Assembly: GCA_019239975.1 (NCBI GenBank)
Contig: JAFAZE010000031.1
Location: 1-64,000 of the forward strand
Length of the DNA: 64,000 bases
Source of the DNA: Streptosporangiaceae bacterium
GTDB lineage: Bacteria > Actinomycetota > Actinomycetes > Streptosporangiales > Streptosporangiaceae
Direction: 5' to 3'
Shown: positions 1 through 64,000 of the stretch, piece by piece
How positions within the stretch are numbered: position 1 is the stretch's first letter
Layout: each line of letters starts with the position of its first letter
Program-made: the position numbers and the translations under genes
The notes under the pieces: model-generated
What the model was told of the DNA's origin: nothing
The model's database searches: none
The model's input: the letters and a program-made list of their open reading frames with translations, nothing else

Positions 1-1657
1 CACGGCCCTGCTTCACGTGCGGATAGTGCAGGTCGAAGGCTGGGCGCTCGGACCTGATCCGCGGCATCTTGGTGAAGTTGTGCCGGGGCGGCGGGCAGGA
101 CGTCGCCCACTCCAGCGAGCTGCAGAAGCCCCACGGGTCCTCTTCGGTCACCTTTTCGCCGTGCCGCCAGGTCACGTACATGTTCCAGAAGAAGATGAGG
201 ATGGACAGGGCCAGGATCCACGACCCGACGGAGGAGATGACGTTGAGCGTGGTCACGTTCCCGGGCAGGTCGGGGTAGTTGGCGGTGCGTCGCACCTGGC
301 CCTCGACCCCCGCCCAGTGCTGGACCAGGAACGTCAAGTTGAAGCCGATGAACAGCAGCCAGAACTGGAGCTTGCCGATCCGGCTGTTCAGCATCTTGCC
401 GGTCATCTTCGGCCACCAGAAGTAGAAGCCTGCGAACATCGCGAACAGCACCGTGCCGGCCAGCACGTAGTGGAAGTGCGCGACCACGAAATAGGAGTCG
501 GACACGGCGAAGTCCAGCCGCGGCGAGGCCAGGATGATGCCGGTGATGCCGCCGAACAAGAACACGACGAGGAACCCGACCGAGAACAGCATCGGCGGCT
601 CGAAGGTGAGCTGGCCTTTCCACATGGTGCCGGTCCAGTTGAAGAACTTCACCCCGGTCGGCACCGCGATCAGGAACGTCATGAACGAGAAGAACGGCAG
701 CAGCACCGCGCCGGTGGTGAACATGTGGTGCGCCCACACGGTCATGGACAGGCCGGCGATGGAGATGGTCGCGGCGATCAGCGTCTTGTAGCCGAACAGC
801 GGCTTGCGGCTGAACACCGGGATGATCTCGGTCGCGATGCCGAAGAACGGCAGCGCGAGGATATAGACCTCCGGATGGCCGAAGAACCAGAACAGGTGCT
901 GCCACAGAAGGGCACCGCCGCTGGAGGCGTCGAAGACGCGCGCGCCGAGCCGCCGGTCGATTTCGAGCACCAGCAGCGCGGCGGCCAGCACCGGGAACGC
1001 CATCAGGATAAGGATCGAGGTGAGCAGCGTGTTCCAGGTGAAGATCGGCATCCGGAACATCGTCATGCCGGGGGCACGCATGCAGAAGATCGTGGTGACG
1101 AAGTTGACCCCGCCGAGGATCGTGCCGAAGCCGGACAGCACCAGCCCCATGATCCACATGTCCGCGCCGACTCCGGGCGAGTAGACGGCGGAGTTCAGCG
1201 GGGCGTACGCGTACCAGCCGAACGCCGCGGCGCCGCCGGGCGTCAGGAAGCTGGCGACCAGGATCAGGCCGCCGAAGAGGAACAGGTAGTAGCTGAGAAG
1301 GTTCAGCCGCGGGAACGCGACATCGGGCGCGCCGAGCTGAAGGGGCATGATCTCGTTCGCGAACCCGACGAACAGCGGCGTCGCGAACAGCAGCAGCATC
1401 AGTATGCCGTGCATGGTGAACAGCTCGTTGTACTGCGCCTCGGAGACGAAGTGCCGGTTCGGCCCCAGCAGCTGGATGCGGATCAGCATCGCCAGGATCC
1501 CCGCGATCAGGAAGAACCCGAACGCGGTGACCAGGTACATGTGTCCGATGATCTTGTGGTCGGTCGAGGACAGCCAGTACGCCAGGACCGACCCCTTGCG
1601 TTCGGTCCGCCGCGATGGAGCGAGGCCGCGGGCCGCCGGTTCCTCAAGCGTCGTCAC
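1..1657 (-). CDS. ctaD: Cytochrome c oxidase subunit I (3' end cut by window edge)
   Basis: Catalytic subunit of the aa3-type terminal oxidase: a polytopic membrane protein that reduces O2 at the heme a3/CuB centre. The frame reads from a GTG at 1657 to the left edge without a stop, giving 552 codons, so only a short C-terminal tail is missing. Diagnostic stretches are [16 protein letters not shown] (CuB His and the His-Tyr cross-link), AHHMFTTG and [10 protein letters not shown] (CuB and heme ligands). The GTG start overlaps the ctaC stop as GTGA, so the two subunits are translationally coupled. Identification is secure; only the C-terminus is unseen. Confidence 0.97.
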
Positions 1658-2496
1658 GTGGTACTCCCTGCTGCTGTCTTTTGTCGTGCCTGTTCTGTCG
1701 CGATGAACTGCCTGAACTGCGCCGGTGTCACGATCTTGAGCGTGAAGAGCATCCTGGCGTGATAGAGACCGCACAGCTCGCTGCAGTGCCCGATGAACGT
1801 GCCGGTCTGCGTGGCGGTGATCTCGAAGTGGTTCGGGTGGTCCGGGATGACGTCCCTCTTGAAGAGGAACTCCGGAACCCAGAACGCGTGCACCACGTCC
1901 GGTGACGTCAGGTTGAACCTGACGGTCTCCCCCACCGGGATCTCGAGCAGCGGCAGTTGCTGCTGCTGCGCCGACGCGTACGGGTTCCACGGCTCGCCGT
2001 TCATCACCACGTTGGCCTTGACGCCGTTGACGTCCGCGTAGGTGAACTGCCAGCTCCACTGGTAGCCGATCACGTTCACGGTCACGTCGGGGTGGCTCGA
2101 CAGGCTGTCAATGGTGTTCTCGTCCTTGGCGGTGTAGTAGAAGAGCACCGCGATCAGGATGAACGGCACCACCGTGTACAGGATCTCGATCGGCATGTTG
2201 TACCGCACCTGCGGCGGCAGCCGGTCGCCCCGCTTGCGGTGGAAGATCACCGCCCACAGGATCAGGCCCCACACGAGGACGCCGACCGCCAGCCCCGCGA
2301 TCCACGACCCCTGCCAGAGCGAGAGCACGACCTTGCCCTGGGTCGTGACGGGGTTGGGGAACCCGAGGCGGGTGAACGTGTTGTTCGTGCAGCCGGTGAG
2401 GGCGAGCAGCATGACGGCGAGCACCGCAGCGCGCGTCGCGGCGCGCGTCGCGGTGAGCCGGCGGCGTGGCGCCGCTGGCCTGCGGATCAGAGTCAA
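1654..2496 (-). CDS. ctaC: Cytochrome c oxidase subunit II (CuA lipoprotein)
   Basis: Subunit II carries the binuclear CuA site that accepts electrons from cytochrome c. A lipoprotein signal with lipobox LTGC is followed by two membrane helices (around [13 protein letters not shown] and [16 protein letters not shown]) and an external cupredoxin domain with the CuA motif [14 protein letters not shown] prefer the TTG start at 2496 because GGGAAGG lies just upstream; an in-frame ATG at 2535 would add 13 residues. The gene is 280 codons and overlaps ctaD by 4 bp. Divergent from the TusA-like gene, with 267 bp between them. Confidence 0.95.
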
Positions 2497-2763
2497 GTGA
2501 GCGCCTTCCCAACATACGTCGCCCGGCACCCTCACCGCTGGGGCCGGTCCACGGTTCTTCTACAGCGTGTCGTGGAAACAGTATCGCGCCTGCCCCGGAC
2601 CGTACACGGGGACCCCCGGCACTCGCGGTCCAATCACGGTTCGGTCACGTTAAGGAGCCGTACGGTTTCTTCGCGTGTTACCGGGCGTACCGCCATGCGG
2701 GCGGGGCACTATGGAGAGGGCGGGAGCGATGGCGGGGATGGGAGCGATGGCGGGAGGATGAGC

Positions 2764-3126
2764 ATGAGCCGCGGCTGGTTCGGGCGCCGGGAAAGTGCCA
2801 CGGCAACCGCCGGGCGTGCCCCGGGACCGGGCGGCCCTTCCGGTGGCCTGGCCGGGCGATCCGCGGCGCCGGACGTTTCCGAAACGCCGCCCGTGCCGGC
2901 GCCGGTGCTGACGATCGACGCGCTCGGCCGCAAGTGCCCGATCCCGATCATCATGCTCGCCGAGCAGATCCGCGACGTCCCGGTGGGCCAGATCGTGGCG
3001 GTGCTCGCGGACGACCCCGCCGCCTACACCGACGTCCCCGCGTGGTGCGGGATGAAGTCGCACGAGTTCGTGGTCTCCCGCGAGCTGCCCTCGGGCTGGG
3101 CGTTCCTCATCCGCCGCCGCTACTGA
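2764..3126 (+). CDS. TusA/SirA-family sulfur carrier protein with N-terminal extension
   Basis: 120 residues. The C-terminal ~75 residues are a TusA/SirA/YedF-type domain with the family motif CPIP (Cys58) inside LGRKCPIPIIML, followed by the usual beta-alpha-beta core. The family carries persulfide sulfur on this Cys for tRNA thiolation or other sulfur transfer. The first ~45 residues are Gly/Ala/Pro-rich and probably disordered. The ATG at 2764 is chosen because GGGAGG lies six bases upstream; ATGs at 2758 and 2695 are in frame but poorly placed. No sulfurtransferase partner lies nearby, so the physiological acceptor is unknown. Confidence 0.8.
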   Translation: MSRGWFGRRESATATAGRAPGPGGPSGGLAGRSAAPDVSETPPVPAPVLTIDALGRKCPIPIIMLAEQIRDVPVGQIVAVLADDPAAYTDVPAWCGMKSHEFVVSRELPSGWAFLIRRRY

Positions 3127-3180
3127 GCGTCATCCGCCGCTACTGAGCGTCCCGGCGGGCTGCGCGCGAGACCCTCCTGA

Positions 3181-3235
3181 CGGGTTTTGGGTGCAATGCG
3201 CGCTGCTGTAACGACCAGAATCGCACCCAAACCCG
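3181..3235. terminator. Hairpin between convergent genes
   Basis: An inverted repeat (CGGGTTTTGGGTGC at 3181-3194 against GCACCCAAACCCG at 3223-3235) with one bulged T and a 28-base loop. It lies between the convergent TusA-like and ctaG genes and could end transcription from both sides. There is no clear U-tract. Confidence 0.45.
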
Positions 3236-3236
3236 G

Positions 3237-3285
3237 GATGGCTGCCGCTCGAAGGACGGCAGATGGCTGCCGCTCGAAGGACGGC
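3237..3285. repeat. 25-bp tandem duplication
   Basis: Two head-to-tail copies of a 25-bp unit beginning GATGGCTGCCGCTCG, at 3237-3261 and 3262-3285. They are identical over 24 bases. The repeat lies in the convergent intergenic region immediately before the ctaG stop and looks like a recent slippage or duplication event. Confidence 0.9.
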
Positions 3286-3290
3286 GGTGG

Positions 3291-4406
3291 TCAGGTGGGC
3301 TTGAAGCGGCCGGTGAAGCGGGGGTCCTCTTCCCACCACGGGCGGTCGCCGTCGGCGGGATCCGGCGGCGCGGCCACTCCAGGCGCCGCCGCTCCCGGCG
3401 CGACCGCTCCAGGCGCCGCCGTTCCCGGCTCGGCCGTTCCCGGCTCGGCCGTTCCCGGCTCGGCTGCCTCCGCCGGGCCGCTCGGTCCGCTCGTGCCCGC
3501 GACGGCGGCGCGGGCGGCCTGCGCGGCGTCCCTGGCGTCGAGTTCCGCGTCGACCCGTTCCGCCTCGGCCTGGTCTTCCCGCATCAGCTGGATCAGCTGG
3601 ACCGCCAGGAAGGGAAGGCCCACGAGGTCACCGAGGATCCACAGCACTCCCCCGCCGATGACCTGATCCGTCTTCAGGCTGGGCCCCCAGGGCCGGCCGA
3701 GAGCCTGGTAGTACGCCCCGCCGATCAGGCTCGTGTACGCGATCACGGCGATGCCGAAGAACGCGTCGCCGATGACTTCCGCCCCGGTGATCCACATCGA
3801 GACCCCGTAGGAGTACGCCTTGGGCACCGGGTCAACGCGCAGCAGCGTCCAGAAGAACGCGAACCCGGGCGCCATCAGCGCCAGGTAGGTCAGCTCGCGG
3901 ATCGCGGTGCTGTGGAACACCGCCGTGTACCAGGAGGTGAAGTACATCGAGAACGGGACCGCCACCAGCGCGAACGTGGTGACCGCCGGGAACGTCAGGA
4001 CCTTCGCCGGCCGGCTCCGGATCACCGCCCCGATCCGGCGCCCCGCCCCGGGCAGCGCGGCGATGGCCAGCGTGAGCGGCCGCCCCATCGCGAGGAACAG
4101 GGGCACCAGCAGGACGAGCAGCACGGTCTGCGTGGCGCGGGCGTAGAACAGGATTCCCTGGTAGACGCCGATCCACGACATGGTGGCGAGCACCAGGAAG
4201 CCGAGACCGAGCCCGGCGAACGCGACCACGCGGCCCGTCGCCCACCTGTCACCGCCGCGGTGCACCCTTCGCACGCCGGCGATGTAGCAGCCGCCGAGCA
4301 GGACCACGAGCGCGATCATCCACGGGTCGGCCGTCCACTGCGTGAAGGCACGGGTGAGCGTCAGCTCTGGGGGCCCCTGGTACCCGGACGCGAGCGCGGC
4401 TGGCAT
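3291..4406 (-). CDS. ctaG: CtaG-type cytochrome c oxidase assembly protein
   Basis: Polytopic membrane protein of the Caa3_CtaG family, associated with copper delivery to or assembly of cytochrome oxidase. About seven hydrophobic helices occupy the first ~270 residues, including MIALVVLLGGCYIAGV and TVLLVLLVPLFLAMG, with conserved polar stretches such as SMYFTSWYTAVFH. The C-terminal ~85 residues form a cytoplasmic-type tail rich in Pro/Ala/Glu, with AEPGT repeated three times, ending in PWWEEDPRFTGRFKPT. ATG 4406 gives 371 residues; GTG 4415 is an alternative. It sits in the oxidase neighbourhood and converges on the TusA-like gene. Confidence 0.88.
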   Translation of the reverse strand: MPAALASGYQGPPELTLTRAFTQWTADPWMIALVVLLGGCYIAGVRRVHRGGDRWATGRVVAFAGLGLGFLVLATMSWIGVYQGILFYARATQTVLLVLLVPLFLAMGRPLTLAIAALPGAGRRIGAVIRSRPAKVLTFPAVTTFALVAVPFSMYFTSWYTAVFHSTAIRELTYLALMAPGFAFFWTLLRVDPVPKAYSYGVSMWITGAEVIGDAFFGIAVIAYTSLIGGAYYQALGRPWGPSLKTDQVIGGGVLWILGDLVGLPFLAVQLIQLMREDQAEAERVDAELDARDAAQAARAAVAGTSGPSGPAEAAEPGTAEPGTAEPGTAAPGAVAPGAAAPGVAAPPDPADGDRPWWEEDPRFTGRFKPT

Positions 4407-4432
4407 AGCTGTCACGCTACCGCCCAGGTTGC

Positions 4433-5404
4433 TCAGCTGGTCAGGTGCGCGGCGATCTCCTCGGCGGCGTCCTCGCCGTAGGCGTCCGCGCAGCGCTCGG
4501 CCAGCGGGCCCGGCTTGAGGTCGTATTCCTGGGTGCCGACGGTCTCCAGGGCGTGCACGGCCAGCAGGTTGCCGAGCTGGGCGGCGCGCTCGTGGGACAG
4601 GCCCCACGCGACGGCGGCGAGGAAGCCCGACCGGAACGCGTCACCGGCGCCGGTCGGCTCGGCCAGCACGGCGTCCGGCACGGGGCCGACCTCGACCGGC
4701 GGCTGCCCGGCCTGCTCCACCCGCGCCCCGTCGCCGCCCAGCGTCGTGACGCGGACGCCGACGTGGCTCAGGACCTCGGCCGCGGACCAGCCGGTCTTGC
4801 GCTCGATCAGCGCGCCCTCGTACTCGTTGGAGAACAGGTACGCGGCCCCGTCGACGAGGTCGTGCACCTGGGGTCCCTCGAACCGGGCGAGCTGCCACGA
4901 AGGGTCGGCGGCGAACGCCAGGCCGAGCGAGCGGCACTGCGCGCTGAAGCGCAGCACCGCGTCGGGGTCCGTCGCGCCGATCAGCACGAGATCGACCCCT
5001 CCGGCGCACAGCGGCGCGAGATCGATGTCGCGGTCCTCGCTCATCGCCCCCGCGTAGAACGACGCGATCTGGTTACCGACGCTGTCGGTGGTGGCCACGA
5101 ACCGCGCCGTATGCCGCAGCATCGATTCGCGGACGCCGGAGGTGTCGACGCCGTGCCGGTCCAGCCACGCGCGGTACTCGGCGAAGTCGGCCCCGGCGCT
5201 GCCGATCAGCAGCGGGCGCAGGCCCAGGCCGGCCAGGCCGAACGCGATGTTGGCCGCCACTCCCCCGCGCCTGATCTGCAGCTCGTCCACGAGGAACGAC
5301 AGGGCAACCTTGTCCAGCTTGTCCGCGATCAGCTGATCCTCGAACCGGCCGGGAAACTTCATCAGGTGATCGGTGGCGATCGACCCGGTGACGGCGATCC
5401 GCAC
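4433..5404 (-). CDS. adoK: PfkB-family adenosine kinase
   Basis: 323-residue PfkB-family kinase. It matches my memory of the mycobacterial adenosine kinase Rv2202c closely: N-terminus IAVTGSIATDHLM, RRGGVAANIAF, HTARFVATT, FYAGAMSE and the C-terminal anion-hole motif PTGAGDAFRSGF with catalytic Asp. The family phosphorylates adenosine to AMP (purine salvage). The neighbourhood (ctaC/ctaD and an ErpA homologue) is the same as in mycobacteria, which supports the call. A sugar kinase activity cannot be excluded from sequence alone. Confidence 0.85.
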   Translation of the reverse strand: MRIAVTGSIATDHLMKFPGRFEDQLIADKLDKVALSFLVDELQIRRGGVAANIAFGLAGLGLRPLLIGSAGADFAEYRAWLDRHGVDTSGVRESMLRHTARFVATTDSVGNQIASFYAGAMSEDRDIDLAPLCAGGVDLVLIGATDPDAVLRFSAQCRSLGLAFAADPSWQLARFEGPQVHDLVDGAAYLFSNEYEGALIERKTGWSAAEVLSHVGVRVTTLGGDGARVEQAGQPPVEVGPVPDAVLAEPTGAGDAFRSGFLAAVAWGLSHERAAQLGNLLAVHALETVGTQEYDLKPGPLAERCADAYGEDAAEEIAAHLTS

Positions 5405-5426
5405 GGCGGGGATTCTCAGTCGCGCG

Positions 5427-5777
5427 TCAGTGGAAGGAGTCGCCGCAGGCGCAGGAACCCGTCGCGTTCGGGTTGTCGATCGTGAAGCCCTGCTTCTCGA
5501 TGGTGTCCACGAAGTCGATGGTCGCGCCGGTGAGGTAGGGAGCGCTCATCTTGTCCGTCACCACCTCGACGCCGCCGAAGTCGGCCACGATGTCGCCCTC
5601 GAAGGAGCGCTCGTCGAAGTAAAGCTGGTAGCGCAGCCCGGAACAGCCGCCCGGCTGAACGGCGACGCGCAGCCGCAGGTCGTCACGACCCTCCTGGCTG
5701 AGCAGCGCGCCCACCTTGCTGGCCGCGGCCTCGGTGAGGATGACACCCTGCTGCGTCACATCGTTCTGAACGGTCAT
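5427..5777 (-). CDS. erpA: Iron-sulfur cluster insertion protein ErpA (HesB/IscA family)
   Basis: 116-residue A-type carrier that holds and delivers Fe-S clusters. The three conserved cysteines are present: PGGCSGLRYQLYF in the middle and the C-terminal SCACGDSFH (CxC). Length and the ILTEAAASKV start motif are typical. It lies 22 bp upstream of adoK on the same strand and may be co-transcribed with it. Confidence 0.93.
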   Translation of the reverse strand: MTVQNDVTQQGVILTEAAASKVGALLSQEGRDDLRLRVAVQPGGCSGLRYQLYFDERSFEGDIVADFGGVEVVTDKMSAPYLTGATIDFVDTIEKQGFTIDNPNATGSCACGDSFH

Positions 5778-5916
5778 CTGTCGTTAGCTCCCGCCTAGGT
5801 CGTGCCGCCGTGAGCGGCCCGGCGTGATCTGTCGTCCTGTCTCAACGATATGCCCCGTGCGCGCATTCCGCGCAACCGAGCCTGCCGCAAGGACCGCCGT
5901 GCAGCAGCGTCGGTCC

Positions 5917-6498
5917 TTACAGGCCCGGCGCGCCCCAGACGGGGAACCACCGGGTCAGGTCCTGCTCGAACTTGAGGTCGTCGCCGATCGCGCCCTTCAC
6001 CGACAGCTCGAGCGCGTTGTCGCGGCGCTCGCCGGACAGCGGGGCGAACGGGTAGAACGTGCCCCGTTTGTACAGGTACACCAGCGCCAGCCTGCGTTCG
6101 CTGTCGTCGCGGAAGGCGACAAGCGTGCACAGCAGCTGCGGGCCGAACCCGTTGTCCACGAGCGCGCTGTTCACCGCGTGCAGGTCGGTGACGAGCGCGT
6201 CGATCTCGTCGGACATCCGCGAGACGACCAGCCAGGTGAAGCCGTAGGAGTCCTTCGTCACCTCGACCGGCAGCCCGCCTTCGCTGCTCGCCGACATGTT
6301 GAGCAGGTCGCGCACGTCCTTCTGCACGTCCTCGAAGGTCTTGCCCTCCACCGGGCGGAAGCAGACCGATCCGGACCCGGTGGGCTTGAAGTCCATCCCG
6401 GCCTCCAGCGTCACCGCGGCGGAGGGCAGCGCGAACAGGTCGTCCAGCTTCGGCTGAACCGGCTTGGTCCGGCCGAGCAGCGTGTCCAGGAAACCCAT
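5917..6498 (-). CDS. pspAB: PspA-associated protein PspAB
   Basis: 193-residue soluble protein starting MGFLDTLLGRT, with the features of the PspAB family that accompanies PspA and HtpX in actinobacteria (KLDDLFALPSAAVTLE, CFRPVEG, LVVSRMSDEIDALVTDLHAVN, LVYLYKRGTFYPFAP). The molecular role is not established; the genomic link is to the phage-shock/envelope-stress response. It begins 5 bp after the htpX stop, so the two are probably one transcript. Confidence 0.85.
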   Translation of the reverse strand: MGFLDTLLGRTKPVQPKLDDLFALPSAAVTLEAGMDFKPTGSGSVCFRPVEGKTFEDVQKDVRDLLNMSASSEGGLPVEVTKDSYGFTWLVVSRMSDEIDALVTDLHAVNSALVDNGFGPQLLCTLVAFRDDSERRLALVYLYKRGTFYPFAPLSGERRDNALELSVKGAIGDDLKFEQDLTRWFPVWGAPGL

Positions 6499-6503
6499 CG
6501 GCG

Positions 6504-7469
6504 TTACCTGGGGGCTACCTGGCCGAGCTGCTTCTGGATCTTGTCGAGCTCCTGGATACGGCGCTCCAGCGTCGGGTGCGTGGAGAAGATCCTCGACAGG
6601 CCCCCACCGCCGCCACCGGACAGCTTCATCGCCGGCGCGAAGTAGAACGCGTTCAGCGGCTCGGCCGCGCGCAGGTCCTGGTTCGGGATCCGCGCCATGC
6701 CACCGCTGACCTTGATCAGAGCGCTCTTCAGCGCCGACGGCTGGCCGGTGAGCAGCGCACCGCTGCGGTCGGCGGCCAGCTCGCGGTACCGCGACAGCAG
6801 CCGGATCAGCAGGAAGCTGACCGCGTACACCACGACGGACACCGCCATGATGCCGAGCATGACCAGCGCGGCGTTCTGGTTGTCGTTGCCGCGCCGGCCG
6901 CCGCCGAACAGCTCGGAGTAGAACGCGAACCTGACCAGCAGGCCGGCGATGATGGCGAGCAACGACGCGATCGTCATCACCTGGACGTCCTTGTGCGCGA
7001 CGTGCGACAGCTCGTGGGCCAGCACGCCCTCGAGCTCCTCCCGGGTCAGGTTCAGGTGCCCGTCCAGCATGGCCGTGGTCACGCACAGCACCGAGTTCTT
7101 GCTGTTGCGGCCCGTGGCGAACGCGTTCGGCATGGGGCTGCGGGCGATCGCCACCTTGGGCTTGTCCATGTCGGCGAGCGCGCACAGCCGGTCGACCATG
7201 CCGTGCAGTTCCGGCGCCTCGCGCGGTGACACCAGCTGGGCTCCCGCCGCGGCCAGCGCTATCTTGTCCGACCAGAACAGCGACGCGATCGCCAAACCGC
7301 CCCCGAAGACGACCGCGACGAGCACGATCGCCGCTGACGACGTGTGCGCGGCGGACATGATGCCTATGATCAGGGCGACGAACGCGACAAACACCAGGCC
7401 GAGCAGGAACATCGTCGCGGTCATCCGCACCGTGAGCCCTCGGTCAGGCGCATACCTCGTACGCGCCAT
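6504..7469 (-). CDS. htpX: Zinc metalloprotease HtpX
   Basis: 321-residue membrane-embedded M48 peptidase that degrades misfolded membrane proteins. Two N-terminal helices precede the zinc site HELSH (residues 152-156), two more helices follow, and the third zinc ligand lies in RYRELAADRSGA. The C-terminus has STHPTLERRIQEL, typical of M48. The ATG at 7469 follows GGAGGTGCGTT, a strong ribosome-binding site; an upstream start at 7517 would add an unlikely tail. It sits between pspAA and pspAB. Confidence 0.95.
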   Translation of the reverse strand: MARTRYAPDRGLTVRMTATMFLLGLVFVAFVALIIGIMSAAHTSSAAIVLVAVVFGGGLAIASLFWSDKIALAAAGAQLVSPREAPELHGMVDRLCALADMDKPKVAIARSPMPNAFATGRNSKNSVLCVTTAMLDGHLNLTREELEGVLAHELSHVAHKDVQVMTIASLLAIIAGLLVRFAFYSELFGGGRRGNDNQNAALVMLGIMAVSVVVYAVSFLLIRLLSRYRELAADRSGALLTGQPSALKSALIKVSGGMARIPNQDLRAAEPLNAFYFAPAMKLSGGGGGGLSRIFSTHPTLERRIQELDKIQKQLGQVAPR

Positions 7470-7620
7470 AACGCACCTCCGATCGTACCGGGACATCGCG
7501 GCCTCATGCCGCGTCACCCGGCCTTACAAGAAATCTATCCGAAGAACGTCGGGCATATCCTGAACACTTCCCGTGAAGAACCTGGAAGTCAGGCGTAACC
7601 GGAGGGCCGGCGGCCGGCGG

Positions 7621-7899
7621 TCAGCCCGGGATCAGCCCCTCGTCCGTGAGCATCTTGCGCACTTCGGTCAGGCTCGCGTCCTCGGGCGGAAGGATCAGTT
7701 CCGACGGCGAGAGGGTGTCGGGCGGTTCCAGCGATCCGTGGGACCGAACGGCGGCGAGCAACCCGTGCAGCGCGGCGCCGAAGGCGGCCTCGTCGTTACG
7801 GTCGACCGCGGCCTGGAGTTCGGCGTCCAGGCGGTTCAGCTCGGGCGCGGCCGCGTCGTCCAGCCGGTACTGCCCCTCGCCGAGGATCCGGACGATCAT
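7621..7899 (-). CDS. pspAA: PspA-associated protein PspAA
   Basis: 92-residue acidic protein of the small PspAA family (MIVRILGEGQYRL, LNRLDAELQAAVDRNDEAAF, LTDEGLIPG). It is translationally coupled to pspA by an ATGA overlap at 7896-7899. The family acts with PspA in the actinobacterial phage-shock-like response; its biochemistry is not known to me. About 150 bp separate it from htpX, which may have its own promoter there. Confidence 0.85.
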   Translation of the reverse strand: MIVRILGEGQYRLDDAAAPELNRLDAELQAAVDRNDEAAFGAALHGLLAAVRSHGSLEPPDTLSPSELILPPEDASLTEVRKMLTDEGLIPG

Positions 7900-8759
7900 G
7901 CGTCCTCACCAGCCCTCGGCGGCTCGGCCGGGGTCGTCGCCGGCCCCTGGGCCTGGGTCTGAGCCTGGGAACCGCCCGCGGGCGCGGCGCCGGCCCGGTC
8001 CGCGCCGGCCGCACCGTTCGCGTCGCCGTTCGCCGAGCCCTCGATCTGCCGCGGCGCCCCGGCGGCCAGCTCGCCCTTCATCTTGGCGAGCTCGAGCTCC
8101 ACGTCCGAGCCGGCGCCGATCCGGTCAAGCTCCGCCTGGATGTCGTCGGTCCGGCCGCCCACCTGGTCCTCGAGCGCGCCCGAGGCGAGCAGCTCGTCGA
8201 TGGCGCCGGCCCGGGCCTGCATCTGCGCGGTCTTGTCCTCGGCACGCTGGATCGCCATGCCGACGTCGCCCATCTCCTCCGAGATGCCGGAGAAGGCCTC
8301 GTTGATCCTGGTCTGCGCCTCGGCCGCGGTATAGGTGGCCTTGATGGTCTCCTTCCGGGTGCGGAAGGCGTCCACCTTGGCCTGCAGCCGCTGCGACGCG
8401 ACCGTGAGCTTCTCCTCCTCGGCCTGCAGCGACGCGTACTGGCCCTGCAGCTCGTTGAGCTGCGTCTGCACGGCCGCCTTGCGCTGCAGCGCCTCCCGCG
8501 CCAGGTCCTCACGGCCCTGGCCGAGCGCCTTCATCGCCTGCTCCTGGCGCCTGCCCTGCTCCTGCTGGAGCTGGTTCATCTGCAGCTCGACCCGCTTGCG
8601 GGACGTGGCGACATCCGCGACCCCGCGCCGGACCTTAGTCAGCATCTCGAGCTGCCGCTGGTAAGAGTAGTCCAGGGTCTCGCGAGGATCTTCCATGCGG
8701 TCCAGGGCCTTGTTGGCCTTGGCCCTGAAGATCATCGAGACTCGCTTCATCACGCTCAT
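7896..8759 (-). CDS. pspA: PspA/IM30 phage-shock protein
   Basis: 287-residue PspA/IM30/Vipp1-family protein that binds and stabilises stressed membranes. The N-terminal amphipathic helix (MSVMKRVSMIFRAKANKAL) is followed by long alpha-helical coiled-coil segments through about residue 220. The C-terminal ~55 residues are Ala/Gly/Gln/Pro-rich, an extension beyond the core family. First gene of the block pspA-pspAA-(gap)-htpX-pspAB. Confidence 0.95.
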   Translation of the reverse strand: MSVMKRVSMIFRAKANKALDRMEDPRETLDYSYQRQLEMLTKVRRGVADVATSRKRVELQMNQLQQEQGRRQEQAMKALGQGREDLAREALQRKAAVQTQLNELQGQYASLQAEEEKLTVASQRLQAKVDAFRTRKETIKATYTAAEAQTRINEAFSGISEEMGDVGMAIQRAEDKTAQMQARAGAIDELLASGALEDQVGGRTDDIQAELDRIGAGSDVELELAKMKGELAAGAPRQIEGSANGDANGAAGADRAGAAPAGGSQAQTQAQGPATTPAEPPRAGEDA

Positions 8760-8900
8760 TGGCGCGGCCGTCCCCTTCGTCTACCTGTGCGCCGCCCCGG
8801 GGCGGCAGCTGCCGCCAGGCGGGCGGCTGTTGCCGCCGGCTGATCGCATTCCACCCTACGCGCTGCCCCGTAGCGGTAGCTACATATCCACCGCGTCCGC

Positions 8901-8992
8901 GCGCGCAACAGAAGAGGGCACGCGAGAGGGCACGCGCGCAACAGCGCGAGAGGGCACGCGCGCAACAGAAGAAGGCAACAGAAGAGGGCAGG
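8901..8992. repeat. Imperfect GAGGGCACGCG / GCGCAACAG repeats
   Basis: A purine-rich stretch in the divergent region between pspA and the DUF3043 gene. It contains interleaved short repeats (GAGGGCACGCG three times, GCGCAACAG/GGCAACAG several times). It occupies the place where the promoters of both genes should lie. No function is visible. Confidence 0.6.
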
Positions 8993-9038
8993 ACAGGCGG
9001 GCGGGACGTCCGCAAACACGCAGAACAGGCTCTAAGCT

Positions 9039-9674
9039 ATGCCCGTGTTCCGACGCCGTAGCGCCGGGGCGACCGGCGAGACGGCCCACGATGCTGAGGG
9101 CACGCAGAAGCCAGAAACCCCGGCAGAAACAAGACCGCCCGCCGAGGCCGGCAAGGGGCGGCCCACGCCCAAGCGCAGCGAGGCCGAGAAGCGGAGGTAC
9201 CAGCCGATCACCGGCCCGGCCCGGGCGGGCCGCGGCGGCGCTGGAGGCAGGACCCCGGAGACCCGCACCAGGGACCGCACCGAGCGCGCCCGCAGGTACG
9301 ACGCGATGAAGCGCGGCGAGGAATGGGCGCTCAACCCGCGCGACCGCGGGCCGGTGCGCGGGCTGGCCCGCGATTACGTCGACTCCAGGCGCAGGCCCAG
9401 TGAGTACTACATGTACGTGCTGGTCCTCCTCCTCGTCGCCCTGCTGTCGCGGAGCAAGACGCTGAACACGTACGTGTCACCGTTTGTTCTCGTCCTCATC
9501 GTGGTCGTCGCCATCGACGGCATCCTGATGCGCCGCAGTCTCAAGCGGCTGGTCGCCGAGCGGCTGCCGGGCGGGGACACCAAGGGGCTGACGGTGTACG
9601 CGCTGATGCGCGCGCTGCAAATCCGCCGGTTCCGGATGCCGGCGCCGCGGCTGCACCCCGGCGACAAGTTCTGA
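9039..9674 (+). CDS. DUF3043 membrane protein
   Basis: 211-residue actinobacterial protein. The first ~95 residues are charged and low-complexity. The conserved part starts near RYDAMKRGEEWALNPRDRGPVRGLARDYVDSRR, followed by two hydrophobic helices (YYMYVLVLLLVALLS and SPFVLVLIVVVAIDGILM) and a basic C-terminus (YALMRALQIRRFRMPAPRL). This matches the DUF3043 family, found near the adoK/erpA region in mycobacteria. Function unknown. Confidence 0.85.
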   Translation: MPVFRRRSAGATGETAHDAEGTQKPETPAETRPPAEAGKGRPTPKRSEAEKRRYQPITGPARAGRGGAGGRTPETRTRDRTERARRYDAMKRGEEWALNPRDRGPVRGLARDYVDSRRRPSEYYMYVLVLLLVALLSRSKTLNTYVSPFVLVLIVVVAIDGILMRRSLKRLVAERLPGGDTKGLTVYALMRALQIRRFRMPAPRLHPGDKF

Positions 9675-9715
9675 CCTCGGCGGGCCCGGAAGAGGCTCAC
9701 CGATAAGGTTTGCCC

Positions 9716-10720
9716 ATGGAATACCGTCACCTGGGCAAGAGCGGCCTGAAAGTCAGCGCCATCGCGTACGGCAACTGGATCACCCATGGATCCCAGGTAG
9801 CGGAGAACGCCGCGCGGGAGTGCGTGCACGCCGCCCTGGACGAGGGCATCAGCACGTTCGACACCGCCGACGTCTACGCTGCCGGGCGCGCCGAGGAGGT
9901 GCTCGGGCGTGCGCTGAACGGTGTCCCCCGCGAGTCCGTGGAGATATTCACCAAGGTCTACTGGCCCCTCGGCGACGGCCCGAACAACAGCGGCCTGTCC
10001 CGCAAGCACATCACCGAATCGCTGCACGCATCGCTGCGCAGGCTCCGTACCGACTACGTCGACCTGTACCAGGCGCACCGGTACGACCACGAGACGCCGC
10101 TCGAGGAGACCCTGCGCGCCTTCGACGACCTGGTGCGCGCGGGCAAGGTTCTCTACGTCGGCGTCTCGGAATGGCGCGCCGAGGAGATCGCAGCCGCGCT
10201 GCGGATCGCGGACCAGATGGGGCTGGACCGAATCGTCTCCAACCAGCCGCAGTACAACATGCTCTGGCGGGTCATCGAGCCCGAGATAGTGCCGCTGAGC
10301 ATGAAGGAGGGACTCGGGCAGATCGTGTTCTCCCCGATCGCGCAGGGCGCGCTGACCGGCAAGTACGCGCCGGGCGCCACGCCGCCGGCCGGCTCCCGCG
10401 CCACCGACCCGTCGGGCTCGGGCTTCATCAGCAGGTGGCTCAACGAGCCGGTGCTCACCGCCGTGCAGCGGCTGGCGCCGCTGGCGGACGAGGCGGGCCT
10501 GTCGCTCGCGCAGCTCGCGGTCGCCTGGACGCTGCAGAACCCGGCCGTGTCCGCCGCCATCGTCGGGGCGACCCGTCCCGAGCAGGTCAGGGAAAATGCC
10601 ACCGCGGCCGGCGCCCGGCTGGATACAGGCCTGCTGCGCCGGATCGACGAGGTGCTGGAGGACGTGGTCGTCAGGGACCCGGCCCGCACCGCCAGCCCGC
10701 CGCAGCGACCCGCGAGCTAG
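9716..10720 (+). CDS. Aldo/keto reductase (Kv-beta-like family)
   Basis: 334-residue NADPH-dependent oxidoreductase with a TIM-barrel fold. Family motifs are present: MEYRHLGKSGLKVS start, FDTADVYAAGRAEEVLG (catalytic Asp and Tyr), FTKVYW with the catalytic Lys, YVDLYQAHRYD and the C-terminal AIVGATRPEQVREN nucleotide site. It resembles the subgroup related to potassium-channel beta subunits. ATG 9716 fits the family start; a TTG six bases upstream is less likely. The substrate is not evident and it appears monocistronic. Confidence 0.9.
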   Translation: MEYRHLGKSGLKVSAIAYGNWITHGSQVAENAARECVHAALDEGISTFDTADVYAAGRAEEVLGRALNGVPRESVEIFTKVYWPLGDGPNNSGLSRKHITESLHASLRRLRTDYVDLYQAHRYDHETPLEETLRAFDDLVRAGKVLYVGVSEWRAEEIAAALRIADQMGLDRIVSNQPQYNMLWRVIEPEIVPLSMKEGLGQIVFSPIAQGALTGKYAPGATPPAGSRATDPSGSGFISRWLNEPVLTAVQRLAPLADEAGLSLAQLAVAWTLQNPAVSAAIVGATRPEQVRENATAAGARLDTGLLRRIDEVLEDVVVRDPARTASPPQRPAS

Positions 10721-10756
10721 CTGGCCCCGAGGCCAGGATGCCCCGGAGGGCGGGGC
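10721..10756. terminator. Two adjacent small hairpins after the aldo/keto reductase
   Basis: CTGGCC/GGCCAG (10721-10736, 4-base loop) and GCCCCG/CGGGGC (10740-10756, 5-base loop) sit between the convergent aldo/keto reductase and the small gene at 10768. There is no U-tract, which is common in actinomycetes. Confidence 0.4.
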
Positions 10757-10767
10757 GCCGGTCAGCT

Positions 10768-10971
10768 CTACGGGTGCAGGCTCATCGGCCCGTACTCGCT
10801 GCGGTCGTCGTCAAGCAGCGTCACCTGGTCGACGCCCGCGTCGAGCAGCGCGCGCCAGTTCTCGCCGAGCCAGCTCTCGGCGTCGCCCTGGCTGGCGAAA
10901 ATAGCATCCGGCAGGCCCGCGGTGCTGACCACAGAGCCGTTCGCTTTCTCATACCGCCAGGTCCAGGGCAT
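10768..10971 (-). CDS. Small conserved actinobacterial protein, function unknown
   Basis: 67 residues starting MPWTWRYEKANG, with an acidic centre (SQGDAESWLGENW) and ending DDDRSEYGPMSLHP. Small proteins with this WTWRYE start recur in actinobacteria, usually without assigned function. The start at 10971 is preferred; an in-frame ATG at 11001 would add 10 residues. No membrane segment or signal peptide. Confidence 0.65.
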   Translation of the reverse strand: MPWTWRYEKANGSVVSTAGLPDAIFASQGDAESWLGENWRALLDAGVDQVTLLDDDRSEYGPMSLHP

Positions 10972-11252
10972 CCCCGCCGTCCCTCCGTGAGTGTGCGCCA
11001 CGACATTAGCCGAATGAACAGAGCGTGTCAGCCGGTCGGTGTCCCTGCAAACCAGCCGCCCCGTAATCCTCGGTAATTTACTGAACGAACGGTGTCACCC
11101 CCGCCCGGCCCGGGCCTGCGGAGACGGCCCGCGCGACACGCTGGTGTCCGCGGCAGAGCGGGAGCGGGGGCGGGCGTCGCGGGGCAGGGCCGCGGGCGGA
11201 GGCGCCGCGGGGAAGGCCGCGGGGCGGGGCGGGCGCTGCAGGGCCGGGGGCC

Positions 11253-11293
11253 GCGGGCAAGGGGCAGCGGGCAAGGGGCAGCGGGCAAGGGCA
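11253..11293. repeat. Three tandem GCGGGCAAGGGGCA units
   Basis: Units at 11253-11266, 11267-11280 and 11281-11293; the last lacks one G. The repeat lies in very G-rich sequence with no gene. Confidence 0.85.
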
Positions 11294-11420
11294 GCGGGCG
11301 GGCGCGCCGCATCACGCAGTCACCGTCCATCCCGCCTGTACCAGCGATCACGGTCGTCCCAATGCTTACGTGCTAGGTCTGCCCGGACGCCGGGAACAAA
11401 TGGCGCATTTCGGGCGCGTT

Positions 11421-11475
11421 TCATGATCACGGTAGTTACGGGTCGTATACGACACCTTGGATTCCGTGATCATGA
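11421..11475. other. Concentric inverted repeat (12-bp arms around a 12-bp palindrome)
   Basis: TCATGATCACGG (11421-11432) and CCGTGATCATGA (11464-11475) are perfect inverted repeats. Centred between them is the perfect palindrome GTCGTATACGAC (11442-11453). Each outer arm also contains the palindrome TGATCA. It could bind a dimeric regulator or recombinase, or fold into a long hairpin; its role is unknown. Confidence 0.75.
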
Positions 11476-11580
11476 CGGCCGACGCGAAGGCGTCGGCTGC
11501 TCCCGCGGCGGTGATGTGGTGCGGGGTCGCGGGTGGTGAGTAAGTCGTCAGTGATGCGGGCGTAGAGGGTCGGGGTAATG

Positions 11581-11706
11581 GGGTGGTGCGGGGGCAGTGG
11601 GTGGTGCGGGGGCAGTGGGTGCTACTGGGGCAGTGGGTGGTACTGGGGCAGTGGGTGGTACTGGGGCAGTGGGTGGTACTGGGGCAGTGGGTGGTACTGG
11701 GGCAGT
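11581..11706. repeat. Seven tandem copies of an 18-bp unit
   Basis: Units start every 18 bp from 11581. Copies 1-2 read GGGTGGTGCGGGGGCAGT, copy 3 GGGTGCTACTGGGGCAGT and copies 4-7 GGGTGGTACTGGGGCAGT. Because 18 is divisible by three, frames stay open: TAPVPP repeats on the minus strand (possible 64-residue frame 11742-11548 without a ribosome-binding site) and WYWGSG repeats on the plus strand. It lies directly downstream of the anti-sigma-like gene. Confidence 0.95.
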
Positions 11707-11786
11707 GGGGTGGCTCGCGGTCGTGGAATGGCGCGGGGGCATAGAAGGTTCGAGGTTGTGGCGGCGGAAACTTGGGCGGCGGGAAC

Positions 11787-12326
11787 TCAGGCGGAGAAGA
11801 GGATGGCCCAGACGGCCTTGCCGCGGCCGGCTACCGGGCTCCAGCCCCAGACGTCGCTGAGGGCGTCGACCATTTGCAGGCCACGGCCTGCCTCGTCGGT
11901 ACGGCCCGGCTCCCGGAGGACGGGGGCGGCGTCGCTCGGGTCGAGCACCGCGCACATGACCTCTCCGGTGCGCCGCAGCAGCCGCAAGCCCAGGCCGTCG
12001 CCGGAGCGCCGCTCGGCGGCCGCGGTGGCGTGGGTGACGGCGTTGGCGACGAACTCGCCCACGATCGTCTCGGCATCATCGGCGAGGGACCACAGGCCCC
12101 AGTTCCTGAGAGTGTTCCTCGTGAAGCGCCGCGCGGCGCCCGCGGACTGCGGTCCCCGGCTCAGCGGGCACGCCACGACCGTGGGCGAATCCCACCAGTC
12201 GGCTGGCATCCGAACCACACGGGGCCGGCCAGAGCCGCACTCCAGCCTCGCTGAGAGGTCCAGCGGCTGGTGTGCAGCCGGATCGATCTTCGTGCGGGTG
12301 GGCAGTGGCACCTGGTTCAAGCTCAT
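11787..12326 (-). CDS. Anti-sigma-factor-like serine kinase (GHKL ATPase domain)
   Basis: About 179 residues with an HATPase_c_2 domain of the RsbW/SpoIIAB type. The N-box is EFVANAVTHATAAA and the G-box DEAGRGLQMVDALSD; WILFSA-like strands close the domain (GKAVWAILFSA). Around 70 N-terminal residues precede the domain. Such stand-alone proteins are abundant in actinomycetes and usually act on sigma factors or anti-anti-sigma factors. No sigma factor or STAS partner is adjacent. Start uncertain: ATG 12326 or GTG 12350. Confidence 0.82.
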   Translation of the reverse strand: MSLNQVPLPTRTKIDPAAHQPLDLSARLECGSGRPRVVRMPADWWDSPTVVACPLSRGPQSAGAARRFTRNTLRNWGLWSLADDAETIVGEFVANAVTHATAAAERRSGDGLGLRLLRRTGEVMCAVLDPSDAAPVLREPGRTDEAGRGLQMVDALSDVWGWSPVAGRGKAVWAILFSA

Positions 12327-12413
12327 CGCGACCCCGGGGCGGTTTCGCACCGAATCCTGTTGATTAGCGCAGAAGTCATCTTGCCGGAGACCAGGTGCAG
12401 ATGCAAGGCCAAA

Positions 12414-12436
12414 TGCACGTTCATTTGTAACGTGCA
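12414..12436. promoter_or_regulatory. Perfect 8-bp inverted repeat TGCACGTT-N7-AACGTGCA
   Basis: Perfect arms at 12414-12421 and 12429-12436 with spacer CATTTGT. It lies ~90 bp upstream of the anti-sigma-like gene and ~230 bp upstream of xylB. It could be an operator for either gene. Confidence 0.5.
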
Positions 12437-12535
12437 GCTAACAGGTGGCGACTGAACGCTCATCCCGGGGCGGCACGAGACGGCCGGGCGCGGTCGTGAC
12501 ATCCCTTCGCAGGTGGGCTTCGACCTGCGCAGATA

Positions 12536-12548
12536 CGAAATCTTTTCG
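12536..12548. promoter_or_regulatory. Palindrome CGAAATCTTTTCG upstream of xylB
   Basis: CGAAA-TCT-TTTCG is a perfect 5-bp inverted repeat with a 3-base centre, 115 bp upstream of the xylB start. Sites of this shape are typical for sugar-responsive repressors of the LacI or ROK families. The regulator is not identified. Confidence 0.45.
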
Positions 12549-12662
12549 ACTGCGCGCACGGTAGCCAGCCGTGAGGCCCTGCGCTAGTGTCGCGTGCGTG
12601 CCCGCATATGAAACGTACGTGTCTAGATTCTGTCTCTGGATCTCGGAAGCTGGCGGTTTCTG

Positions 12663-14123
12663 ATGCTCGTCGCCGGCATTGATTCCTCCACTCAGTCCAC
12701 CAAGGTCGTCTTGTGCCGCGGCGAGGACGGGACGGTGGTCGCGGAGGGTAGCGCCCCGCATCCGGATGGTACCGAGATCGACCCGGAACACTGGTGGCAG
12801 GCGCTCGGCAGCGCCGGCCGGGACCTGCTCGAGCGCGCGGAAGCGGTGGGGGTCGCCGCGCAGCAGCACGGCATGGTCGCCCTGGACGAGACGGGCAGCG
12901 TCATCCGCCCTGCGATGCTGTGGAACGACATCAGGTCCGCGCCGCAGGCCAGCGAGCTGGTGCCGGAACTCGGCGGCGCCGCCGAGTGGGCGCGCCGCAC
13001 CGGCAGCGTGCCGACGATGTCGTTCACCGTCACGAAGCTCCGCTGGCTGGCGGAACGGGAGCCCGAGAACGCCAGCCGGGTGCACAGCGTGCTGCTGCCG
13101 CACGACTGGCTGACCTGGCGGCTCGGCACGCGGCAGGTGGGTACGGAACGGGGTGCCGATCCCGTCACCGACCGCGGGGATGCCTCCGGGACCGGGTACT
13201 TCTCCCCCGCCGACGGAACCTGGCTGCCGGAGATCGCCAAGGCCGCCCTCGGCCGGGACGTGCGGCTGCCGCGGGTGGCGGGTCCGGCGGAGATCGCCGG
13301 GGAGACATCCTGGGGCGCCGCGCTGTCGCCGGGGACAGGGGACAACATGGGGGCGGCGCTGGGTCTCGGCCTGCGCGAGGGGGACGTCGCCGTGTCGATC
13401 GGCACGTCGGGCACGGCGTACGCGGTCACGCTGAGGCCAACCGCGGACCCGTCTGGCCTGGTGGCCGGCTTCGCCGACGCGACCGGGCGGTTCCTGCCGC
13501 TGGTGGCCACCGTGAACGCGGCACGCGTGCTGACCGTCACCGCGCGGATGATCGGCACCGACACGGCCGGGCTCTCCGACCTCGCGCTCGCCGCGGCCCC
13601 CGGGGCCGGCGGGCTGACCCTGCTCCCCTACCTGGACGGCGAGCGGTCGCCGAGCCGGCCGGCCGCAAACGGCGTGCTGCGGGGGCTGACCAGCACCAAC
13701 GGCACACCCGAGAACCTCGCGCGTGCCGCCGTGGAGGCCGTGCTCTGCTCGCTCGCCGACGCGATCGGCTACCTCGCGGCCTGCGGGATCGGCCCGCGGC
13801 GGATCGTGCTCATCGGAGGCGCCGCCCGGTCGCCGGCCATCCGGGCGATAGCGCCCGCTATCTTCGGCGTGCCGGTGACGGTGCCGGAGCCCGCCGAGTA
13901 CGTCGCGCTCGGCGCCGCCAGGCAGGCGGCGTGGGCGCTGGCACGCGAAACCGCGGGCACGGGGGCGGCGGGCACGGGGGCGGCGGGCGCGGGGGCGGCG
14001 GGCGCGGGCGCGCCGCCGGAATGGCCGGCCAGGGCGGCCGAAACTTACACGGCGGACCCAACCCCCGAGGTCAGGGAGCGGTATGCGATGCTGCGCGAAG
14101 ACGCCGCCGTCTGGCAGCTGTGA
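12663..14123 (+). CDS. xylB: Xylulokinase (FGGY family)
   Basis: 486-residue FGGY carbohydrate kinase that phosphorylates D-xylulose. It begins with the phosphate-1 motif [15 protein letters not shown], has [12 protein letters not shown] and [12 protein letters not shown] (substrate contacts), a hinge ATP motif [12 protein letters not shown] and the adenosine motif [15 protein letters not shown] Gly/Ala-rich repeat (TGAAGTGAAGAGAAGAGA) is inserted near the C-terminus, probably a flexible loop created by slippage. Pairing with xylA 62 bp downstream makes xylulokinase the best call within the family. Confidence 0.93.
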
Positions 14124-14185
14124 ACCCTCCCTCTGCCAGTCCCGGGGGGAACGACCCCGGAATCCCCCGAAGAAGGGAGCCACGA

Positions 14186-15349
14186 ATGACCGCGGAAGAC
14201 TATGTTCCCCGGCGGGAAGACCACTTTTCGTTTGGTATATGGACGGTGGGATGGCAGGGCGTCGACGTTTTCGGCGGCGCTGTACGCCCGCCGATGCCGG
14301 CCGATCGCGCCGTGCGCAAGCTGGCCGAACTGGGCGCCTACGGCGTGAACTTCCACGACAATGACGTGTTCGGGTTCGAGGCGTCACCCGCCGAGCGCGA
14401 GGAGCGGATCGCGGCTTTCCGCAAGGCGCTGGACGACACCGGGCTCGTGGTGACGACCGCGACCACGAACCTGTTCGGCCACCCGATGTTCAAGGACGGC
14501 GCGTTCACCGCGAACGAGCGGGAGGTGCGCCGGTTCGCGCTCGCCAAGGTCATGCGCAACCTGGACCTGGCCGCCGAGCTCGGCGCGCGCGCGTACGTCT
14601 TCTGGGGCGGCAGGGAGGGCGCGGAGTCCGGCGCCGCCAAAGACATCCGCGCCGCGCTCGACAGGTACGCCGAGGCGCTCAACATCCTCTGCGCGTACGC
14701 CACCGACCAGGGATACGACATCAGGTTCGTGATCGAGCCGAAGCCGAACGAGCCGCGCGGCGACATCCTGCTGCCCACCGTGGGCAACGCGCTCGCGTTC
14801 ATCAACTCGCTCGAGCGGCCCGAGATGGTGGGGGTCAACCCGGAGATCGGCCATGAGGAGATGGCCGGGCTGAACTACGCGCACAGCATCGCGCAGGCGC
14901 TGTGGCACGGCAAGCTCTTCCACATCGACCTGAACGGGCAGAACGGCCCCCGCTACGACCAGGACCTGCGGTTCGGCGCCGGGAACGCGCGCGGCGCGTT
15001 CTGGGTGGTCGACACGCTCGTGGCCGGCGGCTACGACGGGCCGGTGCACTTTGACTACAAGCCGCCACGGACCGAGGACGACGACGGAGTCTGGGTTTCG
15101 GCCGCCGCCTGCATGCGCAACTACCTGATCCTGCGGGAGAAGGTGCGGGCGTTCCGCGCCGACCCCGAGGTGCGGGCCGCGCTGCGCGAGTCCCGCGCCG
15201 GCGAGCTCGCGGCGCCCACGCTCGAGGCGGGCGAGACGTGGCGTGACGTCCGCGACGTCACGGCGGACCCGGACGCGCTGGGACGGCGCGGCATGGGCTA
15301 CGAGCGCCTCGACCAGCTCGCGCTCGAGCACCTCTACGGCGTCCGCTGA
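14186..15349 (+). CDS. xylA: Xylose isomerase
   Basis: 387-residue TIM-barrel enzyme converting D-xylose to D-xylulose. It carries [12 protein letters not shown] (catalytic His and its Asp partner), [13 protein letters not shown] (metal-binding Glu), [15 protein letters not shown] and [19 protein letters not shown] (metal-binding Asp cluster). This is the short class-I type common in actinomycetes. ATG 14186 follows GAAGGGAG. It is co-directional with xylB and provides the entry step from xylose released by the xylosidase locus downstream. Confidence 0.97.
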
Positions 15350-15355
15350 GCGTGA

Positions 15356-15374
15356 CGCGCCGGCGGCCGGCGCG
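15356..15374. terminator. Hairpin between convergent xylA and GH127 genes
   Basis: CGCGCCGGC (15356-15364), one central G, then GCCGGCGCG. A perfect 9-bp inverted repeat in the 45-bp gap between the two stop codons; a candidate bidirectional terminator. Confidence 0.5.
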
Positions 15375-15394
15375 GCGCGGTCATGGGCCGGCCA

Positions 15395-17527
15395 CTAGGA
15401 CGCCGGCATCCAGACCCGCATCGCACGGCCGTCGCGGTTGTCCCACTGGAAGTACGGGATCGCGGCGGCCGTGACGACGGTTCCGGCGGCGGGCACGGCG
15501 TTCGTGACAGCGGGGATGTGCAGCGCGCCGGCCGTCACCCAGACGGTGCGGCCGACGCCAGGCAGCGTCAGCTCCCGTGCGGTCAGCGGGGTGCCGGGGC
15601 GGAACATGAGGTCATCGACGCGCACGCCGGCGGGCTGATCGGCCTGCTCGAAGCAGTACACGAGCGGTCCGCGCTCGACCGCCACGCAGCCGCGCACCGC
15701 GTCGACGCGGCGGTCCGGGTGGGTCCAGCGCGGCGTGAGGTCCAGCCGTACCGTGAGGCGGTCGCCCGGCCGCCAGCGGCGGCGGAGCGTCAGGTAGCCG
15801 CGAGCCGGGGCGGGAACCACCGTCCGTTCGGAATCATCATTGAGGCGGAAACCGGTCTCGCGGCTCCAGGCGGGGATACGGACGGCCAGCCCGCGCTCGC
15901 CGTCCGGCGCGCCGAGCACCCGCACGTGCACCTCACCGGACCACGGGTAGTCCGTGGTCATCTCCAGGTCGAGGCCGGCGCCGGCCAGCCGCGCCCCGGT
16001 GAAATGGTGCAGGTACAGCTCATCGCCGGACACCGTCGCGAGGTAATGCTCGAGTGAGGCGAGAAGGCGCATGATGTTCGGAGGGCAGCAGGCGCAGGAG
16101 AACCACTCGTGGCGGCGTCCCGGGTCGTCCTTCTCGAAGTGGTCCTCGCGGCGCTGCAGCGGGTTGACGTAGAAGAAGCGGTTTCCTTCGGTGGAGATCG
16201 CGGCGGCGAAGCCGTTGTAGAGCACGCGTTCCATGTGATCGGCGTACCTGGCGTCGCCGGTGGCGAGCAGCAGCCGCCAGCTCCACTGGAAGCTCGCGAT
16301 CGCCGCGCAGGTCTCGTTGTACGCACGGTCCGGCGGCAGCTCGAACCGGTCGCCGAACGCCTCGGCGGAATGCCGGGAGCCGTTGCCTCCGGTCAGGTAG
16401 GTCTTTGTGGCAACCATGTCCGACCAGCGGCGGACCGAGGATTCGAGCAGTTCCCGGTCGCCGGTCTCGGCGGCCACATCGGCCACCCCCGCTTCCAGGT
16501 ACAGCGCGCGGACGACGTGTCCCACCTCGGTTGGCGACGACCGGACCGCCATGTGATCCTGCAGATAGCGGCGGCCCATGCCGGAATCGCCCGCCAGGCC
16601 CGCGCCGCGCTGGTCCACGAACTGCCGCGCGAGCGCGAGGTAGTCCTGCTTCCCGGTCTCCCGGTACAGCTCGGCGAGCGCGGTCTCGATGACCGGGTGG
16701 CCGTCCAGGCCCCGCGCCCGGCCGGCGAACTCGCGTACCAGATGGTCGGCCAGCCTGGTCGCGATGGCGAGCATGCGGCCGTCGCCCGCGCCGCGGCGGA
16801 GCGCGACCGCCGCCTGGATCAGGTGCCCAGCGCAGTACATCTCGTGGCTCCAGGCCAGCCTGGCATACCGTGGCTCGCCGGTCACCTGGAAATACGAGTC
16901 CAGGTACCCGTCGGGCTCCTGTGCCCGCTCGAGGAGCGCGGCGACCGAGTCGGCGAAGCCCGTGAGCTCGGCGGCCGTGCCGTGGGAAAGCTCCCAGCCG
17001 ATGGCCTCGAGGCTCTTGTAGATGTCGGAGTCCATGAACACCGGGCCCCGGTACCGGGCCGGGGAGCCATCCCGGTGCCCGGCGCCGTCTCCCCGCGCTG
17101 TATCTCCCCGATCTGGCCGCGCGGCGCCGGCGGCGCGCGCATCGCCGCCCGCCCGTGCCCGGCCGGCGAGGCGCACGTTGTCCAGATTGCCGGCCGCCTC
17201 CAGCTGGCGCAGGGCGAGGGGCAGGCTCGCCGCCATGTTCCGCCGCTGCCAGTCGTGCAGCAGTCCCCCGGCCAGTCTGGCGCCCGGCCCCTCCCCGCCC
17301 AGCGGCCGGTGCGCGACGATCGCCGCGCTGGTGGGCGCGACCGGGCCGACGGCGGAACTCCCGGCGGGCGCCGCGGGCGGCCTGGTGACGGGCGCTGCGG
17401 CCGGACCTCCGGCGGGCGCTGCCGCCGACCCGGTGGCGGGCGCCGCGGGCTGCCTGGCGGCGGGCGCTGCGGCCGGCCTGGCGGCGGGATCCTGCCCGGC
17501 CTGCGGCGGCACTTCGGCGCTGTTCAC
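15395..17527 (-). CDS. GH127 beta-L-arabinofuranosidase-like glycosidase
   Basis: 710 residues. The core (alpha/alpha barrel plus beta-sandwich) matches glycoside hydrolase family 127: FMDSDIYKSLEAIGWEL, SHEMYCAGHLIQAAVA, YNETCAAIASFQWSWRLL, and the Cys cluster CACCPPN (residues 478-484), where this family keeps its catalytic Cys and zinc ligands. No signal peptide, so probably cytoplasmic. The first ~60 residues are an Ala/Pro repeat, and an Arg/Gly/Ala-rich insertion interrupts the N-terminal domain around LAGRARAGGDARAAG. The GTG start at 17527 follows GGAGGCGCGTAC. Two operator-like repeats lie in the 231 bp upstream. Confidence 0.88.
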   Translation of the reverse strand: MNSAEVPPQAGQDPAARPAAAPAARQPAAPATGSAAAPAGGPAAAPVTRPPAAPAGSSAVGPVAPTSAAIVAHRPLGGEGPGARLAGGLLHDWQRRNMAASLPLALRQLEAAGNLDNVRLAGRARAGGDARAAGAARPDRGDTARGDGAGHRDGSPARYRGPVFMDSDIYKSLEAIGWELSHGTAAELTGFADSVAALLERAQEPDGYLDSYFQVTGEPRYARLAWSHEMYCAGHLIQAAVALRRGAGDGRMLAIATRLADHLVREFAGRARGLDGHPVIETALAELYRETGKQDYLALARQFVDQRGAGLAGDSGMGRRYLQDHMAVRSSPTEVGHVVRALYLEAGVADVAAETGDRELLESSVRRWSDMVATKTYLTGGNGSRHSAEAFGDRFELPPDRAYNETCAAIASFQWSWRLLLATGDARYADHMERVLYNGFAAAISTEGNRFFYVNPLQRREDHFEKDDPGRRHEWFSCACCPPNIMRLLASLEHYLATVSGDELYLHHFTGARLAGAGLDLEMTTDYPWSGEVHVRVLGAPDGERGLAVRIPAWSRETGFRLNDDSERTVVPAPARGYLTLRRRWRPGDRLTVRLDLTPRWTHPDRRVDAVRGCVAVERGPLVYCFEQADQPAGVRVDDLMFRPGTPLTARELTLPGVGRTVWVTAGALHIPAVTNAVPAAGTVVTAAAIPYFQWDNRDGRAMRVWMPAS

Positions 17528-17546
17528 GTACGCGCCTCCACGGTTG

Positions 17547-17560
17547 AGGAATAGGTTTTC
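17547..17560. promoter_or_regulatory. Operator-like site 1 AGGAATAGGTTTTC
   Basis: Identical over 14 bp to the site at 17706 and related (11/14) to the site at 19052. It lies 20 bp upstream of the GH127 start, in repressor-type position. Likely bound by the adjacent LacI-family protein (inference). Confidence 0.6.
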
Positions 17561-17705
17561 TCCAACGGGACTAGGAACGTACGCTAGGGCCTGGCCCGAG
17601 TGGCGTCAACAGTGCCCGTCACGGAGCGGAACGGTACCGCCTACAGTACGACGGTGGCGCCTGCCCGATGTCGTGCCCCATGTACCCCGGGCACTGCGCG
17701 TACCA

Positions 17706-17719
17706 AGGAATAGGTTTTC
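17706..17719. promoter_or_regulatory. Operator-like site 2 AGGAATAGGTTTTC
   Basis: Second identical copy, 159 bp from site 1, between the lacI stop and GH127. Extended by CT it shows dyad symmetry AGGAA...TTCCT. The spacing would allow looping between the two sites. Confidence 0.6.
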
Positions 17720-17758
17720 CTAGCCCCGGAAGCGTTCCGGCCTTCGCGAGGTGCAGCC

Positions 17759-18964
17759 TCAGTCGGCCGGCCGCGCCGGCCACGGCGGGGGGCCATCGGC
17801 CAGCAGGCCGGGCCGGAGGGCGGAGGGCTGGCGAGGACGACTGGACTCGCGAAGCACGAGGCTGCATGGCAGTCTCTGCACGCCCGCGGCGAACTGGCCA
17901 TTGATCGCGGCGAGGAGCCGCTCGGCGGCGGTGCGGCCCAGCTCGCGGAGGTTCATGTCGACCGTGGTGAGCGGCGGCCGGCAGGCCGTGGCAATGACCT
18001 CCCAGTTGTCGAAGCCAACGAGGGCCACGTCATCGGGTACGCTGCGGCCGGTGTCGCGGACGGCGTCGGCCGCGCCGCGCGCGATCTGGTCGTTTCCGCA
18101 GAAGATCGCGTCCACATCCGGCGCCGAGCGAAGCAGCGCGTCGGTGGCCTGACGGCCCCACTCCTCGGTCCACTCCCCGTAGAGCGGGCCGCCGCCGGCC
18201 ATCGCGAGCCCGGTCTCGGCCAGCGCCGCCTCCGCGCCGTGCGCCCGTAGCCGGGACGCCGCGAACCGCAGCGGCCCGGTCACGTGGCCGATCCTTGTCC
18301 GCCCGGTGCTGAGCAGGTGCCCCACCGCGAGGCCGCCGCCCTGCATGTCGTCGGGCACAAGGGACAGGTCGGCGGGACCCGTTGATTGCGTCATCGCGTA
18401 AACCACCGGAACTGGCAGGCCGGAGCCGACCGGCTCGCGGGGGTCCTGGCGCCGGCCGGTCACGATGATGCCGTCCACGCGGCGTTCCAGCAGGGTGCGG
18501 AGATAGTGCTGCTCGCGAATGCGGTCATCCCGGCTGTCGCACAGGAACACGGACATGCTGCCGGGACCGAGCGCGTCCTCGGCGCCTTGCATGACCGGGA
18601 TGCTGAAACGGCCAAAGCTGTCGGTCGTGATGAGTCCCACGGTGCAGCTGCGGCCCGTGAGCAGTCCACGGGCGAGTGCGTTCGGCTGGTAGCCGAGCCT
18701 GTCCGCGGCCTGACGGACCCGCTGCGTGGTGTCCGGGCTGATCCCGCCACGGCCGTTCAGCGCCTTGGACGCCGTGCCCGGTGACACGCCGGCCAGCCGG
18801 GCCACGTCCGTGATCGTCACCTGGCCGCGCCCGCTGCTGCCCCTGGCATTTCCGTCGGCGGCGACGCCGCGCCCCTGGGGCTCGACTGTGTTCGCTGTGG
18901 TCTCCCTTCCGGAGCCGATTACGGCGAAGAATACTTGCGAAAAACGATGCCAGCAATGTTTCAT
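17759..18964 (-). CDS. LacI-family transcriptional regulator
   Basis: 401 residues: an N-terminal helix-turn-helix (VTITDVARLAGVSPGTASKALNG) with hinge helix PNALARGLLTG, then a periplasmic-binding-protein-like sensor domain (VGLITTDSFGRFSIPVMQGAEDAL ... DDVALVGFDNWEV). The DNA-binding domain starts only at about residue 48, so a GTG at 18820 giving a conventional N-terminus is possible. It lies between GH127 and the divergent GH31-ABC operon and most likely represses both in the absence of a sugar inducer. Confidence 0.92.
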   Translation of the reverse strand: MKHCWHRFSQVFFAVIGSGRETTANTVEPQGRGVAADGNARGSSGRGQVTITDVARLAGVSPGTASKALNGRGGISPDTTQRVRQAADRLGYQPNALARGLLTGRSCTVGLITTDSFGRFSIPVMQGAEDALGPGSMSVFLCDSRDDRIREQHYLRTLLERRVDGIIVTGRRQDPREPVGSGLPVPVVYAMTQSTGPADLSLVPDDMQGGGLAVGHLLSTGRTRIGHVTGPLRFAASRLRAHGAEAALAETGLAMAGGGPLYGEWTEEWGRQATDALLRSAPDVDAIFCGNDQIARGAADAVRDTGRSVPDDVALVGFDNWEVIATACRPPLTTVDMNLRELGRTAAERLLAAINGQFAAGVQRLPCSLVLRESSRPRQPSALRPGLLADGPPPWPARPAD

Positions 18965-19051
18965 AACGGCTCGGCCGCAAGCCTGCGATCAGGCACGGCA
19001 ACGAGCGTTACACCTTGACTGACTTGCCGGCGCATGGCTAGCATCCGCAGC

Positions 19052-19065
19052 AGGAAAAGCTTTGC
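19052..19065. promoter_or_regulatory. Operator-like site 3 AGGAAAAGCTTTGC
   Basis: Matches sites 1 and 2 at 11 of 14 positions and contains the palindrome AAAGCTTT. It is 29 bp upstream of the GH31 start in the divergent lacI/GH31 promoter region, consistent with LacI-family control. Confidence 0.45.
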
Positions 19066-19094
19066 GTAACGATGCCCCCCGGAGGTTCCGCTGC

Positions 19095-21152
19095 ATGGGT
19101 GTCTTCGGTCAGGATGGCATGGCCGTCGAGTGGCGTGGCGGTCATGAGACCGTGCGGATCGAGCCCTGGGCGCCGGACAGCATCCGCGTCCGCGGCACGG
19201 TCTGGCAGGCCGTCAGGGACGACCTGCCAGGCGCGCTGCTGCCGCCCGCGCCGAGCCCCGGCGCCCGGGCGGAGATCACCGCGGACCTGGCGCGGGTGGT
19301 GAACGGCCGGCTGGCCGCCGAGATCACCGCCGACGGCAGGCTGCGGTTCCTGCGCACCTCGGATGGCGCCGAGCTGCTCGCCGAGGTCGTGCCGCACTTC
19401 ACCGGCCCGCCGCAGCGGCGGTATGCGCCGACCGGGGCGGGCAGCGGGCTGCACCGGCTGGAGGTGCTGTTCGGCGCGCGGGACGGCGAGCGGTTCTACG
19501 GGCTCGGCCAGCACCAGCACGGCAGGCTGGACCAGAAGGGCGCCGTGGTCGAGCTGGTCCAGCGCAACACGGAGGTGTCCATCCCGTTCCTGGTGTCCAG
19601 CCTCGGGTACGGGTTCTTGTGGAACCATCCCGGCATCGGCCGGGTCGAGCTCGGCACGACGGTCACCCGCTGGGTGTCCGAGGCCTCCCGTCAGTGGGAC
19701 TACTGGATCACCGTTGCCGGCGAGCCGGCCGGGATCGTACGCCGGTATACGGAGGTGACGGGGCGGGCGCCGGTGCTGCCGGAGTGGGCGTCGGGTTTTT
19801 GGCAGTGCAAGCTGAGGTACCGCACCCAGGATGAGCTGCTGGACGTCGCCCGGGAGTACAAGCGGCGCGGGCTGCCGCTGTCGGTGATCGTTGTGGACTA
19901 TTTTCACTGGACCCGGCAGGGGGACTGGCGGTTCGACCCGGCTGAGTGGCCGGACCCGGCCGGCATGGTCGCCGAGCTGGAGCGGCTGGGCGTGAAGCTG
20001 ATGGTGTCGATCTGGCCGACGGTCAACCCGGCCAGCGAGAACTACGACGAGATGGATGATCTCGGCCTGCTGGTGGCCAGCGAACGCGGCATCGGGGTGC
20101 ACCTGCCGATCTCGGACAAGGGCTCGGCCGGGCGGGCGCTGGTGAGCTTCTACGACGCCACGAACCCCCGGGCGCGGGAGTACATCTGGTCCAAGGCCAG
20201 GGACGGCTATTTCAAGCACGGCGTCCGGGTCTGGTGGCTGGACGCGTGCGAGCCCGAGCTCCGGCCGGAGCATCCCGGTAACCTGCGGTATCACATCGGC
20301 CCGGGCCTGGAGGCCGGCAACATCTACCCGCTGCTGCACGCGAAGGCCTTCCATGACGGCATGGCGGCTGAGGGCGAGGATGAGATCGTCTTGCTGTGCC
20401 GGTCGGCGTGGGCGGGCAGTCAGCGGTACGGCGCGGCGGTCTGGTCCGGCGACATCGACTCGACCTTCGAGGACTTGCGGCGGCAGATCCCGGCCGGGCT
20501 GAACATCGGCCTGTCCGGCATCCCGTGGTGGACCACCGACATCGGCGGGTTCAAGGGCGGGGACATCAGGTCGGCGTCGTTTCGCGAGCTGCTGGTCCGC
20601 TGGTTCCAGTTCGGCGTGTTCTCGCCGCTGTGCCGCCTGCACGGGTTCCGCAAGCCCGAAATCATGCCGGTGGATGAGCGGACCGACGCGCCGTCCGGGG
20701 CTGAGCAGAGCGGTTCGCCGAACGAGCTGTGGTCCTTCGGCAGCGAGGTGTACGAGATCCTCCGGCGGTGGCTCGGCCTCAGGGAGCGGCTCCGGCCTTA
20801 TGTCATGAACACGATGCGGGTGGCGCACACCGAAGGCCTGCCGCCGATGCGCCCGCTGTTCCTGAATTTCCCCGGGGACGAGGCCTGCTGGGAGATCGCG
20901 GACCAGTTCCTGCTCGGTGACGACCTGCTGGTGGCCCCCGTGGTCACCGAGGGCGCGCGCGAGCGGAGGGTGTACCTGCCGGCCGGCGCGGGCTGGCGGG
21001 ACGCCTGGACCGGGGAGTCCGCGGCCGGCGGCCGGTGGCTGGTCGCCCAGGCGCCGCTCGACCGCATCCCGGTCTACGTCAGGGAGGGCGGCAGCCTGGC
21101 GCCATTCGGCGACCTCAGCGCGACATCCGACGGGACGGGGCCCGGCGCGTGA
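19095..21152 (+). CDS. GH31 glycosidase, probable alpha-xylosidase
   Basis: 685-residue glycoside hydrolase family 31 enzyme, cytoplasmic (no signal peptide). The nucleophile region is VWWLDACEPEL (Asp383) and the acid/base region WSGDIDSTF (Asp453); TTDIGGFKGGD is also conserved. WLD-x-x-EPE is characteristic of the alpha-xylosidase branch. The ATG at 19095 follows GGAGG with nine-base spacing. It probably cleaves imported alpha-xylosides, releasing xylose for XylA/XylB. Its stop overlaps the first permease start (GTGA). Confidence 0.88.
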   Translation: MGVFGQDGMAVEWRGGHETVRIEPWAPDSIRVRGTVWQAVRDDLPGALLPPAPSPGARAEITADLARVVNGRLAAEITADGRLRFLRTSDGAELLAEVVPHFTGPPQRRYAPTGAGSGLHRLEVLFGARDGERFYGLGQHQHGRLDQKGAVVELVQRNTEVSIPFLVSSLGYGFLWNHPGIGRVELGTTVTRWVSEASRQWDYWITVAGEPAGIVRRYTEVTGRAPVLPEWASGFWQCKLRYRTQDELLDVAREYKRRGLPLSVIVVDYFHWTRQGDWRFDPAEWPDPAGMVAELERLGVKLMVSIWPTVNPASENYDEMDDLGLLVASERGIGVHLPISDKGSAGRALVSFYDATNPRAREYIWSKARDGYFKHGVRVWWLDACEPELRPEHPGNLRYHIGPGLEAGNIYPLLHAKAFHDGMAAEGEDEIVLLCRSAWAGSQRYGAAVWSGDIDSTFEDLRRQIPAGLNIGLSGIPWWTTDIGGFKGGDIRSASFRELLVRWFQFGVFSPLCRLHGFRKPEIMPVDERTDAPSGAEQSGSPNELWSFGSEVYEILRRWLGLRERLRPYVMNTMRVAHTEGLPPMRPLFLNFPGDEACWEIADQFLLGDDLLVAPVVTEGARERRVYLPAGAGWRDAWTGESAAGGRWLVAQAPLDRIPVYVREGGSLAPFGDLSATSDGTGPGA

Positions 21153-22126
21153 CCAGGATCAGCGCGCCAACCCGGGGAACCGGAGCCGCCGCGCGGCGGA
21201 AGGGCCCGGCCGCGACGCCCGCGCGGTCCCGCCGGTACCGGCTGCGCCGCCTGGCGCACTGGGCGTTTCTGCTGCCCGCCGGCGCCTATGTGCTCTTCGC
21301 CTTCGCGATCCCGGTCGTGTACAACCTGGTGCTGTCCTTCGAGCAGACCTCGCCGGCGACGATCTCCCACCTGACCGCCCCCTTCGCGGGCTGGTCCAAC
21401 TACACGACCACGCTGAAGGACCCGACCGCGGACAGCGCGATCGTGCGCACGTTCAGCTTCACCGTCCTGTCGCTGCTGTTCCAGTTCCTCATCGGCTTCG
21501 GCCTCGCGCTGCTGTTCAACCTGCGGTTCCCGCTGCGGCGGTTCGCCCGGTCGCTGATCCTCGTTCCGTGGCTGCTGCCGCTGCTGGTCACCGGGGTCAT
21601 CTTCAAGTTCTTGTTCCAGCTCGAGGCCGGCGCGGTCAACCAGGTCCTGGTCGACCTGCACCTGATCCACCAGCCGGTCGGGTTCGTGCTGTCCCCCGGC
21701 TGGGCGTACGTGACCGTGCTGATCACCAACATCTGGATCGGCGTCCCGTTCTTCACCGTACTGCTGTACAGCGCGCTGCAGGACGTCCCGCCCGAGCTCA
21801 CCGAGGCGGCCAGAATCGACGGGGCCGGGCCGTGGCAGCGGCTCACCCGGGTCACGCTGCCGGTCATCCGGCCGGTGATCGAGGTGGTGTTCGTGCTCGG
21901 CTTCGTGTTCACGGTCAAGGTGTTCGACGTGGTGATCGGGCTGACCAACGGCGGCCCGGCGAACTCCACCCAGCTGATCGCCACCTGGGCCTACAACCTG
22001 TCGTTCCAGAACTTCAACTACGGCGCCGGCGCGGCGCTGAGCACCGTGCTGCTGCTGATCGCGCTGGTCGCCGCGCCGCTGTACATCTGGCTGAACCGCG
22101 AATCACTGCGGGGGGATGCGCTATGA
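21149..22126 (+). CDS. ABC sugar transporter permease (MalF type)
   Basis: 325 residues, six predicted membrane helices after a basic N-terminal tail. The EAA loop that contacts the ATPase is present: EAARIDGAGPWQRLTRVTLPVI. Carbohydrate-uptake-1 type. It starts with GTG overlapping the GH31 stop and ends overlapping the next permease by ATGA. No ATPase gene is in this operon; actinomycete sugar transporters often share one (MsiK type), which is the likely solution here. Confidence 0.93.
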   Translation: MTRISAPTRGTGAAARRKGPAATPARSRRYRLRRLAHWAFLLPAGAYVLFAFAIPVVYNLVLSFEQTSPATISHLTAPFAGWSNYTTTLKDPTADSAIVRTFSFTVLSLLFQFLIGFGLALLFNLRFPLRRFARSLILVPWLLPLLVTGVIFKFLFQLEAGAVNQVLVDLHLIHQPVGFVLSPGWAYVTVLITNIWIGVPFFTVLLYSALQDVPPELTEAARIDGAGPWQRLTRVTLPVIRPVIEVVFVLGFVFTVKVFDVVIGLTNGGPANSTQLIATWAYNLSFQNFNYGAGAALSTVLLLIALVAAPLYIWLNRESLRGDAL

Positions 22127-22982
22127 GGCCGGCCACCCGGCGGCGGCTGGCCGCCGCGATCGCCAGCCTGGCCGCGCTGGCCGCGCTGGTCGTGCTGCTG
22201 TTCCCGCTGTACGCGGTGATCGTCGCCTCCTTCGAGACGAACTCGCAGCTGTTCGGCGCGTCGCACTACAGCTTCTTCCCGTCGCAGTTCACGCTGTCGA
22301 ACTACCGCGTGGTGCTGTCCCAGCAGGGCTCCCACGTGATCAGCTCGCTGATCATCGCGCTCGGCACCGCGGTGCTGACCCTCGCGATCGCGCTGCCCGC
22401 GGCGCACGCGCTGGCCCGCTACCGGTTCCGGGTGACCGCCCTGCTCGTCGCGTCGCTGCTGATCGCGCAGATCCTGCCGTCGATAGTGATCGCCAACTCC
22501 CTGTTCCTCGTCTACCACCGGCTGCACCTGCTCAACAGCTACCCCGGGCTGATCATCGCCGACGCCAGCTACGCCGTGCCGTTCAGCATCCTGGTGCTGC
22601 GCGCGTTCATGCTCGGGCTGCCCCGCGACGTGCTCGCCGCCGCCCGCGTGGACGGGGCGACCGAATGGCGGGCGTTCACCCGCGTCGTGCTGCCGATGAG
22701 CCGGTCCGCCGTCATCACCGTCGCGCTGTTCGCGTTCCTCAACGGCTGGGGCGACTTCATCTTCGCCCTCACCCTGCTCAACGGCAACACGTTCGAGCCG
22801 GTCACCCTGTCCATCTACACGTACGTCGGCGAGTTCTCCCAAAACTGGGGGGAGGCGATGGCGCTCGCGGTGTTCGCGGTACTGCCGGCCGCCATGCTGC
22901 TCATCGCCGCACAGCGCTACATCGCAGCCGGCCTGACCGTCGGCTCGGTGAAGGGATTATCCATCGTCATAGGAGACACATC

Positions 22983-23004
<22 letters not shown>
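22123..23004 (+). CDS. ABC sugar transporter permease (MalG type)
   Basis: 293 residues, about six helices, with the EAA-type loop AAARVDGATEWRAFTRVVLPMS. It pairs with the upstream permease to form the channel. The C-terminus extends about 15 residues past the usual end and overlaps the start of the binding-protein gene by 22 bp. Confidence 0.93.
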
Positions 23005-24287
<1,283 letters not shown>

Positions 24288-24298
24288 CTACCTACCGG

Positions 24299-24326
24299 CA
24301 GCCGCGGGCCGCCCGGCCCGCGGCTG
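24299..24326 (+). terminator. Strong hairpin ending the GH31-ABC operon
   Basis: CAGCCGCGGGCC (24299-24310), loop GCCC, then GGCCCGCGGCTG (24315-24326): a perfect 12-bp stem starting 12 bases after the binding-protein stop. There is no U-run. Confidence 0.75.
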
Positions 24327-24367
24327 GCAAAGTTCCGTGAAGGGGCCCTCGCCCGGGCCAGACCGGG

Positions 24368-25213
24368 TCAGCTGCCCTCCTCGCCGCCCGGCACAGGCTG
24401 CGCGCTGCCGGCGGCCTGGGGCTGGGCGGCGGCCCGCGTCTGGGTGGCTGTCTGGGCCTGGGCCGCGGCTGCGGCCTGGGCGGCCTGGGCCTGGGCGGCC
24501 TGGGCCTGGGCCGCGCGGCCCGAGCGGACCTGGCCGACGACGATCACGGCGATGATCGCGATCGAGATCCACAGCCCGTAGTGCGAGATCGTCTGCGCGA
24601 CCACCACCGCGTGGTGGCCGAGCTCATAGCCGAGCCCGGCGAGCATGCCCGCCCACAGCAACGTGCCGATCATGTCCAGGATCAGGAACGTGACCAGCTT
24701 CATCCCGGCCCAGCCGGCGATGACGTAGATGATGGCGTTGGGAATCGGCAGGAACGGCGAGATCACGACCGCGGGCCAGGTGAACTTGCGGCCCCAGCGC
24801 CGGACGCGGGCCATGTAGCGCGGCCCGCGGTTCCGCTTACCGGACAGCAGCAGGATGATGCGCTCGCCCCACAGCCTGCCGGCCCACCAGTACAGCGCGT
24901 CGAACTTCATCAGCCCCGGTATGGCGGCGAGCAGTACCACCAGCAGCGTCCCGTGGCCGACCCGGGCGAACGCGGCGGCCGAGACGATCGATTCGATGGT
25001 GCCGTTCAGCAGCTCGAGCGCGACCGGGTGGGTACCGACCAGGTCGGCGCGGAACGGCAACAGCACCAGGTAATACAGACCGGTGATCGTGATGCCCGCC
25101 CAGCACGCTATGTCTACGGCGCGCGGGCGGCCCGCCCACGGCAGACGTGGGTCGTTCCACGCCGAGGCCTGCTGATCCGTGGCTTTCTGGCCCTCCCCCT
25201 CCGGCCCGGTCAT
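24368..25213 (-). CDS. VTT-domain (DedA-like) membrane protein
   Basis: 281 residues with about five hydrophobic segments and a VTT/SNARE-associated-type core (PAVVISPFLPIPNAIIYVIAGWAGM, FLILDMIGTLLWAGMLAGLGYELG). DedA-like proteins are lipid scramblases or flippases. The C-terminal tail is a long Ala/Gln repeat (AQAQAAQAQAAQAAAAAQAQ). The ATG at 25213 overlaps the stop of the ArsR-like regulator (ATGA), so the two are co-expressed. Confidence 0.82.
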   Translation of the reverse strand: MTGPEGEGQKATDQQASAWNDPRLPWAGRPRAVDIACWAGITITGLYYLVLLPFRADLVGTHPVALELLNGTIESIVSAAAFARVGHGTLLVVLLAAIPGLMKFDALYWWAGRLWGERIILLLSGKRNRGPRYMARVRRWGRKFTWPAVVISPFLPIPNAIIYVIAGWAGMKLVTFLILDMIGTLLWAGMLAGLGYELGHHAVVVAQTISHYGLWISIAIIAVIVVGQVRSGRAAQAQAAQAQAAQAAAAAQAQTATQTRAAAQPQAAGSAQPVPGGEEGS

Positions 25214-25812
25214 GATGCGGCCTCCTCCACGGACCCGGCGTGCGCGCAGCTCTTCGCGGCCGCGACCAGCACCAGGCACAGGATCACCCGGTCGGCGCGG
25301 ACCGTGTAATCATTACGCCGGCGCTGCACGACGAGCCCGGCGGCCTGCAGTTCGCGCAGGTGGTGGTACAACTGCCCACTCGTGCCAAGGTCCGGGATCT
25401 CGGCCAGCTCGTGCGTGGTGTGCGCGCCCGCGAGCAGCCGGCGTACCAGCTCGAGCCGCACCGGGTGACCCAGCGCCGACAGCGCGCCCGCCGCATCGGC
25501 CCAGCCTTCCGCGAGCATGGCGGGCAGCGGATGCTCCTCCTGGCAGATCACGCTGCCGACACCCGGCGTGCTCGCGGTGCCGGCGAACAGCAGGCTCCCG
25601 GCAACGGCGCCGTCATCGAACGGCGCTCCGGCCCGCTGCCGCAGCATCTCCAGCGCCCAGAACTGCTCCGCCCCGGGGCCGGGGGCGAGATGCCGCGGAT
25701 GGCCCGGCTCCGCCGATGCCGCATCCATCCCCGTATGCTGCCGCTCGAGCCGCCTGACACGCTCCTCCAGCGCCGCCAGTCGCGGCCGGAGATCGCCCCG
25801 CTCATCCGTCAT
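25210..25812 (-). CDS. ArsR-like winged-helix regulator with N-terminal extension
   Basis: 200 residues. The C-terminal ~90 residues form a winged helix (GALSALGHPVRLELVRRLLAG, HELAEIPDLGTSGQLYHHLRELQAAGLVVQRRRNDYTV). The N-terminus begins with a short coiled coil (LRPRLAALEERVRRLERQ). The middle region contains a single Cys (SVICQEEHPL). It is coupled to the VTT membrane protein and probably controls that operon. Confidence 0.82.
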   Translation of the reverse strand: MTDERGDLRPRLAALEERVRRLERQHTGMDAASAEPGHPRHLAPGPGAEQFWALEMLRQRAGAPFDDGAVAGSLLFAGTASTPGVGSVICQEEHPLPAMLAEGWADAAGALSALGHPVRLELVRRLLAGAHTTHELAEIPDLGTSGQLYHHLRELQAAGLVVQRRRNDYTVRADRVILCLVLVAAAKSCAHAGSVEEAAS

Positions 25813-25974
25813 GGAAGTACGTTAATACGGAATCGCGAATGAGCGCAATCGCTGGCGGCCGGCGGGATGGACAGCCAGGCCACCGCCGGCCTGGTGACCG
25901 CAGCAAGGCAAGCCGCGACCGCCGTGCCCGTTTCCCGCCAGCAACAGCGCCGACGGTACACCATGCTCGTGTGC

Positions 25975-26463
25975 ATGAGCACAGCAACCACAACGATCAT
26001 CTTCGAGCCGATCCCGCCCGGCGACCTGGACAAGATCAGGACGGCCGGGGTAGACGAGGCAGGCAACCTGCTAACTCCCCAGGTGGATGCCGAAGGCGGC
26101 AGTCCGCTGCGCTGCTGCCTGCGGGTAACCCGTCCCGGGGAGCAGGTGCTGCTGATGGCCTTCACGCCACCGGGAACAGCCGGCCCGTACGCCGAGCGCG
26201 GGCCCGTCTTCGTCCACGCCGATCCCTGCCCGGGTTATCAGTCCCCCACCGTCTACCCGCCCGAGTTCCGCCACCGGCCGCAGGTCCTCCGCGCCTACAA
26301 CCACCAGGGCCGTATCGCGGACGGGGTAATCGCCGAGGACGGCGATCACGCCATGGCAGTCATCCGGGAACTGCTCACCCGCCCCGACGTTGCACTCGTC
26401 CATCTGCGCAACGTCGGGTACGGCTGCTACAACTGCGCGGCCCGCCTGGTACCACAGCCGTAG
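25975..26463 (+). CDS. DUF1203 family protein
   Basis: 162 residues from the ATG at 25975 (ATG 25963 also possible). It resembles DUF1203: PLRCCLRVTRPGEQVLLMAFTPPG, GPYAERGPVFVHADPC, PEFRHRPQVLRAYNHQGRI, and a C-terminal VHLRNVGYGCYNCAARL with a CxxC pair. Function unknown. It is divergent from the ArsR-like gene. Confidence 0.78.
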   Translation: MSTATTTIIFEPIPPGDLDKIRTAGVDEAGNLLTPQVDAEGGSPLRCCLRVTRPGEQVLLMAFTPPGTAGPYAERGPVFVHADPCPGYQSPTVYPPEFRHRPQVLRAYNHQGRIADGVIAEDGDHAMAVIRELLTRPDVALVHLRNVGYGCYNCAARLVPQP

Positions 26464-26483
26464 ATCGCGCCCGGCACGAGCAC

Positions 26484-26636
26484 GTGAGGGTCGTCGGGAG
26501 CCTGAACCTGGTGCAGACCCTCCTGCGCGAGGAGCTCTTCGACCGTCTCGACCTCTGGGTGCACCCGGTCGTGCTCGGCGCCGGGAAGAAGGTGTTCGAC
26601 GGTGGCGCGGTGCCCACGAACGTCACACTCCTCTGA
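26484..26636 (+). pseudogene. Remnant of a RibD-C-type (DHFR-like) reductase
   Basis: Fifty codons read VVGSLNLVQTLLREELFDRL and DLWVHPVVLGAGKKVFDGG, the C-terminal signature of dihydrofolate-reductase-family proteins (family GSxxLVQxLL...PVVLGxGKxxF). The NADPH-binding N-terminal two thirds are absent and the frame stops right after VTLL. Non-functional fragment. Confidence 0.7.
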
Positions 26637-26709
26637 AGCCGCCCCGCGCCAGGTGGGCCCGTGTCGTCGGCGGTGAAACGCCAGGTCGGCGCCGTCACGC
26701 ACGCTCGTC

Positions 26710-26817
26710 CTGTCCGAGGGAACCGTGCGCAACTACCTGTCCGCCGCGATGGCCAAGGTGGGCGCACGCAACTGGGCAGAGGCCGTCCGGGTTGCTGACG
26801 AACGAGGCTGGCCCTGA
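26710..26817 (+). pseudogene. Remnant of a LuxR/NarL-type response regulator C-terminus
   Basis: Thirty-five codons, LSEGTVRNYLSAAMAKVGAR then NWAEAVRVADERGWP and a stop, match the recognition helix and C-terminal end of DesR-like NarL-family regulators. No receiver domain or upstream half of the helix-turn-helix is present in any frame. A decayed gene end. Confidence 0.7.
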
Positions 26818-27087
26818 AAGTTCCCACACGCTGGGCATGGAGGATCATGGATTTGACCTTCACCGTGGTCCTGCGGGAATGTCGGTCGGGCGCTCATGAT
26901 GCACGACAAGGGAGCCGGGCTGTGCGGGGGACTGCACCCTCGGCGGCAATGAAAGTCGCAATTCCGTTACGGGCTTGCGGATGCCGTTGCGCGTCGTATG
27001 CCGCCTGACCAGGGAACCGACAACCATGCCATCCGGCAGGCGGCAGGCGGCAGGCGGGTGACTACTGCCCGCCTAGCCGGAGCGTGG

Positions 27088-27666
27088 CTAGCCGAGTTCG
27101 GCGAGCAGGCGCTCGCCGAAGGCGGGCGTGCTGTGTGCCTGGAGGTAGGCGGCGATATCACGGGCTGCCATCGGAGGCCCGGATCTTCCGGTGCGCCCGG
27201 CGACCGTGCGTACTGCGATGATGACCAGTCCGGGGTGGAGGTGGAGCGTGTCGAGCAGGAAGTCGTCCAGGGACTGCCTGGCTAGCGGTGCGGGCAGGGC
27301 GGCGGGCGGGAAGTCGGCGAGGTTGTCGGTGACGATCACGTCGGCACGGCCCGCCCGCGCTGCCGCGATTACGTGCCGGTCATCGGGATCGGGCAGCTGC
27401 ACGGTTTCGGCAAGCGATTCCCAGTCTGTCACGAGCGCGTCGGGGAAGGCGGTCTCCATCTGCCGAAACAGGCGGGTCAGGTAGGCGTCGGTCTCCTCCT
27501 GCGAGACTCCCCGCTTGCCCAGGAGCAGGCGCAGGGTGCGGTCGAGTTCGGTGAGGATCTCAGCGCTCCACAGCGGCCGGTAAGCGCCGGTGCTGGCGAC
27601 TTCGAGCAGGACATCGCGAGCCCGGCTGGGTACCAGGACGCAGGTGTCGAGCAGCGCGCTGAACAC
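27088..27666 (-). CDS. PIN-domain toxin
   Basis: 192 residues with a PIN nuclease fold. Acidic residues fit the active site: FSALLDTCVLVPS (first Asp), EILTELDRTL, PDPDDRHVIAAARAGRADVIVTDNLADFP (later acidic cluster). PIN toxins cleave RNA. GTG start at 27666, 6 bp after the upstream helix-turn-helix gene, with which it forms a toxin-antitoxin pair. The C-terminal ~45 residues extend beyond the core. Confidence 0.85.
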   Translation of the reverse strand: MFSALLDTCVLVPSRARDVLLEVASTGAYRPLWSAEILTELDRTLRLLLGKRGVSQEETDAYLTRLFRQMETAFPDALVTDWESLAETVQLPDPDDRHVIAAARAGRADVIVTDNLADFPPAALPAPLARQSLDDFLLDTLHLHPGLVIIAVRTVAGRTGRSGPPMAARDIAAYLQAHSTPAFGERLLAELG

Positions 27667-27672
27667 GCAGGG

Positions 27673-28197
27673 TCAGGCTTCCGGGTTCTTGCGGGCGGCT
27701 TTCAGTGCCGCTTTCACCTGTGCGGGGTCGGCGTCATACAGGCCGAGACGTTCGGTGTCGGCGACCATGTCCGCGAAGGCCAGCTCGGCCTGGCTCCGCT
27801 GCCGCCGACGGTATTCGAGGAGGTCATCGAGCCGTACCTTGCGGTGGCGGCTGGGCTTGTCGAAGGGGATCGCACCTGTTTCCAGCAACCGGACCAGGGT
27901 CGTGCGCGAGATCCGCAGCAGGTCTGCTGCCTCCTGGGTGGACAGCGTCAGGTGGTGCGGGGCCACTGTCACCGCCAGCCCGGCTTTCATGGCTTTGGCG
28001 ACCTGCAGGAGTACCTGGAACATCGATTCGGGAAGCTCGACGCTCTGCCCGTCCGGACCGGTTAGTCGCGGCCGGGGATCGGCGGGTTGCCTGCCGCGGT
28101 CCCGCAGGGCGCTGAGGAAGTCGATGATCTCGGCATCGTCCTCGCGCGGAAGGTAGGTCTCGTCCTGTACCGGCTCGTTCCTCGCGCTCGCAGCCAT
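27673..28197 (-). CDS. Antitoxin with excisionase-type helix-turn-helix
   Basis: 174 residues. The middle has an excisionase/MerR-like DNA-binding domain: LTLSTQEAADLLRISRTTLVRLLETGAIPF, with SRHRKVRLDDLLEYRRR as the wing. The acidic N-terminus precedes PDGQSVELPESMFQVLLQVAKAM, a segment common in antitoxins of this type; the C-terminal part (AELAFADMVADTERLGLY) should bind the toxin. The ATG at 28197 follows GGGAGG. First gene of the pair, probably autoregulated. Confidence 0.83.
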   Translation of the reverse strand: MAASARNEPVQDETYLPREDDAEIIDFLSALRDRGRQPADPRPRLTGPDGQSVELPESMFQVLLQVAKAMKAGLAVTVAPHHLTLSTQEAADLLRISRTTLVRLLETGAIPFDKPSRHRKVRLDDLLEYRRRQRSQAELAFADMVADTERLGLYDADPAQVKAALKAARKNPEA

Positions 28198-28222
28198 GTC
28201 GTCGCCTCCCTCAAACGTTCAA

Positions 28223-28255
28223 TAGGATCGTGATGCTCGTTTTGATCGAATCCTA
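28223..28255. promoter_or_regulatory. Candidate autoregulatory operator of the toxin-antitoxin pair
   Basis: Inverted repeat TAGGAT (28223-28228) and ATCCTA (28250-28255) in an AT-richer patch 26 bp upstream of the antitoxin start; GATCG is also repeated inside. Confidence 0.35.
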
Positions 28256-28349
28256 GTCGTGAGGGCCGGCGTCCGCAAGCGGCGGACCGGCCGATGACAA
28301 CTGCGACTGACCGCTTCGTCAGGCGCTGGACGGCCAGTTCGTCTGCACC

Positions 28350-29435
28350 TCAGTCGTGGCCGGCGAAGGCGGCGCGGTGACCGGCCAGGGGGGCGTGATG
28401 GTCGGTGCCGTCGGCTGGATACGGGTCGGCGTGCACGACGGCTGCGGTGAGCCGCGGTATCGCATGGATCAGCGCGTGCTCGGCGCGGACGGCGACGTCG
28501 TGCGCCTGGACGGCGGTTGACTGCGGGTCGACCAGGATCTCGCATTCGGCCCGCAGCCGGTGGCCGATCCAGCGCAGCCGGATCTGCCCGGCGTCCAGTA
28601 CGCCGGGTGTGGCGCGCAGCGTGGCCTCGGCCTTGTCGGTCAGCGCGGGGTCGACGCCGTCCATGAGGCGGCGGCCGACCTCACGGGCCGCCTGCCAGGC
28701 CACGCCGGCGATGGCCACGGTGATCAGCAGGCCCACCGCGGGGTCCGCCCACGTCCAGCCGATCGCCATCCCGCCGGCGCCGGAGAGCACGGCCAGCGAG
28801 GTGAACCCGTCGGCCCGGGCGTGCAGGCCGTCGGCGACCAGCGCGGCCGAGCCAATCCGGCGCCCGGTGCGGATGCGGTAGCGCGCGGCCACCTCGTTGC
28901 CGGCGAAGCCGAGTACGGCGGCGATCGCGACCACGGCCAGGTGTGACACCGGGCGGGGATGCAGCAGCCGCTGCACGGCGGCGTACGCCGCGGCCACCGC
29001 GGACAGCGCGATGATGGCGACGACCGCGATCCCCGCGAGATCCTCCGCCCGGCCGTAGCCGTAGGTGTACCGCCGCGTCGGCAGGCGCCGCCCGACCGCG
29101 AACGCGATGGCCAGCGGCACCGCGGTGAGGGCGTCGGCGCCGTTGTGCAGCGTGTCGCCGAGCAGCGCGACCGAGCCGGACAGGGCGGCCACGACCGCCT
29201 GCGCGCACGCGGTCGCCGCGAGGATCACCAGGCTGATCCAGAGTGTGCGGATGCCTTCGGCGGACGACTCGAGCGCCGCGTCCGTCTTGCCGGCCACGTC
29301 ATGCGAGTGCGGCCTGAGCAGGTGCGGGACGCGGGCGGGGAGCGCGCTTGGCTGGGCGTGCCGGTCATGCCCGTGGTCGTGCGGGCGTTCGTGGTCGTGG
29401 CCGTGCGGGTGGCCGTGGCTGTGCTCGCCTGTCAT
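28350..29435 (-). CDS. Cation diffusion facilitator (zinc-type efflux transporter)
   Basis: 361 residues. A His-rich N-terminus (MTGEHSHGHPHGHDHERPHDHGHDRH and later LLRPHSHD) precedes six membrane helices. The metal site shows in GDTLHNGADALTAVP (helix 2: HxxxD) and ADGLHARADGFTSLAV (helix 5: HxxxD). The cytoplasmic C-terminal domain is present (PGVLDAGQIRLRWIGHRLRAECEI). HxxxD in both helices fits zinc/cadmium/cobalt export. It is divergent from the FAD oxidoreductase gene, with 174 bp between. Confidence 0.9.
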   Translation of the reverse strand: MTGEHSHGHPHGHDHERPHDHGHDRHAQPSALPARVPHLLRPHSHDVAGKTDAALESSAEGIRTLWISLVILAATACAQAVVAALSGSVALLGDTLHNGADALTAVPLAIAFAVGRRLPTRRYTYGYGRAEDLAGIAVVAIIALSAVAAAYAAVQRLLHPRPVSHLAVVAIAAVLGFAGNEVAARYRIRTGRRIGSAALVADGLHARADGFTSLAVLSGAGGMAIGWTWADPAVGLLITVAIAGVAWQAAREVGRRLMDGVDPALTDKAEATLRATPGVLDAGQIRLRWIGHRLRAECEILVDPQSTAVQAHDVAVRAEHALIHAIPRLTAAVVHADPYPADGTDHHAPLAGHRAAFAGHD

Positions 29436-29609
29436 GCCACCAGGATCGCCGGAAAAGCCCGTCGCGGCACACCGACGCCAGCCACCTTCGTGCTGCTGCA
29501 AACGGCTCGCATGACGGCTGGCGTGCGCGCCGGAATCCGGGGATCGTGGATCGTAGGGCACCGAATGCGGTGCCTTTTGATCCGCGACCGGAGAAAGCGC
29601 GGGAATGGC

Positions 29610-30731
29610 ATGCGGGTAGCGGTGATCGGGGCTGGTCTCATCGGCGCGGCCGTCGCCAGGGAGCTGACGCTGCTGGGGGCCGAGACCTCGGTGTTCGAGG
29701 CCGGGCGGCCGGGGCGGGGCGCTTCGGGTACCACCTTCGCCTGGGTCAACTCGCATAACAAGGCACCGCGGGCCTACCACGACCTGAACGTCGCCGGGAT
29801 GGAAGCCCACCGCGAGCTCGACCGGCTGCCCGCGCCGGGGCCGCGCTGGTACTTCGGTTACGGCAACATCGAGTGGGCCGGCGGCGCCGCGCAGGCGGAA
29901 TGGCTGGCGTCGGCCACCGCCCGGCTCGGCGCGGCCGGCTACCGGACGGAGTCCGTGCCGGCGGCCCGGGTCCGTGACCTGGAACCGGACGTGGTGCTGC
30001 CGGCCGGCACCGATCATGCCGTTTTCTTCCCCGGCGAGGCGTACGTCCTGCCCGCCCTGCTGCTCGGCAGGCTGCTCGGGGAGGCGACCGACCGCGGCGC
30101 GAGACTCGCCTGGCCGGCGCCCGTGCTGGAAACGTCGGTGAGCACGCGAGGGGTCCGGCTGCGGCTGGGCGACGGCACCGAACACGAGGCGGACGTGGCG
30201 ATCTGCTGTGCGGGCCGCTGGACCAGCGAGCTTGTCGCCCCACTCGGCTGCACGGTGCCGCTGGACTCGCAGGGCCCGCGGGCCGTCGGCTATCTCGGGT
30301 ACACCGACCCGGTGCCCGTCCGGCTGCGCCGGGTGCTCATGACACCGCGGCTGAACGTCAGGCCCGATGGCGGCGGCAGGCTGCTGCTCCATGGGCTCGA
30401 CCTGGACCCGGCCGGCCGGAGCGGTTCACCGGACGGCGCCGACGCCGGCGCGGGAAACGAGACGCTCATCGCCGCGGAGCTTGGCCGGCGGCTCGCGGAG
30501 GTGCTGCCGGGGGCGCGCGATGTCCGGGTGACCGTCCGCGCCGGGAGACGGGTCCTGCCGGCCGACGGGGCGAGCGTCGCGGGATGGGCAGACGACGGCC
30601 GGGTCTACGTGATCGCCACGCACAGCGGGGTCACGCTGGCACCGCTGCTCGGCAGGCTGGCCGCCCTCGAGGTCGTGCGGGACTCCGTCCAGGAGATGCT
30701 CCGTCCGTTTCGGCCCCAAAGATTTTCCTGA
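29610..30731 (+). CDS. FAD-dependent oxidoreductase (DAO family)
   Basis: 373 residues. N-terminal dinucleotide-binding motif VAVIGAGLIGAAVARELTLLG with the acidic residue in TSVFEAG, then GRGASGTTFAWVN; the C-terminal FAD contact GRVYVIATHSGVTLAPLLG closes the fold. The family oxidises amines, amino acids or glycine-like substrates. The substrate is not evident and there is no functional partner next to it. Confidence 0.85.
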   Translation: MRVAVIGAGLIGAAVARELTLLGAETSVFEAGRPGRGASGTTFAWVNSHNKAPRAYHDLNVAGMEAHRELDRLPAPGPRWYFGYGNIEWAGGAAQAEWLASATARLGAAGYRTESVPAARVRDLEPDVVLPAGTDHAVFFPGEAYVLPALLLGRLLGEATDRGARLAWPAPVLETSVSTRGVRLRLGDGTEHEADVAICCAGRWTSELVAPLGCTVPLDSQGPRAVGYLGYTDPVPVRLRRVLMTPRLNVRPDGGGRLLLHGLDLDPAGRSGSPDGADAGAGNETLIAAELGRRLAEVLPGARDVRVTVRAGRRVLPADGASVAGWADDGRVYVIATHSGVTLAPLLGRLAALEVVRDSVQEMLRPFRPQRFS

Positions 30732-30826
30732 GGCGCCGGAGCGGACGGCGGCGAGCGCCCGCTCAGCCAGCCGCCAGCGAGGGGCGGAGGGGCGCGGCGG
30801 GGCGGGAAATGTCGGAGGGGCAGCGC

Positions 30827-31696
30827 ATGATGATACGGGAGGCATACATGGTGGATGAGGACGGCGGCGGGGCGCGGTACGCGGCGCCGGAGACCGCCCG
30901 CCGGATGACCGCGGCCGCGGAGGGGTTCCTGGCCGGGCTGACGGGAGCGCAGCGGGAGGCCGCGTGTTCGGGCTTCGGCGACACCGAGCAGCGGCGGGAC
31001 TGGTCGTTCCTGCCGGTGCCGGAGCGCGGCGGGCTGCCGCTCGGCGCGCTCGACGAGGGCCAGCGCAGGCTCGCGCACGAGCTCATCGCGGCGGGCATGA
31101 GCATGCCGGGTTACGCGAAGGTCGTCTCGGTCATGGCGATGGAGCACGTGCTGCGGGCGCTCACGCTCGCCGACTCGCTGTCCGTCAGCGAGCGGGACGC
31201 CGCGATCATCTACCACCGGCCGCCACCGATCCTCGCGAGCCGGATCGTGCCGAGGCTCGGCGAGGTCGAGCGGCCCGAACCGGCCTTCCCGCCGGAGCTG
31301 GACTACACGATCAGCGAGGAGGAGCGCGACATCCTGAGCTACGTTCGGGGCGCGCCGAAGGGACTGCGGGCGGCCGGGCTCGGCAAGCGCCGGCGCGAAG
31401 ATCTCACCGGGCTCGTCGCGAACTTCGCCGGGCGGCTTCCGGATGAGGTCGCCGCGGCCGAGATGCGCCGGATCGAGCGGGCTGGCCTGGACAACCTCGC
31501 CTTCGCGTGGGCAGGCGGCACGGAGCCGGGACAGCGGCACTACTTCCGCATCCAGGGCCCGACGGTGCTCATCGAGCACGAGAACACGCAGGACAACGGC
31601 AGGCACATTCATTCGGTCTGGCGTGACCCGGCGGGAGACTTCGGTGAGGACGTGCTGGCCGAGCACTACCGGCTGCACCATGGGGCGGCCCGCTGA
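30827..31696 (+). CDS. DUF3500 family protein
   Basis: 289 residues. It starts MMIREAYMVDEDGG and has the family hallmarks FLAGLTGAQREAACSGFGD, MSMPGYAKVVSVMAMEHVL, HYFRIQGPTVLIEHENTQ and HIHSVWRDPAGDFGEDVLAEHYR. Function unknown; members often occur as stand-alone soluble or secreted proteins. No signal peptide here. ATG 30827 is chosen because GGAGGGG lies six bases upstream; ATG 30809 is the alternative. Confidence 0.85.
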   Translation: MMIREAYMVDEDGGGARYAAPETARRMTAAAEGFLAGLTGAQREAACSGFGDTEQRRDWSFLPVPERGGLPLGALDEGQRRLAHELIAAGMSMPGYAKVVSVMAMEHVLRALTLADSLSVSERDAAIIYHRPPPILASRIVPRLGEVERPEPAFPPELDYTISEEERDILSYVRGAPKGLRAAGLGKRRREDLTGLVANFAGRLPDEVAAAEMRRIERAGLDNLAFAWAGGTEPGQRHYFRIQGPTVLIEHENTQDNGRHIHSVWRDPAGDFGEDVLAEHYRLHHGAAR

Positions 31697-31731
31697 GAGC
31701 CCGCGGGCGGAACCGGCGGGGCCCGACGCGG

Positions 31732-32484
31732 CTAGACGTCGAGGATGAACCGGGCGGCCGGGCTGAGCCTGGCGAGCGTCTCCGGGCGCACGTACTTCTT
31801 CTGGTCGAGCTGCTGGCCGTTGCCGCGGCGGGTGAAGTACGAGTGCAGCGCGCGGCGCTGCCGCCCGGTGCGGTTGAGGGTGCCGCCGTGCCACAGATGG
31901 CTGTTGAAGACGACGACGGTGCCGGCCGGGGCGGTGAGCTTGACCTCGTCGGGATGCGGGGCCGCCGGGTCGGGCATCACGTCGCCCACGGACACGGTGA
32001 ACCTGTGTGAGCCGGGCACCACGCGGGTGGCTCCGTTGTCGGAAGTGAAGTCGTCCAGCAGCCAGATCGAGTTGCACACCTGGTAAGGGCCGTCGCCCAC
32101 CGGGCGCCCTTCGGCGTGCAGCGCCTGGTTGCCCTGCCCGGGCAGGGCGGCGCGGCTGTTCAGCGAGGAGAGCTTGAACTCGCCAAGCACGTGCGCGATG
32201 CAGGCCAGCACCCTGGGGTCGGTGAAGCAGACCTCAAACACCGGATCCTTGTTCACCAGGTCGGCGAGCCGGTCGGTTCCCGCCTCCTGATGCACCTCGA
32301 GCCCGGCCCGGTCCCCCTCGGCCGCCACGAGCTCGGCCAGCCTGGCCCGGAGCCTCACCACCTGCCCGTCCGACAGAACGCCGGTCAGCGGCGCGTATCC
32401 GTTCCGGTCGAGTTGCTCTCTGGTGTCCGCGTCAAGGGTTTGCTCCGTGACGCCCAGCTCAGCGAGCGCGGTCGCCATGTCCAT
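31732..32484 (-). CDS. Phytanoyl-CoA-dioxygenase-like Fe(II)/2-oxoglutarate oxygenase
   Basis: 250 residues of the PhyH fold: NGYAPLTGVLSDGQVVRLRARL, SSLNSRAALPGQGNQALHAEG, VCNSIWLLDDFTSDNGATRVVPGSH, VVVFNSHLWHGG, HSYFTRR. The iron site appears to be His123-Ala-Glu125 with distal His199, so Glu replaces the usual Asp of HxD. Glu in this position occurs in some related oxygenases and may still bind iron. ATG 32484 follows GGAGGCAGCG. The substrate is unknown. Confidence 0.82.
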   Translation of the reverse strand: MDMATALAELGVTEQTLDADTREQLDRNGYAPLTGVLSDGQVVRLRARLAELVAAEGDRAGLEVHQEAGTDRLADLVNKDPVFEVCFTDPRVLACIAHVLGEFKLSSLNSRAALPGQGNQALHAEGRPVGDGPYQVCNSIWLLDDFTSDNGATRVVPGSHRFTVSVGDVMPDPAAPHPDEVKLTAPAGTVVVFNSHLWHGGTLNRTGRQRRALHSYFTRRGNGQQLDQKKYVRPETLARLSPAARFILDV

Positions 32485-32591
32485 CGCTGCCTCCGTCGGC
32501 GTGAGCTGCTCCGGTGCCCGTGCGGGCTCAGCCAGTGTTCTCCAGGCTATGACGGCCGGCGGCGCGGCGCGGCGGGTGGGATGGAGCCTGC

Positions 32592-33365
32592 TCAGGGATC
32601 GCGGAGGCGGGCGCGGAGCAGGCGCAGGCCGTCGTCGCCGAAGCCGTGACCGGCCAGCCACCGGGCAACGCCGCCGTGGCGGGAGTCCATCTGCTCGAGG
32701 AAAGCCGCCATCGTTTCCGGCCGCGGCCGGTGGGAGTCGGCGGGTTTGCTGTTGATGTCGGCCGCGTACGTGCGTGACCTGCGCAGGCGTTCGATGACGG
32801 CGGCGATGCGCTCGCCCGTCGCGACGTAGTCGGCGACGATCGCCTCCGGGCGGACGCCGGCGGCGCTGAGCGCGAGCGCGACCACGACCCCGGTTCGGTC
32901 CTTACCCGCCGCGCAGTGGACGATCGCGGCGCCCGCGGAGTGCGCGATGTTCCGCAGCGCGGCCACCACCTGGTCGGGGCGGTCTTCCAGGTAGCCCAGG
33001 TAATGTCCGCAGGTGGGGTCGGCGGGATAGCGGGAAAGGTCCCGCTGCGGCCGGGTCAGCAGCGCGTCGGCGACCGCGTCGGTCGCGGTGCCCCTTTCGG
33101 GCAGCACGGGGTGGTGCACGTGCCGGACGCCGGGGACGCTGTCCAGCGGCGCCGCTCCCTCGGATACGAGCTCGGCCGTGCTGCGCAGGTCGACCACCGT
33201 GGTCAGGCCGATTCCGCGCACCAGCGTCTCGATATCGGACGGCGTCAGCTCCTGCAGGTTGTCCCCGCGCAAGAGCCTCGCGGTGACCGTTTTCCGGCCG
33301 TCCTCGGTGGGCAGGCCGCCCACGTCGCGCACGTTGACGGCACCCTCCAGATCAATCCATGGCAT
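32592..33365 (-). CDS. Tyrosine-protein phosphatase (lipid-phosphatase-like family)
   Basis: 257 residues. Signature loop VHCAAGKDRTGV with catalytic Cys151 and Arg157, and the family start NVRDVGGLPTEDGR. A bacterial dual-specificity/Y_phosphatase3 type, acting on phosphotyrosine or phosphoinositides. It follows the D-aminoacylase-like gene by 47 bp on the same strand and may be co-transcribed. Confidence 0.88.
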   Translation of the reverse strand: MPWIDLEGAVNVRDVGGLPTEDGRKTVTARLLRGDNLQELTPSDIETLVRGIGLTTVVDLRSTAELVSEGAAPLDSVPGVRHVHHPVLPERGTATDAVADALLTRPQRDLSRYPADPTCGHYLGYLEDRPDQVVAALRNIAHSAGAAIVHCAAGKDRTGVVVALALSAAGVRPEAIVADYVATGERIAAVIERLRRSRTYAADINSKPADSHRPRPETMAAFLEQMDSRHGGVARWLAGHGFGDDGLRLLRARLRDP

Positions 33366-33412
33366 GACAACATCCTCACAGTACCCGCCGGGTGCCCGGC
33401 AGGGGCGGAACC

Positions 33413-34921
33413 CTAAACTGGCTCGGCGCGGACCGGGCGGCCGGGCAGCGCGCCGGTCACGATGTCCCCGTCGCGAACCACGAAAGTGCCGTTGACCAGG
33501 ACGTGCCGGATGCCTGCCGACGGGCGGGTGCTGTCGGCGTAGCTGGCCTGATCGCTGATCGCCGCCGGGTCGAAGACCACGATGTCCGCGTCGCCGCCCG
33601 GCCGCAGCCGTCCCTTGCGGCGCATCGCGGGCACACGGTCCTGGAGCAGCCGGGCGGGTTCGAGGGCGCACTTGGCCAGCGCCTCGGCCAGGCCGAGCTG
33701 CCCGTCGCCGAGCTGCCCGTCGCCGAGCTGCCCGTCGCCGCGGGTGAGCAGGCGCACCGCCCTGGAGAACGTCCCGGCCGTCCGCGGGTGGGTGATCGCG
33801 GTGGCGGGCAGCGGCCAGTCCAGCGGGCCGGGCGGCCGGCCGGCCCAGGTGAGCGGCATGGCGTCGCTGGCCACGATGGCGCCGGGGAACGTCAGGGACC
33901 GCATGAGCAGCCGGCGATCGGCCGGGTCGTTCTCGTCGAGCAGCTCGATGATCGCCAGCCCGCCTGGATCGGCCCGCCGCAGCTCGCGCAGCCGGGCGTC
34001 GCTGGCGACCCGCTCGCCGGTCGGCGCGTAGGTGAGCGACGACGGCGTGAGCCCGCGCTCGCCGAGCCGCTCGGGGGCGAGGAACGCGGCGCCGATGCCG
34101 GTCATGCCGGACCCGTAGGGGTAGGCCTCGACGCTGACCCGCGCTCCCGCCGCCCGGGCCCGGGCGACCAGCCCGAGGACCCGGTCCACGTGCCGCTGCG
34201 AGGTGCTGTTGACATGGCAGTAGTGCATGTGAGCGCCGGTCTCGCCCGCGGCGCGGACGATCTCCTCGGCGCCGTCGACGACCGCGGAGGGAACCATCTC
34301 GATCATGTCCCGCGAATGCGTGAACGTGGGCGCGCCGGCTTCCGCGGCGAGCGCCGCCACCCGCAGGTATTCCGCCTGGCTGGTGGCCGGAGCGTATCCG
34401 AGGAGCACGCCGATGCCGAGGGCGCCGTCGGCCAGGTCGGCCGACAGCCGTGCCAGCAGCCGTGCGACTTCCGCGGGGCCGGCCGGACGCTGCCACGCCG
34501 GGTCCGCGATGTTCGCCATGAAGGCGGCCAGCGTGGCGTCCGGCGTGATCCCGGCGACCGCCTCCATCCGGGCCAGCGCCCAGGACGTCGAGTAGCCGTA
34601 GTTGACCGGCCTGCCCTCGGCCGCCGCGCGGCGGTAGGCGGCGCCCACCGGTGCGGCGCCCGCCTCCAGCTCCAGCGCGGTGGTGACGCCGTCCAGAGCC
34701 TGCAGCCGCAGGCCAGGGATGTCGCCGACGTGGCTGTGCAGGTCGATGAACCCGGCGGTCACCACCAGTCCGGTGACGTCCAGGTCGGCCGGCGCGGGTG
34801 GCAGCGCGTTCCCGATCTCCGTTACCCGGCCCGCCGCGATGGCGACATCCCGCACCGCGTCCAGGCCGGATTCGGAATCGATCACCCGCCCGCCGCGCAG
34901 CACGGTCTCCGGGTCGCTCAC
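33413..34921 (-). CDS. D-aminoacylase-type amidohydrolase
   Basis: 502 residues of the amidohydrolase superfamily, D-aminoacylase/N-acyl-D-amino-acid deacylase branch. It has the metal motif FIDLHSHVGD, THSRDMIEM, MHYCHVNSTS, IVASDAMPLTW and the C-terminal GRLRPGGDADIVVFDP. The GTG start at 34921 follows GGAGGGCGCG. A threefold DGQLG repeat (15-bp direct repeat at about 33700-33740) sits in a surface loop. The substrate is probably an N-acylated D-amino acid, but other amides are possible. Confidence 0.82.
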   Translation of the reverse strand: MSDPETVLRGGRVIDSESGLDAVRDVAIAAGRVTEIGNALPPAPADLDVTGLVVTAGFIDLHSHVGDIPGLRLQALDGVTTALELEAGAAPVGAAYRRAAAEGRPVNYGYSTSWALARMEAVAGITPDATLAAFMANIADPAWQRPAGPAEVARLLARLSADLADGALGIGVLLGYAPATSQAEYLRVAALAAEAGAPTFTHSRDMIEMVPSAVVDGAEEIVRAAGETGAHMHYCHVNSTSQRHVDRVLGLVARARAAGARVSVEAYPYGSGMTGIGAAFLAPERLGERGLTPSSLTYAPTGERVASDARLRELRRADPGGLAIIELLDENDPADRRLLMRSLTFPGAIVASDAMPLTWAGRPPGPLDWPLPATAITHPRTAGTFSRAVRLLTRGDGQLGDGQLGDGQLGLAEALAKCALEPARLLQDRVPAMRRKGRLRPGGDADIVVFDPAAISDQASYADSTRPSAGIRHVLVNGTFVVRDGDIVTGALPGRPVRAEPV

Positions 34922-35112
34922 CGCGCCCTCCAGGGGTTCGCGCTTCCGCCAACGGGTCAAGCCTGGCATGGCGGAGAGCTCACGCGGAAGACGCGTGTAT
35001 CAGCGGCACCGTTCGGCCCTCTTTGTCGGCATGGGCATCCGCGGGCCCGTGGGGAAGGCCGGCGCGGAATGTTCGAGACGCGCAACAGTGCGGCAAACAT
35101 CGGGGGCTATCA

Positions 35113-35397
35113 ATGGAAAGCAGCATGACGTTTCTCGACTGTCCGGCGTACCTGGACGACCATGGCAAGGTGAGGTGCGGTCTTCCCGCCGAGGTGGAAT
35201 ACCGCTACGTTGTCGAGTCCACCGACGGGCCGCTGGAGAGCGCGAAGATCCGGTGCCCGTCCGGTCACTGGTTCAATGCGCCGGTGGAGTTCCTCGTCTG
35301 GGAGGGAGTCCCGGACGCGACCGAGGCCCGCAGGAGAGCTGCGCGTGCCCGCCATCCGGCTTCGCGGTCGGCGGGGAACCCGCGTATCCAGTTACCG
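35113..35397 (+). CDS. Small conserved actinobacterial protein with no local stop codon
   Basis: The first ~70 residues (FLDCPAYLDDHGKVRCGLPA, PLESAKIRCPSGHWFNAPVE) look conserved: a small domain with Cys residues at CPAYL, RCGLP and RCPSGHWF, probably a zinc-ribbon-like fold; I recognise the pattern from other actinomycetes. In-frame ATGs at 35113 and 35125. The frame has no stop until 36375, which would run 980 bases antisense through two aldehyde dehydrogenase genes, so the true 3' end is unclear. I end the feature where the opposite gene begins. Confidence 0.45.
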
Positions 35398-36282
35398 TCA
35401 GATGCCGACCGGGTGCCAGACGGTCTTCGTCTCCAGGTAGCCGAACATCCGCTCCAGGCCCGGCTCGGCGCTCCAGTCGCCGTCGCCGAGGCGCAGCACG
35501 CGCTTGAGGTTCGCCGCCGCGGACTCGGCCAGCTCGCATCCGAGCGGCTCGGGCGCCGCGGACAGGTCGATCGCGTTCACGTCCATGTGCGACGCCAGCC
35601 ACGGCGCGATCTCGGCCATCCGCCCGGTGAGCACGTTCACCACGCCCCCGGGCACGTCCGAGGTCGCGAGCACCTCGGACAGCGTGATGGCGGGCAGCGG
35701 GCAGCGCTCGGCGGCCAGCACGACCACCGTGTTGCCGCTCACGATCGCGGGCGCGATCACCGAGACCAGGCCGAGCAGCGGCGAGGAGACCGGTGCCAGC
35801 ACGGCCACCACCCCGGTGGGCTCGGGCAGCGAGAAGCCGAAGTACGGGCCGGCCACCGGGTTGGCGGAGCCGCGCACCTGGGTGAGCTTGTCGGCCCAGC
35901 CGGCGTACCAGACCCAGCGGTCGACGGCCGCGTCGACCTCTGCCTCCGCCGCCCGCACGGCAGCGCCGGAGGCGGCGCGCACCTCGGCCGCGAACTGCGC
36001 CCTGCGGCCCTCCAGCAGCTCGGCCACCCGGTACAGGACCTGTCCCCTGTTGTACGCGGTCGCCGCCGACCACCCGGCGAACGCCTTGCGCGCCGCCACG
36101 ACGGCATCCCGCGCGTCCTTCCGCGAGGCCAGCGCGGCGTTGGCGAGGAAGCCGCCCCTGTGGTCGGTCACCGCGTACGACCTCCCGCTCTCCGAGCGGG
36201 GGAACGCGCCGCCGATGTACAGCTTGTACGTCTTGCGCACGGCAATCCGGCCCGCCGCGCCCGCTCCCTGGTCAGTGGACAT
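35398..36282 (-). CDS. Truncated aldehyde-dehydrogenase-like protein lacking the catalytic domain
   Basis: 294 residues, only the N-terminal NAD-binding part of the ALDH fold: YKLYIGGAFPRSESGRSYAV, WVWYAGWADKLTQVRG, PTGVVAVLAPVSSPLLGLVSV, PGGVVNVLTGRMAEIAPWLASH. No catalytic Cys domain follows; the protein ends FGYLETKTVWHPVGI. Its start overlaps the full-length ALDH gene by 11 bp. Clean frame and coupling suggest a functional, perhaps structural, partner rather than decay. Confidence 0.8.
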   Translation of the reverse strand: MSTDQGAGAAGRIAVRKTYKLYIGGAFPRSESGRSYAVTDHRGGFLANAALASRKDARDAVVAARKAFAGWSAATAYNRGQVLYRVAELLEGRRAQFAAEVRAASGAAVRAAEAEVDAAVDRWVWYAGWADKLTQVRGSANPVAGPYFGFSLPEPTGVVAVLAPVSSPLLGLVSVIAPAIVSGNTVVVLAAERCPLPAITLSEVLATSDVPGGVVNVLTGRMAEIAPWLASHMDVNAIDLSAAPEPLGCELAESAAANLKRVLRLGDGDWSAEPGLERMFGYLETKTVWHPVGI

Positions 36283-37711
36283 CGAGGTACGCCTCCAGCC
36301 CGTGCCGGCCACCTTCCCTGCCGTAACCGGACTCCTTGTACCCGCCGAACGGTGAGGACGGGTCGAAGCGGTTGAACGTGTTCGCCCACACCACTCCGGC
36401 CCGCAGCCGCCCCGCCATCCACAGGATCCGCGAGCCCTTCTCGGTCCACACCCCGGCGGACAGGCCGTACGGCGTGTTGTTGGCCTTCTCCACCGCCTCG
36501 GCCGGGGTGCGGAACGTCAGGACGGACAGCACCGGGCCGAAGATCTCCTCCCTGGCGATGCGGTGCGCCTGGGACACCCCGGTGAACACCGTGGGCGGGA
36601 ACCAGAACCCGCGGTCCGGCAGAACGCACGGCGGCGACCACCGCTGCGCGCCGTCGGCGTCGCCGCTCTCGGCGAGGGTGCGTATCTTCGCCAGCTGCTT
36701 GGCGGAGTTGATCGCGCCCACGTCCGTGTTCTTGTCGAGCGGGTCGCCGAGCCGCAGCGTCGCCATCCGCCGCCGCAGCGCGGCGAGCACGTCCTCGGCG
36801 GCGCTTTCCTGCACGAGCAGCCGCGACCCGGCGCAGCACACGTGTCCCTGGTTGAAGAAGATGCCGTTCACGATCCCCTCGACCGCCTGGTCGACGGGCG
36901 CGTCGTCGAAGACGACGTTGGCCGCCTTGCCGCCCAGCTCGAGCGTCAGCCTGCGGCGTGAGCGAGCGCAGGTGCGCGCGATCTCCTTGCCGACCTCGGT
37001 GGACCCGGTGAACGCCACCTTGTCGATCCCCGGGTGCCCGACCAGGAGGCGCCCGGTGTCACCGGCGCCGGTCACGATGTTGACCACGCCCGGCGGCAGG
37101 TCCGCCTGCTGGCAGATCTCCGCGAACAGCAGCGCGGTCAGCGGCGTCGTCTCGGCGGGCTTGAGCACCACCGTGTTGCCGCAGGCGAGCGCCGGGGCGA
37201 TCTTCCACGCCAGCATCAGCAGCGGGAAGTTCCACGGGATCACCTGGCCCGCGACGCCGAGCGGCCGCGGCGACGGCCCGTACCCGGCGTAAGAGAGCTT
37301 GTCGGACCAGCCCGCGTGGTAGAAGAAGTGCGCCGCGGCGAGCGGGACGTCCACGTCGCGTGACTCGCGGATCGGCTTGCCGTTGTCCAGGGTCTCCAGG
37401 ACGGCCAGCTCGCGGGACCGTTCCTGCAGGATGCGCGCGATGCGGAACAGGTACTTGCCGCGCTCCCTGCCCGGCATGACCGACCAGGTCCGCTCGTAGG
37501 CCGCCCGCGCGGCGGCCACCGCCCGGTCCACGTCCTCCGCGCCCGCCGAGGTCACCTCGGCGAGCACCTCCTCGGTGGCCGGTGAGACCGTCTTGAAGAC
37601 ACCGGACCCGCCGGTGCCGGGGACGAACTCGCCCCCGATGAACAGCCCGTTCCAATCGCGCAGCGACACGATCGAGCGCGATTCCGGCGCGGGCGCGTAC
37701 TCGAATTTCAT
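36272..37711 (-). CDS. Aldehyde dehydrogenase
   Basis: 479 residues, complete ALDH: PWNFPLLMLAWKIAPALACGNTVVLKPAE (NAD site), TGSTEVGKEI, LELGGKAANVVF (general base Glu), GHVCCAGSRLLVQ (catalytic Cys), EEIFGPVLSVL and PFGGYKESGYGREGG. Next to deoC it probably oxidises acetaldehyde from the aldolase reaction to acetate, completing deoxynucleoside catabolism. It lies 7 bp after the deoC stop. Confidence 0.92.
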   Translation of the reverse strand: MKFEYAPAPESRSIVSLRDWNGLFIGGEFVPGTGGSGVFKTVSPATEEVLAEVTSAGAEDVDRAVAAARAAYERTWSVMPGRERGKYLFRIARILQERSRELAVLETLDNGKPIRESRDVDVPLAAAHFFYHAGWSDKLSYAGYGPSPRPLGVAGQVIPWNFPLLMLAWKIAPALACGNTVVLKPAETTPLTALLFAEICQQADLPPGVVNIVTGAGDTGRLLVGHPGIDKVAFTGSTEVGKEIARTCARSRRRLTLELGGKAANVVFDDAPVDQAVEGIVNGIFFNQGHVCCAGSRLLVQESAAEDVLAALRRRMATLRLGDPLDKNTDVGAINSAKQLAKIRTLAESGDADGAQRWSPPCVLPDRGFWFPPTVFTGVSQAHRIAREEIFGPVLSVLTFRTPAEAVEKANNTPYGLSAGVWTEKGSRILWMAGRLRAGVVWANTFNRFDPSSPFGGYKESGYGREGGRHGLEAYLDVH

Positions 37712-37718
37712 CGGCAGA

Positions 37719-38678
37719 TCAGTCCATCGTGAAATAGTCGGGACCCGAGTAGCGGCCGGACGCCATCCTGGTCCGCTGCATGAGCAGGTCGTTCAGCAGG
37801 CTGGAGGCGCCGATCCGGAACCACCGCGGGTCCAGCCACTCCTCCCCCGCCGTCTCGTTGACCAGCACCAGGTAGCGGATGGCGTCCTTGGCGGTGCGGA
37901 TGCCGCCGGCGGCCTTCACGCCGACCTGGCGGCCGTGAGCCGAGCGGAAGTCCCGCACCGCCTCCAGCATGACCATCGTCACCGGGAGGGTCGCGGCCGG
38001 GGCGACCTTGCCCGTCGACGTCTTGATGAAGTCCGCGCCCGCCAGCATCGCCAGCCACGAGGCGCGCCGGACGTTGTCCAGCGTCGCCAGCTCGCCGGTC
38101 TCGAGGATCACCTTGAGATGCGCGTCACCGCAGGCCGCCCGGACCGCCGCGATCTCCTCGAAAACGCCCAGGTAGCGCCCAGCGAGGAACGCGCCGCGGT
38201 CGATCACCATGTCCACCTCGCCCGCGCCCGCCGCGACCGCGGACTTCACGTCGGCCAGCTTGACGTCCACGCTGGCGCGGCCGCTGGGGAACGCCGTCGC
38301 GACGCTCGCCACCCGGACCGCGCTGCCCGCCACGCCGGAGACCGCCACGGGCACCAGGTCCGGGTACACGCACACCGCCGCGACCGGCGGCGCCGTGGCG
38401 TCGGCCGGGTCGGGCCTGCGCGCCTTGGCGCACATCGCCAGCACCTTGCCCGGCGTGTCCTGGCCCTCCAGGGTGGTGAGGTCGATCATCGAGATGGCGG
38501 CGTCCAGCGCCTGCCGCTTGGCGGTGGTCTTGATCGACCGGCTGGCGAGCATGGCCGCCCGCGCCTGCGCGCCGGCCTCGTCCACGCCGGGCAGCCCGTG
38601 CAGGAACCGGCGCAGCGCCTGGCCGGACGCCGCGATCGACGTCACGTCGGAGACCGCGGTAGCAACGCTGCTGTTCAT
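37719..38678 (-). CDS. deoC: Deoxyribose-phosphate aldolase
   Basis: 319 residues. DeoC cleaves 2-deoxyribose-5-phosphate to acetaldehyde and glyceraldehyde-3-phosphate. The Schiff-base region is FIKTSTGKVAPAATL and the second Lys is in GVKAAGGIRT; VCVYPDLVPVA and EVDMVIDRGAFLAG are also family motifs. The longer actinobacterial form. Start chosen at ATG 38678; GTG 38699 is in frame. Part of the amidase-deoC-ALDH-ALDH operon. Confidence 0.92.
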   Translation of the reverse strand: MNSSVATAVSDVTSIAASGQALRRFLHGLPGVDEAGAQARAAMLASRSIKTTAKRQALDAAISMIDLTTLEGQDTPGKVLAMCAKARRPDPADATAPPVAAVCVYPDLVPVAVSGVAGSAVRVASVATAFPSGRASVDVKLADVKSAVAAGAGEVDMVIDRGAFLAGRYLGVFEEIAAVRAACGDAHLKVILETGELATLDNVRRASWLAMLAGADFIKTSTGKVAPAATLPVTMVMLEAVRDFRSAHGRQVGVKAAGGIRTAKDAIRYLVLVNETAGEEWLDPRWFRIGASSLLNDLLMQRTRMASGRYSGPDYFTMD

Positions 38679-38702
38679 TGCACCATTCTCGCCGATCACC
38701 GG

Positions 38703-39818
38703 TCATGCGCCAGAGATCGCCGCCTCCACGACCCGGCCGAAGGCGATGAGCCGCTCCTCGCTGCCCGCTGGCCCGACGATCTGGAGGGATGCGGGCACGC
38801 GCCCGTTGGCCGGTGTCGGCACCGGCAGCACCAGCGCGGGCAGCCCGGCCAGGTTCACCGGAGCGGTGAACATGGTCAGCCCGAAGCCGCGCTCGCCGAG
38901 CAGCGGCGGCGGCCCCGCCAGCGTGGGCATGACGAGCAGCTGATGGTCGGCGAGCAGCGTGCCGAACGTCCGCCGCACCGACTCCCTGACGCGCTCGGCG
39001 GCGGCCAGCTCGTCACGGCTGATCGAGGCCCCGTGCTTCATGTTGCGCTGGACATGGCGGCTGAGCCGGTCCAGGTACGGGATGAGATGCGTGTTCCCCC
39101 GGTAGCCTTCGGCGTCGATGATGACGCCCGCCGCCTCCACCGCGAGCCGGAATTCACAGCAGGCCACCTCGGTGACGGCCACGCCGGCGGCGGCGAGTGC
39201 GGCGTCGACCGCCTCGTCCACCGACGCGTCGACCCCGGCGGGCCGCAGCCTGCCCGTCTCCAGCGGTACCCCGGCCGCCGGGACGGTGAAGCCCGGCTCG
39301 ATGAGCCGCATCCCCAGCTCGACAGCCGCGACGTTCGCGCCGAGCGGGCCCACGGTGTCCAGGGACGGCGCCAGCGGGTACACGCCCCGCAGCGAAACCC
39401 GGCCCCACGTCGTCTTCAGCCCCGCCGCACCGCAGCAGGCGGCCGGGATCCGCACCGATCCCCCCGTGTCGGTCCCGAACGCGACGTCCGCCTCCCCCGA
39501 GGCGACCGCGACCGCCGAGCCGCTCGACGAGCCGCCCGGTATGCACCGCGGGTCCGCCGGGTTGCGCGGCGTGCCCAGCCACGAGTTCACCCCCGTGGCA
39601 GACCAGCACAACTCGGTCAGGCCGGTCTTGCCGGCGATCCGCGCACCCGACTCGCGTGCCGCGGCCACCACCGCCGCGTCGGCGCGGGCCGGCGCCGACC
39701 GCTCCGCGATGACCGGGCACCCCACGGTCGTCGGCACGCCCTCGACGTCGATGCAGTCCTTTACCGCGAGCAGTGGTCCCCCGCCGTCCGCCGGGAGCCG
39801 TGTCACCCAGGTGCTCAT
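38703..39818 (-). CDS. Amidase (amidase-signature family)
   Basis: 371 residues with the Ser-cisSer-Lys triad of the amidase-signature family: catalytic Lys in LLAVKDCIDVEG, cis-Ser in GGSSSGSAVAVA, nucleophile Ser in GTDTGGSVRIPAACCG. About 80-100 residues shorter than typical members but complete at both ends. It hydrolyses an amide, substrate unknown. First gene of the deoC operon (24 bp before deoC); divergent from the methyltransferase. Confidence 0.87.
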   Translation of the reverse strand: MSTWVTRLPADGGGPLLAVKDCIDVEGVPTTVGCPVIAERSAPARADAAVVAAARESGARIAGKTGLTELCWSATGVNSWLGTPRNPADPRCIPGGSSSGSAVAVASGEADVAFGTDTGGSVRIPAACCGAAGLKTTWGRVSLRGVYPLAPSLDTVGPLGANVAAVELGMRLIEPGFTVPAAGVPLETGRLRPAGVDASVDEAVDAALAAAGVAVTEVACCEFRLAVEAAGVIIDAEGYRGNTHLIPYLDRLSRHVQRNMKHGASISRDELAAAERVRESVRRTFGTLLADHQLLVMPTLAGPPPLLGERGFGLTMFTAPVNLAGLPALVLPVPTPANGRVPASLQIVGPAGSEERLIAFGRVVEAAISGA

Positions 39819-39914
39819 GTGCCCCATCCTCACTCAAGTTCAAGATCATTGTGCCGAACGGAAGGGGCGTTGCGGCAGGGCAAGCGCCGATCCGTGACCG
39901 GTAGTATTGGTTTC

Positions 39915-40700
39915 GTGACGGGCGATCCCGAGCGCGATCTGGACACCGGGGTTCCGCACATCGCCCGGATGTACAACTACTGGCTGGGCGGGACCGACAA
40001 CTTCGCGGCCGATCGCTCGGCCGCCGACGCCGCGGTCGCGGCGCACCCGGGCCTGCTGACCGACGCGCGAGCCAACCGCGCGTTCCTCGGCCGGGCGGTG
40101 CGGTTTCTCGCGGCCGAGGCGGGGCTGCGGCAGTTCCTCGACATCGGTACCGGGATACCCGCCGCCGGCAACACGCACGAGGTCGCGCAGGCGGTGGCGC
40201 CCGGGTGCCGGGTGGTCTACGCGGACAACGATCCCATGGTGCTGGCCCGGGCACGCGGCCTGCCGCGGGACACCACCATGTACCTGAACGCCGATCTGCG
40301 CGACCCGGAACGGATCCTCGCCGGGGCCGCGGGCCTGCTGGATTTCACCAGGCCGGTCGCGATCATGCTGGTCGCCGTCCTGCACCTGATCAGCGACGAG
40401 GAAAATCCCTACGCGATCGTCGGGCGCCTGGTCGGCGCCGCGGCGCCGGGCAGCTACCTCACGATCTCGCACGTGCCGAGCGACATGCAGACGGCGGCGA
40501 TGGCGGCGCTCGGCGCCCGGATGAACCAGCTGGTCGCGCAGCCGAGCACCTACCGCACCCGGGCCGAGGTGGCGCGCTTCTTCGCGGGCCTGGAGCTGGT
40601 GCCCCCGGGCATCGTCGCCGTGCACGAATGGCGGCCGGATCCCGGTTCCGCTCCGCCGGCCCCCGCGGCGGTGTGGGGTGCGGTGGGCCGCAAGCCGTGA
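39915..40700 (+). CDS. SAM-dependent methyltransferase (DUF574/PF04672 type)
   Basis: 261 residues. The N-terminal signature IARMYNYWLGGTDNFAADR is diagnostic for this actinobacterial family; the SAM site is FLDIGTGIPAAGNTHEVAQ with acidic strand VVYADNDPMV. Many paralogues exist in actinomycetes and few have known substrates. GTG 39915 is taken as start; GTG 39894 is also in frame. Convergent with the LAL regulator gene (22 bp between stops). Confidence 0.88.
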   Translation: MTGDPERDLDTGVPHIARMYNYWLGGTDNFAADRSAADAAVAAHPGLLTDARANRAFLGRAVRFLAAEAGLRQFLDIGTGIPAAGNTHEVAQAVAPGCRVVYADNDPMVLARARGLPRDTTMYLNADLRDPERILAGAAGLLDFTRPVAIMLVAVLHLISDEENPYAIVGRLVGAAAPGSYLTISHVPSDMQTAAMAALGARMNQLVAQPSTYRTRAEVARFFAGLELVPPGIVAVHEWRPDPGSAPPAPAAVWGAVGRKP

Positions 40701-40721
40701 GCCGCTCTGCTTTCCTCGAGC

Positions 40722-43568
40722 TCACTGGCCGGGGTGCGCGGAATCGGACGGAACGCCAGGGTCTGCGAGGATGAGGCGGACCAGCTCGGCCCGGGTGGTG
40801 ATGCCGAGCTTGCGGTAGATGCCGCGCAGGTGATGGTCGACCGTGCGGGGGCTGATGAACAGCTGGGCGGCGGCCTCGCGGTTCGTGAGGCCCTGGCTGA
40901 CCACCCGGGCCACCTGCAGCTCCTGATGGGTGAGCTGGTCGGCGGCGGTGGGGGCGCGGGTGCGCACGGTCTCGCCGGTGGCGCGCAGCTCGGCCCGGGC
41001 ACGCTGCGCCCATGCGGCGGCGTCGAGGCGCTCGAAGGTGTCCAGAGCCGCGCGGAGGTGCCCGCGCGCGGCCGCCCTGCTGCGGTTCCGGCGCAGGAAC
41101 TCGCCGTAGAGCAGCTCCGTCCGCGCCTGGTCCATGGACCGGTCGGTGCCGGCGTGCAGCCGGAGGGCCTCGGCGTACAGCGGGCCGGCGCCGGCGGCGT
41201 CCGCGAGCAGCGCCCGCGCCCTGGCCGCCAGCGCGGCGGCCTCGGCCGAGGCCGCCGCGCCCGCCCAGGCCAGGTAGTCGTCCAGGCGCCGGGCGGCGAC
41301 CGAGGGCACGCCTGCCCGGACCGCCGCCTCGGCAAGGTCGGGAAAGCTGTGCAGCGCGAGCCCGCGGTGGGTGGCGGGGGCCCACAGCGCCTCCAGGTTC
41401 GCGAGCGCCTCCCCGGTCTGCCCGCCCGCGAGGGCGAGCTGGACGAGGGCGCCGCGGGCGAGCGCCGCGGTGCCGTGCAGCCCCCGTGCCGCGGCGTCGG
41501 CGAGCACCTCCGCCGCCAGGCGCCTTGCCTCGTCCTGCTGGCCGCGGACGGCCGCGATCCCGGCAAGGAACGCCTTGTGCTGGCAGGCGAGGTTGGGCTG
41601 GCCCGTCTCCAGCGCCAGCTGGAGACCTTCCGCCGCGTAGGCGCCGGCCCACGCGTACCGGTCGTGTGCGAGCTCCTCCATGGCCATCGCCCGAAGCGCC
41701 CAGGCGAGCATGCCGCCCGCGCCGGTGGCGCGGGCGCGGCTGACGGCCTTGACCCGGAGCCGGCGGGCGAGGCCGAACCGGCCGAGGCCGAATGCCATCC
41801 CGCCGGCCCGGGCGAGCAGGTCGGGGTCGTCCAGCTGCTCCAGGCGCTCCATGTCGGCGTCGGGCCACTTCGTGCGCTCGCCACGGGCCATCGCGGCGGC
41901 CGGCAGGTACAGCGCGACGATGAGCGCGTCCGTGCTGGCCCGGGGGGAATCCTCCCGGATGTGTTCCGCCAGCGTCGCGAACAGCCGCGCCACCTCGCGT
42001 GAGGCCGCGCCGTCCCCGGCCTGGAAGGCGCATTCACCGGCCGCCATCAGCATCGCGACCGCGAGATGCGGGTCCGCCGTGAGCGCCTCGGCGCCGGCCC
42101 GCAGCAGGATCGCCAGCCCGTCCGCCGGGACGCCGGAGCGAAGCTCGATCAGGCCGTGCACGTACCGCAGGCGCAGCGCGGCCGCCGGGTGCGGCGCCGG
42201 CTCCCCCGCCGTGATGCCTTCGGCCTGCCCGAGAAGAGCCAGCGCACGCCCGGCGTCACCGCCGCGCCAGGCCGCGTCCGCCGCGGCGGCCAGCCGCCGG
42301 TACCGGCCTCCGGAGGACGTGCTCAGGGCCGCGGCGCGTTCCAGCGCCGCCGCCGCCGCGCCGTACCCGCTGCGGCGCAGCGTCCGTTCCGCGCTGCGTT
42401 CCAGCTCGGTCGCCGCCTCCTCGTCGGGCCCGAACGCGGCGCTGGCCAGGTGCCACGCGCGCCTGTCGGCCTCGGCCTCGTCCCCCGCCAGCGCGCCCGC
42501 GAGCGCGCGGTGCGCGGCCCGCCTGCCGGCCGGGCTCGCGCTGTAATAGGCGGCCGAGCGCATCAGCGGGTGCCGGAACACGACGGAGGAGCCCTCGATC
42601 CGCACTACGCCGCCCGCTTGCCCTGGGGTGGACGCCCCTCCTTCAACTCCCCGCCGCGGAGCAGGCTCCGCGAGAATCTGGAGCGCCGCCTCGGCGGCGC
42701 CGCCGCCGTCCAGCCCGGCCACGGCGCGGCGGATCGTCTCCAGGCGCCCCGCCCCCTCGGCCGCGCACACCAGCGTCACCGCGCGCAGGCCCGGCTCGAG
42801 CTGCGTTATGCGCTCCGCGAACACCCGCTCGAGCTCGCCGGGCAGCGGCAGCGGCTCCGGAAGCGGCTCGGCCCCGGCCAGCTGGGCGGCGCTGAGGCTG
42901 CCGGGCAGCTCGATCAGCGCGAGCGGGTTGCCGCCCGCCGCGCGGACCAGCGTGTCGCGGACGGCGGGCGCCAGCGTGGCGCGCTGGTCGAGGAAGGCGG
43001 CCGCCGCCGCCGGGTCCAGGCCGGTCAGCGGCCACTGGCTCAGCCCGGCGGCCGCGAGGGAGTCGGCGCCGTCCGCACGGCGGTCCGCGGCGAGCAGCAC
43101 CACGGGCTCCGCCCGCAGCCTCCTGGCGACGAACGCCAGCACATCGACGGACGGCTGGTCGGCCCACTGCAGGTCGTCTGCCAGGCAGAGCACCGTTCGT
43201 TCGGCCGCCGTCTCTGACAGCAGCGTGAGCACGGCCAGCGACACGAGGAACGGGTCGGGCGGATCCCCGGCCTCGAGACCGAGTGCCGCGCGGAGCGCCG
43301 CCGCCTGCGGGCCGGGCAGGCCGTCCGCGCGGTGCAGCACCGGGCTCAGCAGCTGCTGCAGCACCGCATAGCCCAGGCCGCTCTCGGCGGCCGCGCCCGC
43401 GGCGGTGAGCACGCACGCGCCCGGCGCCCGCAGGCGTGCGTATTCGAGCAGGGCCGACTTGCCGATCCCCGGCTCCCCGCGCAGCACCATGCCGCCGCCC
43501 TGCCCGGCCCGCGCGCAGACGAGCAGCCGGTCGATCGCGGACATCTCCTCTGCCCGTGACCAGAGCAT
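40722..43568 (-). CDS. LAL-family (large ATP-binding) LuxR regulator
   Basis: 948 residues. An N-terminal AAA+ ATPase with Walker A GEPGIGKSALL (from about residue 37) and Walker B-like VLCLADDLQWADQPS, a long helical/TPR-like middle, and a C-terminal LuxR helix-turn-helix (LTHQELQVARVVSQGLTNRE with PRTVDHHLRGIYRKLGITTR). Such regulators often activate secondary-metabolite or sugar genes. It points away from the ketosynthase cluster, whose first gene begins 435 bp upstream on the other strand, so it is a candidate but unproven regulator of it. Confidence 0.92.
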   Translation of the reverse strand: MLWSRAEEMSAIDRLLVCARAGQGGGMVLRGEPGIGKSALLEYARLRAPGACVLTAAGAAAESGLGYAVLQQLLSPVLHRADGLPGPQAAALRAALGLEAGDPPDPFLVSLAVLTLLSETAAERTVLCLADDLQWADQPSVDVLAFVARRLRAEPVVLLAADRRADGADSLAAAGLSQWPLTGLDPAAAAAFLDQRATLAPAVRDTLVRAAGGNPLALIELPGSLSAAQLAGAEPLPEPLPLPGELERVFAERITQLEPGLRAVTLVCAAEGAGRLETIRRAVAGLDGGGAAEAALQILAEPAPRRGVEGGASTPGQAGGVVRIEGSSVVFRHPLMRSAAYYSASPAGRRAAHRALAGALAGDEAEADRRAWHLASAAFGPDEEAATELERSAERTLRRSGYGAAAAALERAAALSTSSGGRYRRLAAAADAAWRGGDAGRALALLGQAEGITAGEPAPHPAAALRLRYVHGLIELRSGVPADGLAILLRAGAEALTADPHLAVAMLMAAGECAFQAGDGAASREVARLFATLAEHIREDSPRASTDALIVALYLPAAAMARGERTKWPDADMERLEQLDDPDLLARAGGMAFGLGRFGLARRLRVKAVSRARATGAGGMLAWALRAMAMEELAHDRYAWAGAYAAEGLQLALETGQPNLACQHKAFLAGIAAVRGQQDEARRLAAEVLADAAARGLHGTAALARGALVQLALAGGQTGEALANLEALWAPATHRGLALHSFPDLAEAAVRAGVPSVAARRLDDYLAWAGAAASAEAAALAARARALLADAAGAGPLYAEALRLHAGTDRSMDQARTELLYGEFLRRNRSRAAARGHLRAALDTFERLDAAAWAQRARAELRATGETVRTRAPTAADQLTHQELQVARVVSQGLTNREAAAQLFISPRTVDHHLRGIYRKLGITTRAELVRLILADPGVPSDSAHPGQ

Positions 43569-43740
43569 GCAGCCGATCGTAGCCGGGCACGCGGCACAGG
43601 CCGTCTCCCGCGCCCCTCAAGGGATCAAGCCAGGGCCCGGCCCAGCTTCGGGTGCCAAGATCGGGATGGAAAGGCTTACCCGCTGACATCGCCGTCGGCC
43701 AGGCACAGGTCCCGGTGTCGGCTTACGGGTGCAGCCACCG

Positions 43741-43776
43741 CCCGTTCGGTAAAATCATTTGTTCAAGCCGAACGGG
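43741..43776. promoter_or_regulatory. 9-bp inverted repeat CCCGTTCGG-N18-CCGAACGGG
   Basis: Perfect arms at 43741-43749 and 43768-43776 around an AT-rich 18-base spacer that includes TAAAAT. Located ~230-260 bp before the first ketosynthase. Could be an operator over a promoter or a leader hairpin. Confidence 0.5.
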
Positions 43777-43864
43777 ACGTGGTGTCCCGCGGGGGCCCTC
43801 GCTTTTACGGCGGGCGGGTTTATCATCTTGCGCTTTCAAGCGAGGAAAGCGCGGCCGGAAGGGC

Positions 43865-43887
43865 AGCTGGTACCGCCGGTACCAGCT
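43865..43887. promoter_or_regulatory. 10-bp inverted repeat AGCTGGTACC-GCC-GGTACCAGCT
   Basis: A perfect palindromic site with a 3-base centre, 117 bp upstream of the first ketosynthase start. The tight spacing is typical of a dimeric regulator operator. The regulator is not identified. Confidence 0.55.
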
Positions 43888-44003
43888 CGGCCCGGCCGGG
43901 GGTACGGCCAGGGTGATGCGGCTGGTCCGTGGCACTCGTAGTGTTCGGGACACTGCATGAATCGCTGTTGCCGGAAATGCTGACGGCGTTTGGAAGGTCC
44001 ATC

Positions 44004-45269
44004 ATGGAGCAGGTACTGGTCACCGGAATTGGTGTCGTGCTGCCTGGCGCGGTAGGCGCGGAAGAATTCTGGAAGAATCTGCGTGAGGGAAGGTCGCAGA
44101 TCGGGTTCCTTACCCGCTTCGATCCCGGTGTGCTGCCGGTCCGGCTGGCCGCGGAAATAAAGGGCTTCGACCACACTGGGCTGCTCCCCGGGCTGCCCGC
44201 GGAGCACGCCGCCAAGTACACCAGGGAAATCCGCATAGCGATGTCCGCCGTGGCGGATGCCATGCGCGACGCGGGCCTGGATCGCGCCACGGCAGGTGTC
44301 GACCCGGCCCGCATCGGCCTGATCACCTCGTCGTCACGGGGCCCGCTGGAGTGGTGGCACGAAGCGATGCCGAACATGGACGAGGCTGGACCTGGCGCGC
44401 CTTTCGGCGACAGCGGGGCGATGCTGCGCGGTCTCCCCGGCTGCCCCGCCACGATGGCAGCCATCCATTGCGATATCCGGGGCCTGGTCACCACGCTGAG
44501 CAGCGCCTGTGTCGGCGGCAACCACGCGATCGGCATGGCCCTGCACGAACTGCGCGCGGGATGCGCCGACGCCATGCTGGTCGGCGGCCATGAGTTCCCC
44601 ATCCTGCCCGGCGTGGTGAAGTCCTATCTGGCTCTGGGCGACGGCGTCCTCTCCCGGGAGGACTCCGACCCCGCGACCGCGATGAAGCCGTACGACGCCC
44701 GGCGGGACGGCATGGTGCTCGGCGAGGGCGCGGTGGTGCTCTGCCTGGAAAGAGCGGAGTCCGCCCGGGCCCGGGGAGCGCGCGCGTACGCGGAGGTAGT
44801 CGCGCACCGCGCGATCAACGAGGCAAGCCATCCGACGACGATGGACCTGTCCGGCAAGCGTACCCGCGACGTCATCCTCGACGTGCTGGCCGCCAGCCGC
44901 CGCGGTCCCGATGACATCGACTACATCTGCGGACACGGCACCGCGACGCGGTACAACGACATCGCCGAGAGCCGGGCGGTCGCGGCCCTTTACCCGGAAC
45001 GGCCGCCCGCGCGGTGGCCCCCGCTCAGTTCCGTCAAGCCGGTCTACGGTCACTGCCTTGGCGTGTCCGGGGTGGTCAACGTGGCCGCGACCGCCTTGAT
45101 GATCCGTCACGGATGCCTCGTTCCCACCATCAACTACCAGGTGCCCGACCCTGAATGCGACCACGACCACGTGAGCGAGGGAGCCCGGCGCGCCGATGTC
45201 GGCTTCGCCGTTTCGCTGTCCTTCGCGTTCGGAAGCCAGACATCGGTTGTCTCACTGGCGGCGGCATGA
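44004..45269 (+). CDS. Beta-ketoacyl synthase, FabF type (complete catalytic triad)
   Basis: 421 residues, thiolase fold. The FabF-type triad is intact: Cys169 in LSSACVGGNHAIG, His311 in YICGHGTATRYND and His350 in SSVKPVYGHCLGVSG with Lys345. It condenses an acyl starter on Cys with a malonyl-type extender. ATG 44004 follows GGAAGG with six-base spacing. First gene of the thirteen-gene cluster; its stop overlaps the CoA-transferase start (ATGA). It is the only one of the three FabF-type proteins here with all catalytic residues, so probably the true condensing enzyme. Confidence 0.92.
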   Translation: MEQVLVTGIGVVLPGAVGAEEFWKNLREGRSQIGFLTRFDPGVLPVRLAAEIKGFDHTGLLPGLPAEHAAKYTREIRIAMSAVADAMRDAGLDRATAGVDPARIGLITSSSRGPLEWWHEAMPNMDEAGPGAPFGDSGAMLRGLPGCPATMAAIHCDIRGLVTTLSSACVGGNHAIGMALHELRAGCADAMLVGGHEFPILPGVVKSYLALGDGVLSREDSDPATAMKPYDARRDGMVLGEGAVVLCLERAESARARGARAYAEVVAHRAINEASHPTTMDLSGKRTRDVILDVLAASRRGPDDIDYICGHGTATRYNDIAESRAVAALYPERPPARWPPLSSVKPVYGHCLGVSGVVNVAATALMIRHGCLVPTINYQVPDPECDHDHVSEGARRADVGFAVSLSFAFGSQTSVVSLAAA

Positions 45270-46999
45270 CCAGCCACCCCCGGCCGGCGCTGCTCCCCGA
45301 CCCCGACGCGCTCGTGGCCGCCTATTTGCGGCCGGGGATGCACGTTCACCTCTCGGCCACCATGTCCAGGCCGAACGCCCTGATATACGCCCTGGCGCGC
45401 GTCTTCGGCCCGGCGGGAGGCAAGCTCACCGTCAGCACGACCGCCATCCACTCCAGCGCGCATGCCCTGGCCCTGGCCGGCGTCGTCGACCGCGCCGTCA
45501 CCTGCTTCCTCGGCGACACCTATCCCTCGCCGCGGCCCAACCCCCTTTACCGCCGGGTGAACCAGGGCGAGCCGTTCATCTTCGAGGGCTGGTCGCTGCT
45601 GAGCTACCTGCAGCGGCTGGTGGCGGGAGCCACCGGCCTGCCCTACGCGGTGACCACCTCGCTGGCAGGCAGCGACCTCATGCTGGACAAGGCCGGCACT
45701 GCATTTACCGTGCCCGACCCGGCCGGTTCCGGCCAGGACGTTACCCTGCTCACGCCGCTGTGCCCCGATTACACGCTGGTGCACGCGGTGTGCGCGGACC
45801 GCCGCGGCAACCTTGTGCTGTGCGCCCCGATGGGCGAAGGGCCCTGGGGCGCGCTCGCGGCGCGCCGCGGCGTGCTCGCATCGGCCGAACGCATCGTCCC
45901 CGATGCCGTCATCGACTCGCAGCCCGACCGGGTGGTGGTGCCAGGCCACCGCGTGGCAGGCCTGTGCGAGGCGCCGTTCGGCGCGCATCCCCAGTCGCTG
46001 CGCACCGCCGGCATCGCCGGGCTGACCGCGTATCTTGACGACTACCCGTTCACGGCGGACATCACCACGGCGTGCGCGCAGCCGGACACGGCGCTGGAAT
46101 GGTACCGGACCTGGGTTGAGGGCCCGGGCGGCCACGCGGGCTACCTCGCGAAACTTGGCAAGGAGCGGCTCGCCGGGCTCGAGCTTCCGGCTGGGACGGC
46201 GCCGCGGGCGACCGTCGCGCCCGATCCGCCCGGCGGTCCGCTCACCGACCAGCAGCGCCTCATCGTCCTCGGCGCACGGTGCGTCGCGGAAGCGGTGCAG
46301 ACCCGCGGCTACGGCACGCTGCTCGCCGGCATCGGCGCCTCACACATGGCGGCGTGGCTGGCGGCCGCGCTGCTGAGGCTGCGCGGCATCGACGTCGAGG
46401 TGGCCTCAGAACTCGGGTTCAACGGAGTCGACCCGGCGGCCGGTGACGCTTACCTGTTCAGCCAGCGGCATGCCACCCGGTCCACGCAGCTTGCCGGTAT
46501 CGCCGAAATACTCGGCGCGCTGGTAGCCGGAAACCGCGGCCGCTGCCTCGGCGTCCTCGCCGCCGCCGAGGTCGATTCCTGCGGCAACCTGAACACCAGC
46601 AGGCTCGGCGACGGCCGTCACATAACGGGATCTGGCGGAGCGAACGACATCGCCTCGGCAGCCGACTGCGTCGTCGTGGCCACCGCGTCCCGCCGTCGCT
46701 ACGTGCGGCAGGTCGCCTACGTGACCAGCCCAGGGCGCCGGATACAGGCGGTGGTCAGCCAGTTCGGGCGCTTCACGCGGCCGGGCCCGGATCAGCCGTT
46801 CGAGCTGCGCACCTGGCTCCCCCCGGAAGCGCCCGCGTCAGCGAACAGCCCGCGCGCCGCGGTCGCCGCGCTCACCGACTGGCCCTGCCCCGATGGCGGC
46901 GCTGGTGACGGCCGGGAGGGCTGGCGCGCCGAGGAACCAGTTTCCGCGCTGGAGCGGACGCTGCTGAGGCAACTGGACCCGGAGGGGATTTACCGATGA
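45266..46999 (+). CDS. Fused class I CoA-transferase (alpha and beta parts in one chain)
   Basis: 577 residues. Residues 1-~310 resemble the alpha subunit (PGMHVHLSATMSRPNALIYAL, DYTLVHAVCADRRGNL) and ~325-577 the beta subunit (GIGASHMAAWLA, ELGFNG with Glu382, GSGGANDIASAADCVVVATA, YVTSPG) of class I CoA-transferases such as glutaconate CoA-transferase, normally two polypeptides. Glu382 is in the position of the catalytic Glu. It may load or unload CoA on a carboxylate, or hydrolyse a CoA-bound ring like the IpdAB relatives. ATGA overlaps on both sides. Confidence 0.82.
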   Translation: MTSHPRPALLPDPDALVAAYLRPGMHVHLSATMSRPNALIYALARVFGPAGGKLTVSTTAIHSSAHALALAGVVDRAVTCFLGDTYPSPRPNPLYRRVNQGEPFIFEGWSLLSYLQRLVAGATGLPYAVTTSLAGSDLMLDKAGTAFTVPDPAGSGQDVTLLTPLCPDYTLVHAVCADRRGNLVLCAPMGEGPWGALAARRGVLASAERIVPDAVIDSQPDRVVVPGHRVAGLCEAPFGAHPQSLRTAGIAGLTAYLDDYPFTADITTACAQPDTALEWYRTWVEGPGGHAGYLAKLGKERLAGLELPAGTAPRATVAPDPPGGPLTDQQRLIVLGARCVAEAVQTRGYGTLLAGIGASHMAAWLAAALLRLRGIDVEVASELGFNGVDPAAGDAYLFSQRHATRSTQLAGIAEILGALVAGNRGRCLGVLAAAEVDSCGNLNTSRLGDGRHITGSGGANDIASAADCVVVATASRRRYVRQVAYVTSPGRRIQAVVSQFGRFTRPGPDQPFELRTWLPPEAPASANSPRAAVAALTDWPCPDGGAGDGREGWRAEEPVSALERTLLRQLDPEGIYR

Positions 47000-48006
47000 C
47001 GGCTACCGCGGATCCCGCGAAGGCGGCAAAGCCGCTCCCCGCCAGCCTCGCCGGGATCGGCCACTATTTTCCCGGCGACCCGGTACCCAACTCCTACTTC
47101 GAGGCCATCCCGGAGCTCGGCGTGGACGACGACTGGATCCGGCGGCACACCGGCGTCGTGACACGGCACTGGCCGCGTGTGCCCGCCGAGAGACACGTCG
47201 AGATGGGGGTGAAGGCGGCGCGGATGGCACTGGAGGACGCCGGACTCGGCATAGCCGACCTAGATGTCATCATCGGGACCACGGCCACCGCACGGCCGAG
47301 GACCAACCCTTCTTCGGCCGGCAGCAACTATATGGACATCTCGCTGCCGCTGCAGCGCGAACTGGGGGCGCACGCCGCGTTCTGCTTCGACGTCACGGCC
47401 GTGGCCTGCGCCGGGTTCCTCTATTCCAGCGTACTCGCCGGAACGATGCTGTCCGCGCTGAGCGCGAGAAACGTGCTCGTGGTCTGCGCGGAAAGCCCGG
47501 AGCGGATCCTCAACTTCCGGTACCGCAACTCGGTACTTTTCGGCGCCGGCGCGGCGGCCGCTGTCTGGCACCGGTCGCCGTCGCACCCGGGTCTGCTCGA
47601 CGCCGTCCTTCGGGCGGACGGGCGGCATTTCGGCGCCTTCGACATCGACGAAGACGACAAGATGATTATGGACGGGCGGCTGGTCGGCGAACTCGGGCCG
47701 GCCATGCTCATCGACGCGACCAAGGCCATCCTGCACCGGAACGAGCTGGACAGCACCGATATCGAGTGGCTCGTACCGCACCAGGGCAACCTGAACATGG
47801 TCCGGGAGGTCGCCGCCCATTTCGGGCTGCCAGAGGACCGGGTCCTGCTCAACATCTCCCGCCGCGGCAACACCTCCAGCGTCGGCATGCCCAGCTGCCT
47901 TTCTGAGCACGTGCACGACGGCACGGTCCGGCCAGGGCAGTTGCTGCTCGGCGTCAGCATCGGGCGTGGCTTCAGCTGGGGCGCGATGTTGTTCCGCTAC
48001 CGGTGA
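46996..48006 (+). CDS. FabH-like ketoacyl synthase III (first copy)
   Basis: 336 residues, thiolase fold of the KAS III type with the Cys-His-Asn triad intact: Cys138 in VACAGFLYS, His262 in WLVPHQGNLNMV, Asn292 in RRGNTSSVG. It also has the family segment WIRRHTGVVTRHW. KAS III enzymes start chains from acyl-CoA or transfer acyl groups. The start overlaps the CoA-transferase stop (ATGA). Clearly different from the next KAS III, so the two probably handle different substrates or work as a heterodimer. Confidence 0.9.
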   Translation: MTATADPAKAAKPLPASLAGIGHYFPGDPVPNSYFEAIPELGVDDDWIRRHTGVVTRHWPRVPAERHVEMGVKAARMALEDAGLGIADLDVIIGTTATARPRTNPSSAGSNYMDISLPLQRELGAHAAFCFDVTAVACAGFLYSSVLAGTMLSALSARNVLVVCAESPERILNFRYRNSVLFGAGAAAAVWHRSPSHPGLLDAVLRADGRHFGAFDIDEDDKMIMDGRLVGELGPAMLIDATKAILHRNELDSTDIEWLVPHQGNLNMVREVAAHFGLPEDRVLLNISRRGNTSSVGMPSCLSEHVHDGTVRPGQLLLGVSIGRGFSWGAMLFRYR

Positions 48007-48055
48007 TCGTCCGTCGAGGCACAGGCATCCAGGCGCTACCGCAGCGGAGGGCTGA

Positions 48056-49027
48056 GTGAACCGAAGAGGAATCTGGGCAGACAGCGGAATCCGCATACGC
48101 GGCTTCGGCCACTACTATCCACGCCAGCTCATTCACAATGACCTGCGCAGCCTCGACACCATGCCGTCAAGCGAGGTCGACGACAAGATCCTCGGCCGGA
48201 TCAGCGTGCGCAGCCGACACCGGGCCGATGAAAGGGAGACGGTGCTGGTCATGGCCGTCGAGGCGGCCGCAGAGGCAGTGAAGCGGGCCGAGGTGGACCC
48301 CGCCGAACTCGACCTCGTGCTGTTGACCAACTGGACAGACCGGCTGTACGCCCCGGAGATGGCGCCACAGGTCGCCTACGCCATCGGGGCACGACGGGCG
48401 CTCGGGTTCGACCTTTGCGGTGCCTGCACGGGATTCGTGCACGCCGTGCAGACCGCGGCGGCCTACCTCCTCTCGCCGACCGCGCTGCGCACGGCGCTGA
48501 TCGTCTCCTCAGAGCGGTTCTCCCGGCGGGTGCGGCCAGGCTCGCGCGGCGAACTGGTCGCGGGCGACGCCGCGGCGGCCGCGGTGCTGGAACGCGGCGA
48601 TCCCGCGGTGCCCGGGCTCCTGGACTCCGTTCTGCACAGCAAAGGTGAATACGCGGATCTTACCGTCGGCCAGCCGCCGGACGGCTGGGTGCGCAGCCGC
48701 CCCGGGCTTGTCGAGCAGGCGGTCCAGTCCATCACCGAAACGGTCAGCGAGCTGCTGGATCGCAATGGCCTGGACATCGCCGACATCGACTGGCTGGTGC
48801 CGCATTCCGGCACCGCCCCCATCTTCACCACGATCCAGGAAAAGATCGGCATCGCCCCGGAAAAGTTCGTGACCAACTTCGAGACCAGGGCCAACACGTC
48901 CAGCGCGTCCATACCGGTCGTGCTCTCCGAGAACTGCGCCAACGGCACCTTCCGGAGGGGTGATCTGTTCCTGACGCCAGCGGTCGGCGGGGGGTGGTTC
49001 TATGGCGGGCTCCTCTTCCGGCTCTGA
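48056..49027 (+). CDS. FabH-like ketoacyl synthase III (second copy)
   Basis: 323 residues, KAS III type with the Cys-His-Asn triad: Cys124 in FDLCGACTGFVHA, His250 in DWLVPHSGTAP, Asn280 in TRANTSSAS. The GTG start at 48056 follows GGAGG by five bases. Its coding end overlaps the next SDR start by 26 bp. Two intact KAS III enzymes next to three FabF-type proteins is unusual for a single pathway. Confidence 0.9.
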   Translation: MNRRGIWADSGIRIRGFGHYYPRQLIHNDLRSLDTMPSSEVDDKILGRISVRSRHRADERETVLVMAVEAAAEAVKRAEVDPAELDLVLLTNWTDRLYAPEMAPQVAYAIGARRALGFDLCGACTGFVHAVQTAAAYLLSPTALRTALIVSSERFSRRVRPGSRGELVAGDAAAAAVLERGDPAVPGLLDSVLHSKGEYADLTVGQPPDGWVRSRPGLVEQAVQSITETVSELLDRNGLDIADIDWLVPHSGTAPIFTTIQEKIGIAPEKFVTNFETRANTSSASIPVVLSENCANGTFRRGDLFLTPAVGGGWFYGGLLFRL

Positions 49028-49841
49028 TGTGAGCCGCCCCGGCTCTGACGAAAGCGGCGCCGGCCGTCGTGCGGTCATCACCGGCGGCAGCCGCGGGCTC
49101 GGGCTCGCGGTGGCCAGGCGGCTCGCTGCGAGCGGATGGTCCCCCACCATCTGCGGCCGGGACGCCGGCGCGCTCGAACGGGCCAGGCTCGCCGCGGCCG
49201 GGGACGGCCTCGCGCTGAACACCGTCGCGGCGGATGTCACCTGCGAGGAATCGGTGCGCAGGATGTTCAGCCGCCTTGACGCTGATGGCCCCGTTCATCT
49301 GTGCGTCAGCAACGCCGGCGCGAACAAACCCCAGCTACTGGTCCGGCGCGGGCCCGAGGGCGCTGTGCGCCGGCATCCGCTCTCCGACTGGGAAGAAACC
49401 ATCCGGCTCTGCCTGACCGGGGTGTTTCTCACCGGCCGGGAGGCCGCCGCGGCCATGGTAGCCCGCGACGTGCCCGGCGTGATCATCAACATCTCCTCCG
49501 CCGTGCGCCGCGGCGCCTACGGGCAGTCGGCGTACACCTCTGCCAAGGCAGGCGTGGACGCACTCACGCGCACCTGGGCGCTGGAACTCGCCAGGTACGG
49601 CATCCGCGTGCTGGGGGTGGCCCCTGGCGTGATCGACGGCGCCGCGCTACGGGCACCGCGCGACGACGGCGGGCGGCACGCGGCCTACATGAACAGCCTG
49701 CGCGAGCACATACCGCTGCGGCGCTGGGCCGGCGACGAAGAGATCGCGGCGGCCGTGTGCTTCGCCGCGGACCACCCCTACATCACGGGAACCGTACTGG
49801 AGGTTGACGGCGGTGGAGTACCCGAACATATCCGCACCTAG
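49002..49841 (+). CDS. Short-chain dehydrogenase/reductase
   Basis: 279 residues, classical SDR. Cofactor motif VITGGSRGLGLAVARRL, NAG in VSNAGANKP, catalytic Ser in NISSAVRRGAYGQS and YxxxK in AYTSAKAGVDALTR; ends with the usual TGTVLEVDGGG. Probable ketoreductase acting on a beta-ketoacyl intermediate. An insertion of about 15 residues after NAGANKP (LLVRRGPEGAVRRHPLSD) is longer than in FabG. Confidence 0.9.
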   Translation: MAGSSSGSDVSRPGSDESGAGRRAVITGGSRGLGLAVARRLAASGWSPTICGRDAGALERARLAAAGDGLALNTVAADVTCEESVRRMFSRLDADGPVHLCVSNAGANKPQLLVRRGPEGAVRRHPLSDWEETIRLCLTGVFLTGREAAAAMVARDVPGVIINISSAVRRGAYGQSAYTSAKAGVDALTRTWALELARYGIRVLGVAPGVIDGAALRAPRDDGGRHAAYMNSLREHIPLRRWAGDEEIAAAVCFAADHPYITGTVLEVDGGGVPEHIRT

Positions 49842-50664
49842 CCACGCCGCCCCGGCACCTGGTCCCCTGCTGCCAGATCGCACACTTCTGGTGGCCGGGG
49901 CCAGTGGCGGGATCGGCGCTCAGATAGCCCGGCTGGCGGTCGCCCAGGGAGCCAGGGTGGTGCTGCTCGGCCGGGACGCAGAGCGGCTCGAAGGGCTCCG
50001 CAAGGAACTCGCCGGCCACGGTGGCGAGGCGATCGCCGCCGTCGCCGACGTCTGTGATGCCGAGAGCCTGCGGCTGGCACTGGAGCGCTGCCGTGACCAC
50101 TTCCCGCCGCCCGACCTTCTCGTCACCAGCGTGGTGTACGGGCAGCGCCAGGTTTTTCTTTGCGAGCAGGAAGAAGAGGACTGGGTCCACACCATCGACG
50201 TCAACCTCAACGGCGCTTTCCGGCTGTGCCGCCGCGTCGTGCCCGAGATGATGCGGCGCCGGTCCGGCGGCATCGTGCTGATCTCCTCGGTCGCAGGCAC
50301 CCGCGGGCTACCGTCGAACACCGCCTACTGCGCGTCCAAATTCGGTCTCAACGGGCTGGCCAAGGCGCTCGCGGCCGAGGTCGGCCCGTTCGGTGTCCGG
50401 GTGAACGCCGTCTGCCCAGGGTTGACCGACACTCAGCTGCTGCTCCGCGAGGATGCGTACGGCCAGGACTTCATGGACAGCCTTCGGCGTCACCATGGGC
50501 CGCCCGATCTCACCTGGGCCCGCTACGTCAACCGGGCTGTCCGCAACACCGCGATCCGCCGGCTGGTCCGGCCAGAGGAAGTCGCATGGCTCACCGTTTT
50601 CCTGCTGTCTGACCTTTCCAGCGGAATGACCGGGCAGACCATCGGCATCGACGGGGGGAGCTGA
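49813..50664 (+). CDS. Short-chain dehydrogenase/reductase
   Basis: 283 residues. Cofactor motif LVAGASGGIGAQIARLA, catalytic Ser in LISSVAGTRGLP and YxxxK in AYCASKFGLNGLAKAL; C-terminus TGQTIGIDGGS. The NAG motif is replaced by TSVVYGQ. GTG 49813, preceded by GGAGG, is taken as start; TTG 49804 is possible. Overlaps the preceding SDR by 29 bp. Role probably reduction or oxidation at a ring or chain carbon; substrate unknown. Confidence 0.9.
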   Translation: MEYPNISAPSHAAPAPGPLLPDRTLLVAGASGGIGAQIARLAVAQGARVVLLGRDAERLEGLRKELAGHGGEAIAAVADVCDAESLRLALERCRDHFPPPDLLVTSVVYGQRQVFLCEQEEEDWVHTIDVNLNGAFRLCRRVVPEMMRRRSGGIVLISSVAGTRGLPSNTAYCASKFGLNGLAKALAAEVGPFGVRVNAVCPGLTDTQLLLREDAYGQDFMDSLRRHHGPPDLTWARYVNRAVRNTAIRRLVRPEEVAWLTVFLLSDLSSGMTGQTIGIDGGS

Positions 50665-50667
50665 ACC

Positions 50668-52002
50668 GTGCGGACAGCGGACAGCACGGGGCCGCGCGAC
50701 GCACTCGTCACCGGCATGGGTTTCTGCCTGCCCGGCGCCGACGGCATGCCATGCACGAGCCGTGCGGATTTCTGGCGATCGATCTCGGCCGGCACCTCAC
50801 ATGTCGAGCGGGACGGTGTCTTCTTCGGGCGGTTCGATCTGCCCGGCGACACGCTGGGGCGGTGGTTTCCCGCCCTTCCGGACGGGCACCTGCGCAACTA
50901 TTCCGAAGTGCACCGCTACGGGCTCGTCTCACTCGGCGAGGCCTGCGCCGATGCCGGGCTCGACCCCAGGTCGGGCGACCTGCGCGACGCGGCCGTGCTG
51001 ACCGCCCGGGTCTCGGTCGATACGTCGTTCGACACCTATAAGACCTGGCTGGACGCGGATCCGGAGCAGCTCACGCCAGCGCAGGCGCGGGCACTGTTCG
51101 CGAGATTGGGCATCTCCGTGGGGATGACCGACGTCGCCGTCGTGCAAGCGGCGGTGCTCGGCAGCACCGGGCCCAATTTCACGCTCTCCTGCGGCTGCGC
51201 GTCCTCAGCCGTGCTGATCGGCACGGCCCAGCAGCTCATCGCGGCCGGAGAGACCGAGATGGCGGTCGTTACCGGCGTCGATCACTACAACCTGGACCGG
51301 CGTGACCATGCCGAGCGCCTGCTGGCGGTGGCGGCCCGCACCGAGGGCGCCCAGGCATCTGCCGCCGGGCGGGCGGCCGCCGCGCACGTGCGGTGCGACG
51401 AGCTCATGCGGCCATACGACGAGGCGGCCGCCGGAACCAACCTCGGCATAGGGTCAGTCACCTTGATCCTGGAGAGCCGGGAGCATGCGTACCGCCGGGA
51501 AACCCAGGGCTATGCGCGGGTTGTGGCGCAGAGCACGCGGCGTGCACCGCTGACCAGCGCGGTCGGCGTCGACGAGCAGGGCAGCGCCTGTGTGGCCGCC
51601 ATCGGGCAGTGTCTCGGCGCCGCCGGGATCACGGCCGGGCAGGTCGACTACGTCAACGGCGGCGCCAACGGCGACCCGCTGCTGGGCCTCGTCGAGTCGA
51701 ACGCACTCGGGACCGTCTTCGGCGAGTCCGTCGCCGGGCTGCCGGTCAGCTCCCAGGAAGCCTGTTTCGGTCACAGCGGGGCACCGCTGGGAGCTCTCGG
51801 GGTAGCCGCGACTGCTCTGATGGCACAGCGAGGTGAGGTCTGCCCGACCGCGGCGTGCCAGAAACCATCCCCGGAATGCCCGTTCGATCCGCTGCCGGGA
51901 ACCATGACCCGGCGGCGGCGCATCGGCTATGCGCTGAGCATGAATCATCAGGTCGGCTCGATCGCCAGCGCGGTCCTCATCGCAGCAGAGAAGACGAGGT
52001 GA
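50668..52002 (+). CDS. FabF-type ketosynthase homologue lacking the first catalytic His
   Basis: 444 residues, KS fold. The nucleophile Cys177 remains in FTLSCGCASSAV and the last His369 in EACFGHSGAPLGALG, but the first His motif (normally HGTxT) reads YVNGGANGDP with Gly332 in the His place, and the Lys that precedes the last His is Glu364. This should impair malonyl decarboxylation. It may be a chain-length-factor-like partner of the first ketosynthase, an acyltransferase, or a divergent condensing enzyme. GTG start at 50668 with GGGGGAG upstream. Confidence 0.85.
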   Translation: MRTADSTGPRDALVTGMGFCLPGADGMPCTSRADFWRSISAGTSHVERDGVFFGRFDLPGDTLGRWFPALPDGHLRNYSEVHRYGLVSLGEACADAGLDPRSGDLRDAAVLTARVSVDTSFDTYKTWLDADPEQLTPAQARALFARLGISVGMTDVAVVQAAVLGSTGPNFTLSCGCASSAVLIGTAQQLIAAGETEMAVVTGVDHYNLDRRDHAERLLAVAARTEGAQASAAGRAAAAHVRCDELMRPYDEAAAGTNLGIGSVTLILESREHAYRRETQGYARVVAQSTRRAPLTSAVGVDEQGSACVAAIGQCLGAAGITAGQVDYVNGGANGDPLLGLVESNALGTVFGESVAGLPVSSQEACFGHSGAPLGALGVAATALMAQRGEVCPTAACQKPSPECPFDPLPGTMTRRRRIGYALSMNHQVGSIASAVLIAAEKTR

Positions 52003-52007
52003 AACCG

Positions 52008-53570
52008 GTGACAGCCGCGCCACCGGGGCGGTCCGGCCAGGGCGCCGGCACATCAGCGGCCCGGCCGGCCACCGTCCCGGCCTCGCTCTGCCCGGCGGGG
52101 ACGGCCGCCGCGGTCGTGGGCGCCGACCTTCCCGGCGGCGCCGAGGTAGTGGGGACACTCGAGACGCTCGGCCTCAAGCTGGCCGGGGAGAATTGCCCCG
52201 CCCCCGTCTCCGTCCCCGTGGCCACCGTCCCGGACGTCTACTGCGTCCTGCACACCGGAAACGACGCGCTCGGGAGCCAGCACCTGTCCCGTCCGCTGCC
52301 CAGGCAGCGCATCCTGAACACGGTGGCGGCGATGGCCGAGCGCGGCCATGGCCGGCTGGTCCTGGTCACTGACGCGACTCATCATGTGCATGCTGGCGGG
52401 AACCCGGACAACGCCGCCAGCCAGGCGGCCGACCTGCACTGGTGGCGCCAGATCGTCGCCCGGTACGCTCCCCGCGGCATCATCGGGAACCAGGTGGCCA
52501 TCGGTTATGCCCCGTTCCTCGGGCACCGGCTGGAGCGGGAGCGAGCCTCCGATCTCCTCCGTCACCTTCTGATCCGCCGCCCAGCCCGCCCCGATGACCT
52601 CAGCTCGGCCCTCCGCTTGCTGATCTCGGCGGGATGCGGGCACACGGTGGGCGACACGGTGCCGGTGGACGGGGGAATGGACGCGTTGTTCATCCCGGCC
52701 CGGTCCGGGGCGCCCGGCGCGCCGGTCACTTCGGCACCGGCGGCTGAGCCGGGCAGCGACCCGTTCGACCTCACCGGCCGGGTGGCGATAGTGGTCGGAG
52801 CGAGCAGCGGAATCGGCAGGGCCTGCGCGGTGGAACTGGCCGCGCGCGGCGCCGACGTGGTGCTGGTGGCCCGGCGGGAGCCGGAGCTGGGCGCCGTGGC
52901 CGGGCTCATCGAGGCCTCGGGACGGTCAGCGTGGGTGCTGCCGGCTGACATGGCCGAGCCGGACACGGTCCCAGCGCTGGTGAAGCGGGCGTGGGAAGAA
53001 AGCCGCGGCGTGGACATTCTCGTCTACGCGGCGGGCGAACTCGCCTTCGACCAGCTTGATGACAACGCCGCGATGCGTAACCGGCTGCTGCGGGTGAACC
53101 TCTCCGCCTACGCCGCCGTCTGCGACGAGCTGATCCGCCGGTGGGTCGCCATCGCGCGTCCCGGTACCGTGGTGGCGGTCAGTTCGGTCAGCGCCACCTT
53201 CATGCCCGCCATCCGCGCGCAGACCTATGCCGCCAGCAAGGCGGGCATGGGGCAGTACACACGTGTGCTGGCGACGACCGCGGCCAGGTACGGAGTCCGT
53301 GCCAACTGTGTCAGGCCCGGCGTCATCCGCACGCCCATGGCGGAAAGCGCGGCCAGCGCAGAGTACCAAAAGCACTGGCTGTCGCGGATCCCGCAGGGCA
53401 AGGTGGGCCGGCCCGAGGATGTCGCCGCGCTGGTCGGGTACCTGGCAAGCCCAGCCGCGAGTTATGTCACCGGGGCTCAGCCGCTCGTCGACGGCGGATT
53501 CGCGCTCGGCGGGCTGCCGCCGCTTGCCGCCCGGCATGCCGGCGGCACGACGCGGGAGCGGGCGCTATGA
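52008..53570 (+). CDS. Tandem SDR fusion: degenerate N-terminal and active-looking C-terminal SDR
   Basis: 520 residues. The C-terminal half (from ~252) is a complete SDR: VVGASSGIGRA, AAGE, Ser393 in VAVSSVSATF, Tyr407 and Lys411 in TYAASKAGMG, TGAQPLVDGGF. The N-terminal half keeps an SDR outline (RLVLVTDATHHVHAGG, GDTVPVDGGM) but the Tyr/Lys segment reads NAASQ and no glycine motif is visible. Architecture recalls mycobacterial FabG4, which has a non-catalytic N-terminal domain. GTG 52008 has an AGGTGA site; GTG 51999 overlaps the ketosynthase stop. A paralogue lies at 58800. Confidence 0.85.
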   Translation: MTAAPPGRSGQGAGTSAARPATVPASLCPAGTAAAVVGADLPGGAEVVGTLETLGLKLAGENCPAPVSVPVATVPDVYCVLHTGNDALGSQHLSRPLPRQRILNTVAAMAERGHGRLVLVTDATHHVHAGGNPDNAASQAADLHWWRQIVARYAPRGIIGNQVAIGYAPFLGHRLERERASDLLRHLLIRRPARPDDLSSALRLLISAGCGHTVGDTVPVDGGMDALFIPARSGAPGAPVTSAPAAEPGSDPFDLTGRVAIVVGASSGIGRACAVELAARGADVVLVARREPELGAVAGLIEASGRSAWVLPADMAEPDTVPALVKRAWEESRGVDILVYAAGELAFDQLDDNAAMRNRLLRVNLSAYAAVCDELIRRWVAIARPGTVVAVSSVSATFMPAIRAQTYAASKAGMGQYTRVLATTAARYGVRANCVRPGVIRTPMAESAASAEYQKHWLSRIPQGKVGRPEDVAALVGYLASPAASYVTGAQPLVDGGFALGGLPPLAARHAGGTTRERAL

Positions 53571-54388
53571 CCGGCGAACGGCCTCTTCAGGGGCAGGTCG
53601 CGCTGGTGGCCGGAGCCTCCTCGGGCATCGGCGCCGCGATCGCGGTCGCCCTCGCCGCCAACGGCGCCGCGGTATCGCTGGTCGCCCGCCGTACCAGCGA
53701 ACTGAGTCAGGTCCGGGATGCGGCGGCCGCGCATGACGTCACGGCCATCTCGCTGGTCGCCGACCTCGCCCACCCCGCCGAGCCCGCCCGGGTCATGGCC
53801 GCCACCGTGGAGAGCCTCGGCCCCGTCGACATCCTGGTGAACAGCGCCGCGGCGGTGCAGATCAACCGGATCGACCAGATCGAGCCCCGGCACTGGGAAC
53901 TGCAGATGCGGCTGAACGTCACGGCTCCGTACCTGCTCTCACGGCTCGCCTTGCCGGGCATGCGGGAGCGCGGCCATGGCTGGATCGTCAATATCAGCTC
54001 CGCGGTGGCGCTGGAGACCATACCCGGCACTGGCCCCTACGCGGTCAGCAAGCAGGCGCTGAACACGCTGACCGAGCTCATCGACGCCGAGAACCGGGAA
54101 CGCGGGATCCGGGCCGTGGCCTGCTGCCTGGGCTGGGTCGCCACCCGGCTGTCGCCGGCGCTGGAGGGGTACGGCGTGTGCGAGCAAGACCTGCTCCGCC
54201 CCGGGGATGTGGCCGACGCGGTGCTGTGGATCATGACACGGCCGCACCGGGTCGGGATCGGGCCAATCATCCATTTGGCGCCCACCAGCCCGAACGCGGC
54301 CACACGTGGTTCGGTCGAGCGGTTCATCCGCGGCGGAGCGGGCGCCGGCGGAGCGGCGTCGCCCGATCGGAAGGAGGTGAATCGGTGA
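53567..54388 (+). CDS. Short-chain dehydrogenase/reductase
   Basis: 273 residues. Motifs ALVAGASSGIGAAIAVALA, NSAA in place of NNAG, NISSAVALETIPG (Ser) and YAVSKQALNTL (Tyr, Lys). The C-terminal half is shorter than in FabG and lacks the VDGG ending, with PHRVGIGPIIHLAPTSPN instead. ATGA overlap with the preceding fusion; its end contains the perfect AAGGAGGTGA site of the next gene. Confidence 0.88.
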   Translation: MTGERPLQGQVALVAGASSGIGAAIAVALAANGAAVSLVARRTSELSQVRDAAAAHDVTAISLVADLAHPAEPARVMAATVESLGPVDILVNSAAAVQINRIDQIEPRHWELQMRLNVTAPYLLSRLALPGMRERGHGWIVNISSAVALETIPGTGPYAVSKQALNTLTELIDAENRERGIRAVACCLGWVATRLSPALEGYGVCEQDLLRPGDVADAVLWIMTRPHRVGIGPIIHLAPTSPNAATRGSVERFIRGGAGAGGAASPDRKEVNR

Positions 54389-55392
54389 GCTTCGGCACCG
54401 CGGATCAGCCGCTGGCCGTCGTCGACGTGTGCGCACTGGTCTATGACCGCGACTGCTGGGCCGCTTACCTCGGCCGCCTGGGCGCCGACGCCCCGGCGTA
54501 TCTCCGGGTCTTCGCGGCCGCGTTCTGCAGGTATTTCAGCGTATCCGCTGCCGATTACCTGGACAGCCTGGATGAACATGGCCCCGCGGCCGCCGTGGCG
54601 AAGCTGGTGGCGTCCGTGCCCGAGCGGGTGGACGTGGCCAGCCATCTCGCGGAGATGGAGACGCAGGGTGTCGTCCACGAGGTGGCGCATGGCTGGCCGG
54701 GCCGACTCAGCGACGGCGACACCATCAACGACCGGGTGGCCGCCCTGGCTGACGCCTCCGGCGGGCGGATACAGGCGTGGGCGGGAGTATCGCTGCGCGA
54801 CCCCGACGAGGCGGCGGCAGAGATCCGCCGGTGCCAGCGAGCCGGGGTCCGCGGCGTGTGCGCGGCCCCGTTCCTCGACGGCGTCGATGCCGCCGATCCC
54901 GCAAGAGACCGGATCTTCAGCGTGGCCGAGGAGCTGGGACTGCCGTTCTGGATCCACACCGGCAACCACTTCGTCGCCGACCGTCCGCTGGACCTGTTCG
55001 ACTGGCGGCATCTGGACCGGATCGCGGGCCGGCATCCGGACCTCACCGTTGTCGCCGGGCACGGGGGCTGGCCCTGGGTCCGTGAGCTCGTCACGGTGAT
55101 GAGGCGGCACCGCCGCGTCTACCTGGAGTTTTCCTCCCACCGTCCGCGGCATCTCGGCCGCCCGGGCGCGGGCTGGGAGCCGCTCCTGCTGTATGGCCGC
55201 GGGCCGGTGCGCGACCGGGTCATGTTCGGATCATGCACCTGGGTGCAGCCGGTCCCGGTGAGCGTGCTCGCGCGGGAGGTGGCGGAACTCGGGCTCGGCG
55301 CGGAGGTTACCTCGGACTGGCTGGCCGGGAACGCCGCCCGCCTTCTCGGGCTTCCGCAGCTTGTCCCCGCGCAACCGGTGCGTTCTGCATGA
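54385..55392 (+). CDS. Amidohydrolase-2-type protein with altered metal site
   Basis: 335 residues with the TIM-barrel outline of the amidohydrolase-2 (PF04909) family: FWIHTGNH (His191), VVAGHGGWPWV (His226) and the C-terminal NAARLLGL. The usual first-strand HxH is replaced by VVDVCALV, and the FGSD motif reads FGSCTW with Cys284 in the Asp place. Canonical zinc hydrolysis is therefore doubtful; it could be a decarboxylase, cyclase or binding protein. GTG start with AAGGAGGTGA four bases upstream, overlapping the SDR stop (GTGA). Confidence 0.75.
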   Translation: MSFGTADQPLAVVDVCALVYDRDCWAAYLGRLGADAPAYLRVFAAAFCRYFSVSAADYLDSLDEHGPAAAVAKLVASVPERVDVASHLAEMETQGVVHEVAHGWPGRLSDGDTINDRVAALADASGGRIQAWAGVSLRDPDEAAAEIRRCQRAGVRGVCAAPFLDGVDAADPARDRIFSVAEELGLPFWIHTGNHFVADRPLDLFDWRHLDRIAGRHPDLTVVAGHGGWPWVRELVTVMRRHRRVYLEFSSHRPRHLGRPGAGWEPLLLYGRGPVRDRVMFGSCTWVQPVPVSVLAREVAELGLGAEVTSDWLAGNAARLLGLPQLVPAQPVRSA

Positions 55393-56723
55393 CCTCGGCC
55401 GCCGCTGGCAGCAGATCGGCCGCCCCGGTCCTGGAGCTGACCGGAACCGGTTTCTGCCTCCCGGGTCCGGCCGGAGTCTGCCGGAGTCGCGCCGAATTCT
55501 GGCGGATCGTCGCGGACGGGATCTGCTGCCTGACGCCATTCGAACTGCCCGGCCTGCCGCTGCGGCTGGCCGGGCAGGTACACGGCTTCGACGTGGTGGA
55601 GAGCGCCGGCATCGACGCCCGGCTCGCGGGCTGGGCGTCGCGGCCCGCGCGGCTGGCAATCGGCGCGGTCCACCAGGCGCTCGCTGACGCCGCCCTGCAT
55701 CCGTCCGGCCTGGACGAACGCAGCGTGATCATACTGGCCTCGCTGCAGTTCTCTTACTCGGAGGCAGAACGGCACCTGACCACCTACAGCCGGTACGGCG
55801 CGGCGGGGCTGAAGATTGATTACTGGCTCAACGGCACCTGCCCCAGCGTGCTGGGCACGGTGTGCAAAGCGCTGGGCCTCGAGTGCCCGACGCTCAGCAT
55901 CACCGGCTCGTGCAACGCCGCGGCCCGGGCGCTCCATGTCGCGCTGACCATGTTCCGCGCGGGCGAAATCGACCGTGCGGTGATCGTGGGCGCTGACGTC
56001 AGCCTCGACCCGGTCTTCGTGGCGAGCACCACCTACGAAAGCAGGCACGGCTTCCGGCCGGCGTCACTGTCCGCCGACCCGAGCTCGGTCCGGCCCCATG
56101 ACGAGGTCCAGGAGGGAAACGCCACCGGCGAGGGAGCGGTCGCCATCGTGCTGGAGACGCCGGAGGCCGCCGCCCGGCGCAGGGCTCTGGCGCCCGGGAA
56201 CCCGGTCCCGGCCGGGCTGCCGCTCCGGCTGTACGCGCGTACCTCCCGCCGCCATGGCGAGGCGCCGATCGTCAGCGGCGAGGCGGGCAACATCGCCGAC
56301 GACGTCGCGTATGTCCTTGCGCAGGCGGGCGCCACCTTGGCCGACGTCGGCTTCGTCAACGGGTACGCGGAAGGAAACCGTTCCGTTGAGGACCATTTCT
56401 GCGATGCGGTCCAGCGCATCCGGAAACGGCTCAGCTATCCCGGTGCGATCCTCCTCACCAACCAGGAGGCGGCCTTCGGGCATATCGCCGGCATCTCGGG
56501 ACTGATCAAAGTCGTTAGCTCGGCGCTGATGCTGGACCACGGCCTCGCCGGCCCCAGCGTCAACTGCCGGAAGCCCTACCACCGGCTCGCAGCCGAACCT
56601 GTGACAGGCGGCCCTGTCGCCGTAACGGCGAACCTGGCCCTGACGCTGTCCGCGGGCGCGGGCGGCGACGCCACCACCGTGCTGGTGGAACACCTCCCAA
56701 GACAAGGAAAAGACCGGTTATGA
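55389..56723 (+). CDS. FabF-type ketosynthase homologue lacking the first catalytic His
   Basis: 444 residues, KS fold. Cys175 is kept in ITGSCNAAARALH and the last His365 in EAAFGHIAGISG, but the first His motif reads FVNGYAEGN with Tyr326 in the His place and Glu360 in the Lys place. It shares the NG-x-A motif and QEA-x-FGH with the ketosynthase at 50668, so these two form a subgroup distinct from the first ketosynthase. ATGA overlaps on both sides. Confidence 0.85.
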   Translation: MTSAAAGSRSAAPVLELTGTGFCLPGPAGVCRSRAEFWRIVADGICCLTPFELPGLPLRLAGQVHGFDVVESAGIDARLAGWASRPARLAIGAVHQALADAALHPSGLDERSVIILASLQFSYSEAERHLTTYSRYGAAGLKIDYWLNGTCPSVLGTVCKALGLECPTLSITGSCNAAARALHVALTMFRAGEIDRAVIVGADVSLDPVFVASTTYESRHGFRPASLSADPSSVRPHDEVQEGNATGEGAVAIVLETPEAAARRRALAPGNPVPAGLPLRLYARTSRRHGEAPIVSGEAGNIADDVAYVLAQAGATLADVGFVNGYAEGNRSVEDHFCDAVQRIRKRLSYPGAILLTNQEAAFGHIAGISGLIKVVSSALMLDHGLAGPSVNCRKPYHRLAAEPVTGGPVAVTANLALTLSAGAGGDATTVLVEHLPRQGKDRL

Positions 56724-57913
56724 CCAGCAGCACGTGCCCATACCCGTTCAACCGGAACAGTCCCTTCGAGCCGGCGGCGGAATTTACCCGGTTGCGGCTC
56801 GAGGAACCAGTGACCCAGGTGATCCTGCCCAGCGGGGAGCCCGGCTGGGTCGTTTCCCGCTATCAGGATGTGGCGACCGTCCTCGAAGACAGCCGGTTTG
56901 GCCGCGCTGACCTGATGAAGCCGGATGCACCTACCTATTCCGGCGTCCAGCCACCCCCGGTGGTGGCGGCATCGATGGCCGCGATGGACCCCCCGGAACA
57001 CTCGAGGGTGAGGTCGATGGTCAACCGTGAGTTCACGGCCCGGCGAGTGGAATTGATGCGGCCGGTGATCCAGCGGTACGCCGACCAGATCGTCGCCGAC
57101 ATGGCTTCGCGCACGCCGCCGGCGGACCTCAGCGAGCAGCTGTCGTTCGACCTACCGGTCAAGGTGATCAGCGAGCTTCTCGGTGTTCCGCCGGTGGACA
57201 GAGACAAGTTCGGCCGCTGGTCACGCACGGCGGCGCAGCTCGACCGTGACCCCGGTGAGATCCTCGCGGCGGCGCAGGCACTGTACGAATACATGAACGG
57301 GCTGGTCGCGGACAAACGCAAGAACCTGGGAGCGGACCTTCTCAGCGCGCTGATCGCCCAGCACGGCGAGGATCACATGACGGATGTGGAACTCGTCATC
57401 ATGGGCCTGACCATGCTGCTCACCGGATACGCCACAACCAGTGTGGTGCTCACCTCATGCCTGGCCACGCTCCTCGCCATCCCGGCGCGGTGGGAGGAAC
57501 TACAGAAGAACCCATCGCTGGTGGCCGACGCCGCCGAGGAGGCTCTACGGCTCAATCCTCCCGGCAACGGCGGCATGATGCGCATTACCAGGCAGGAGGT
57601 GGAACTGGGCGGCGTGGTGATCCCCAGGGGCGTGATCGTGATGGCGGCGCTGGACTCGGCCAACCGCGATCCGGCGCGCTTTCCGGCGCCCGACAGCTAC
57701 GATCCGCGGCGGAGCGAGAACGCGCACCTGTCGTTCGGCCGTGGCATCCACTACTGCCTGGGCGCGGCGCTGGCCCGGGCCGAGATCCAGATCGCGGTCG
57801 AGACCCTGCTCCGCAGACTCCCCACGCTGCGTCTCGCCGTGCGCCCGGAGGACCTCGAGTTCAACGCGCACTCTCTGGAGGGCGGCGTGCGGTCCCTGCC
57901 GGTTACCTGGTAA
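56720..57913 (+). CDS. Cytochrome P450
   Basis: 397 residues, soluble bacterial P450. Heme-binding loop FGRGIHYCLGAALARAE with proximal Cys346, ExxR in EEALRL (Glu274, Arg277), and DPPEHSRVRSMVNREF. The I-helix reads LLTGYATTS, so the acid of the usual acid-alcohol pair is Ala238. That change is known in P450s that use non-standard oxygen activation or substrate-assisted chemistry. No ferredoxin gene is adjacent. It probably oxidises the product or an intermediate. Confidence 0.94.
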   Translation: MTSSTCPYPFNRNSPFEPAAEFTRLRLEEPVTQVILPSGEPGWVVSRYQDVATVLEDSRFGRADLMKPDAPTYSGVQPPPVVAASMAAMDPPEHSRVRSMVNREFTARRVELMRPVIQRYADQIVADMASRTPPADLSEQLSFDLPVKVISELLGVPPVDRDKFGRWSRTAAQLDRDPGEILAAAQALYEYMNGLVADKRKNLGADLLSALIAQHGEDHMTDVELVIMGLTMLLTGYATTSVVLTSCLATLLAIPARWEELQKNPSLVADAAEEALRLNPPGNGGMMRITRQEVELGGVVIPRGVIVMAALDSANRDPARFPAPDSYDPRRSENAHLSFGRGIHYCLGAALARAEIQIAVETLLRRLPTLRLAVRPEDLEFNAHSLEGGVRSLPVTW

Positions 57914-57947
57914 CGGCCGGCGCCAACCTGGAGGAAAGGACAACCGG

Positions 57948-58790
57948 ATGACCATGCCCGAGCTGGCGGGACTGGGGCGCACAGGCGCGGGACCTGTGCT
58001 GCAGCGAGACGACCGCGGCGGTGCCGCCCGTTTCCGCCTGAACCGGCCGCTCCGCAACAACTGCCTCAACAGCGACCTGTGCGACGCGCTGCTCGCGGGA
58101 CTGCTGGAGGCCAGCGCTGATCCTGCGGTCAGGGTGATCGTCATCACCGGCGCTGGTGATGCCTTCTGTTCCGGGGAAGAACTGGACACCGGCTACTCCG
58201 CTGTCCCCCAGGCCGCTGTCCCCCGAGCCGCCGCCGGCCAAGTGTGCCGGCAGATGCCCGATTTGCCCTATCTCCGGATCTGCGAGGCAATCCTGCATGC
58301 GCCGAAACCGGTTATCGCCGGAATCAACGGCGTATCGGCCGGCGCAGGGACCGAGATCGCGTGCGCGGCCGACTATCGCCTGGCCGCCGATACCGCCCGC
58401 ATCGGCAGTTTCCTGACCACCATGGGCCAGCTGGGCAACGCCGTCATGCTTCCCAGGGTCGTAGGGTGGGCACGGGCGACGGAGATCTATCTCACCGGAC
58501 GGCTTGTTCCTGCCGCTGAAGCAGCCGAGATCGGGCTGGTGAACCGCACCGTGGTGGCCGAGGATCTCGACGCCGAGCTGGACGTGCTCGCCGCGCGGCT
58601 GGCCAGCGGCCCCACCAAGGCGATCGGCATGTACAAGGAGCTGCGAGACCGGGCCTGGGGGCAGCCCGTGGAGTACGGCCTCCATCTGCAGGGCATCTAT
58701 CACCGCCGCGCGGACCGCGAATTGTCCGACGGCGCCGAGGGTGTTTCCGCGTTCCTGGAGGACCGGCTCCCGCGGTTCAGCGGCGAGTGA
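57948..58790 (+). CDS. Enoyl-CoA hydratase/isomerase (crotonase) family protein
   Basis: 280 residues, crotonase fold. Oxyanion-hole segments are DAFCSGEELD and GVSAGAGTEIACAADYRLA. The catalytic Glu of the GGGCE position is present (GAGTE), whereas the second Glu (usual QPE) is replaced in IGSFLTTMG, a pattern seen in isomerases and other crotonase activities. ATG 57948 follows GAGGAAAGGA. This is the only gene here that could catalyse hydration/dehydration of a CoA thioester, so it supports CoA-bound chemistry. Confidence 0.88.
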   Translation: MTMPELAGLGRTGAGPVLQRDDRGGAARFRLNRPLRNNCLNSDLCDALLAGLLEASADPAVRVIVITGAGDAFCSGEELDTGYSAVPQAAVPRAAAGQVCRQMPDLPYLRICEAILHAPKPVIAGINGVSAGAGTEIACAADYRLAADTARIGSFLTTMGQLGNAVMLPRVVGWARATEIYLTGRLVPAAEAAEIGLVNRTVVAEDLDAELDVLAARLASGPTKAIGMYKELRDRAWGQPVEYGLHLQGIYHRRADRELSDGAEGVSAFLEDRLPRFSGE

Positions 58791-58799
58791 GCTCCGTAC

Positions 58800-60245
58800 A
58801 TGCCAGATGAGATTCTGATCAGCACCGCACTCCTGCGGTCGGCCGGCGCGACGGCAGGGGTCGAGGGAAGCCGGCTGCCCGGCGGTGCTGAGGTGGCGCG
58901 GATCCTGCGACGGCTTGGCCTGGAGACGGCCATGGATCCGGGGACGGCGGCTTCCGGCGACGAGGAGGCGCCGGATATCTACTGCGTGCTGCAGACAGGC
59001 AACGAGGCCTTCGGGAGCAGGGACGCCGCCCCACCGCTCCAGCGCGAGACGATTCTGCGAACCGTTCGGGCGATGTCACGGCGCCGAACGGGACGCGTGA
59101 TCCTGATAACGGACTCCGGTCAGCACATCAATGTGTGGGCAGACCCAGCGCGCTCTGCCCAGCGGGCAGCCGACCTGCACTGGTTCCGCCACCTGACGGC
59201 GCGTGCGGCCGGGCACGGAATTACCGGCAACGAGGTCACGGTCGGCTATGCCCCGTTCCTCGGCCATCGGCTCAAGCCCGAACGTGAGCAGCAGTTCCTC
59301 GGCGGCCTCCTGATACCTCGCTTCGCGGTCCCGGACGACTTGACGGCCGCGCTGCGGATGCTGGCCTCCCGGGGAGCGGCGCACCTGGCGGGTGAGACCG
59401 TCCCGTTGACAGGCGGCATGAACACCCATCTGGTCCCGCCGAACGTTGCGAGAATGAGCCGACCGGTAACGGCTGGGAGGGCACCGGCCGGCAGCGGAGA
59501 TCCGTTCAGCATCGCCGGCCGTGTGGTGTTGCTGGCGGGCGCTACCAGCCGCACCGGAAGGGCGGTAGCGCGCGAACTGGCACGCCGCGGCGCCGCACTG
59601 GCCGTGGTGGCGCGCAGGCCGGAATCACTCGAACAGATCGTCGCTGAGTTGCGTGAGATCGGCGCGACCGCGTGGGGAATACCGGCGGATCTGACGGATC
59701 CGGGCAGCGCTGAGCTGGTCGTTGACCGGTTCTGGGACATCACCAGCGGGATTGACGTGATGATCTACGCCGCAGGCAAATTTGATTTCGATGTTATTGG
59801 TGATAATCGCGAACGCCGAGGGCGCATGCTGGGGATCAACCTGTGCTCATTCGCCGAGATGTGTGATGCTCTGGCGGAGCGCTGGATACTCACGCGGCGC
59901 CCAGGCACAGTTGTCAGCGTGGGAATGGCGCATGCGAACATGCCGGCAGTTCCTCATGTGCAGACATATGGATCGAGCAAGGCCGCGATGGTGGATCACA
60001 CACGGCTGCTCGCGGCGACTGGATCCCGCTACGGAATACGAGCCAACTCGGTATGTACCGGCGCTGTCCGCTGCCATGGCCAGCCAGACTGGTATGACGG
60101 AATGGCTGGGCTCGTCTGTTACCTGGCAAGTCCCGCGTCAAGCTACGTGACCGGCGCCGCGATAACGCTCGATGGTGACAGCGGCTTGGCGCACTCCGGG
60201 GCGCCGCTCAGGTACACGCACCGCGAGCAGTTGCTGGACTGGTAG
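58800..60245 (+). CDS. Tandem SDR fusion with both halves degenerate
   Basis: 481 residues, a full-length paralogue of the fusion at 52008 (shared LPGGAEV, YCVL-TGNEAFGS, QRAADLHWFR, VGYAPFLGHRL, YLASPASSYVTGA). In the C-terminal half, Tyr390 and Lys394 remain (TYGSSKAAM), but the glycine motif reads AGATSRTG (Arg251 for the middle Gly) and the catalytic Ser position holds Met (VSVGMAHANM). It may be a non-catalytic partner of the other fusion. Last gene of the cluster; its stop is 4 bp from the stop of the convergent response regulator. Confidence 0.83.
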   Translation: MPDEILISTALLRSAGATAGVEGSRLPGGAEVARILRRLGLETAMDPGTAASGDEEAPDIYCVLQTGNEAFGSRDAAPPLQRETILRTVRAMSRRRTGRVILITDSGQHINVWADPARSAQRAADLHWFRHLTARAAGHGITGNEVTVGYAPFLGHRLKPEREQQFLGGLLIPRFAVPDDLTAALRMLASRGAAHLAGETVPLTGGMNTHLVPPNVARMSRPVTAGRAPAGSGDPFSIAGRVVLLAGATSRTGRAVARELARRGAALAVVARRPESLEQIVAELREIGATAWGIPADLTDPGSAELVVDRFWDITSGIDVMIYAAGKFDFDVIGDNRERRGRMLGINLCSFAEMCDALAERWILTRRPGTVVSVGMAHANMPAVPHVQTYGSSKAAMVDHTRLLAATGSRYGIRANSVCTGAVRCHGQPDWYDGMAGLVCYLASPASSYVTGAAITLDGDSGLAHSGAPLRYTHREQLLDW

Positions 60246-60249
60246 CCGG

Positions 60250-60846
60250 TCACGTCAGAAGCTGCCGCCTGCTGGTCACGCCGAGCTTACTGAGCACGCG
60301 ATGCACATGGTTCTTGACTGTCTGCCTGGCCAGATACAGCTCACGAGCGATCTCTTCGTTTGAGTAACGGCGCAACAGGAGCGCGAGTATCTCTTGCTCG
60401 CGCCTGGTCAGGCCTACATCGCATTGCCAGGGACATTCCGCCTTAGCTGAGTCTACCGCGCCTTCGCCGAGAGCCAGCACCCGCTGGCCCGATAGCGTGC
60501 CCCGAATAGCGATGATCAGGTCATGGCAGTCAACGGTCTTGTGCACGTAGCTGTCGGCTCCAGCGCCCAGCGCTGAAATGACAGAGCGCGCTGAATTGTC
60601 TGCGGTGTAGATGAGAACTGCCATCGACGTGTGCTGCGATTTAAGCCGTCGGCACAGCTCCAGGCCGTCGTTGGAGGTATGCAGGTGTAGCTCGAGAACG
60701 GCGATGTCGGCGCCCTTCTGCGTGGCTTCCTGGAGCGCTGGTTCCGCAGCTGGGACTTCGGAGATCTCAGCCTGCAGTGAATCCTTGAGGAGGGCTGACA
60801 CCGCCAGCCGGACAACTGGGTTGCTGTCGATAAGCATTACATACAT
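60250..60846 (-). CDS. Orphan NarL-type response regulator with Glu at the phosphorylation site
   Basis: 198 residues: receiver domain (Asp7 in MLIDSNP, Lys103 in YVHKT) and C-terminal LuxR helix-turn-helix (LTRREQEILALLLRRYSNEE, TVKNHVHRVLSKLGVTSRR). The phospho-acceptor reads AVLELHL with Glu52 instead of Asp, and the acidic pair at the N-terminus is reduced to one Asp. Such receivers cannot be phosphorylated normally and may be constitutively active or ligand-controlled. It follows the next regulator by 3 bp and converges on the ketosynthase operon. Confidence 0.9.
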   Translation of the reverse strand: MYVMLIDSNPVVRLAVSALLKDSLQAEISEVPAAEPALQEATQKGADIAVLELHLHTSNDGLELCRRLKSQHTSMAVLIYTADNSARSVISALGAGADSYVHKTVDCHDLIIAIRGTLSGQRVLALGEGAVDSAKAECPWQCDVGLTRREQEILALLLRRYSNEEIARELYLARQTVKNHVHRVLSKLGVTSRRQLLT

Positions 60847-60849
60847 TGT

Positions 60850-61473
60850 TCAGTACCTCAAACGCGTGTACAGGTCGCTGCGGCTGGAGACGCCTAGTTT
60901 CCTGAAGATCGAGCTGACGTGGTTCTTCACCGTCTGCCTGCTCAGCTGAAGTTCCACCGCGATCTCATCGGTCCGGTACCGGCGCGCGAGAAGGCTGAGG
61001 ACATCTCTCTCGCGTACGGTGAGCGGCGTGCTGCCCAGCAGCACGCGATCCGGGCACACGCCCGCCTGCGGCGTGGCATCGATCAGCCAAACGCGCTCGC
61101 CGCGCAGCGTGCGCTCGATAGCATTCACAAGTTCGTCAATGGCAGTGGCCTTATGGACGAAGCTGGTAGCGCCGGATGCCAGCGCGGCGGCTACCGAGGC
61201 GTGCGATGCCCCAGCCGTATAGACGAGGACATAGGGCGGCTCTTCAAAGCGCTGCACCTGCCGGCACAGGCCTATGCCGGTGTTCTCACCAGGCAAGACC
61301 GGGTCGAGTACGACAAGATCGGGCTGCAGATCGCTAATGGAGTTCAGCGCACGCTCAGATGTGGCCGCGCCGCCGAGGACGCGTACGCCTGTTCGCCCCG
61401 CGAGGAGCATTGACAAGCCGAGCCGTACCGCCGGGTGGTTGTCGACGACAAAGATCGTGGTTTCAGCAGTCAA
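60850..61473 (-). CDS. Orphan NarL-type response regulator
   Basis: 207 residues. Receiver with Asp57 in DLVVLDPVLPGENTG and Lys108 in FVHKA; the N-terminal acidic pair is Asp-Asn (VVDNHPAVR). DNA-binding domain LTVRERDVLSLLARRYRTDE with SRQTVKNHVSSIFRKLGVSSR. No histidine kinase is adjacent. Upstream gene of a two-regulator operon; similar in sequence to the downstream regulator, so they may have arisen by duplication and act as a pair on the neighbouring cluster. Confidence 0.9.
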   Translation of the reverse strand: MTAETTIFVVDNHPAVRLGLSMLLAGRTGVRVLGGAATSERALNSISDLQPDLVVLDPVLPGENTGIGLCRQVQRFEEPPYVLVYTAGASHASVAAALASGATSFVHKATAIDELVNAIERTLRGERVWLIDATPQAGVCPDRVLLGSTPLTVRERDVLSLLARRYRTDEIAVELQLSRQTVKNHVSSIFRKLGVSSRSDLYTRLRY

Positions 61474-61938
61474 GGCCGCTGCCTTTCGTGTCAGGGAACT
61501 GTGGCGCCGGCCGCCACGGATCAGCCGGCCTGGCCCTCCGCCTTTGCTGAGTTAGCGAACGCCGCACTGCTGCCCGCTAAGAGTCCCCCTTCGCTGAGCA
61601 TTATCCATATTCGCGGCATGCGTGGGCTGCTTACCGTTTCCCTAAACTATTCCAGGCAACCGGACAACGGCTCCGGATAATCAAACAACGACCGGAAAGC
61701 CGGACATGCTGCAGAAGCACGACGACGCACAACCGCCGACATGGCGCGATGCGGTGGATACCGCTGATCACGGCCGCGGCATCATTGTTCGGTTTTTTGT
61801 TTATTGTTCCCGGCAATTCTTTCCCCTTGAGCACCTGCCAGGTGATGGCTAGCCTCCAGTCCGAGAGCTCTCTCGCACGCTGCGGCCGGTGATCGCGACC
61901 GCAGCCGACAGGTATCGAGTACCTAGGAGGAACCGCTC
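61474..61938. other. Divergent control region before the small secreted protein
   Basis: 465 bases with no gene seen. It includes an AT-rich tract (TTCGGTTTTTTGTTTATTG around 61789-61807), the perfect palindrome GAGAGCTCTC (61863-61872) and an inverted repeat GCTGCGG-N13-CCGCAGC (61879-61905) within 80 bp of the next start. It probably carries promoters for both the response regulators and the secreted protein. Confidence 0.55.
61879..61905. promoter_or_regulatory. Inverted repeat GCTGCGG-N13-CCGCAGC
   Basis: Perfect 7-bp arms ending 33 bp before the start of the small secreted protein, likely in its 5' leader. It could be an operator or leader hairpin. Confidence 0.35.
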
Positions 61939-62235
61939 ATGCGAATGCTCGGGAAGGTAGCGATGGTCCCCACCATCGCATCGGGGCTCATCGCCGCGGG
62001 CGCGGGCGCGGCAGCAGCGGCCACGCCCCACACGAATGCCTATCCAACGACCGTCATATACAGCCAGCGAATAGATTACTCACCCGGCGGCCGGACGACT
62101 CCGTACACGGCCCATGTAGGCGACGCCGTCAGCTGCTTTTCGTCGGCGCAAGCCGGCGGTGTCTGGTACGACTGCACCGACGAGACCCAAAGTGTCACTG
62201 GATGGATTCCGGGCACCGCCTTTGGCCAGAACTGA
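61939..62235 (+). CDS. Small secreted protein
   Basis: 98 residues with a Sec signal peptide (MRMLGKVAMVPTIASGLIAA then GAGAAAAATP, cleavage likely after the Ala run). The mature ~65 residues contain two Cys (SCFSSAQ, YDCTDET) that could form a disulfide, and end SVTGWIPGTAFGQN, reminiscent of small SH3-like secreted proteins of actinomycetes. A strong AGGAGG lies upstream. Function unknown; it precedes the sulfotransferase by 36 bp. Confidence 0.8.
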   Translation: MRMLGKVAMVPTIASGLIAAGAGAAAAATPHTNAYPTTVIYSQRIDYSPGGRTTPYTAHVGDAVSCFSSAQAGGVWYDCTDETQSVTGWIPGTAFGQN

Positions 62236-62271
62236 CATATAGCCGGGTGCCTTATGCGTGAAGGGATTTCC

Positions 62272-63750
62272 ATGTCAGACCTGTTGTCAGCCGCCGCATC
62301 GCAAGCCGTGGCCGCGGTATCCGGCGCTGCCGGTGAGCCTGCCGCGGGCCTGATCCTGGATGAACCTGTGGTTGTGCTGACCTCCGCGCGCTCGGGGTCG
62401 ACGCTGCTGCGGTTCATGCTCGACGCGCATCCGGCGCTCGCCTGCCCGGCAGAGACGAATGTGGTGAAGACGGCCGTCCAGCTAGCCGGAATCTGGCGGC
62501 TGCTGGGCGGCCGGAGCGGCGAGCGGGCCGAGGAAGCGGACACGATGGAGGTATCAAGAACACCCGACGGGCTCCCCGGGCCGGCGGCGGACGGGCTGCC
62601 CGTAGAGCCACCGGCCGGATTCCCCAGTGCGGCGGTGCCGGGCATCCGGTCGGTGCTGGACGCGATGTTCGCGGATTACCTGGTGCGGCACGGCAAGCGC
62701 CGGTGGTGCGAGAAGTCGCTCGGCACCGCCGAGGTCGCGGAGGCGTTCAGCCGGCTATACCCAAAGGTGAAGTTCCTGTGCCTGTACCGGCACTGCATGG
62801 ACGTGGTCGCCTCCGCTCTCGAGGCATGCCCGTGGGGCGTCTCCGGCTACGGTTTTGACCCGTACGTGAGCAACAACCCCGGCAATAACGCCGCCGCCCT
62901 GGCGCATTACTGGGCCGATCACACCGCCGCCATCCTCGAGTACGAACAGGCGCATCCCGCCCAGTGCCTGCGAGTGCATTACGAGGATCTCGTCACCGAT
63001 CCGCAGGTGACGGCCGACCGGATCTTCTCCTTCCTCGGCGTCGCCCAGGTGCCGGGGATTGGCGAGCGGTGCTTCAGCACCGAGCACGACCGGCTCGGGG
63101 CCGCAGACTACAAGATCTGGGCGACCGGCAAGATACGTGAGGACTCCGTCGGCCGGGGCGTTCAGGTGCCGGCGGGCGCGATCCCGGCACCGTTGCGCGG
63201 CGTGGTCAACGACCTGCTCGGCAAACTGGGCTACACCCACGTCGGGGCGGACTGGAACAACCAGGCCGGCAGGCCGGAACTGCGGCCCCGGCAGGCGGGG
63301 GCCGATTTCGAGCCGCCCGATGCGGGACCGGATCCAGGCCTCGATGAGCTGGAGGAACTGCTGACCGCGCGGATCAGCGCGAACCTGACCTCAAGCGGCC
63401 TGCTGAGGGCGAGCGGCCCGGGGCAGGTCGCGATCACCGCGCATTCGGCGCATGGCAGCGCGGGTGCCCGCACCTGGCACGTCGATCTTGAACGCGGCGT
63501 GCTCACCCGGCCCCGGGCCAGCGCAGCCGTAACGGGTGCCTGGCAGGTCACGGGAGACAGCCATGCATGGCTGTCGGTGCTGACCGGGCAGACGAATCTG
63601 GGTGTCGCCCTGCGCCGTGGTGAGTTGCGCTGCGGCGAAATCCCCGGTGCCGAGGCCACCAATTCGCGTGAGGACGTGCGCCTCATGACCATAGCCTGGC
63701 TACTCGGCCTGACCGCCTGCCGCCTGCCGCCTGACCGCCTGACCGCCTGA
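62272..63750 (+). CDS. Sulfotransferase with C-terminal SCP2-like domain
   Basis: 492 residues. The N-terminal domain is a PAPS-dependent sulfotransferase: 5'-phosphosulfate loop VLTSARSGSTLLRFML (residues 35-50) and the 3'-phosphate region FLCLYRHCMDVVAS, plus VHYEDLVTDPQ. A Pro/Gly-rich insertion lies between them. The last ~100 residues (TWHVDLERGVLT, DSHAWLSVLTGQTNLGVALRRGELR) resemble an SCP2/sterol-carrier-type lipid-binding domain. Start 62272 follows AAGGGATTTCC; ATG 62254 is also in frame. It may sulfate a hydrophobic product, possibly that of the cluster upstream. Confidence 0.82.
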   Translation: MSDLLSAAASQAVAAVSGAAGEPAAGLILDEPVVVLTSARSGSTLLRFMLDAHPALACPAETNVVKTAVQLAGIWRLLGGRSGERAEEADTMEVSRTPDGLPGPAADGLPVEPPAGFPSAAVPGIRSVLDAMFADYLVRHGKRRWCEKSLGTAEVAEAFSRLYPKVKFLCLYRHCMDVVASALEACPWGVSGYGFDPYVSNNPGNNAAALAHYWADHTAAILEYEQAHPAQCLRVHYEDLVTDPQVTADRIFSFLGVAQVPGIGERCFSTEHDRLGAADYKIWATGKIREDSVGRGVQVPAGAIPAPLRGVVNDLLGKLGYTHVGADWNNQAGRPELRPRQAGADFEPPDAGPDPGLDELEELLTARISANLTSSGLLRASGPGQVAITAHSAHGSAGARTWHVDLERGVLTRPRASAAVTGAWQVTGDSHAWLSVLTGQTNLGVALRRGELRCGEIPGAEATNSREDVRLMTIAWLLGLTACRLPPDRLTA

Positions 63751-64000
63751 CCGCCATGCGAAGGCGCTCTGCTGACGGCAGGCCGAGCTCGACTGTTTCG
63801 GGGTGGCGCTGCGAAAGATTACTTCGGATGCCTGAATTACTTCGTGAAAAGCCAGTACACAGGGTCATGCGACCGCCGTTGTCAGCCCGGCAGGGCTGGG
63901 CCGGCGTCGCTGAAACAGCTCGTTTGGGCTGGGCGGGACTGTACGCTGCCCATAGTGATATACGCCTCTACATAGACACAGCCGTGCCGGGTGGAAAGCA
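63751..64000. other. No gene seen to the right edge
   Basis: The 250 bases after the sulfotransferase contain no convincing coding start. The last ~70 bases are less GC-rich (GTGATATACGCCTCTACATAG) and may be a promoter for a gene outside the window. Confidence 0.5.

Follow-up and report, generated by a model that had tools for sequence, protein, structure and literature searches.

A probable nonactin/pamamycin-type, ACP-less and non-iterative type II polyketide synthase in a Streptosporangiaceae genome

Introduction

Classical type II polyketide synthases (PKSs) are built on a minimal set of ketosynthase (KS), chain-length factor (CLF) and carrier protein (ACP) together with an aromatase/cyclase, and the chain-length factor lacks the Cys. 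The literature on ACP-less type II PKSs goes back to studies on the macrotetrolide antibiotic nonactin in 2000–2002, and the cluster for the antibiotic pamamycin followed in 2015 (PMC10817512, PMC9582728, PMC4979870). The nonactin cluster encodes five KSs and four ketoreductases (KRs) and no ACP, and is described as an ACP-less, non-iterative type II PKS (PMC10817512), in which NonJ and NonK are C–O bond-forming KSs (PMC9582728, PMC10817512). In the published schemes succinyl-CoA serves as a starting unit, the pathway runs through CoA thioesters and the furan is closed by a NonS-type crotonase; a decarboxylation step is also proposed (PMC4979870, PMC11051294); a NonL-type ligase is needed in the published scheme to activate the finished hydroxy acid. 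Dinactin is made by a strain of S. globisporus, with the genes Dyn4 (NonS), Dyn5 (NonL), Dyn9 (NonJ) and Dyn10 (NonK) (PMC10817512). The published pamamycin operons are pamA,B,D,E,O,K,J,M,N,L,H and pamF,G,C (PMC10644645), and PamC is an ACP (PMC8176718).

The locus described here lies in a window of 64,000 nucleotides (the whole stretch of DNA that was analysed) from a Streptosporangiaceae bacterium. The contig is 66.8 kb long and ends 6.6 kb past the last cluster gene, and the draft genome is 93% complete.

Organization of the gene cluster

Positions 44004–60245 hold 14 co-directional genes, all on the plus strand and with every domain call confirmed by Pfam. The original prediction had counted 13 co-directional genes; the common direction holds, while the genes in its own list sum to 14. 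The families that it had named, namely KSs, a CoA-transferase, SDRs, SDR fusions, an amidohydrolase, a P450 and a crotonase, were all recovered by Pfam. Adjacent genes overlap at nine of the 13 junctions, in seven cases by 4 bases, which is the usual sign of translational coupling. Codon bias (GC3) is coding-like in most of the genes, and all 14 frames are open and tightly coupled, with the catalytic residues kept. The features are as follows.

44004–45269, plus strand: KS1, FabF-type ketosynthase (Pfam), PamA orthologue with an intact Cys-His-His
45266–46999, plus strand: fused class I CoA-transferase (PF01144 twice), PamB orthologue
46996–48006, plus strand: FabH1, KAS III-type synthase (Pfam), PamE orthologue with a Cys-His-Asn triad
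48056–49027, plus strand: FabH2, KAS III-type synthase (Pfam), PamD/PamK family, Cys-His-Asn triad
49002–49841, plus strand: SDR1 ketoreductase (Pfam), PamO orthologue
49804–50664, plus strand: SDR2 ketoreductase (Pfam), present in the nonactin clade, no pam orthologue found
50668–52002, plus strand: KS2, FabF-type (Pfam), PamJ orthologue, putative NonK
51999–53570, plus strand: SDR fusion 1 (Pfam), a degenerate SDR joined to an active SDR, PamM orthologue, putative NonM
53567–54388, plus strand: SDR3 ketoreductase (Pfam), PamN orthologue, putative NonN
54385–55392, plus strand: amidohydrolase-2 fold protein (PF04909), at the PamH position, also in nonactin-type clusters
55389–56723, plus strand: KS3, the most divergent FabF-type protein (Pfam), putative NonJ orthologue, absent from pam
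56720–57913, plus strand: cytochrome P450 (PF00067), specific to the window cluster
57948–58790, plus strand: crotonase-fold protein (PF00378), counterpart of the nonactate synthase NonS
58800–60245, plus strand: SDR fusion 2 (Pfam), paralogue of SDR fusion 1 (45% identical)
60250–60846, minus strand: NarL/LuxR-type response regulator
60850–61473, minus strand: NarL/LuxR-type response regulator; both are 43–44% identical to the regulator of a homologous cluster

With the two minus-strand NarL-type genes as its likely regulators, the cluster probably reaches as far as 61473. Downstream of these genes, positions 62254–63750 encode a protein of the sulfotransferase family (PF13469) whose C-terminus is extended by a long stretch. 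An NCBIfam scan of ten cluster proteins returned generic names only, and no nonactin- or pamamycin-specific model was matched.

Ketosynthases and KAS III-type enzymes

KS1 shows 56% identity to its S. alboniger and S. globisporus counterparts, and its motifs SSACVGG, CGHGTAT and VYGHCLG are conserved across the family. FabH1 and FabH2 are 57–66% and 44–59% identical to their relatives, respectively. With the intact Cys-His-His of KS1 and the Cys-His-Asn of FabH1 and FabH2, three decarboxylating enzymes are therefore available. KS2 (50–51% identity to the nonactin clade) keeps the Cys with the HGT histidine replaced (VNGGANG), and KS3 (48–52% identity to the same clade) keeps the Cys with the HGT motif replaced (VNGYAEG). 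Nearly every member of the family shows this pattern, with the Cys and the GH histidine kept and the HGT histidine lost. Judged from the residues, it fits an acyl transfer to a hydroxyl more readily than a decarboxylative condensation, and would agree with the C–O bond-forming role of NonJ and NonK. The NonK/NonJ-type pair is present as KS2 and KS3, an assignment drawn from the published gene order.

A classical aromatic type II PKS was rejected, since there is no ACP, aromatase or cyclase and KS2 and KS3 keep the Cys; residues and gene content likewise led to the rejection of a fatty acid synthase and of a chain-length-factor role. The earlier statement had also been that the locus is neither a standard type II PKS nor a fatty acid synthase.

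CoA-transferase, amidohydrolase, crotonase and P450

The CoA-transferase, with alpha and beta parts in one chain, is 54–57% identical to those of the pam and nonactin-clade clusters, and the sequence ELG is invariant across the family at the expected position of the class I catalytic Glu. Its nearest solved fold is glutaconate CoA-transferase. A role as an IpdAB-type ring hydrolase was weighed, and the conserved ELG favours, weakly, a true transferase. As a marker query for related clusters the CoA-transferase is poor: it turns up mostly fused homologues with 32–39% identity in other actinobacterial classes, with no KS detected in flanks of about 1.5 kb. PamB and similar proteins may have a catabolic origin in this group.

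The amidohydrolase-2 protein shows 46–53% identity to its relatives, and the nearest solved proteins are BB4693 and 2,3-dihydroxybenzoate decarboxylase. It is a candidate for the decarboxylation step of the published schemes, although the proteins of this cluster family (here 54385–55392) have DVC/DAC in place of the usual N-terminal HxH metal motif of the superfamily. The crotonase is 50–54% identical to the crotonases of relatives, where it belongs to the corresponding gene set, and a NonS-type role in furan closure is predicted. For the P450, no protein more than 43% identical was found in the genomes of nine relatives.

Comparison with the pamamycin and nonactin clusters

The locus of the pamamycin producer S. 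alboniger (ATCC 12461) has the order KS1-CoAT-FabH2-FabH1-SDR1-FabH2'-KS2-SDRfus1-SDR3-AMP ligase-amidohydrolase, followed on the opposite strand by KS2', FabH and a 109-aa ACP. This fits the published pam operons gene by gene; genes were assigned to Pam letters by position, the source papers giving operon orders and not a function per letter. The window shares with pamamycin KS1 (PamA), the CoA-transferase (PamB), FabH1 (PamE), SDR1 (PamO), KS2 (PamJ), SDR fusion 1 (PamM), SDR3 (PamN) and an amidohydrolase at the PamH position, whereas pam has no orthologue of KS3 or SDR2. Conversely, the pamF,G,C operon with its ACP, the published pamX,Y pair and the PamL ligase were not seen in the window; the contig has no PamC-like protein, and the genome has no second KS2 homologue of the pamF type.

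A second group is formed by the loci of S. globisporus, S. anulatus, S. microflavus, S. californicus and S. werraensis, which have the common order KS1-CoAT-FabH1-FabH2-SDR1-SDR2-KS2-KS3-SDRfus1-SDR3; in S. anulatus SDR3 is followed by a NonD-type hydrolase, a ligase and a crotonase. Read backwards (crotonase, ligase, NonD-type, SDR3, SDR fusion, KS3, KS2) the S. anulatus locus matches the order of the Dyn4–Dyn10 series, and the clade has exactly the five KSs, four KRs and no ACP published for nonactin. It is very probably the nonactin cluster, on the grounds of species, gene order and gene content and not of the S. griseus sequence. The window has orthologues of all five KSs (KS1, FabH1, FabH2, KS2 and KS3) and all four KRs of the S. 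globisporus-type set, mostly at 45–66% identity (45–58% against S. globisporus and S. anulatus), as well as the CoA-transferase, and likewise no ACP. The first seven genes are in identical order, and the NonS-type crotonase and the amidohydrolase-2 protein are both also seen in S. anulatus and S. megasporus. Unlike the nonactin type, the window has KS3 moved behind the amidohydrolase gene, carries in addition a P450 and one more SDR fusion, and is without the NonL ligase, the NonD hydrolase, the alpha/beta-hydrolase and the ABC exporter.

Several discrete KSs, three FabF-type and two FabH-type, thus stand in one cluster, and the core genes are orthologous to those of a characterised member, in similar order (S. 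alboniger pam and the nonactin-type clade). The locus is very likely an ACP-less, non-iterative type II PKS of the nonactin/pamamycin kind that forms a branch of its own, but its differences speak against listing it under either of these two clusters in the strict sense. The original prediction that the set matches no known pathway does not hold, the core genes being orthologous to, and largely in the same order as, the nonactin/pamamycin set. Its suggestion of a new class had been set against a close match to a characterised cluster, and such a match exists at the level of cluster type.

Absence of a carrier protein

In the whole draft genome PF00550 (PP-binding) was found at two places only, neither of them at the cluster: the fabH-acpP-fabF fatty-acid-synthase locus on contig 86, and a 2,279-aa frame of NRPS size on contig 104. 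A motif scan found no DSL-type carrier motif in any frame of the contig, and no acyltransferase, thioesterase, aromatase or cyclase is found among the 14 cluster genes. The lack of all five functions had been noted from the start, and these searches agree with it. The locus itself truly lacks an ACP, since the genome-wide Pfam search and the contig motif scan are both empty there; a genome-wide absence is less certain because of the incompleteness of the draft. Homologous clusters do not always carry an ACP: the pam relatives do, with pamC in a separate divergent operon, and none was seen in the nonactin clade.

The synthases might use the ACP of the housekeeping fatty acid synthase, or one from elsewhere, in place of CoA. 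The genome does have the fabH-acpP-fabF locus, and PamC is reported to be decisive for full production, chiefly of the heavy pamamycins (PMC8176718). PamC, however, is encoded in pamF,G,C, an operon whose reported role is the extension of the small hydroxy acid to the large one and which is absent here; no PamC-like protein occurs in the nonactin-clade stretches compared, the published nonactin cluster has no ACP, and the window retains a CoA-transferase and a crotonase, both CoA enzymes. We therefore regard a borrowed ACP as improbable, and the CoA-bound intermediates originally suggested from the same two enzymes stand as the best explanation.

Missing and added genes

An acyl-CoA ligase of the NonL/PamL type was not found on the contig, and the best matches in the draft genome have 34–35% identity as against 50–57% between cluster types. 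NonD is likewise missing from the contig (best full-length match 36%), as are the cluster alpha/beta-hydrolase and the ABC exporter. With these four functions missing, the product may not be a macrotetrolide. Their loss could also mean that the locus is a degraded remnant of a nonactin-like cluster and no longer productive, but this is very improbable, given the 14 open and coupled frames with their catalytic residues, and the added P450 and SDR fusion 2, which look like gains relative to the known clusters.

Phylogeny and distribution

In a concatenated tree of five proteins the window falls within a pamamycin and nonactin superclade with a support of 100/100, and on the nonactin side of it with a moderate 87/90 (97 in an earlier quick tree), on a long branch of its own. 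About 30 related clusters exist. An alignment of nine FabH1 sequences worked as a query for relatives; KS3 alone as query gave no relative among the named genomes searched. In the family of the window genome such a cluster is rare, a close KS2 being present in only two of the 343 genomes searched, namely the window genome and Allosalinactinospora. The hypothesis of a carrier-protein-free synthase of a new class, without kinship to any characterised pathway, could draw on this rarity and on the P450 and second SDR fusion that are unique to the window, together with the missing ligase, but core orthology and gene order are common to the pamamycin cluster and the nonactin-type clade, and at class level it is refuted because pam matches gene by gene, leaving it with hardly any probability.

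Allosalinactinospora lopnorensis (contig 16), of the same family as the window genome, has a syntenic, uncharacterised block KS1-CoAT-FabH1-FabH2-SDR1-SDR2-KS2-KS3 with 41–59% identity. This eight-gene set and a crotonase are shared with the window; unlike the window, A. lopnorensis has a ligase and NonD, no SDR fusion, SDR3, amidohydrolase or P450 was found in its cluster, and it falls in a different clade of the tree. Among Streptomyces, 45 of 393 genomes have a KS2 homologue, a minority of these in clusters of the nonactin/pamamycin kind. In about 30 of the 45 the homologue seems to lie outside such a cluster; the seven loci of this sort that were examined have a second KS-like frame just downstream of it, which in two annotated cases is a type I PKS of about 2,100 aa.

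Clusters of the nonactin/pamamycin kind also occur in Catenulispora, Saccharopolyspora, Amycolatopsis and Phytoactinopolyspora, and outside the actinomycetes. Mediterraneibacter agrestimuris DSM 111629 (NZ_CALPDG010000014.1), of the Lachnospiraceae and thereby a member of the Bacillota, has a full, divergent ACP-less set with KS1, a CoA-transferase, two FabH1, FabH2, SDR1, KS2, KS3, two SDR-fusion-like frames and SDR3, adjoining genes similar to acyl-CoA carboxylase and acyl-CoA dehydrogenase. This set is not actinobacterial contamination, because the genome has 34% GC. In Propionibacterium acidifaciens DSM 21887, an actinobacterium outside Streptomyces, the cluster type is represented by a further deep branch.

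Proposed pathway and significance

Building on the observed orthology, gene content and residue patterns, a pathway can be proposed in which every chemical step is drawn from the enzyme families named above. By analogy, the best reading is a CoA-tethered PKS whose product would be a hydroxy acid with a tetrahydrofuran ring, or esters of it, with oxidation by the P450. FabH1, FabH2 and KS1 would each join two CoA thioesters directly in a single decarboxylative condensation, the substrates by analogy being succinyl-CoA with malonyl- or methylmalonyl-CoA. The fused CoA-transferase would re-attach CoA to a free carboxylate and so allow extension from the other end of the succinate, the SDRs would reduce ketones stereospecifically, and the crotonase, like NonS, would close the tetrahydrofuran by oxa-Michael addition. 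KS2 and KS3 would act as acyltransferases making C–O (ester) bonds, as published for NonK and NonJ, and the P450 and SDR fusion 2 would tailor the product. For the product-level steps the chances are about even. A bolder and more doubtful possibility is that the locus represents a third functional branch of ACP-less PKSs, in which the CoA-transferase would replace the nonactate-CoA ligase and the P450 would oxidise the furan hydroxy acid, to give a product that is neither macrotetrolide nor macrodiolide.

The general picture of polyketide synthesis is unchanged by this cluster. Very few products of ACP-less type II PKSs are characterised (nonactin and pamamycin), yet the family is wider, and the window adds to it a deeply branching member whose set of tailoring genes is altered. 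It could serve to test whether such a pathway can do without the final ligase, and may be the source of a new furan polyketide.
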